Of a stretch of 24,761 nt of DNA, positions 1 to 24,761 are shown piece after piece; the first letter of the stretch is position 1; each line of letters starts with the position of its first letter. The notes beneath the pieces are model-generated. The model did no database searches. It was not told where the DNA came from and was given only the letters and a program-made list of their open reading frames with translations. The stretch spans positions 1-24,761 of IMG/VR virus record IMGVR_UViG_3300047557_001448; one strand, written 5' to 3'. The translations under genes and the position numbers were made by a program. The DNA is from a virus.

Positions 1-320
1 TTGTTGGGCCAGTGTCTGGCTGCCTGCTGGGAGGCGGAGAGCATGGCGCGGTAGATTCTGGCCGCTGCGTTCTGATCGTTTTCAGTTGAACCGCTAATCC
101 CGTATTGCTTTGCGCAATCAAAGAAGGTTTCGCCACCTACGATATACATTTCTGCGGATATTTCTTCCGCCGCCGCCTCCCGCTTGGCGAGGGCTGCGCG
201 GAGTCCCATGATTTCAGCGGCGGCAGCAAGGCAGAGTTTATGGTAGGCGGTTACCTGCGCCGTCCGTCCCGCCGCTGAACCAAACCCGTCTTCAAGTCTG
301 GCAACTATGTCGTCGCTCAC
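1..320 (-). CDS. Hypothetical phage protein, 3' end beyond window
   Basis: The reading frame stays open for 106 codons from a GTG at 320 to the left edge, so the gene is cut by the window. GGAG lies about 8 bases before the GTG. The start overlaps the stop of the upstream gene in a GTGA, as in the rest of this operon. The visible part is alanine-rich with a predicted helical segment around residues 22-58, followed by a patch reading GGETFFDCAKQYGIS. I do not recognise the family. As the last visible gene of an operon of small accessory genes, it is most likely a host-takeover or accessory protein, but that is inference from position only. Confidence 0.6.
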   Translation of the reverse strand, partial: MSDDIVARLEDGFGSAAGRTAQVTAYHKLCLAAAAEIMGLRAALAKREAAAEEISAEMYIVGGETFFDCAKQYGISGSTENDQNAAARIYRAMLSASQQAARHWPN

Positions 321-997
321 GTTGCGTCTCCTTTGGCGAGGATGGCGGCTTCCAGTATGCGGCGCATTTGCGGACGCGTTACGCAGTCTTTCGATTCGTC
401 CCAATCAACTAACGAGCCAAGCGGGTCGGCTTCTTTCAATGCCGCTACCAGCATCGCTTCCGTAACCACATCCCGCGCATCGCCGGCAGTCTCCGGGGCA
501 GGATGCGCTTCCATAGCGTCATAGCCGCAATCTTCAAGCACATTCAGCAAGTCGTAAATACGGCGCAAGAAACCCTGCGAAATATCGTTGTCGATAGTGA
601 CTCGCCCGTCTGCGTGTTCCTCGCAATCTTCCATCATCAGTGCGACTTGCCGAACGAGGCTATTCAGACAGGGAGCGTACTTATCGGGGGCAGGCTGCGC
701 TGGGGCGGCTGCGTAGCGCTCTACAGCAGTATCGAACCCGCGAGTAAATCCTGCGTTGAAGATATGCCTATTGCTCGCCATATCGAGGCTGCTATGGCGA
801 GCAGAAAAGTAGTCTTCTTCGCTGTTTGTTGCATACGCCTCACGCAATGCGATATGGCTTTCGCGGTAAATCGGCACCGCCCGCCGCTGCGCTTCCAGCG
901 TGTCGCAGACTGTGCGGATGGCTTCCGTATAGTCAACGCGAAGGTGTGGCGCGTAATGGCGAAGTTGCGCAATCGCTTCGTCTTCCGTCATCTTCAT
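317..997 (-). CDS. Hypothetical phage protein (226 aa)
   Basis: A 226-residue protein of unknown function. The ATG at 997 overlaps the previous stop as ATGA, and GGAG sits 8 bases upstream; a second in-frame ATG lies two codons later. The protein is acidic and mostly helical by composition, with a short Ala/Pro-rich linker near residues 94-105 and another near 163-170 that may separate three small domains. The last segment (AMLVAALKEADPLG...) looks like a small helical module. No catalytic motif or membrane segment is visible. It is translationally coupled to both neighbours in the leftward operon. Confidence 0.6.
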   Translation of the reverse strand: MKMTEDEAIAQLRHYAPHLRVDYTEAIRTVCDTLEAQRRAVPIYRESHIALREAYATNSEEDYFSARHSSLDMASNRHIFNAGFTRGFDTAVERYAAAPAQPAPDKYAPCLNSLVRQVALMMEDCEEHADGRVTIDNDISQGFLRRIYDLLNVLEDCGYDAMEAHPAPETAGDARDVVTEAMLVAALKEADPLGSLVDWDESKDCVTRPQMRRILEAAILAKGDAT

Positions 998-1650
998 GGC
1001 TTCTGCTCCAGGTTCAGGTTCGGGCGGGAGATGAGTTCGATTAATTCGTATTCACCGCTAATTGAATGGCGGTCGTTGTAAATCAGTCCTGTACGGCATT
1101 CCTTGTAGCGCCGCCACTCTACCGGCGCACCCTCCACCAGCGCCTTGCCGCGGGCGAGTTCCGCCGTCAGCGTTGCGACTTGTTCTATCAGCGAGCCTAC
1201 ATTCTCTCGCGCCTCTGCATAATCAAGCCCCTTAAATCCGGCCTCATTGAGTGCAGCAACCAGCGGATACACATGCTCGGAAAAGTTCACAGTTTGCGCG
1301 CCAACAATACTGTTGCGGATTGCATTCACCTTATCCGCCATTGCCGTCAGCGTTGCGACTTGGGCGCGGAGGGCTTGCTTTTCGTCTGCCATCGCAATCA
1401 GTTGGTCAGCGGCTCGCTTGGCAATCTCGTCAAGCCTGTCGGCGCGCACATATGGAATGCACACCGATACCGGGTCAACGCCGCTGAACCACGTCACCTC
1501 CTGCGTATCATCAAACTCGTACAGCCAGTCCTCGCTTTCGTCGCCAATGGCAAGGCCGATGCGCTCTGGTGCTGACTTGTAAAGCGGCAAGGTCGTTTTG
1601 TCGGCCGCGTCAATGTCGATCATGTCTTCCGATTCGTCGCTCACAGTCAC
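994..1650 (-). CDS. Hypothetical coiled-coil phage protein (218 aa)
   Basis: A 218-residue protein of unknown function. It starts with GTG at 1650, overlapping the previous stop in a GTGA; a second GTG two codons later (1644) is an alternative start. Residues about 75-150 are rich in Ala, Leu, Gln and Glu and look like a coiled coil, containing the phrase QVATLTA twice. A 20-bp DNA repeat encodes both copies (1163-1182 and 1343-1362), exactly 60 codons apart. The C-terminal part (WRRYKECRTGLIYNDRHSI) is of a modular kind often seen in phage accessory proteins. No enzyme motif is visible. Confidence 0.6.
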   Translation of the reverse strand: MTVSDESEDMIDIDAADKTTLPLYKSAPERIGLAIGDESEDWLYEFDDTQEVTWFSGVDPVSVCIPYVRADRLDEIAKRAADQLIAMADEKQALRAQVATLTAMADKVNAIRNSIVGAQTVNFSEHVYPLVAALNEAGFKGLDYAEARENVGSLIEQVATLTAELARGKALVEGAPVEWRRYKECRTGLIYNDRHSISGEYELIELISRPNLNLEQKP

Positions 1651-1952
1651 TCTCCTTTGCCAGATTCGGTTGGGCGGATGGCGGCGTCGATGGCTTCGTC
1701 AAATGTCGGGCACTCGCTGATAGGCTCAAGCGAGACGAAGTAATGCGCGCGGTACAAAGGCAGCAAAGTCTTGACTGCGCCATCCTTTACGTTGTCACGG
1801 ATAAACCGATACCGCCCCGCATCCTTCTCCAACTCCATAACCCTCGCTTGCAGGGCGCGGATGGCGGCGGCTGACTTTGTGTGCAGTTCCGAATGTTTCG
1901 CCAAGTAATCCAGCGAGAAAAGCAACTCCGCGTACTCGTTCTGATCGCTCAC
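1647..1952 (-). CDS. Hypothetical phage protein with DAxRYRxxR-type motif (101 aa)
   Basis: A 101-residue protein that starts with GTG at 1952. An AAGGAGG ribosome site lies a few bases upstream, inside the end of the preceding small gene. The centre reads LEKDAGRYRFIRDN, matching a motif (DAxRYRWLR-like) that recurs in many phage hypothetical proteins of unknown role. It is predicted helical in the first half. It is coupled to both neighbours, with a GTGA at each end. Function unknown. Confidence 0.65.
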   Translation of the reverse strand: MSDQNEYAELLFSLDYLAKHSELHTKSAAAIRALQARVMELEKDAGRYRFIRDNVKDGAVKTLLPLYRAHYFVSLEPISECPTFDEAIDAAIRPTESGKGE

Positions 1953-2071
1953 GGCGACACCTCCTTAACCGTCCCATCCACCTGCTCACGCGGGTCATAC
2001 GACACGACCAGCGCCAGCAGAACCATGACAACAAAGCCGATGATGCGCGGGTATGTCAGGCGGATTGTCAT
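1949..2071 (-). CDS. 40-residue single-pass membrane peptide
   Basis: This small gene fills the gap between its neighbours exactly. Its ATG at 2071 overlaps the upstream stop in an ATGA, and its TGA overlaps the downstream GTG start in a GTGA. Residues 9-24 (RIIGFVVMVLLALVVS) form one hydrophobic segment after a short basic N-terminus (MTIRLTYPR). That predicts a single inner-membrane helix with a short charged tail (DPREQVDGTVKEV). The ribosome site of the downstream gene (AAGGAGG) lies within its last codons. Its own ribosome site is weak (GCGGGG), so it may depend on coupled translation. Function unknown; membrane-acting phage peptides of this size include exclusion and lysis-timing factors. 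Confidence 0.6.
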   Translation of the reverse strand: MTIRLTYPRIIGFVVMVLLALVVSYDPREQVDGTVKEVSP

Positions 2072-2259
2072 TTGCGGAACCCCGCGTATTTGCGTGCCAG
2101 ACGTTCAACGTCTTTGTCCGTTATGTCTTCCTGATCGGTGTCTTCCATCAGCGACTTGCGGGCCTCGGCGCGGTGCTCGTCTGTAACCTCGGGATCGTCG
2201 CCGTAGTCGGGCGGTGCCATGTTGTCGTAGGCGGCTTGGAGTCTGGCGAACTTGCTCAC
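2068..2259 (-). CDS. Small acidic hypothetical protein (63 aa)
   Basis: A 63-residue, strongly acidic protein with a basic C-terminal end (VERLARKYAGFRK). It starts with GTG at 2259, overlapping the upstream stop as GTGA, and ends in an ATGA with the membrane-peptide gene. The N-terminal helix (MSKFARLQAAYDN) is followed by an acidic stretch (PPDYGDDPEVTDEHRAEAR). It has no recognisable domain. Many small acidic early phage proteins bind host proteins, but nothing in the sequence proves that here. Confidence 0.6.
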   Translation of the reverse strand: MSKFARLQAAYDNMAPPDYGDDPEVTDEHRAEARKSLMEDTDQEDITDKDVERLARKYAGFRK

Positions 2260-2522
2260 GATTGCACCCCGTTCGTCAGGTAGCGCAACTCCATAATGCG
2301 GGCCTTGATGTTCTGCACCGCGTCGTGCGCCTTTGCCTGGATTTCCTCGGCTGCGGCTTCGAGCGCGGCTACCTGCGATTCGATGACGGCGGATTCTGCC
2401 AGCGGCGGGAATGTTACGTCTACGTACTCGCTGGTGCGGATGTAGGTAGGGCAGCCATCAAGTGACGACGTTGATACAGACTCGCCGCCGTACTCAATGT
2501 GCGTGAACTTTGCAATTCTCAT
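2256..2522 (-). CDS. Hypothetical coiled-coil protein, first gene of the leftward operon (88 aa)
   Basis: I chose the ATG at 2522 because AAGGAGAGAG lies just upstream and the candidate leftward promoter ends about 30 bases before it. The frame is open further upstream (to 2822), but that extension runs through the control region and into the opposite-strand RNA ligase gene. The 88-residue protein has a beta-rich N-terminal part (MRIAKFTHIEYGGESV) and an alanine/glutamate-rich helix from about residue 44 to 75 (SAVIESQVAALEAAAEEIQ), likely a coiled coil. Function unknown. Confidence 0.65.
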   Translation of the reverse strand: MRIAKFTHIEYGGESVSTSSLDGCPTYIRTSEYVDVTFPPLAESAVIESQVAALEAAAEEIQAKAHDAVQNIKARIMELRYLTNGVQS

Positions 2523-2558
2523 GTCTCTCTCCTTTCGTGGTTGCCTTGCGGTAGACGG

Positions 2559-2587
2559 ACTATCCGCCCTCGGTTGCTTGCCTGCAA
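2559..2587 (-). promoter_or_regulatory. Candidate leftward sigma-70 promoter
   Basis: Read on the minus strand, TTGCAG (2587-2582) and GATAGT (2564-2559) are separated by exactly 17 bases. Transcription would start near 2552 and reach the first start codon at 2522. The -35 box occupies bases 2-7 of the operator-like palindrome at 2573-2588. Confidence 0.55.
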
Positions 2588-2588
2588 C
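2573..2588. promoter_or_regulatory. Operator-like palindrome O1
   Basis: The 16-bp sequence GTTGCTTGCCTGCAAC has 5-bp inverted arms (GTTGC/GCAAC) around a 6-bp centre. It matches the copy at 2606 at 14 of 16 positions and begins exactly 33 bp before it. A half-site GTTGC lies another 33 bp upstream at 2540. It covers the leftward -35 box. Confidence 0.55.
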
Positions 2589-2605
2589 TACCGTCCGTCG
2601 GAATC

Positions 2606-2621
2606 GTTGCGCGCCTGCAAC
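2606..2621. promoter_or_regulatory. Operator-like palindrome O2
   Basis: GTTGCGCGCCTGCAAC has the same inverted arms as O1. It covers the rightward -35 box (TTGCGC, 2607-2612). A copy differing at one base lies inside the ssb gene at 5664-5679. The binding protein is unknown; the HTH proteins encoded at 3195 and 7512 are candidates. Confidence 0.55.
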
Positions 2622-2636
2622 GGGCGGCGTTATAGT
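2607..2636 (+). promoter_or_regulatory. Candidate rightward sigma-70 promoter for the RNA-ligase operon
   Basis: TTGCGC at 2607-2612 is followed after 18 bases by TATAGT (2631-2636), or after 17 by TTATAG. The expected start of transcription is near 2643, 25 bases before the ligase start codon. The -35 box lies at bases 2-7 of palindrome O2, mirroring the leftward promoter in O1. Confidence 0.6.
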
Positions 2637-2667
2637 CAGCAGACCGAAACAACTGAGGCAATGTGTT

Positions 2668-3198
2668 ATGGACTTTAAAGGCTTCCCGAAAATGGCAAGA
2701 CTCTCGCGTGAGTGCATTATCACCGAGAAGATCGACGGCACGAACGCGCAGGTCTGCATTACGCCAGATGGCGGTTTCTTTGTCGGCAGCCGCACGCGCT
2801 GGATTACGCCGGAAGATGACAATTTCGGATTTGCACGGTGGGCTTACGAACGCAAGGACGAACTGATGGCGCTTGGCGTTGGTCAGCACTTTGGCGAGTG
2901 GTGGGGCCAAGGCATCCAGCGCGGCTATGGCATGACGGAGCGCCGGTTTTCGCTGTTTAACGTCACGCGCTGGGGTGATTCCCGGCCAGAATGCTGCCAT
3001 GTGGTTCCGACGCTTTACCGTGGGATGTTCAGCGAACACGAAATAAGCATCACGCTTGATACCTTGTCATTGGGCGGAAGTGTTGCTGCGCCCGGTTTTA
3101 TGAAGCCGGAAGGCATCATCATTTACCACACGGCCGCCGGAATCGGATTCAAGAAGACCATCGAAAAAGACGAACAGCCAAAAGGTAAAGCGCAATGA
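2668..3198 (+). CDS. Minimal RNA ligase (Rnl2-like nucleotidyltransferase, 176 aa)
   Basis: It is predicted to seal RNA ends using ATP through a covalent enzyme-AMP intermediate. The nucleotidyltransferase motifs appear in order: motif I EKIDG at residues 20-24 with the probable nucleophile Lys21; a probable Ia at SRTRW (41-45); GEWWGQGIQRGY (76-87); FSLFNV (94-99); motif IV PEGIII (147-152); and motif V FKKTIEKDE (161-169). At 176 residues it holds little beyond the catalytic domain and lacks the C-terminal domain of T4 Rnl2, as do other small phage RNA ligases. The ATG at 2668 is preferred (GAGG about 10 bases before); the frame is open upstream but would cross the promoter. It is the first gene of the rightward operon, and its stop overlaps the HTH gene start (ATGA). 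Phage RNA ligases are known to repair cleaved tRNA; whether this one does is unknown, and no end-healing kinase is visible nearby. Confidence 0.85.
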   Translation: MDFKGFPKMARLSRECIITEKIDGTNAQVCITPDGGFFVGSRTRWITPEDDNFGFARWAYERKDELMALGVGQHFGEWWGQGIQRGYGMTERRFSLFNVTRWGDSRPECCHVVPTLYRGMFSEHEISITLDTLSLGGSVAAPGFMKPEGIIIYHTAAGIGFKKTIEKDEQPKGKAQ

Positions 3199-3395
3199 AG
3201 TTCACAACAATGGAAAAACTCCTGCGACTGGTAGCCCGCGCCCGCGCTGCCGGATCGTCTGACGCTCACGTTGCGGCGTATATCGGCGTGAACCGTTCCA
3301 CGCTGTCCCGCTGGCTGTCTGGCGAGACTGATCCGAACGCTACTACGGATAGCGTCAACAAGATTTCGGCGGCTTATCGGAGGGGGTGGAAATGA
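3195..3395 (+). CDS. Small helix-turn-helix transcription regulator (Cro/CI-like, 66 aa)
   Basis: A predicted DNA-binding protein. Residues about 23-43 (DAHVAAYIGVNRSTLSRWLS) have the spacing of a helix-turn-helix: the first helix HVAAYIG, a turn at VN, and the recognition helix RSTLSRWLSG. The length suits a single-domain repressor. It is the second gene of the operon started by the promoter inside O2, so it is a natural candidate for autoregulation through O1 and O2, but there is no direct evidence. Coupled upstream and downstream by ATGA overlaps. Confidence 0.75.
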   Translation: MKFTTMEKLLRLVARARAAGSSDAHVAAYIGVNRSTLSRWLSGETDPNATTDSVNKISAAYRRGWK

Positions 3396-3631
3396 AAACC
3401 GCCCAACTCCGCAAACTTCGCGGCGGCTACTTCGCTAAATTCTACACGCTCGGATGGCACCGCATCGACGCGACACTTTACTGGCAACATCAATCAGAGC
3501 CGTCTCCGTATATCGAAACTACCGAGTATCAATCGCCAGCCGATACGATTGACGCGTGGCTCGGTGTTGCGTTCTGGTGCGCGCTGGCTGTCGGTTGTGC
3601 GCTGTTGGGGTATGTGGTGGTGCTGTCGTGA
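3392..3631 (+). CDS. Small protein with C-terminal membrane helix (79 aa)
   Basis: The ATG at 3392 is chosen because GGAGGGGG ends about 5 bases upstream and the ATGA overlaps the HTH stop; a GTG at 3386 lies inside that ribosome site. The first 50 residues are soluble and aromatic-rich (GGYFAKFYTLGWHRIDATLYW). Residues about 55-79 (AWLGVAFWCALAVGCALLGYV) form a single membrane helix at the very C-terminus, so the soluble part probably faces the cytoplasm as a tail-anchored protein. Function unknown. Confidence 0.65.
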   Translation: MKTAQLRKLRGGYFAKFYTLGWHRIDATLYWQHQSEPSPYIETTEYQSPADTIDAWLGVAFWCALAVGCALLGYVVVLS

Positions 3632-3801
3632 CCCGCCGCCACAAAGACGCCCCGCCATTCCTCGGCAGACTGTACGGTGACGCGCTGCTACAGGCTTACG
3701 CGGACTGTGCAAGCATCGCCGACCTCTGCTTGCAGGCCGGCGTCAAGCGGTGGGAGTTGCATCGGTGGGTTAGGGAGGCGCGGAATGGCAGACCGGAATG
3801 A
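3628..3801 (+). CDS. Small basic hypothetical protein, possible HTH (57 aa)
   Basis: The GTG at 3628 overlaps the preceding stop in a GTGA. The frame extends further upstream only as an out-of-frame shadow of the membrane-protein gene, so the short form is preferred. The 57 residues include CASIADLCLQAGVKRWELHR, which has the pattern of a helix-turn-helix (helix, Gly turn, second helix with Lys/Arg/Trp). DNA binding is therefore possible but unproven. It overlaps the next gene by 17 bases. Confidence 0.5.
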   Translation: MTRRHKDAPPFLGRLYGDALLQAYADCASIADLCLQAGVKRWELHRWVREARNGRPE

Positions 3802-3964
3802 TCCGGCATGGCACAGGCACTACGCACGGGTTCTGCTCACGCAAGCCCGTGTGTTCAAGTTGCGCGGCCAGCCGTTCTACACTGACCTGCTGACATGGGC
3901 GAAACGTGCCAGAACCAGAGCGCACGCAATCAAGCCAGAACCGAGACAGTTGGAGTTGCTATGA
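3785..3964 (+). CDS. Small basic hypothetical protein (59 aa)
   Basis: Starts at the ATG at 3785 with AGGGAGG about 7 bases upstream, which lies inside the preceding gene. The 59-residue product is rich in Arg, Lys, His and Trp (NDPAWHRHYARVLLTQARVF, then TWAKRARTRAHAIK) and should be helical and positively charged, so nucleic-acid binding is plausible. No known family is recognised. Its stop overlaps the next start as ATGA. Confidence 0.55.
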   Translation: MADRNDPAWHRHYARVLLTQARVFKLRGQPFYTDLLTWAKRARTRAHAIKPEPRQLELL

Positions 3965-4152
3965 AAACCATCACCCGCCTTTCCGCCCAATACGACGCAC
4001 GCCACCCGCACGACGGGCGCACAGTGCCAAGCAAGCCGGCCAGAACATGGGCCGACGACGTTATGGCGGACTTCTATCCGGCACTGTTTCAGGTGCGCAA
4101 GATGAACCGCAAGGAACGCGCTCGGCTAGTGAAGGATATTCCGCGTGTCTGA
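3961..4152 (+). CDS. Small basic hypothetical protein (63 aa)
   Basis: Starts at the ATG at 3961 in an ATGA overlap. The 63 residues have a polar, His/Arg-rich first half and a helical second half (DDVMADFYPALFQVRKMNRK) that ends in a basic patch. Its last 8 bases overlap the next gene, and the ribosome site of that gene (AAGGA, 4132-4136) lies inside it, so the two are probably co-translated. Function unknown. Confidence 0.55.
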   Translation: MKTITRLSAQYDARHPHDGRTVPSKPARTWADDVMADFYPALFQVRKMNRKERARLVKDIPRV

Positions 4153-4972
4153 CAAGCCAATATGCTACGTCTCTTTTTCTGGTGGCGAAACGTCGGCGTA
4201 TATGGCGCGTCGGATGCTTGACAAGCATTCTGCCGACTACGACTTGCGTTTTGTATTTGCGAACACCGGACAGGAGCATGAAAAAACACTTCAGTTTGTT
4301 GATCGCTGCGACCGTGAATGGGGTCTGAATGTTGTATGGCTTGAGGCAGAAGTCATTGACGGCAAGGGAAATGGCACAACCTACCGCGTCACCGACCTTG
4401 CAAACGCCAGCCGTGACGGTCGTCCGTTTGAAGATGTAATCAGGAAGTACGGTGTTCCAAACTCTACGGCACCGCACTGTACGCGGGAGTTAAAGTCACA
4501 GCCAATAGCGTCATACATCCGTGACAATCGGGATGGTAGGGACTTCAGGATTGCCATTGGCATCCGATCCGACGAAATAGACCGTATCGACGTAAAGGCA
4601 AAAAAGAAAAAATATATCTACCCTCTGATTTCGTCATTTCCGACTTTCAAGTATGACGTTAAAGGGTTCTGGTCGAATCAGTCGTTTTCGCTTGGTCTTC
4701 CAGAGCACCTTGGCAACTGCTTGTGGTGCTGGAAACAGTCAGGAAGGAAGCATGGCATACTTGCGCGGTCTGTCCCGGAAATATACGACTTTCCAGCCAG
4801 AATGGAGCGCGAATACGGATCAGTAAATAGCGACCGTCCGCGTGTGTTCTTCCGCGGCAACACGTCTACAGAAATGCTGATGCGTGGAGAAATGAAGGAC
4901 TTTGATAAGGATGATCCCAATGGGTGTTCGGAAAGTTGCGAGGCTTTCGCCTTCGGAGACGATGATGTGTAA
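4145..4972 (+). CDS. PAPS-reductase-like PP-loop ATP pyrophosphatase (275 aa)
   Basis: Belongs to the adenine-nucleotide alpha-hydrolase superfamily. The PP-loop SFSGGETS is at residues 10-17, followed by FVFANTGQEHEKTLQFV (36-52), as in phage proteins annotated as phosphoadenosine phosphosulfate reductases. Cysteines at 112 (HCTRELKSQP), 192 and 195 (CLWC), 261 and 265 (CSESC) could bind an iron-sulfur cluster or zinc, as in Fe-S-dependent relatives. The true substrate in phages is unknown; activation of a nucleotide or nucleobase for sulfur chemistry is as likely as sulfate reduction. The GTG start at 4145 has AAGGA 8 bases upstream. The gene is more AT-rich than its neighbours, including runs of A around 4600-4612, suggesting separate acquisition. 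Confidence 0.75.
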   Translation: MSDKPICYVSFSGGETSAYMARRMLDKHSADYDLRFVFANTGQEHEKTLQFVDRCDREWGLNVVWLEAEVIDGKGNGTTYRVTDLANASRDGRPFEDVIRKYGVPNSTAPHCTRELKSQPIASYIRDNRDGRDFRIAIGIRSDEIDRIDVKAKKKKYIYPLISSFPTFKYDVKGFWSNQSFSLGLPEHLGNCLWCWKQSGRKHGILARSVPEIYDFPARMEREYGSVNSDRPRVFFRGNTSTEMLMRGEMKDFDKDDPNGCSESCEAFAFGDDDV

Positions 4973-5144
4973 CGACTGCCCCAAACCAGGCATCTACAAC
5001 CTGCACTGCATCCACTGCGCCGCTCGGTTCCTGCTGTCGTGGCACGGCGACCGCAAACTGACCGCAGACATGCTGTGCAGCAAGTACGGGCACAACCGCG
5101 GCCAGTTAAGGGAGGTTTTCAAGGCAATGGAAAAGGCCCGCTAG
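4965..5144 (+). CDS. Small zinc-ribbon-like protein (59 aa)
   Basis: Two ATG codons stand in tandem at 4962 and 4965. GGAG at 4955-4958 is 6 bases from the second, so that start is preferred. Cysteines at residues 2, 5, 15 and 18 (MCNDCP ... HCIHC) form two CxxC knuckles typical of a small zinc finger, followed by a helical basic half (KYGHNRGQLREVFKAMEKAR). Nucleic-acid or protein binding is likely; no family is assigned. It overlaps the end of the PP-loop gene by 8 bases. Its TAG stop lies in the loop of the terminator. Confidence 0.6.
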   Translation: MCNDCPKPGIYNLHCIHCAARFLLSWHGDRKLTADMLCSKYGHNRGQLREVFKAMEKAR

Positions 5145-5154
5145 TGCGGGCCTT
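5133..5154. terminator. Hairpin terminator between convergent operons
   Basis: AAGGCCCGC and GCGGGCCTT form a perfect 9-bp stem with the 4-base loop TAGT. On the minus strand the stem is followed by a T-run (CCTTTTCC), and on the plus strand by TTGTTGT, so it may work in both directions between the operons ending at 5144 and 5179. Confidence 0.75.
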
Positions 5155-5178
5155 GTTGTGTAGGGTTAGTATGTCCGC

Positions 5179-5427
5179 CTAGTCTTCGGTAATTCCCCCT
5201 GCGCGTATTCTTTCAACCATCGCAAAGTGACCACGAAGGCTTCCTTCCGATGCCTCATCCTGCGCGATATGACCGCCTACGCGGTTCTTGTATTCATCAA
5301 GTCTCCACACAAGAGTTTCTGCATACCTTCCACCTTCCATTGATGAACTATCCCGGTCTATTGTAGACACAGAGTAGAAGTCTTCACCGTGGCATACTGT
5401 TGTAGCGGCAAGAAACTTGCTAGCCAT
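5179..5427 (-). CDS. Hypothetical protein, last gene of the recombination operon (82 aa)
   Basis: Two in-frame ATGs occur at 5433 and 5427. GAGG sits 7 bases before the 5427 ATG and almost touches the other, so 5427 is preferred. The 82-residue protein contains a Ser/Asp-rich stretch (STIDRDSSSMEGGRY), then a mixed helical part ending in a charged tail. No domain is recognised. It is separated from ssb by about 180 bases containing a strong stem-loop, so its expression may be regulated separately. Codon use is more AT-rich than in the operon upstream. Confidence 0.55.
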   Translation of the reverse strand: MASKFLAATTVCHGEDFYSVSTIDRDSSSMEGGRYAETLVWRLDEYKNRVGGHIAQDEASEGSLRGHFAMVERIRAGGITED

Positions 5428-5461
5428 ACCCATCCCTCACTGGTAGTTAAAAACGCGTCTT

Positions 5462-5537
5462 CTGCATTCGTGGATGGTGGCGACCCGTAGGCCGTCGCGC
5501 GCCTGAACCGTTTGTAACTCACCACCCACGAATGCAG
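5462..5537 (-). repeat. Long stem-loop (18-bp inverted repeat) between ssb and the next gene
   Basis: CTGCATTCGTGGATGGTG (5462-5479) and CACCACCCACGAATGCAG (5520-5537) are inverted copies with one mismatch. In a minus-strand transcript the mismatch becomes a G-U pair, so the stem is fully paired in the direction of the operon. The 40-base loop holds a second possible hairpin (GCGAC/GTCGC, 5480-5498) and, at 5494-5509, a degenerate copy of the O1/O2 palindrome. It has no T-run, so it is not a standard terminator; an RNA processing or regulatory element is more likely. Confidence 0.65.
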
Positions 5538-5610
5538 GCTATCTCTAGCCAACACCCGCCGGACACATCACCCATCGGCAGTCCGACGCCGCCGCCCGTC
5601 CGTGGGCTAA

Positions 5611-5982
5611 TCAGAATGGAATCGGCTCCTCGTCGCTGTCCGCCGGCTTATCACTCGCCACCGGTTGCGCGCTTGCAACATCATCACGCTTCCCGCCGGC
5701 CAATGTCAACGACGTAACGCGCACACTGATCTTTGCCGGATAGTCACCCTTGGCAGGCGTCAACGACACCTCGCCACTAACAACAACCGTCTGGCCTTTC
5801 TTCAGGTACGGAGATACTGCCTTGCCGCCCGCACCCCAGTACGCGCAGTCAATCCAGTGCGTCTGCTTCTTGTCGCCGTAGCCGCTGGTGCAGGCCACGG
5901 AAAAGTTACACACGTCCGTACCGCCGACCGTGTTGGTACGGCAATCGCCGCCCAGGTTACCGCTGAATGTGAACACGTTCAT
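5611..5982 (-). CDS. ssb: Single-stranded DNA-binding protein
   Basis: A 123-residue OB-fold SSB. The N-terminus (MNVFTFSGNLGGDCRTN) and THWIDCAYWGAGGKAVSPYL (41-60) followed by KKGQTVVVSGEVSL (61-74) match the core strands of bacterial and phage SSBs. A flexible linker (about 97-115) leads to the acidic tip DSDEEPIPF, the conserved peptide that recruits exonucleases, helicases and other partners. It coats single strands made by the exonuclease and helicases encoded nearby. The ATG at 5982 overlaps the preceding gene stop (ATGA). Codons 102-107 in the linker contain the palindrome GTTGCGCGCTTGCAAC on the plus strand, a near-copy of the operators at 2573 and 2606. Confidence 0.93.
   Translation of the reverse strand: MNVFTFSGNLGGDCRTNTVGGTDVCNFSVACTSGYGDKKQTHWIDCAYWGAGGKAVSPYLKKGQTVVVSGEVSLTPAKGDYPAKISVRVTSLTLAGGKRDDVASAQPVASDKPADSDEEPIPF
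5664..5679. promoter_or_regulatory. Third copy of the GTTGC-N6-GCAAC palindrome, inside ssb
   Basis: GTTGCGCGCTTGCAAC differs from O2 (2606-2621) at one base. It lies in the part of ssb that encodes the tolerant linker, where sequence is least constrained. It could be a third binding site for the same regulator, or chance. Confidence 0.35.
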
Positions 5983-6611
5983 CCGAAAGTCTCCCCGTCT
6001 TCTGGTTGTGCGGCTGGTGCCACGATTGTTTCATCAGTTTCATGCACTTCAATCGGTGCCAGACCTTCAAGCACCTTCAACTGCTCGGCGGACAGTACGC
6101 CGGTCTTCTGGCATTGCGCGATGATCTGCTGCAACGTCATCGTTCCTTCCTTCAGTGCCTTCGCCATCGCGGGCACGGCCTTCTGGAACTTGTCCGCCGG
6201 ATATGCTGTTTCGTCAACAACAAGCAGCGGCACATGGTACGGCTCGGTCTTCTTCTGGTTGATCCGCAACGTGAACGCCAGACCGCGTTCGGAAATGTGC
6301 GACATTGCGCGAATGCGAATACCGCCAACGTCGCCTCCTGCGTACTTCACTGACGGTTCGTAGTAAATCTGCACGCGCTTGCCGATCCATGCTGTGGACT
6401 CGCGCCCCCATGCGCCGGCCAGCACGCGCAGCATGCCTTTGCTCGGTTTCCACGGGCGGCCGTTGTCGCCATCGAAATACACAAACACCGGCTGCTGTGG
6501 CGTCTTGTGAACCTTCACGTCACGGATGCGGATGACCGGTTCCGCACCGACGATATCCAGCGCGTTCAGTTGGTCGCTTTTTGCCTCAAGTGCAAACGAT
6601 ATGTCAGCCAT
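5979..6611 (-). CDS. Unknown recombination-operon protein between exonuclease and SSB (210 aa)
   Basis: A 210-residue protein of no family I can name. The first 130 residues look beta-rich (PVIRIRDVKVHKTPQQPVFV, WIGKRVQIYYEPSVKYAGG, GLAFTLRINQ), consistent with an OB-like or similar fold. A helical segment follows (about 140-182: KFQKAVPAMAKALKEGTMTL) and then an acidic disordered tail ending EDGETFG. The position between a RecE-like exonuclease and SSB is where many phages encode a single-strand annealing protein, so it is a candidate for that job or for an exonuclease partner. The start overlaps the exonuclease stop as TAATG, and its stop overlaps ssb as ATGA. Confidence 0.7.
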   Translation of the reverse strand: MADISFALEAKSDQLNALDIVGAEPVIRIRDVKVHKTPQQPVFVYFDGDNGRPWKPSKGMLRVLAGAWGRESTAWIGKRVQIYYEPSVKYAGGDVGGIRIRAMSHISERGLAFTLRINQKKTEPYHVPLLVVDETAYPADKFQKAVPAMAKALKEGTMTLQQIIAQCQKTGVLSAEQLKVLEGLAPIEVHETDETIVAPAAQPEDGETFG

Positions 6612-7423
6612 TACGCAATCTCCCCTGCCATTTCGTTATCCATCTGCGCGATGAACCAGCCAGGCATCGCAATCATGTGTGGGCTGCCGTCGATTCCCGG
6701 CCATTCGTCACGCGCCAGACAGTCGGCGTAGCGGTTTAGGTCGGCTCGGTACAGTTTGCGGCCGTACTCGACAACATCGTCTGGCAGGCGCACGAACGCG
6801 GTGCAGTGCGGCGCGTCTGACTCAACGACTGCAAACGACCAGTCGGTCAGCGTTTCGCCAGTTTCCCACTTGAACACGTCAGCGTAAAACGCCTGCTGTA
6901 CGTGGTAGCGGTAGTTGACGATTGACTTACCGAACGCGTCGTCGCTGGCATCGGCTGCGGTTTTCAACTCAACGGCGCGGTTGCTGGCCGTCAGCCAGTC
7001 AAACCGTGCGCGAACCTGCACACCGGTTACGGGGTCGGTCGTGAAAAACGATATTTCCGCCTCACCAGCGGACGTCAACAGTGCGCGCATGTGCGGGTTA
7101 CCGTTGACGGCTTCCTGCATGGCAACAATGCGGTCTGCCTCGGTCTGCGTGAGACAGAACTCCTCGCCCTTGGTTTTGACGGCTTCCTTCCAGACAGTCG
7201 ACCGGCGGTCATCAACCGGCACGATGACGAACTGTTCGCGGAACGCTGCCGGCTCCAAAATTGCCGCGTGCGTTGCGCTGCCGATGGTCATTGCGCGTGT
7301 CGGTCCCTTGCGTGGTGCGTAACGAAAATGCGCCGGGCTGCGCGCAATCAAATTAAGGCCCGTCTTGCTGATCGAGTCGTTGCGGCTGTGATAATCCGCG
7401 TTTGACATACCATGATAGATCAT
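6611..7423 (-). CDS. RecE/exonuclease VIII-like PD-(D/E)XK nuclease (270 aa)
   Basis: Predicted 5'-3' double-strand DNA exonuclease that makes single strands for phage recombination. The motifs are GSATHAAILEP (48-58) with His52, Asp142 in RFDWL, Glu152-x-Lys154 in VELKT, and the helix motif YHVQQAFYADV (173-183), all in the order of the RecE-type PDDEXK family. The start is taken at the ATG at 7423, which has AGGAG 8 bases upstream and begins MIYHGMSNADYH, typical of the family; the longer open frame would run through the divergent promoter and into the Cro gene. It is the first gene of the leftward recombination operon driven by the TTGACG/TATAGT promoter. Confidence 0.87.
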   Translation of the reverse strand: MIYHGMSNADYHSRNDSISKTGLNLIARSPAHFRYAPRKGPTRAMTIGSATHAAILEPAAFREQFVIVPVDDRRSTVWKEAVKTKGEEFCLTQTEADRIVAMQEAVNGNPHMRALLTSAGEAEISFFTTDPVTGVQVRARFDWLTASNRAVELKTAADASDDAFGKSIVNYRYHVQQAFYADVFKWETGETLTDWSFAVVESDAPHCTAFVRLPDDVVEYGRKLYRADLNRYADCLARDEWPGIDGSPHMIAMPGWFIAQMDNEMAGEIA

Positions 7424-7447
7424 TGTGTTTCTCCTGTGGTGCGCCGG

Positions 7448-7477
7448 TTGACATAGCCAGCGGACGGACGCACTATA
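7448..7477 (+). promoter_or_regulatory. Candidate rightward promoter for the replication operon
   Basis: A perfect -35 box TTGACA (7448-7453) is followed at 18 bases by ACTATA (7472-7477), a weak -10, with TATAAG two bases further on. The -10 region overlaps the opposing promoter and the palindrome. The exact -10 is uncertain. Confidence 0.45.
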
Positions 7478-7500
7478 AGCGGACTTATACACCGCGTCAA
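7472..7500 (-). promoter_or_regulatory. Leftward sigma-70 promoter for the recombination operon
   Basis: On the minus strand TTGACG (7500-7495) and TATAGT (7477-7472) are separated by exactly 17 bases, close to consensus. Transcription would start near 7465, about 40 bases before the exonuclease start codon. Confidence 0.7.
7474..7489. promoter_or_regulatory. Operator-like palindrome in the divergent promoter
   Basis: TATAAG and CTTATA form a perfect 6-bp inverted repeat around CGGA. It covers the leftward -10 box and spacer and sits 22 bases before the Cro-like gene, so it is the likely operator for that protein. Confidence 0.5.
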
Positions 7501-7511
7501 CAGGGGGACGA

Positions 7512-7700
7512 ATGAAAAAACAGGAAGCCATGGAACTGCTAGAGGCGCGAACGCAGACCGAACTGGCCGACCGGCTCGGCATATCGCAGGCTGCCGTTTC
7601 GCAGTGGTCGGAGGAACTGCCAGAACATGCGGTCAGACGCGTGGAGTCGCAGTTGTACCGGCGGATCAACAAGCGGGGGCGTCGTAATGCAACTCCGTGA
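7512..7700 (+). CDS. Cro-like repressor (62 aa)
   Basis: A small DNA-binding regulator of the P22/lambda Cro type. Residues about 14-33 (TQTELADRLGISQAAVSQWS) are a clear helix-turn-helix, followed by ELPEHAVRRVESQLYR, the pattern seen after the recognition helix in P22 Cro. AGGGGG lies 6 bases before the ATG. It heads the replication operon and faces the recombination operon across a palindrome it probably binds. No CI-like partner is encoded on the other side, unlike lambda. It overlaps the helicase start by 14 bases. Confidence 0.85.
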   Translation: MKKQEAMELLEARTQTELADRLGISQAAVSQWSEELPEHAVRRVESQLYRRINKRGRRNATP

Positions 7701-9108
7701 CGACCAACACGAACTGCTGAACGCCGCCCGCCAAGCACTGCGCACGCATCGGCGCATCATCATGCAGGGCAGCACGGGGTTCGGTAAGACGTTTATTGCG
7801 CTGACGATCATCCGCAATGCCATCGGCAACGGCAAGCGCGTCCTGTTCCTATGCCATCGCCGCGAACTGGTACGCCAGTCGTCGCGGGCGTTCTGGCTGC
7901 AAAACGTGCCGCACGGGATGGTTATGGCCGGCCGCGCTATGTCCAACACGCAGGCGAACGTCGGTGTCATCAATACCGTCGTGAACCGCATGGACAAGAT
8001 GCAAAAACCCGACATCATCATCGTGGACGAAGCACACCGGTCGGTATCACCCATGTACCTGCGCGTGCTCGAGCAATGGCCGGACGCCATTGTCATCGGG
8101 CTGACGGCAACGCCAGAACGGACGGACGGTAAGGGGCTAGGTGCCGCTGGCTACACGGACATCGTGACCGCTCGCCCTATGCGCTGGCTGATCGACAACG
8201 GCATCCTGTCAGAGTACGAAATCATCGCGCCGGCATCGTCGCTGTCGCTGGCTGGCGTCGATATCAGGGCCGGCGACTACGCCACCGACCAACTGGCTGC
8301 GGCCGTCGATAAACCGACCATCACGGGTGACGCTGTACAGGCGTACATCGACCACGCGAACGGCGAGCGGTGCATGGTGTTCTGCGTCACTATCGAACAC
8401 TCGCAGCATGTGGCCGAATCGTTCCGGGCGCGTGGCATACCCTGCGAACACGTTGACGGGAACCACACCGACGCCGAGCGTGACGCGATATTCGGCCGGC
8501 TGCGGTCTGGCGAGACGCTTGTCGTCACATCGGTGCAACTGGCTATCGAGGGTCTGGATGTGCCTGCTATCAGTGTGGTGCAGTTCCTGCGCCCTACCGC
8601 GTCCCTGATCGTGTACCTACAAGCCATCGGGCGCGGCCTGCGCGTCGAACCCGGCAAACGGCGGGCGCTGATTCTGGATCAGGTCGGCAACTGGGCGCGC
8701 CACGGGCTGCCTGACGATGTGCGCGAGTGGTCTTTGGAAGGCCGCAAGTCACGCAAGCGCGGCCCGAACGACAACGCGCCGGACGTGAACGTCAAGCGGT
8801 GCGCCAAGTGCTACGCCGTGTTCCGTACCGGGCCGGCCGTCTGTCCGTCGTGCGGCGCTCCGGTTCCTGGCGGTGGCCGTGACGCGCCGGAAACGGTTGA
8901 CGGCACACTGGTCAAGATTGACCAGGACATGGTTCGCCGCGAACAACGTCGCGCACAGGGCGGGGCGCGCACTATCGAAGACCTTGTTGCGCTTGGCGTC
9001 CGTAGCGGATTCAGTCATGCAGACCGGTGGGCTGCCAACGTCTTTGCTGCACGCGCCGGCCGTAAACCGACACCGGAAGAATACTCACGGGCGAGGGCTG
9101 CATTGTGA
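7687..9108 (+). CDS. SF2 DEAD/DEAH-box helicase with zinc-ribbon (473 aa)
   Basis: An ATP-dependent helicase or translocase of superfamily 2. Walker A GSTGFGKT is at 28-35, DEAH at 114-117, motif III TAT at 140-142 (GLTATPER), motif V around 280-293 (TSVQLAIEGLDVPA) and motif VI QAIGRGLR at 312-319. A four-cysteine zinc ribbon (Cys372, 375, 386, 389) follows the helicase core, then a basic helical tail. It starts at the ATG at 7687 with GGGGG about 7 bases upstream; the open frame upstream overlaps the Cro gene out of frame. Probable role: origin opening, fork or recombination helicase. It is coupled to the nuclease gene by a GTGA. Confidence 0.9.
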   Translation: MQLRDDQHELLNAARQALRTHRRIIMQGSTGFGKTFIALTIIRNAIGNGKRVLFLCHRRELVRQSSRAFWLQNVPHGMVMAGRAMSNTQANVGVINTVVNRMDKMQKPDIIIVDEAHRSVSPMYLRVLEQWPDAIVIGLTATPERTDGKGLGAAGYTDIVTARPMRWLIDNGILSEYEIIAPASSLSLAGVDIRAGDYATDQLAAAVDKPTITGDAVQAYIDHANGERCMVFCVTIEHSQHVAESFRARGIPCEHVDGNHTDAERDAIFGRLRSGETLVVTSVQLAIEGLDVPAISVVQFLRPTASLIVYLQAIGRGLRVEPGKRRALILDQVGNWARHGLPDDVREWSLEGRKSRKRGPNDNAPDVNVKRCAKCYAVFRTGPAVCPSCGAPVPGGGRDAPETVDGTLVKIDQDMVRREQRRAQGGARTIEDLVALGVRSGFSHADRWAANVFAARAGRKPTPEEYSRARAAL

Positions 9109-9455
9109 ACGCCGAAACCGCACTGCAACGCGAAATCATGCTCGCGCTATCCGAGGCTGGCTGCACCGTCTGGCGCAACAACACGGGGGCCGCACACAAC
9201 GGGCGCGTCATCCACAAATCAGGCAGCACGGTCACGCTGGCCGACTCTCGCATGATCACCTACGGACTGTGCGTAGGGTCGGCCGACCTGATCGGCATAC
9301 GGCCGGACGGTCGGTTCATCGCCATCGAAGTGAAAACACCGAAAGGCCGCGTCACGTCGGAACAGGAACGGTTCATATTCCACATCCAACTGATGGGCGG
9401 CATCGCAGGCGTTGCGCGCTCCGTCGATGATGCACTAACCTTGATTCGCGGATAG
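9105..9455 (+). CDS. VRR-NUC domain nuclease (116 aa)
   Basis: A small PD-(D/E)XK nuclease of the VRR-NUC family. Catalytic elements are GSADLIGI (62-69, Asp65) and FIAIEVKTPKG (about 74-84), giving the E-x-K signature, followed by TSEQERFI. Stand-alone phage VRR-NUC proteins are thought to act as structure-specific or Holliday-junction nucleases. The GTG start overlaps the helicase stop (GTGA), so the helicase and nuclease are probably made in step and may work together. Confidence 0.88.
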   Translation: MNAETALQREIMLALSEAGCTVWRNNTGAAHNGRVIHKSGSTVTLADSRMITYGLCVGSADLIGIRPDGRFIAIEVKTPKGRVTSEQERFIFHIQLMGGIAGVARSVDDALTLIRG

Positions 9456-9530
9456 GGCGGCCACCCGAAAAGCACCTTGTCAGTGCCTTCCGCGACCCTT
9501 ACTGACTACCCAACGACTAGGGGAATAACA

Positions 9531-11765
9531 ATGTTTCCGCAAGAACTGCAATCGCTCCGTCAGTGGCTTGTCTGGAAGTTCGAGCCAAACGGCGACCGCA
9601 AACCGCGCAAGGTTCCATACTACGTCAACGGTAGCCGGCGTTCTGGTAAGCAGGGCGGCGACGATGACCGCGCCGCACTGACCGACTACGCGACCGCCTG
9701 CGCCGCGCTTAACGGATACGAGGGGCTTGGTTTCGCGTTCCTGCCGGGCGACGGTCTGGTCGGTATCGACCTTGACGGCATCACCGAGTCACCCGAACGC
9801 GCAGACCGGGCGCAACGCATCATTGATGCCTGCCAGTCGTACACCGAACACAGCCCTTCCGGTAACGGCGTCCACATCATATGCCGTGGCGAGACGGAGA
9901 CATTCAAGTCCAACATACTCGGCATCGAAGTGTTCAGCGGCCGGCAGTTCTTTACGATGACCGGGCAGCCATACGGCGAGCCGCGCCCGCTCGTTGACGT
10001 GTCGGCGGAAGTGTTCGCCAAGATCAAGCGCACCGTCCGCGCCAAGGCACACGACAGCACTGCACCCGTCAGCGCGCCCGTTGTATCGACCGGCGACAAA
10101 ATCCATGACGCGCTGGCCTACGTGTCTCCAGACTCCGGCTACGAAGAATGGCTGCGCGTCGGCATGGCACTGCATTCCGAACTTGGCGACGGCGGCCTTG
10201 GCGTCTGGGATATGTGGTCGTCGCGGTCTGCCAAGTACCCTGGAAACCGCGAAGTCGCATCGCACTGGCGTTCGTTCCGGTCTGGCGGCGGCATCACCAT
10301 CGCCACCCTGTACGGCATGGCCAAGGACAACGGATGGAAACCGCCGCGCCGTGAGCCGCCACCGGTACGCACGCCGTCCGATGCCCCCACATCGGAACCG
10401 ACCATCATTGACCCGAAGTCGCCACTGAACACTGCCCGCCAGTTTGTCGCTGAACGGCACACAGACCGCGATGTGGCTACGCTGCATTTCTGGCGCGGCG
10501 ACTGGTATCGGTGGGCCGGGCACTACTACAGCATGATGGAAGAGGACGAACTCAAGTCCCGACTGTACGGGTTCCTTGAACGCTGCCTTCAATACGACAA
10601 GACCGGCAACCTTGAGCCGGTCAAACCCTGCATCAACATCGTCGGTGAGGTGATGGCCGCCTTGCGTGCCACGCAACTGCTGATGATTGAGGACGCGCCG
10701 GCATGGATCATCCAGCCAGACGTACCGATTGCGCCGTCGAACATCATCCCGTGTGGCAATGGGTTTTTGATCATTTCCACACGTGAGGTAATACCGTCTA
10801 CGCCTAAACTGTTCGTCACCGCATCGCTTGACTTTCCCGTCCCTGATAACCCGCCTGCGCCGGCAGAGTGGCACCGGTTCCTTGCCGGCGTCTGGCCGGA
10901 CGATCCCGGCAGCATCGAATCGCTGGCCGAGGCCATCGGCTACATGCTCACCGACCAGACCGACCAACAGAAGGCGTTCATGCTGGTCGGCCCGAAACGC
11001 TCCGGCAAGGGCACCATCCTGCGGATCATTGAGGCGCTTGTCGGCCGACACAACAAAGTTTCCCCGTCGTTCAACTCCCTCGGCACCGATTTCGGCCTTG
11101 CGCCGCTGATCGGCAAGCGCATCGCCATGATCAGTGACGCCCGCCTGTCGCACAGGGCGGATCAAGCGTCGATCACCGAGAACATACTCCGCATCACAGG
11201 CGAGGACTCGGTATCAGTGAACCGCAAGTTCAAGGACGCATGGAACGGCAAACTGCCGACCAAGTTCCTTGTCGCCACCAACGAACTGCCGTCGTTCTCC
11301 GATGCCTCCGCCGCGCTGGCGTCGCGGTTCATCATCTACCGGTTCACGCGGTCGTTCATCGGTAGCGAGGATTTTGGGCTGACCGACAGGATCAAGTCTG
11401 TACTGCCAGGCATCTGGATGTGGGCGCTGGATGGCCTTGAGCGCATGCGCACCCGTGGCCGGCTGCTACAGCCCGTCAGCGGGCAAGGACTGGCAGACGA
11501 ACTGGAAGAAATGACAAGCCCCATCATGCAGTTCGTTGACGACGCCTGCATGATCGGCGGCGCGTTCTCCGTACCGGTCAGCGACCTGTTCACCGTCTGG
11601 CTGGAATGGTGCAAGGACAACGGCCGCGACCATCCCGGCACCGTACAGGTGTTCGGTAAACAGTTGACCGCCGCGTTTCCGACCATTACGAAGGCCAGAC
11701 TGACCGACGACGGCAACCGTGTACGGTCGTACTCCGGAATCCGCGTCAGAACGTCCTATGACTGA
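9531..11765 (+). CDS. Bifunctional primase / SF3 replicative helicase (744 aa)
   Basis: The phage replication initiator-type protein. The N-terminal 165 residues are an archaeo-eukaryotic-type primase domain with GIDLDG (78-83, metal-binding Asp80 and Asp82), SPSGNGVHI (108-116) and EVFSGRQFFTMTG (133-145). Residues about 190-270 resemble a PriCT-2 domain (YEEWLRVGMALHSE). The C-terminal half is a D5-type superfamily 3 helicase: Walker A GPKRSGKGT (487-495), the IAMISDA region (531-537) and sensor ATNELP (582-587). The ATG at 9531 with AGGGGA 7 bases upstream is preferred; a TTG at 9477 would add 18 residues. The iteron-like DNA directly downstream is a candidate target. Confidence 0.93.
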   Translation: MFPQELQSLRQWLVWKFEPNGDRKPRKVPYYVNGSRRSGKQGGDDDRAALTDYATACAALNGYEGLGFAFLPGDGLVGIDLDGITESPERADRAQRIIDACQSYTEHSPSGNGVHIICRGETETFKSNILGIEVFSGRQFFTMTGQPYGEPRPLVDVSAEVFAKIKRTVRAKAHDSTAPVSAPVVSTGDKIHDALAYVSPDSGYEEWLRVGMALHSELGDGGLGVWDMWSSRSAKYPGNREVASHWRSFRSGGGITIATLYGMAKDNGWKPPRREPPPVRTPSDAPTSEPTIIDPKSPLNTARQFVAERHTDRDVATLHFWRGDWYRWAGHYYSMMEEDELKSRLYGFLERCLQYDKTGNLEPVKPCINIVGEVMAALRATQLLMIEDAPAWIIQPDVPIAPSNIIPCGNGFLIISTREVIPSTPKLFVTASLDFPVPDNPPAPAEWHRFLAGVWPDDPGSIESLAEAIGYMLTDQTDQQKAFMLVGPKRSGKGTILRIIEALVGRHNKVSPSFNSLGTDFGLAPLIGKRIAMISDARLSHRADQASITENILRITGEDSVSVNRKFKDAWNGKLPTKFLVATNELPSFSDASAALASRFIIYRFTRSFIGSEDFGLTDRIKSVLPGIWMWALDGLERMRTRGRLLQPVSGQGLADELEEMTSPIMQFVDDACMIGGAFSVPVSDLFTVWLEWCKDNGRDHPGTVQVFGKQLTAAFPTITKARLTDDGNRVRSYSGIRVRTSYD

Positions 11766-11768
11766 TCC

Positions 11769-11863
11769 GCGTCCGCGCAAACCCGGACGGCGTCCGCGCA
11801 GCGTCCGCGCAAACGCGAAAATAAAAACGGCTGAAACCCTTGGGAGAGTAAGGCGCGTCCGCG
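11769..11863 (+). repeat. Iteron-like direct repeats (GCGTCCGCGCAAAC)
   Basis: Copies begin at 11769 and 11801 (both GCGTCCGCGCAAAC), 11790 (GCGTCCGCGCA) and 11855 (GCGTCCGCG). The spacings of 21, 11 and 54 bp are close to whole turns of the helix, which suits a protein binding one face of the DNA. Two inverted partial copies lie at 11966-11984. Tandem repeats next to a replication gene are typical of origins. Confidence 0.55.
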
Positions 11864-11954
11864 TGTGGTACAGCACGGTACAGTATTTTTAACACGTAAG
11901 GAGGGGAAGTCTTATTAGTAGAGAGAGGACGTGTATGTAATAGGGGCGGCTACA

Positions 11955-12095
11955 ATGGTATTGGTCGCGGACGTGCGCGGACATCGCGGCCAGCAACTCA
12001 CCGAACACGTGTACGCGACCGTCCGTCGCCTCCCCAAAAATAATCCACACAAACGCCGAAACGATGTGTATAGTTACCACATCGGCAGCAAGTGA
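11955..12095 (+). CDS. Possible 46-residue ORF in the origin region
   Basis: An ATG at 11955, with AGGGG about 8 bases upstream, opens a 46-codon frame that ends just before the next gene. The product would be basic and His/Arg-rich (e.g. VYATVRRLPKNNPHKRR). It overlaps the inverted iterons and the candidate promoter, so it may be a chance frame. Low confidence. Confidence 0.25.
   Translation: MVLVADVRGHRGQQLTEHVYATVRRLPKNNPHKRRNDVYSYHIGSK
12062..12084 (+). promoter_or_regulatory. Candidate promoter and operator before the small-gene cluster
   Basis: CGATGTG and CACATCG are perfect 7-bp inverted arms around 9 bases, and TATAGT (12069-12074) starts directly after the left arm. The -35 region is poor (CACACA at 17 bases), so an activator may be needed, or the site may be repressed by a protein binding the dyad. 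Confidence 0.45.
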
Positions 12096-12123
12096 CGCCG
12101 ACAACCAGACAGGGGAAAGGATC

Positions 12124-12312
12124 ATGATCAAGGTAGACGACCTGCAAGTAGGCGACCGCGTAATGTTCAACAAGGCCTGCCCTGTTTATGTCCGAGAACT
12201 GAAAGCAGACCGCGTTATGGTCTCAAAGCAGCAAGACGGCATGGCGCTTTTTTCTATCCCTACAACGTCGGCAAACTTTGAAGACCTTCGTAATCGTGTG
12301 GAGTTGGCATGA
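12124..12312 (+). CDS. Small hypothetical protein (62 aa)
   Basis: Starts at the ATG at 12124 with AGGGGAAAGG just upstream; the frame is open further left but has no ribosome site there. The 62 residues look like a small beta-barrel (KVDDLQVGDRVMFNK ... PVYVRELKADRVMVSKQQ), similar in outline to KOW/SH3-like folds. Function unknown. First gene after the origin region; coupled to the next by ATGA. Confidence 0.6.
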   Translation: MIKVDDLQVGDRVMFNKACPVYVRELKADRVMVSKQQDGMALFSIPTTSANFEDLRNRVELA

Positions 12313-12521
12313 GCATTGACGAAGAAATTGACGAGGCCTTTGATTATTGGGTCTTTCAGCACAGAAAGTTTATGCTTGATAACAATGAGCGGATTGCGGC
12401 ATACGCACATCGGAGCAGACTTGATTTTGAGGCAGGTTACCGCGCTGCCGTTGAGTCAGCCAAGAAAACCGAATACAAGTACCAGACATTTGACGGCAGA
12501 GTAATAATTCCAAGTGTTTAG
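12309..12521 (+). CDS. Small acidic hypothetical protein (70 aa)
   Basis: Starts in an ATGA overlap at 12309. The 70 residues are mostly helical (DEEIDEAFDYWVFQHRKFM, then SRLDFEAGYRAAVESAKK). The pattern FEAGYRAA resembles a segment found in other small phage accessory proteins. Codon use is AT-richer than in the replication genes. Function unknown. Confidence 0.55.
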   Translation: MSIDEEIDEAFDYWVFQHRKFMLDNNERIAAYAHRSRLDFEAGYRAAVESAKKTEYKYQTFDGRVIIPSV

Positions 12522-12553
12522 GGTTTTCCTAATAACTCAAAAAGGAAACGACA

Positions 12554-12778
12554 ATGACTTTTGAACTCTTTGAGACCGGATCAGACGCACGCGCCGCCAG
12601 CCGTTGTGTTTGCACTGTACGCAATGGCGTTTTCTACGATGCGTTCAACGGCCAGTACCGCCCGCAGACTGACGACTTCGGCAACACTGTCGGCGTCCGT
12701 CCGATTCCTGCCGCCAATGGCTACCATCACCAAGGCTTCGGACTGCTGTACCTGTACGAACGCCTGCAACTCGCCTAA
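12554..12778 (+). CDS. Small hypothetical protein (74 aa)
   Basis: The ATG at 12554 has AAAAAGGAAACG about 6 bases upstream. The 74-residue product has two cysteines near the N-terminus (RCVCTV) and an aromatic, Gly-rich C-terminal half (NGYHHQGFGLLYLYERL). No family is recognised. It is followed by a 7-bp hairpin. Confidence 0.55.
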   Translation: MTFELFETGSDARAASRCVCTVRNGVFYDAFNGQYRPQTDDFGNTVGVRPIPAANGYHHQGFGLLYLYERLQLA

Positions 12779-12784
12779 CCACCC

Positions 12785-12803
12785 GCCCGCTTAACCAGCG
12801 GGC
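12785..12803 (+). terminator. Weak hairpin, possible partial terminator
   Basis: GCCCGCT and AGCGGGC form a 7-bp stem around TAACC directly after the 74-residue gene. There is no T-run, so it may instead be an mRNA-stabilising element. Confidence 0.3.
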
Positions 12804-12825
12804 AAACCAATACAAGGACGCTAAC

Positions 12826-13080
12826 ATGCGCATCACCGTCATCCTTGCATCCGTATGGCTCACCGCCTGTGCCACAACCCCGCAGCCCATCATCGACCGC
12901 CAAAACACCCGCTACGACCAGTGCGTCGACCGCATCCACGAACAGGCGGCCAAGCGACCCGTCAACTGGTCGCTGGAAATCGACGCCTGCATGGGGCGCA
13001 AGGGCGAGGAATACGACCGATACCAGGCTGCCAAGGATTCCAAGTTGCCGCCGCGCTGGGCTGTGCAGGGTTCCAAGTGA
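12826..13080 (+). CDS. Small predicted lipoprotein (84 aa)
   Basis: The N-terminus MRITVILASVWLTACATT is a lipoprotein signal peptide with lipobox LTAC and the acylated cysteine at residue 15; the mature part would be about 70 residues, tethered to the membrane. Two further cysteines (33 and 55) flank a helical hairpin and may form a disulfide in the periplasm. AAGGA lies 8 bases before the ATG. Phage lipoproteins include receptor-blocking exclusion proteins (Cor, Llp) and the Rz1 spanin; it is not proline-rich and no lysis gene is adjacent, so exclusion or envelope modification is more likely. Coupled to the next gene by GTGA. Confidence 0.7.
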   Translation: MRITVILASVWLTACATTPQPIIDRQNTRYDQCVDRIHEQAAKRPVNWSLEIDACMGRKGEEYDRYQAAKDSKLPPRWAVQGSK

Positions 13081-13229
13081 CCACACCAACCCCCAAACCC
13101 CGCACCACCCGCCGCAACTACACCGTCACGCCCGCAGACCATGCCGCGCTGCTGGCTGTGGGCGATGGGAACGCATCACGCGGCATACGCCGACTCATCG
13201 CGCTTGCGGCCATCAACGAACACCGCTAA
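13077..13229 (+). CDS. Ribbon-helix-helix-like small protein (50 aa)
   Basis: Starts with GTG at 13077 overlapping the lipoprotein stop. The 50 residues begin with a basic, Pro/Thr-rich tail, then RRNYTVTPADHAALLAVGDG as a strand and helix, and NASRGIRRLIALAA as a second helix. This order matches the small CopG/Arc-type repressors common in phages. It may regulate neighbouring genes; its target is unknown. Confidence 0.55.
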   Translation: MTTPTPKPRTTRRNYTVTPADHAALLAVGDGNASRGIRRLIALAAINEHR

Positions 13230-13241
13230 ACTCAAACCTTC

Positions 13242-13293
13242 GCCAGCCCTACAGCACACTCCAGCCAACCGCAAAAGGCTGTACGTGGCTGGC
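13242..13293 (+). promoter_or_regulatory. Leader hairpin just before the GroES-like gene
   Basis: GCCAGCC (13242-13248) pairs with GGCTGGC (13287-13293), and TACAGC (13250-13255) with GCTGTA (13278-13283). This makes a 13-bp stem interrupted by a 1x3 internal loop, with a 22-base loop. A second CCAGCC (13261-13266) offers a competing pairing with either GGCTG. The stem ends 7 bases before the AAGGA ribosome site. Confidence 0.55.
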
Positions 13294-13311
13294 AACTCAC
13301 AAGGACGCATC

Positions 13312-13689
13312 ATGGCCTTCCGCGCACTTCACGACATCATCATCGTCAAGCGTGAATCTACCGACTCCATCATTGAGATCGTCGGACACAAGGAACACAT
13401 CGGCACCGTGCTGGTAGCAGGCCCAGGCAAGTACTGCCAGAACAAGGAAACCGGCGCAGAGTGGTTCGTCCCGATGACAGTCAAGGCCGGCGACCGGATC
13501 ATGTTCAGCCATCGGGCCGGAATGGAAGTCACCATCGACGGCGAGAAAGTCCTGTCCATGCACGAAGCCGACGTTATCTGCGTACTTGAGCCAGACGCCG
13601 CCGTCAGCATGACCGACGATTGGCGGCAGGAAGCCTGCGACGTTGTGGGGACTTACAACGTACACGGCCAGAAGGCTGTGAGGGTGTAA
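13312..13689 (+). CDS. GroES-like co-chaperonin (125 aa)
   Basis: Matches the Cpn10 fold in order: FRALHDIIIVKRES (first strand, 3-16), a mobile-loop region (17-30, IIEIVGHKEHI), GTVLVAGPGKY (31-41), VKAGDRIMFSHRAGMEVTIDGEKVL (57-81) and EADVICVLE (85-93), each corresponding to conserved GroES positions. It has an extra C-terminal tail of about 30 residues with no counterpart in host GroES. Phage co-chaperonins such as T4 gp31 replace host GroES to let GroEL fold the capsid protein, and here the gene stands directly upstream of packaging and head genes. ATG at 13312 with AAGGA 6 bases upstream; the longer upstream frame lacks a site. Its stop overlaps the next start (TAATG). Confidence 0.85.
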   Translation: MAFRALHDIIIVKRESTDSIIEIVGHKEHIGTVLVAGPGKYCQNKETGAEWFVPMTVKAGDRIMFSHRAGMEVTIDGEKVLSMHEADVICVLEPDAAVSMTDDWRQEACDVVGTYNVHGQKAVRV

Positions 13690-13982
13690 TGGCCGAGGGC
13701 ACCGTCGGAGCGCCGGAAGGCAACGAAAACTCAAGCCGCGATAACAGGATGTGGCGGAATACAATCAAGCGCGCCATTGCGCAGGGCAACCCTGACCGGC
13801 TGCGCGCCATTGCCGAAAAGTTGCTGGACAAGGCCGCTGAAGGTGACCTGTCTGCAATCAAAGAGTTAGGCGACCGGCTTGACGGAAAGTCCAGCCAGCA
13901 ACTGATCGTCAACGGCGATGAGGAAGGCGGCGCGGTCAAGATCGAGCGCATCAAGCGGGTGATTGTTGACCCGAAAGCCTGA
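13689..13982 (+). CDS. Putative terminase small subunit (97 aa)
   Basis: A 97-residue protein directly before the terminase large subunit, overlapping it by one base (TGATG) and the GroES-like gene by one base (TAATG). The central part (MWRNTIKRAIAQGNPDRLRA, then AIAEKLLDKAAEGDLSAIKE and LGDRLDGKSSQQ) is a helical pattern repeatedly seen just upstream of large terminases in podoviruses. It should bind the packaging start site as a ring. The classic N-terminal HTH is not obvious, so the call rests mainly on this pattern and on position. Confidence 0.7.
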   Translation: MAEGTVGAPEGNENSSRDNRMWRNTIKRAIAQGNPDRLRAIAEKLLDKAAEGDLSAIKELGDRLDGKSSQQLIVNGDEEGGAVKIERIKRVIVDPKA

Positions 13983-15256
13983 TGCCAGAACTAGAGATAG
14001 CAACCCCTAGATGGGCTGTCCCGCTACTCAAAGACGCTAGATACAAGGGCGCAAAGGGTGGCAGGGGTTCTGGCAAGTCGCACTTCTTCGCAGAACTAGC
14101 CGTCGAGGAAATGGTCGCAGACCCCTACCTTGACTTTGTTTGCATCCGCGAAATCCAAAAGTCCCTGAAACTGTCCAGCAAGAAACTGATTGAAGACAAG
14201 ATCAGGGCGCTAGGCGTTCAGCGCCTTTTCGACATCACGCAGACCGAAATCAGGCGCAAGGGAACCGGCGCTAACGGCATCATGGCGTTTCAAGGAATGC
14301 AAGACCATACGGCGGACTCTGTAAAGTCCCTAGAGGCATTTGGCCGGGCATGGGTCGAGGAAGCGCAGAACCTGTCCGAACGGTCATGGACGCTGTTGCG
14401 GCCTACCATCCGTGCGCCAGGATCACAGATATGGGCATCGTGGAACCCTGACCTGCCGTCCGACCCTGTTGATGCATTCTTCGCCGGCAGCCCGAACAAT
14501 AGCGTTCTGGTACACGTAAACGTCGATGACAACCCGTTCAAGACGCAGGAACTGTTGGACGAAATGGAACTAGACCGGCGCATCTACTCGCCGGAGAAGT
14601 TTGCCAACGTCTGGGGCGGTGAATACAACCTGACCGTAGACGGGGCCATTTATGCCGCCGAACTGCGGCAGGCTAGGGTTGAGGGCCGCATCACCGAAGT
14701 CCCATACGACCCCCTGCTGCCCGTCCATACCTTCTGGGACTTGGGCGTTCTTGACCCAACATCCATATGGTTTGCGCAGTACTCAGGCGGGGAGATACGG
14801 ATCATTGACTACTACGAGGCCAGCGACCTTGGCCTGTCAGCACATGCGCAAGTCCTGCTGTCCAAGGGCTACCAGTACGGCAAGCACTTTGCCCCGCATG
14901 ACATACAGGTGCGCGACTTCAGCACCGGCAGAACCCGCCTTGAGGCCGCTGCCGCGCTTGGCATCCGGTTTGAGGTTGTCCCGCGTCAGTCGGTGGAAGA
15001 CGGCATCCACGCCGCCCGGATGATGATGCCCAAATGCTGGTTCGATTCCATTAGAACAAAAACAGGGGTAAACTCCCTTTCTAATTACCGGCGAGCATAT
15101 AACACGTCGATGGGAGAGTTCACCGCAACACCCGTACACGACCACACAAGCCACGCGGCTGACGCTTTCCGGTACATGGCTATCAGCCTGACCGAGGAAA
15201 AGCCGAAGCCAAAACGGATGGGTGGCAACTTCGGACACTCACAGGCGTGGATGTAA
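13982..15256 (+). CDS. terL: Terminase large subunit
   Basis: The ATP-driven DNA packaging motor and headful nuclease, 424 residues. Walker A GGRGSGKS (26-33), Walker B with catalytic Glu in WVEEAQ (124-129) and coupling motif SWN (153-155) form the ATPase. The RNase H-like nuclease has acidic residues at Asp253 (FWDLG), Asp307 (APHDIQ) and Asp394 (HAADAFRY). It belongs with the PBSX/P22-type large terminases. It docks on the portal encoded next, whose start overlaps its stop (TAATG). Confidence 0.95.
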   Translation: MPELEIATPRWAVPLLKDARYKGAKGGRGSGKSHFFAELAVEEMVADPYLDFVCIREIQKSLKLSSKKLIEDKIRALGVQRLFDITQTEIRRKGTGANGIMAFQGMQDHTADSVKSLEAFGRAWVEEAQNLSERSWTLLRPTIRAPGSQIWASWNPDLPSDPVDAFFAGSPNNSVLVHVNVDDNPFKTQELLDEMELDRRIYSPEKFANVWGGEYNLTVDGAIYAAELRQARVEGRITEVPYDPLLPVHTFWDLGVLDPTSIWFAQYSGGEIRIIDYYEASDLGLSAHAQVLLSKGYQYGKHFAPHDIQVRDFSTGRTRLEAAAALGIRFEVVPRQSVEDGIHAARMMMPKCWFDSIRTKTGVNSLSNYRRAYNTSMGEFTATPVHDHTSHAADAFRYMAISLTEEKPKPKRMGGNFGHSQAWM

Positions 15257-17391
15257 TGGGCAAAAAAGCAGACGACGCGATTCTTGCCGAGGTGCGCAAG
15301 CGGATCAAAGCCTGCGCAGACGCGACATCCAAGCAACGCCAGCAAATGCTGGACGACCTGCGCTTCGCTGCCGGTGACCAGTGGCCGACCCTCGTCCGGG
15401 CGTCACGCGAAGACCCGACACAGCAAGGCGGCCCGCGTCCCTGTTTGACCGTCAACAAGATGAGTCAGTACATCCACCAGGTTGTGAACGACTCGCGCCA
15501 GAACGCCCCGAGCATCGACACGCGCCCGGTAGACGACGGTGCTGACGTTGAGGTGTCAGAGATTCTCGACGGTATCATCCGGCACATCCAAGACCAGTCC
15601 AGCGCACAAGTTGCCTACGACACGGCCATCGACATGTCGGCCCGCTGCGGGCTTGGATACATTCGGGTGCTGACCGACTGGCAGATTACCAACCCGATGC
15701 TGCAAGACATATTCATTCGCCGGGTCATCAACCCGTTTTCGGTCTACTTTGACGAAAACAGCACCGAGCCTGACGGTTCCGATGCACGCTGGTGCGCTAT
15801 CTGCGACGAAATTGACGCGGACGTGTTTGCCGAGGACTATCCAGACGCCGAGCCGGATGGCATCGACGTGGATTCCATTGGCGACGACATGGCCGAGTGG
15901 TATCCCGAGCAGGGCAAGAAAGTCCGCATTGCCGAGTATTTCCGCAAGCGGGAAGTACCTGATACGCTGGTTCAGTTGTCTGACGGCACTATCGCCTACA
16001 AGTCCGACCTGCCGCCCGGCCTGCCAATGGGCATCGCCATCGCCCGTGAGCGCAAGGCGTACAAGTGTGTCGTGGAGTGGTACAAGGTCAGCGGCAGTGC
16101 CATCCTTGAGCGGTCAACGATCCCGTCCATGTGGATTCCGGTGATTCCCGTCATTGGCGAGGAAATCAATATCGGCAACGTGCGTATCTTGCGCGGTCTG
16201 GTTCACTCGGCCCGCGATGCGCAGATGATCTACAACTACATGCAGTCGGCTGCCGTTGAGCGTGTGGCATTGGCACCGATCCCGCCTGTGATTGCGGCTG
16301 CCGGGCAGGTTGAAGATTTCCAGTCCGAGTGGACAAGCAACAGCAACGTCAAGGTGGCACGCTACAATCCGGTGTCGGCTGGCGGTCAACTGTTGGGCGC
16401 TCCGCAGCGCACGCAAGCCCCTGACGTGCCGACCGGCTTCCTCGCCATCGCCAACCGTGCAGAGCAGGACGTACAGACGACCCTCGGCATGTACAACGCA
16501 TCGCTTGGCGCGGAGAGTAACGAGAAGTCTGGTCGCGCAATCATGGCCCGCCAGCGTGAGGCAGACGTTGCCACGTTCCACTTCGTTGACAACCTCGCCC
16601 GGTCTATCCGTCATGTCGGCCGAATCATTATCGACATGATTCCGAAGGTCTACGACACCGAGCGCGTGGCCCGCATCCTTGGCAACGATGGGGAAACCAA
16701 GACGGTACAGATCAACCCCGACCAAGCCGAGGCCGTCCGCGAGTACCGCGACGAAATGGGCGAGATACAGAAAATCTACAATCCTGGCGTCGGCACCTAC
16801 GACGTTACGGTAAACGTCGGCCCGTCCTACACCAGCACGCGGCAAGAGGCCGCCGAGGCCATGATGCAAATGGTGCAGGCTGTCCCGCAACTGATGCCAG
16901 TGATTGGCGACCTGATGATCCGCAACATGGACTGGCCGGGCGCGGAAGACATTGCCGACCGCCTGAAAAAGACGCTGCCGCCGAACCTGCAAAGCGACGA
17001 CGAAGACACCGAGGAGTCGCCGCAGATGGCCGCCCTCAAGCAGCAAGTACAGCAGGTCATGCAGGGTGCCGCGCAGAAGATCGAGCAGTTGACTGCCGAG
17101 TTGCAAGCAGCCAAGTCTGGCGACCGTTACAAGGAAATCCAGTTGCAACTGGAAGCCGAAAAGATCGCCTTGGACAAGTACAAAGCCGACCTGAACGCCG
17201 CCATGCAGCAGGACAAACAAGCGCACGAGTCCCGCATGGCGCTGGCTATGCACGTCAACAAGAACAAGCACGACATCGACATGGTGGAAGCCAAGGCCGA
17301 AGCCGATATTGCCGTGAACATGGCAAAGGCCGGTCAGTCGGGTGCGGTTGACGTGTCGCTGTCCGTAGATGATCAAGGCGTTGCGTTATAA
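15256..17391 (+). CDS. P22-type portal protein (711 aa)
   Basis: The dodecameric head vertex through which DNA enters and leaves. The length is close to P22 gp1 (725 aa). Conserved portal features include NKMSQYIHQVVNDSRQN (67-83) and VINPFSVYFDENSTEPDGSD (158-177). The C-terminal part (about 590-690) is a long Gln/Ala/Lys-rich helical stretch, as in the barrel of P22 portal that reaches into the capsid. The ATG at 15256 overlaps the terminase stop; a GTG at 15247 would add three residues. A 72-base gap without a clear promoter follows. Confidence 0.93.
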   Translation: MGKKADDAILAEVRKRIKACADATSKQRQQMLDDLRFAAGDQWPTLVRASREDPTQQGGPRPCLTVNKMSQYIHQVVNDSRQNAPSIDTRPVDDGADVEVSEILDGIIRHIQDQSSAQVAYDTAIDMSARCGLGYIRVLTDWQITNPMLQDIFIRRVINPFSVYFDENSTEPDGSDARWCAICDEIDADVFAEDYPDAEPDGIDVDSIGDDMAEWYPEQGKKVRIAEYFRKREVPDTLVQLSDGTIAYKSDLPPGLPMGIAIARERKAYKCVVEWYKVSGSAILERSTIPSMWIPVIPVIGEEINIGNVRILRGLVHSARDAQMIYNYMQSAAVERVALAPIPPVIAAAGQVEDFQSEWTSNSNVKVARYNPVSAGGQLLGAPQRTQAPDVPTGFLAIANRAEQDVQTTLGMYNASLGAESNEKSGRAIMARQREADVATFHFVDNLARSIRHVGRIIIDMIPKVYDTERVARILGNDGETKTVQINPDQAEAVREYRDEMGEIQKIYNPGVGTYDVTVNVGPSYTSTRQEAAEAMMQMVQAVPQLMPVIGDLMIRNMDWPGAEDIADRLKKTLPPNLQSDDEDTEESPQMAALKQQVQQVMQGAAQKIEQLTAELQAAKSGDRYKEIQLQLEAEKIALDKYKADLNAAMQQDKQAHESRMALAMHVNKNKHDIDMVEAKAEADIAVNMAKAGQSGAVDVSLSVDDQGVAL

Positions 17392-17463
17392 CCGAATCGA
17401 ATATAGACTTGACTTTGCTAGAACTTACCGGCCAGTCAGACCGGGGTAAATCGTGGGTATCCC

Positions 17464-18270
17464 ATGTCAGAACTTGAGCAGGTGCCGACAACCGAGGCCG
17501 AAAAGCCTGAATTGGTCGAACCCCCGAAAGGGGAAACCGTAGCGGAAACGGGTGAAGCACCGCAGGAAGGGGAGGCGAAAACCCCAGAGGAAGGCAAACC
17601 GCACAAACGGTCAGCCGGAATTGAAAAACGCATGAGCGAGTTGACGGCCAAAAGACGCGAGGCAGAGGCCCGCGCTGAAGCCGCTGAACAACGATTGGCA
17701 GAACTGACTGCGCAGCCAGACGCCGAGGGTGAAAAACCCCCGTCGCTTGACGACTTCAACACCTACGAAGACTTCGTAGACGCGAAGGCGCGATATGCAG
17801 CCCGCCAAGAGTTCAAGGCGCAACAGCGTACCGCTGCCGAGGCTGGAAAGAGTGCTGCTAATGGGCAGCGTGAGGAAGTGTTGAAGGCTGGCTTTGCGGC
17901 GCAAGTCGAAGATGCCAGAACCCGATACACCGACTTTGACGCTGTAGCGTTTGACCCGAAAGTGCCGGTAACGGCGGCGATGCAGGCTGCAATCCTTGAG
18001 TCTGACATGTCCGCAGACGTTGCCTACCACCTAGGCAAGAACCCAGACGTAGCGTTCCGACTGGCAACCATGTCTCCGTTGGCTGTGGCTCGTGAGATTG
18101 GCAGGATTGAACAGACCATTCTGTCCACTCCTGCGGTAGTGAAAGCCACGCAAGCGCCTGATCCGATCAGTCCGGTAGGTCAACGCTCTGCCCCCGTGCA
18201 GAAAGACCCCGACCAGATGACAGACGCAGAATACTTCGCGTGGCGGAAATCCCAAAAATCCGCGAGGTAA
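17464..18270 (+). CDS. Capsid scaffolding protein (268 aa)
   Basis: A 268-residue, highly charged protein between portal and coat, where P22-like phages encode the scaffold that guides procapsid assembly and then leaves. Residues 1-45 are acidic and Glu/Pro-rich, 50-87 form a coiled coil (EKRMSELTAKRREAEARAEA), and the C-terminus is a short basic helix (YFAWRKSQKSAR), like the coat-binding tip of P22 gp8. The ribosome site is weak. The P22 relation is supported by architecture and place, not by strong sequence identity. Confidence 0.8.
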   Translation: MSELEQVPTTEAEKPELVEPPKGETVAETGEAPQEGEAKTPEEGKPHKRSAGIEKRMSELTAKRREAEARAEAAEQRLAELTAQPDAEGEKPPSLDDFNTYEDFVDAKARYAARQEFKAQQRTAAEAGKSAANGQREEVLKAGFAAQVEDARTRYTDFDAVAFDPKVPVTAAMQAAILESDMSADVAYHLGKNPDVAFRLATMSPLAVAREIGRIEQTILSTPAVVKATQAPDPISPVGQRSAPVQKDPDQMTDAEYFAWRKSQKSAR

Positions 18271-18276
18271 TTTGAC

Positions 18277-19479
18277 ATGAGCAACGCGACCCTTTCCCCG
18301 ACTGCGGTTACGCGCCGCGCTCTGGAACGCCTGCAAAACAACTTGGTTTTCACCAAGCAGATCAACCGCTCCTACGATTCCTCGTTCGCCAACGAGGGCG
18401 GCAAGATCGGTACGTCTCTGAAAATCCGCCTGCCGAACCAGTACACGGTCCGCACCGGCGCTGCACTGGCCGCACAGGACACGTCGGAAGATTCCGTCAC
18501 CCTGACCGTTGCCACGCAGAAAGGCGTTGATGTCAACTTCAGTTCTTCGGAACTGACCATGAGCATTGACGACTTCAGCGAGCGCATCCTGGAGCCGGGC
18601 ATGGCTGAACTGGCTGCCAACATCGACTTCACCGGCATGGGTCTTTACAGCGACATCTACCAACTGGTAGGCACCGCTGGCCAAGTCCCCAACACCGCGC
18701 TTGTGTACCTGCAAGCCGGCCAGAAGTTGGACGAATCAGCAGCCCCCGGCGACATGCGCCGCATGATCATCAACCCGGCAGCCAACGCCAACACGGTAGA
18801 CGCGCTGAAAAGCCTGTTCAACCCGTCCGGCAAGATTGCCACGCAGTACGAAAAGGGCTTGATGGGCAAGAACGCGCTTGGCTTTGACTTCTACTCCTCG
18901 CAGTCGGTCAACGTCCACACCTGCGGCACGCGCACCAACACGACCCCGATTGTCAACGGCACCGTCACAAGCGGTTCCAGCATCGTGGTGTCTGGCGCTG
19001 GCAACGCGGTCACCTATACCGTAGGTGACGTGTTCACCGTTGCGGATTGCTACGCGGTCAACCCGCGCACCAAGCAGTCCACCGGGTCGCTTCAGCAGTT
19101 CGTGGTCACCGCCGCCAACACGTCGAGCGGTGGAGGCGCTGTTACCTTGGCTGTTTCTCCGGCCATCGTGACTAGTGGCGCGAAGCAAAATGTGTCCTCG
19201 ACTGGCGTTGTCAGCGGCAAGGCGCTCACGTTCTTCGGTGCCGCTTCCGCGGTGCTGGCACAGAACGTCGCGTTCCACCGTGACGCCTTTGCTCTGGCCA
19301 CTGCCGACCTGATTGTTCCGAAGGGCGTTGACTTCGCATACCGTGCTGTCAACGATGGCATGTCGCTGCGTGTCGTGCGTCAGTACGACATCAACAACGA
19401 CCTGTTCCCATGCCGCATGGACATCCTGCACGGCTTCAAGACGATCCGCCCGGAACTGGCCTGCCGCGTCAGCGCCTAA
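18277..19479 (+). CDS. Major capsid protein (P22 coat family, 400 aa)
   Basis: The main shell protein, with the HK97-like fold of the P22 gp5 family. The N-terminal arm (LSPTAVTRRALERLQNNLVF), the segment GTSLKIRLPNQYTVRTG (45-61) and NFSSSELTMSIDDFSERILE (87-106) are characteristic, and the C-terminus DLFPCRMDILHGFKTI is also typical. An inserted Ser/Thr/Gly-rich beta domain at about 215-325 matches the position of the P22 I-domain. At 400 residues it is slightly shorter than P22 coat (430). It starts six bases after the scaffold stop. A terminator-like hairpin follows directly. Confidence 0.92.
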   Translation: MSNATLSPTAVTRRALERLQNNLVFTKQINRSYDSSFANEGGKIGTSLKIRLPNQYTVRTGAALAAQDTSEDSVTLTVATQKGVDVNFSSSELTMSIDDFSERILEPGMAELAANIDFTGMGLYSDIYQLVGTAGQVPNTALVYLQAGQKLDESAAPGDMRRMIINPAANANTVDALKSLFNPSGKIATQYEKGLMGKNALGFDFYSSQSVNVHTCGTRTNTTPIVNGTVTSGSSIVVSGAGNAVTYTVGDVFTVADCYAVNPRTKQSTGSLQQFVVTAANTSSGGGAVTLAVSPAIVTSGAKQNVSSTGVVSGKALTFFGAASAVLAQNVAFHRDAFALATADLIVPKGVDFAYRAVNDGMSLRVVRQYDINNDLFPCRMDILHGFKTIRPELACRVSA

Positions 19480-19481
19480 AC

Positions 19482-19510
19482 AAAGCGGGCCGGTTAGCCG
19501 GCCCTGCTTT
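19482..19510 (+). terminator. Terminator-like hairpin after the coat gene
   Basis: AAAGC-GGGCCGG and CCGGCCC-T-GCTTT pair around TTAG, giving a 12-bp stem with one bulged T and ending in TTT. It probably lowers expression of the genes after the coat protein or stabilises the coat mRNA. Confidence 0.6.
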
Positions 19511-19533
19511 CAATCATTTGAGGAGATACAAAA

Positions 19534-19728
19534 ATGGCTATCAATCAAGTTGGTGACGGCGGGCCGGATGGCGTCAAGTTGCCGGCCACGAAAGTCGGAT
19601 TCTACGGCACAACCCCGATTGCACAACCTGCGACCGTTGCTGATGCGACTGACGCGGCTACTGCAATCACCACGGTCAACACCGTTATTGACCGTTTGCA
19701 AGCACTCGGTCTGATCGCTTCTGCCTGA
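19534..19728 (+). CDS. Small head-associated structural protein (64 aa)
   Basis: A 64-residue protein with a strong ribosome site (TGAGGAG, 8 bases before the ATG). The sequence KVGFYGTTPIAQPATVADAT followed by a short helix (INTVIDRLQALGLI-type ending) is a motif common in phage head-fibre and tail-fibre proteins, where it forms a trimerising coiled coil. Directly after the coat gene, it is most likely a capsid decoration or fibre-attachment protein. The stop overlaps the glycosyltransferase start as TGATG. Confidence 0.6.
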   Translation: MAINQVGDGGPDGVKLPATKVGFYGTTPIAQPATVADATDAATAITTVNTVIDRLQALGLIASA

Positions 19729-20345
19729 TGAAAGAGGCGGGCCGGCTGTTCATCGCCTCGCCCGCCTACTCGGGTACGTATTGTGCTGAATACGTTGAGT
19801 CACTGGTCGCTACGACCAAGGATTGCAGCGCGCACGGGATCAAAACGCTTTACAAGCAAGTGAACGGCGTCCACTGGATTGATATAGCGCGGGACATCCT
19901 GGCGCATATCTTCCTGCACACGGACTGCACGCACATGCTGCAAGTCGATTCAGATTTGGGTTGGAGTCCTGACGCGCCGCGAAGGATGATGGAACGTGAC
20001 CTGCCGATCATCGGTGGAGTCTATCCATTCCGCGCAGACATCGAGACGTTTCCGACCGCGCACCACGGGTTACAGGGTGGGTTTATGATGATCCGCCGTG
20101 ACGTGATAGAGAAGATGGCCGCTCCGTTGCCGAAGTACAAGTGCGCTGCGCTGCCTTGGGGACAAATGCACGTTGCGCCGCTGTTCACGCGCATCATGCG
20201 AGAGGACGGATATACCGGCGAGGACTTCGCATTCTGCAGTCGGGCTTTTGACGCAGGGTACGAAATCCACGTAGAGGACAACATTGACTTCGCGCACGTC
20301 GGTTCTAAAGCGTGGCGCGGTAATTTTGCGAACCGGAGTCAATGA
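19728..20345 (+). CDS. GT-A fold glycosyltransferase-like protein (205 aa)
   Basis: Predicted to move a sugar from a nucleotide-sugar donor. Features of the GT-A fold: LFIASPAYSG at the N-terminus (7-16), the metal-binding DXD motif in LQVDSDLGW (71-79; Asp74, Asp76), a GGVYPFR loop (96-102), GLQGGFMMIRRD (114-125) with the typical acceptor-side turn, GEDFAFC (164-170) and a C-terminal His (190). The order resembles phage proteins of this family, but the sugar and acceptor cannot be read from sequence. Its place between head and tail adaptor genes suggests modification of a virion protein or of phage/host surface components. Confidence 0.75.
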   Translation: MKEAGRLFIASPAYSGTYCAEYVESLVATTKDCSAHGIKTLYKQVNGVHWIDIARDILAHIFLHTDCTHMLQVDSDLGWSPDAPRRMMERDLPIIGGVYPFRADIETFPTAHHGLQGGFMMIRRDVIEKMAAPLPKYKCAALPWGQMHVAPLFTRIMREDGYTGEDFAFCSRAFDAGYEIHVEDNIDFAHVGSKAWRGNFANRSQ

Positions 20346-21055
20346 TGGCGACCGCACAACAACTGATCAATCAATCACTCCGCATCCTTGGCGTTATCGG
20401 TGCAGGCGAGACGCCTTCTGCCGAGGATTCCACCGACGCGCTGACGGCCCTGAATGGCATGCTGTCGTCGCTGTCGCTTCAACGCCTGTCGGTCTACGCC
20501 GAGGCGCTAGATAGCAAGACGCTTATTCCGTCGCAGCGCGCCTATACCATCGGTACCAGCGGCACTCCCGACTGGTCAACGCAGCGGCCTAACGCCATCA
20601 AGTCGGCATTTGTGCGTGTTGGCCAGAATGACTATCCCGTTCAGATCGTTGACCAAGACACCTACGACGGGTTCGTAGACAAGTCCGTTTCCACCGACAT
20701 CCCAAATCGGCTGTTCTACGACTCGACCGCGCCGAACGGGACGATCTACATGTACCCGACGCCATCGGCAGCCAATGTGCTGTACATCCGTGCGTGGCGT
20801 CTGATCGAGTCGTTCGCGTCACTGTCCGAAGACGTAGACCTTCCCACCGGATGGGTAAACGCGCTCAAGTGGGCGCTGGCACGCGAACTGTCAGCCGAGT
20901 ACGGCAAGCCGATCACGCAAGACATCGAACGTATGTATCTTGAGTCGCTCGGCAACATCAAGCGCCTGAATGCTTCAGGAAATCCCATCCTTGGCGACCT
21001 GTCAGAACTGACGCGCCGTGGCCGGTACAACGTCTACACTGATCAGGGTGGTTAA
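20345..21055 (+). CDS. P22 gp4-like head-tail adaptor (tail accessory factor, 236 aa)
   Basis: The first ring added below the portal after DNA packaging. The N-terminus ATAQQLINQSLRILGVIGAG is the hallmark of this family, followed by ALNGMLSSLSLQRLSVYA. Two ATGs overlap at 20342 and 20345; GGAG (20335-20338) is 6 bases from the second, which gives the family-typical MATAQQL start. P22 gp4 also has cell-wall lytic activity; no clear catalytic motif for that is visible here. It is followed directly by the gp10-like gene, as in P22. Confidence 0.85.
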   Translation: MATAQQLINQSLRILGVIGAGETPSAEDSTDALTALNGMLSSLSLQRLSVYAEALDSKTLIPSQRAYTIGTSGTPDWSTQRPNAIKSAFVRVGQNDYPVQIVDQDTYDGFVDKSVSTDIPNRLFYDSTAPNGTIYMYPTPSAANVLYIRAWRLIESFASLSEDVDLPTGWVNALKWALARELSAEYGKPITQDIERMYLESLGNIKRLNASGNPILGDLSELTRRGRYNVYTDQGG

Positions 21056-22495
21056 ATGGCTCGCATCGGTATCGTCGGGCCTGCCTACGCGCTGAACGAC
21101 GTGGGAGCCGCTGCGCAGCGGTGCGTTAACCTGTTCCCGCAAGCCATCGAAGTGCCGAACGAGCCGGCGCGGATCATGCTGCGCAGTACGCCAGGATTGG
21201 CTGTCGCCGCCACGGTTGACGCTTCCGAACCTGTGCGCGGTGCCATCAACGTCGGCAACGGGCTGGCGCTGGTCGTCTGCGGCACTGGCGTGTACACGGT
21301 CACCACGGCCTACGTTGCCACGCTGGTCGGCACGCTGGTCACCTCGCAGTCGGTTGTGTCTATGGCGTCTAACGGTCAGGAAATAATGATCGTTGACGGC
21401 CTGAACGGTTATTACTACGACATCAATGCCAACACACTGACGCAGATCAGCGACCCTGATTTCCCGGGCGGCGAGATTGTCTGTTTCATTGACGGCTATT
21501 TTGTTGTCAGCGACCCTGACACACAGGACATCTACATCAGCGGCATCTACGACCCGTCAACGTGGGCGGCGCTCGACTTTGCGGCTGCCGAGGGTGACCC
21601 TGACAACATCGTTTCACTTGCCATCCTCAACTCCCAGATATGGGCGTTTGGAGAATCGACTGTTGAGCCGTTCTACAACTCGGGCAATGCTGACTTTCCT
21701 TTCGCCCGCGTGTCCGGTGCGCTGATTGAGAAAGGCTGCGGCGCTGCGCACTCGGTCGCCAAGTGTGACAACTCGGTATTTTGGCTGTCCGACCAACGTG
21801 TTATCTATCGCTCGCAGGGCTATCAGGCCATGCGTGTGTCAACGCACGCTATTGAAGAATCCATTGCGCGTTACGACACCGTGAGCGATGCCATCGGCAT
21901 GTCCTACGAACAGGAAGGCCATTCGTTCTACGTGCTGACGTTCCAGACGCAGGGTGTAACTTGGGTTTACGACGCTGCCACGGGCCTGTGGCATGAGCGC
22001 GGCGAGTGGAAGGAAATCGACCAAGGCACATACGGCTTCGGTCGCTGGCGCGCAAATTGCCTGTGCTACTTCAACGACGGCATTCTGGCCGGCGACTATG
22101 CAAACGGCAAAATCTACACGTTAGACCTTGACACCTACACCGACAACGGCGTCGGCATCATCCGTCTGCGTACCAGTCCGCACGCCCGTGCAGGTTCGTT
22201 CAACCGCATATTCCACAAGTCCCTGACACTGACGATTGAAACCGGCGTCAACGGCATGACTGACGCGATTCCCATGCCAGAGCCTCAGATCATGCTGCGC
22301 TGGTCTAACGACGGCGGCTACACATGGGGCAACGAACTGTGGCGCTCACTTGGCGCGCAAGGCCAGTACAGCCTGAAAGTAGACTGGCACCGGCTCGGCA
22401 TGGCCCGCACCCGCGTGTACGAAATCCGCGTCAGTGACGCCGCCCGTGTGTCGATCATCGACGATGACCTAGAGGTCGCAGCCGGTGCCACTTAA
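21056..22495 (+). CDS. P22 gp10-like packaged-DNA stabilisation protein (479 aa)
   Basis: A tail hub protein that plugs the portal after packaging, together with the gp4-like ring. The length (479 aa) is near P22 gp10 (472 aa). The N-terminus GIVGPAYALNDVGAAAQRCVN and SGALIEKGCGAAHSVAKCDN in the middle are typical of the family, and the core appears to be a beta-propeller with repeated strands. It starts immediately after the gp4-like stop. Its last codons overlap the fibre gene start by 11 bases. Confidence 0.9.
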   Translation: MARIGIVGPAYALNDVGAAAQRCVNLFPQAIEVPNEPARIMLRSTPGLAVAATVDASEPVRGAINVGNGLALVVCGTGVYTVTTAYVATLVGTLVTSQSVVSMASNGQEIMIVDGLNGYYYDINANTLTQISDPDFPGGEIVCFIDGYFVVSDPDTQDIYISGIYDPSTWAALDFAAAEGDPDNIVSLAILNSQIWAFGESTVEPFYNSGNADFPFARVSGALIEKGCGAAHSVAKCDNSVFWLSDQRVIYRSQGYQAMRVSTHAIEESIARYDTVSDAIGMSYEQEGHSFYVLTFQTQGVTWVYDAATGLWHERGEWKEIDQGTYGFGRWRANCLCYFNDGILAGDYANGKIYTLDLDTYTDNGVGIIRLRTSPHARAGSFNRIFHKSLTLTIETGVNGMTDAIPMPEPQIMLRWSNDGGYTWGNELWRSLGAQGQYSLKVDWHRLGMARTRVYEIRVSDAARVSIIDDDLEVAAGAT

Positions 22496-23120
22496 TCTGA
22501 TCCCGCCGCCGTTACAGCATCCGGTTATCGGGCCTAACGGCATGGTCACGGTTGCGTGGGCGTCCTACTTTCGTTCCCTGTCCACAGCGATAGATGGCGA
22601 GTTCGCCGGCCTGACCGCTGCGGATATTGGGCTTGGCAACGTGCAGAACGTAGACCAGACCGATGCAGACAACCTGACCAGCGGCACCGTGGCGACCGCA
22701 AGGCTGCCGGACGCCGCACTGATCGGCTATGCACTGATGGGCTATGGCGTGAGTTCAGGCGCGCTGACGGACGGTCAGACGCTCTATTGGGGCGGTCAGC
22801 CTGGGGAGTCCGTCACCACAACGCCAGCAGTCCGCAAAATCTACATACCGAAAGCGGGCACCATCACGGCCTGCTACGCATGGGCGCTGGCCAGCACAAC
22901 CGGCAGCGGTGAAGCATGGCCGCTGTACATTCGGGTTAACGACACGACCGACTACCTGATACAGCAGACCGTTGCTGCGGAGACTTACCGATTCTGGGGC
23001 CGCGTTGACGCTTCAGTGCCGGTCGAGGCTGGCGACTTCATAGAGTTCAAGATGGTCAACCCGACATGGGCGAGCAACCCAACGATAGACGGGTTCGGCG
23101 GGTGCGTGTATGTGTCCTAA
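22485..23120 (+). CDS. Tail fibre or needle-like protein (211 aa)
   Basis: A virion protein of fibre type. It starts with GTG at 22485, giving MPLNLIPPPLQHPVIGPN, a start seen in short phage tail proteins. ADIGLGNVQNVDQTDADN (about 46-63) is a common tail-fibre repeat, and the C-terminal half is a beta-sandwich (about 90-211) like many receptor-binding tips. In P22 this position holds the needle gp26, so it may form a needle or plug. The exact role (needle, fibre or tip) is not settled. Confidence 0.65.
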   Translation: MPLNLIPPPLQHPVIGPNGMVTVAWASYFRSLSTAIDGEFAGLTAADIGLGNVQNVDQTDADNLTSGTVATARLPDAALIGYALMGYGVSSGALTDGQTLYWGGQPGESVTTTPAVRKIYIPKAGTITACYAWALASTTGSGEAWPLYIRVNDTTDYLIQQTVAAETYRFWGRVDASVPVEAGDFIEFKMVNPTWASNPTIDGFGGCVYVS

Positions 23121-23169
23121 TGGCATAACGGCGCGTGACCTTATAACCAAAACGTGCGAACATTGCATT

Positions 23170-23189
23170 TATAGTTGGCTGGTACAGCC
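23170..23189 (+). promoter_or_regulatory. TATAGT box and short hairpin before the ejection gene
   Basis: TATAGT (23170-23175) is followed by a GGCTG-GTA-CAGCC hairpin (23177-23189), about 15 bases before the gene start at 23204. The -35 region 17 bases upstream is poor (CCAAAA). It could be an internal late promoter; evidence is weak. Confidence 0.25.
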
Positions 23190-23203
23190 GTAGGAGTCGT
23201 GAT

Positions 23204-23842
23204 ATGGGTCCAGGTATGGCAATGGCTGCCGATGCGGGCATTAATTTGCTCGGCTCATACATGGCCAGCAAAGCGCAGAAAAAGGCGCAGGCCCGCGATC
23301 AGGCATTCCAACGGGAAATGTTCCAGAAACAGGTTGACTTGCAGCAGCCGTGGCGGGATACCGGCATCGGTGCGCTGTCTGACCTGCGCAGTCTGATGTC
23401 CGACCCGTCGAAACTGCAAGATTCTGCCGCCTACCAGTTCCGGCTTGGCGAAGGCCAGAAGGCTGCCGAACGCAACCTTGCGGCCCGTGGTGGCACGCTT
23501 GGCGGTGGTGCTTTGCGTGAACTTACCCGCTACGGTCAGGGCATGGCTTCGGACGAGTTCACAAACCAGTTCAACCGGCTGGCATCCTTGGCCGGCATCG
23601 GTCAGTCTGCGACCAACGCAACGAGCAACGCCATCGGCAACTACGCGCAGGCCGGCAGCAACGCTATCACCGGCATGGGCAACATCAACGCATCGTCCTA
23701 TCAGGGTGCCGCCAACGCCATCAGCGGCGGGATTGGCGATTACATGAATTACAACCTGATGAGGGACTTGTATGGCGACGGTGGCGGCAGCGGCGGTTAT
23801 TCCGGCGGCATGAAAGCCCCACGCGCTGACACGGGGTACTAA
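23204..23842 (+). CDS. Internal DNA-ejection-type protein (212 aa)
   Basis: TAGGAG sits 7 bases before the ATG. The N-terminal half is Ala/Gln/Lys-rich and helical (AADAGINLLGSYMASKAQKK), then PWRDTGIGALSDLRSL, FRLGEGQKAAERNLAARGG and ALRELTRYGQGMASDEF, a pattern common in podovirus internal virion proteins expelled with the DNA (P22 gp7/gp16/gp20 role). The C-terminal third is Gly/Ser/Asn-rich (GDGGGSGGYSGG), as expected for a protein that unfolds to pass the portal. Same position as ejection genes in P22. Confidence 0.7.
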   Translation: MGPGMAMAADAGINLLGSYMASKAQKKAQARDQAFQREMFQKQVDLQQPWRDTGIGALSDLRSLMSDPSKLQDSAAYQFRLGEGQKAAERNLAARGGTLGGGALRELTRYGQGMASDEFTNQFNRLASLAGIGQSATNATSNAIGNYAQAGSNAITGMGNINASSYQGAANAISGGIGDYMNYNLMRDLYGDGGGSGGYSGGMKAPRADTGY

Positions 23843-23845
23843 CCC

Positions 23846-24761
23846 ATGCCAATCGACTACCGCATCCCCGCTGAAATCGGCGCAATCCGCAGCCGGATGA
23901 TCGACCCGATGACGCTGGCGAACTTGCGTGAGCAGGTAACGCTGCGCCGTGAAAAACAGGCGCAAGAACAGGCGCAAATGGAGCAGCAGAACACGCTGCG
24001 GAACTTGCTGTCGCAGACGGTCACACCTGAAGGCCAAATCAACCAGAACGCCTTTGCCGCCTACATGCAAAGCGGCGGCGACCCGCGTGACGTTGCGGCT
24101 GTTCGGCAGTCGATTATGGGGCCGCAGGAAACGGCGAAGTTTACCGCGCCGCGAACGGTGCGAGACGTTGTACGCGAAGGCAAGTCCGGACAGTTGGTTA
24201 TTACTCCGGAAGGTGAGCGGTTCGAGCCGTATCCGGAAGAAAAGCCGGCAGCACCCAAGTCTCCGCAGCGCGCCCCGCTTGGCTACCGCTACAAGGACGA
24301 CGGTTCGCTTGAGCCGATCCCCGGCGGCCCTGCGGCTGGTGGTGGCATTGGTGGAAAACCGCCGACCGAGAGTCAGCAGAAGTTCTCCTTGTACGCGCAG
24401 TCGCTTGGCGATGCGTTGCCGTCTCTCAATCAGTTGTATGCGACTGGCTATCAGCCGTCGCCGGCGGCATTGAAACTGATTGCACTTGACCCGACCGCGT
24501 GGAGTACTAGTGGCTTGATGGGCGGAATGAGTCAGCCAGACCTTGAGTGGGCAAGTCTTGTTCAGGGCATTTCTGACGCAATCGTGCGCCCCCGTTCTGG
24601 CGCGGCAATCACCGCAGGCGACGTTGCCAATACGCTGTCGGCCTATATCCCGCTGCCAAGCGAAGGGCCGGAAACGCGCCGCCGTAAAATGGCGAACCTT
24701 GAAAAGCAGCGCACCTATCTGATGAACATTTCCGAGGGTCGCGGCGCTGGCATCAGTAAAC
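23846..24761 (+). CDS. Second internal or ejection-type protein, 3' end beyond window
   Basis: Starts at the ATG at 23846, four bases after the previous stop, and stays open for 305 codons to the window edge. The N-terminal part is Gln/Arg-rich and helical (LREQVTLRREKQAQEQAQME), followed by a Pro/Lys-rich stretch (about 130-150). RPRSGAAITAGDVANTLSAY (about 251-270) and PLPSEGPETRRRKMANLEKQR resemble segments of large internal virion proteins in other short-tailed phages. It is probably an ejection protein, perhaps with a catalytic domain beyond the edge; no enzyme motif is in the visible part. Confidence 0.6.
   Translation, partial: MPIDYRIPAEIGAIRSRMIDPMTLANLREQVTLRREKQAQEQAQMEQQNTLRNLLSQTVTPEGQINQNAFAAYMQSGGDPRDVAAVRQSIMGPQETAKFTAPRTVRDVVREGKSGQLVITPEGERFEPYPEEKPAAPKSPQRAPLGYRYKDDGSLEPIPGGPAAGGGIGGKPPTESQQKFSLYAQSLGDALPSLNQLYATGYQPSPAALKLIALDPTAWSTSGLMGGMSQPDLEWASLVQGISDAIVRPRSGAAITAGDVANTLSAYIPLPSEGPETRRRKMANLEKQRTYLMNISEGRGAGISK

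What the first reader, a model, noticed from the sequence alone, without database searches (positions are those of the whole stretch)
2540..2636. Divergent switch with each -35 box embedded in a twin palindrome
Two 16-bp palindromes (GTTGC-N6-GCAAC at 2573 and 2606) lie exactly 33 bp apart, with a half-site GTTGC another 33 bp upstream at 2540. The leftward promoter (TTGCAG, 17 bases, GATAGT) has its -35 at bases 2-7 of O1; the rightward promoter (TTGCGC, 18 bases, TATAGT) has its -35 at bases 2-7 of O2. The symmetry suggests one regulator silencing both operons, with about three helical turns between sites allowing cooperative binding. This is a compact two-way switch without a visible CI gene.
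Basis: partly seen in the sequence, partly recalled or inferred. Interest (0 to 1): 0.72.

Follow-up and report, generated by a model that had tools for sequence, protein, structure and literature searches.

The report
Phage early-gene operator pair, Cro-like
Two matching DNA docking sites sit between two diverging sets of phage genes, most likely for a small repressor made by one of those sets, so this is a simple self-limiting on/off switch of a well-known kind whose probable repressor can now be named.

Summary
The DNA observation is right. Two exact GTTGC-N6-GCAAC dyads (2573-2588, 2606-2621) lie 33 bp apart between divergent operons, with both proposed -35 hexamers inside them. A third exact copy at 5664-5679 was missed. 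The promoter hexamers themselves score no better than chance. The best reading is a pair of operators for a Cro-like autorepressor, the 66-aa HTH protein at 3195-3395 in the rightward operon. The other HTH protein (7512, P22-Cro-like) has its own different dyad, TATAAG-CGGA-CTTATA (7474-7489), beside its gene. Independent support: phage repressors sharing an SRW/NRW/SKW/TRW recognition helix (named Mycobacterium and Gordonia phages, and metagenomic phages) carry TTGC-N6-GCAA next to their own genes. It is the commonest of 3,328 possible dyads there, usually in pairs 31-37 bp apart. The only relative keeping the right-hand genes (G005) keeps the 33-bp geometry but has changed both the dyad sequence and the recognition helix. 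No CI and no integrase were recognised in the approximately 34.6-kb circular map. The upstream half-site and the cooperativity claim remain unsupported. This is a new member of a known kind of switch; nothing was tested by experiment.

The parts
2573..2588 (.). O1, operator dyad GTTGC-TTGCCT-GCAAC; holds the -35-like hexamer of the leftward promoter
2606..2621 (.). O2, operator dyad GTTGC-GCGCCT-GCAAC; holds the -35-like hexamer of the rightward promoter
2559..2587 (-). weak sigma70-like leftward promoter TTGCAG-17-GATAGT (7/12)
   Evidence: at chance level by score
2607..2636 (+). weak sigma70-like rightward promoter TTGCGC-18-TATAGT (8/12)
   Evidence: at chance level by score
2540..2544 (.). 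GTTGC half-site 33 bp before O1; probably incidental
   Evidence: absent in G005
2256..2522 (-). first gene of the leftward operon (88 aa, no family found), AAGGAG-like ribosome site upstream
2668..3198 (+). first gene of the rightward operon, RNA ligase family
   Evidence: PF09414, phrog_548
3195..3395 (+). predicted regulator: 66-aa Cro-like HTH protein, recognition helix ...VNRSTLSRWLSG
   Evidence: (AlphaFold pLDDT 92.6, four helices)
5664..5679 (.). O3, third exact dyad inside the ssb gene, touching a 10/12 promoter-like site on the - strand; role uncertain
5680..5709 (-). promoter-like TTGACA-18-GATGAT adjoining O3
7474..7489 (.). separate dyad TATAAG-CGGA-CTTATA at the second divergent region, predicted operator of the 7512 protein
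7512..7700 (+). P22-Cro-like HTH protein, probable regulator of the second switch rather than of O1/O2
   Evidence: PF14549, just under its cut-off

Best explanation
O1 and O2 are the operators of a Cro-like autorepressor, the 66-aa HTH protein encoded at 3195-3395. A dimer would bind each TTGC-N6-GCAA dyad and cover the -35 side of the diverging early promoters. As the protein builds up from the rightward operon (RNA ligase, HTH and others), it would shut off that operon and the leftward one together, giving a self-limiting early pulse rather than a lysogeny switch. Shown: the dyads, their spacing and position, the HTH gene in the rightward operon, its predicted fold, and the association of TTGC-N6-GCAA with other phage repressors having an [S/N/T]-[R/K]-W recognition helix. 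Inferred: binding, repression, transcription starts and timing.
For: The dyads are exact, twin and in the only gap between the divergent genes. The HTH lies in the operon that O2 would control and folds as a Cro/C2-type four-helix domain. Finding the HTH in other phages predicts the DNA: L108 (same SRWLSGET helix) has exactly three TTGC-N6-GCAA in 10 kb, all around its HTH gene, against 0.36 expected; L158 has two just upstream. Enumerating all 256 x 13 dyads upstream of 14 related phage repressors ranks TTGC-N6-GCAA first (8 loci, 12 copies), with pair spacings of 31, 32, 35 and 37 bp when one mismatch is allowed. The reverse works in part: a blind scan for twin GTTGC-N6-GCAAC hit three loci (L192, L219, L239) where the adjacent gene is a repressor of that family (helices SKW, SKW, TRW) with three sites each. 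In G005, which keeps the RNA ligase (82%) and HTH (42%), two 16-bp sites CGTACC-N4-GGCA sit exactly at the O1 and O2 positions, 33 bp apart, and match each other at 10 of 16 bases (P about 0.003), while the recognition helix changed from NRSTLSRW to SHVTLRRW. The 7512 protein has its own dyad.
Against: The proposed promoters score at chance level. The window HTH is only weakly similar to the actinophage repressors outside the HTH (best named hits E = 0.1-0.6). Two other hits with similar helices, L159 and Stenotrophomonas phage BUCT702, lack the dyad near their gene. The first G005 site is a poor palindrome (3 of 6). The HTH is the second gene, about 0.6 kb from the sites. Twin GTTGC-N6-GCAAC also occurs in unrelated settings such as terminase small-subunit and replication genes.
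Confidence: 0.62

Rival explanations
1. O1/O2 are operators for a repressor that the phage no longer encodes (its lost CI) or that a resident prophage supplies; the phage keeps them as relics or is subject to superinfection immunity.
For: Elsewhere TTGC-N6-GCAA marks operators of temperate-phage immunity repressors; no CI or integrase is recognised here.
Against: A fitting HTH is encoded in the regulated operon, and in G005 the operator and the HTH helix have changed together, which a relic would not do.
Confidence: 0.13
2. The dyads bind an activator at weak -35 boxes, in the manner of lambda CII (TTGC-N6-TTGC), rather than a repressor.
For: Weak -35 hexamers and the same 4-6-4 geometry as the CII site (the string TTGCN6TTGC occurs in PMC2629481 and PMC4651098; details of CII from general knowledge).
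Against: The repeat is inverted here, not direct; the dyad centre lies near -29, too close for a usual class II activator (inference from general knowledge); only a weak CII-like hit among many generic HTH hits for the 3195 protein.
Confidence: 0.1
3. The 7512 P22-Cro-like protein or a host regulator binds the GTTGC dyads.
For: 7512 is an HTH regulator of the same phage.
Against: 7512 lies beside its own dyad TATAAG-CGGA-CTTATA, which overlaps a 10/12 promoter and occurs once in the window and not in the rest of the genome.
Confidence: 0.1
4. The twin dyad is a chance or non-regulatory repeat.
For: Some twin appears in 4% of simulated windows, and such twins occur in non-regulatory repeats.
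Against: Placement in the divergent gap, 33-bp geometry kept in G005, and the HTH association.
Confidence: 0.05

Closest known systems
Immunity repressor/Cro operator regions of actinophages (e.g. Mycobacterium phages Spartacus, Jabbawokkie, Yoshi; Gordonia phages BENtherdunthat, Agueybana, Spooky)
   Same: TTGC-N6-GCAA dyads, in pairs 31-37 bp apart, between divergent early operons next to an HTH repressor with an SRW/NRW helix
   Different: Those are temperate phages with integrase and a longer repressor divergent from a Cro gene; here there is one small HTH protein, inside one of the two operons, and no integrase was recognised
Cro/C2 proteins and operators of lambdoid phages P22 and 434
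   Same: Small HTH protein of the same fold class (P22 C2 and 434 Cro among the matches); short dyads with about 11 bp between half-site centres at divergent promoters (geometry of the known operators from general knowledge)
   Different: No CI partner, only two operators in the gap, different half-site sequence
Lambda CII sites, TTGC-N6-TTGC
   Same: Same tetramer and spacer length
   Different: Direct repeat and activation; here an inverted repeat

Membership tests
Cro-type autoregulated operator switch | Small HTH_3/Cro-C1-type protein encoded in the controlled operon | tested here: met
   PF01381 above its cut-off, four-helix model
Cro-type autoregulated operator switch | Twofold symmetric operators overlapping divergent early promoters | tested here: inconclusive
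   Dyads exact; promoters at chance level
Cro-type autoregulated operator switch | The protein binds the operators and represses | not testable with these tools
   Needs binding and reporter assays
Lambda-type CI/Cro lysogeny switch | A CI-type repressor gene and an integration function in the same phage | tested here: not met
   None recognised in window plus sister contig; several small proteins have no family
TTGC-N6-GCAA repressor group (actinophage immunity repressors) | TTGC-N6-GCAA dyads beside the repressor operon | tested here: met
   O1, O2
TTGC-N6-GCAA repressor group (actinophage immunity repressors) | Sequence similarity along the repressor beyond the HTH (VEAFVAAGYL region) | tested here: not met
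   Window protein ends before it; so it works like them but is not filed as a member
Lambda CII-activated promoters | Direct repeat TTGC-N6-TTGC flanking the -35 | tested here: not met
   Inverted repeat with the -35 overlapping the left arm

The most novel reading that the evidence does not exclude
A phage with no recognisable CI carries two independent Cro-type autorepressor switches with unrelated operator codes (TTGC-N6-GCAA for 3195 and TATAAG-N4-CTTATA for 7512), the first with a distant third operator at 5664 that could allow a 3-kb loop as with lambda OL/OR; and the half-site code TTGC is shared by distantly related small HTH repressors, with G005 showing operator and recognition helix changing together.
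Probability: 0.3. Interest if true: 0.5.

Novelty: new member of a known kind. Interest (0 to 1): 0.36.

Why it matters
It gives a testable protein-operator pair for an uncultivated phage from sequence alone, and a usable rule: phage HTH repressors with an [S/N/T]-[R/K]-W recognition helix tend to sit beside TTGC-N6-GCAA. The pair window/G005 is a natural case of operator and repressor specificity drifting together while the 33-bp layout stays fixed.

Tried and rejected
A scan for close relatives of the whole window in named phages found nothing. HTH relatives of the window protein: none in viral contigs with the single protein, one with profile A1 besides G005, none in genome contigs. Ligase relatives (80 loci) and Erf-like relatives (49 loci) do not keep the switch region, apart from G005. 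L026 has a GTTTGC-N5-GCAAAC twin also 33 bp apart in a temperate-looking phage; taken as coincidence of spacing. L004 shares the left-hand gene (36%) but there it follows another gene in the same direction, with no switch. Literature searches found no report of TTGC-N6-GCAA as an operator of these repressors in the held library, which does not show that none exists.

Full report
The window is a 24,761-bp phage contig. A second contig, G001 (31,126 bp), is 99.99% identical from window 5154 to 24761, and its far end matches window 19-1668 at 100%, so the two overlap at both ends and imply a circular map of about 34.6 kb. The virion genes look P22-like (portal phrog_156, head phrog_283; the P22 likeness is from general knowledge), with a helicase, primase, exonuclease VIII, SSB, an RNA ligase, a PAPS-reductase-like gene and a GroES-like gene. 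No integrase and no CI-type repressor were recognised, though several small proteins have no family.

Observation. O1 (2573-2588) and O2 (2606-2621) are exact GTTGC-N6-GCAAC dyads 33 bp apart, in the 145-bp gap between an 88-aa leftward gene (start 2522) and a rightward RNA-ligase gene (start 2668). Among 300 simulated sequences, 13 had any twin of that quality and none had it with loop 6. What is notable is only that the best rightward pair and a joint-best leftward pair both start at base 2 of their dyad. A third exact dyad, O3 (5664-5679), lies inside ssb and touches a 10/12 promoter-like site. About 0.1 exact copies would be expected by chance in the window (inference from the background rate), so O3 is suggestive only.

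Which protein. The genome has two clear HTH regulators. 7512 is P22-Cro-like and sits at a second divergent region (exonuclease operon to the left) that contains the perfect dyad TATAAG-CGGA-CTTATA (7474-7489) within a 10/12 promoter. Relatives G002 and G003 also have a small HTH-like reading frame at this second region. 3195 is a 66-aa HTH_3 protein, second gene of the rightward operon. Its model is confident (pLDDT 92.6; helices 5-18, 23-30, 34-42, 51-63), and its fold matches include P22 C2 and 434 Cro, at modest Foldseek E-values.

Independent test of the pairing. Profile searches with the HTH brought in L108 and L158, metagenomic phages with integrase-like genes (tyrosine-recombinase-like reading frames, named from general knowledge), whose helices read VRQSTVSRWLSGET and VSTSIVSRWLSGEI against VNRSTLSRWLSGET here. 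L108 has three TTGC-N6-GCAA in 10 kb, all within 430 bp around the HTH gene; L158 has two within 170 bp upstream of the gene; the background is 0.36 per 10 kb. L158's protein belongs with the immunity repressors of named Mycobacterium and Gordonia phages. In 14 such loci an enumeration of all dyads with 4-bp arms and spacers 0-12, made without reference to the window, ranks TTGC-N6-GCAA first (8 loci, 12 copies); with one mismatch allowed, neighbouring sites are often 31, 32, 35 or 37 bp apart. Conversely, three loci retrieved by DNA pattern alone (L192, L219, L239) encode members of that repressor family beside the sites. These are the minority of the loci retrieved: a search for HTH genes near the sites found any in 15 of 80, and several of those look like terminase genes.

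Relative G005. This 5,972-bp contig keeps the RNA ligase (82%), the HTH (42%), ssb and the Erf-like gene. At the positions homologous to O1 and O2 it has CGTACCGGCTGGCAAC and CGTACCAAGCGGCACG, 33 bp apart, matching each other at 10 of 16 bases (P about 0.003 at a fixed place). The second is nearly palindromic (5 of 6), the first is not (3 of 6). Its recognition helix differs at positions that would face DNA in this fold (SHVTLRR for NRSTLSR; inference from the 434 and P22 proteins). This is what drift of an operator with its own repressor would look like, but it rests on one relative, which ends just left of the gap.

Mechanism and confidence. The simplest account is a Cro-like autorepressor switching off both early operons after an initial pulse. 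Binding, direction of effect and transcription starts are inferred. The half-site at 2540 is unsupported. Cooperativity is possible (33 bp is about 3.1 turns), but the related systems use 31-37 bp, so strict phasing is not evident.

Verdict. A real and ordinary kind of switch, now with a named candidate protein; interest lies mainly in the operator-helix association and the two separate Cro-type switches in one phage.

Noticed in passing
window 7424-7511: Second divergent region: perfect dyad TATAAG-CGGA-CTTATA (7474-7489) within a TTGACG-17-TATAGT leftward promoter, beside the P22-Cro-like gene 7512; G002 and G003 have an HTH-like reading frame here.
   Followed up: partly
window 5462-5536: Long near-perfect inverted repeat (TGCATTCGTGG.../...CCACGAATGCA) in a non-coding stretch left of ssb; RNA fold z = -3.65, no Rfam match.
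   Followed up: partly
window 5664-5709: O3 dyad adjoining a TTGACA-18-GATGAT promoter-like site inside ssb, pointing left.
   Followed up: partly
window 19-1668 and 5154-24761 against L091/L092: Sister contig of the same phage from another metagenome closes the map to a circle of about 34.6 kb.
   Followed up: yes
window 3628-3801: A further small HTH-like protein (weak HTH_Tnp_1, E = 0.016) in the rightward operon.
   Followed up: no
L168, L174, L188, L190, L210, L234: Repeated GTTGC-N6-GCAAC inside terminase small-subunit-like genes, perhaps packaging recognition sites.
   Followed up: no
L026 3292-3341: GTTTGC-N5-GCAAAC twin, also 33 bp apart, upstream of a rightward gene in a temperate-looking phage.
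   Followed up: no
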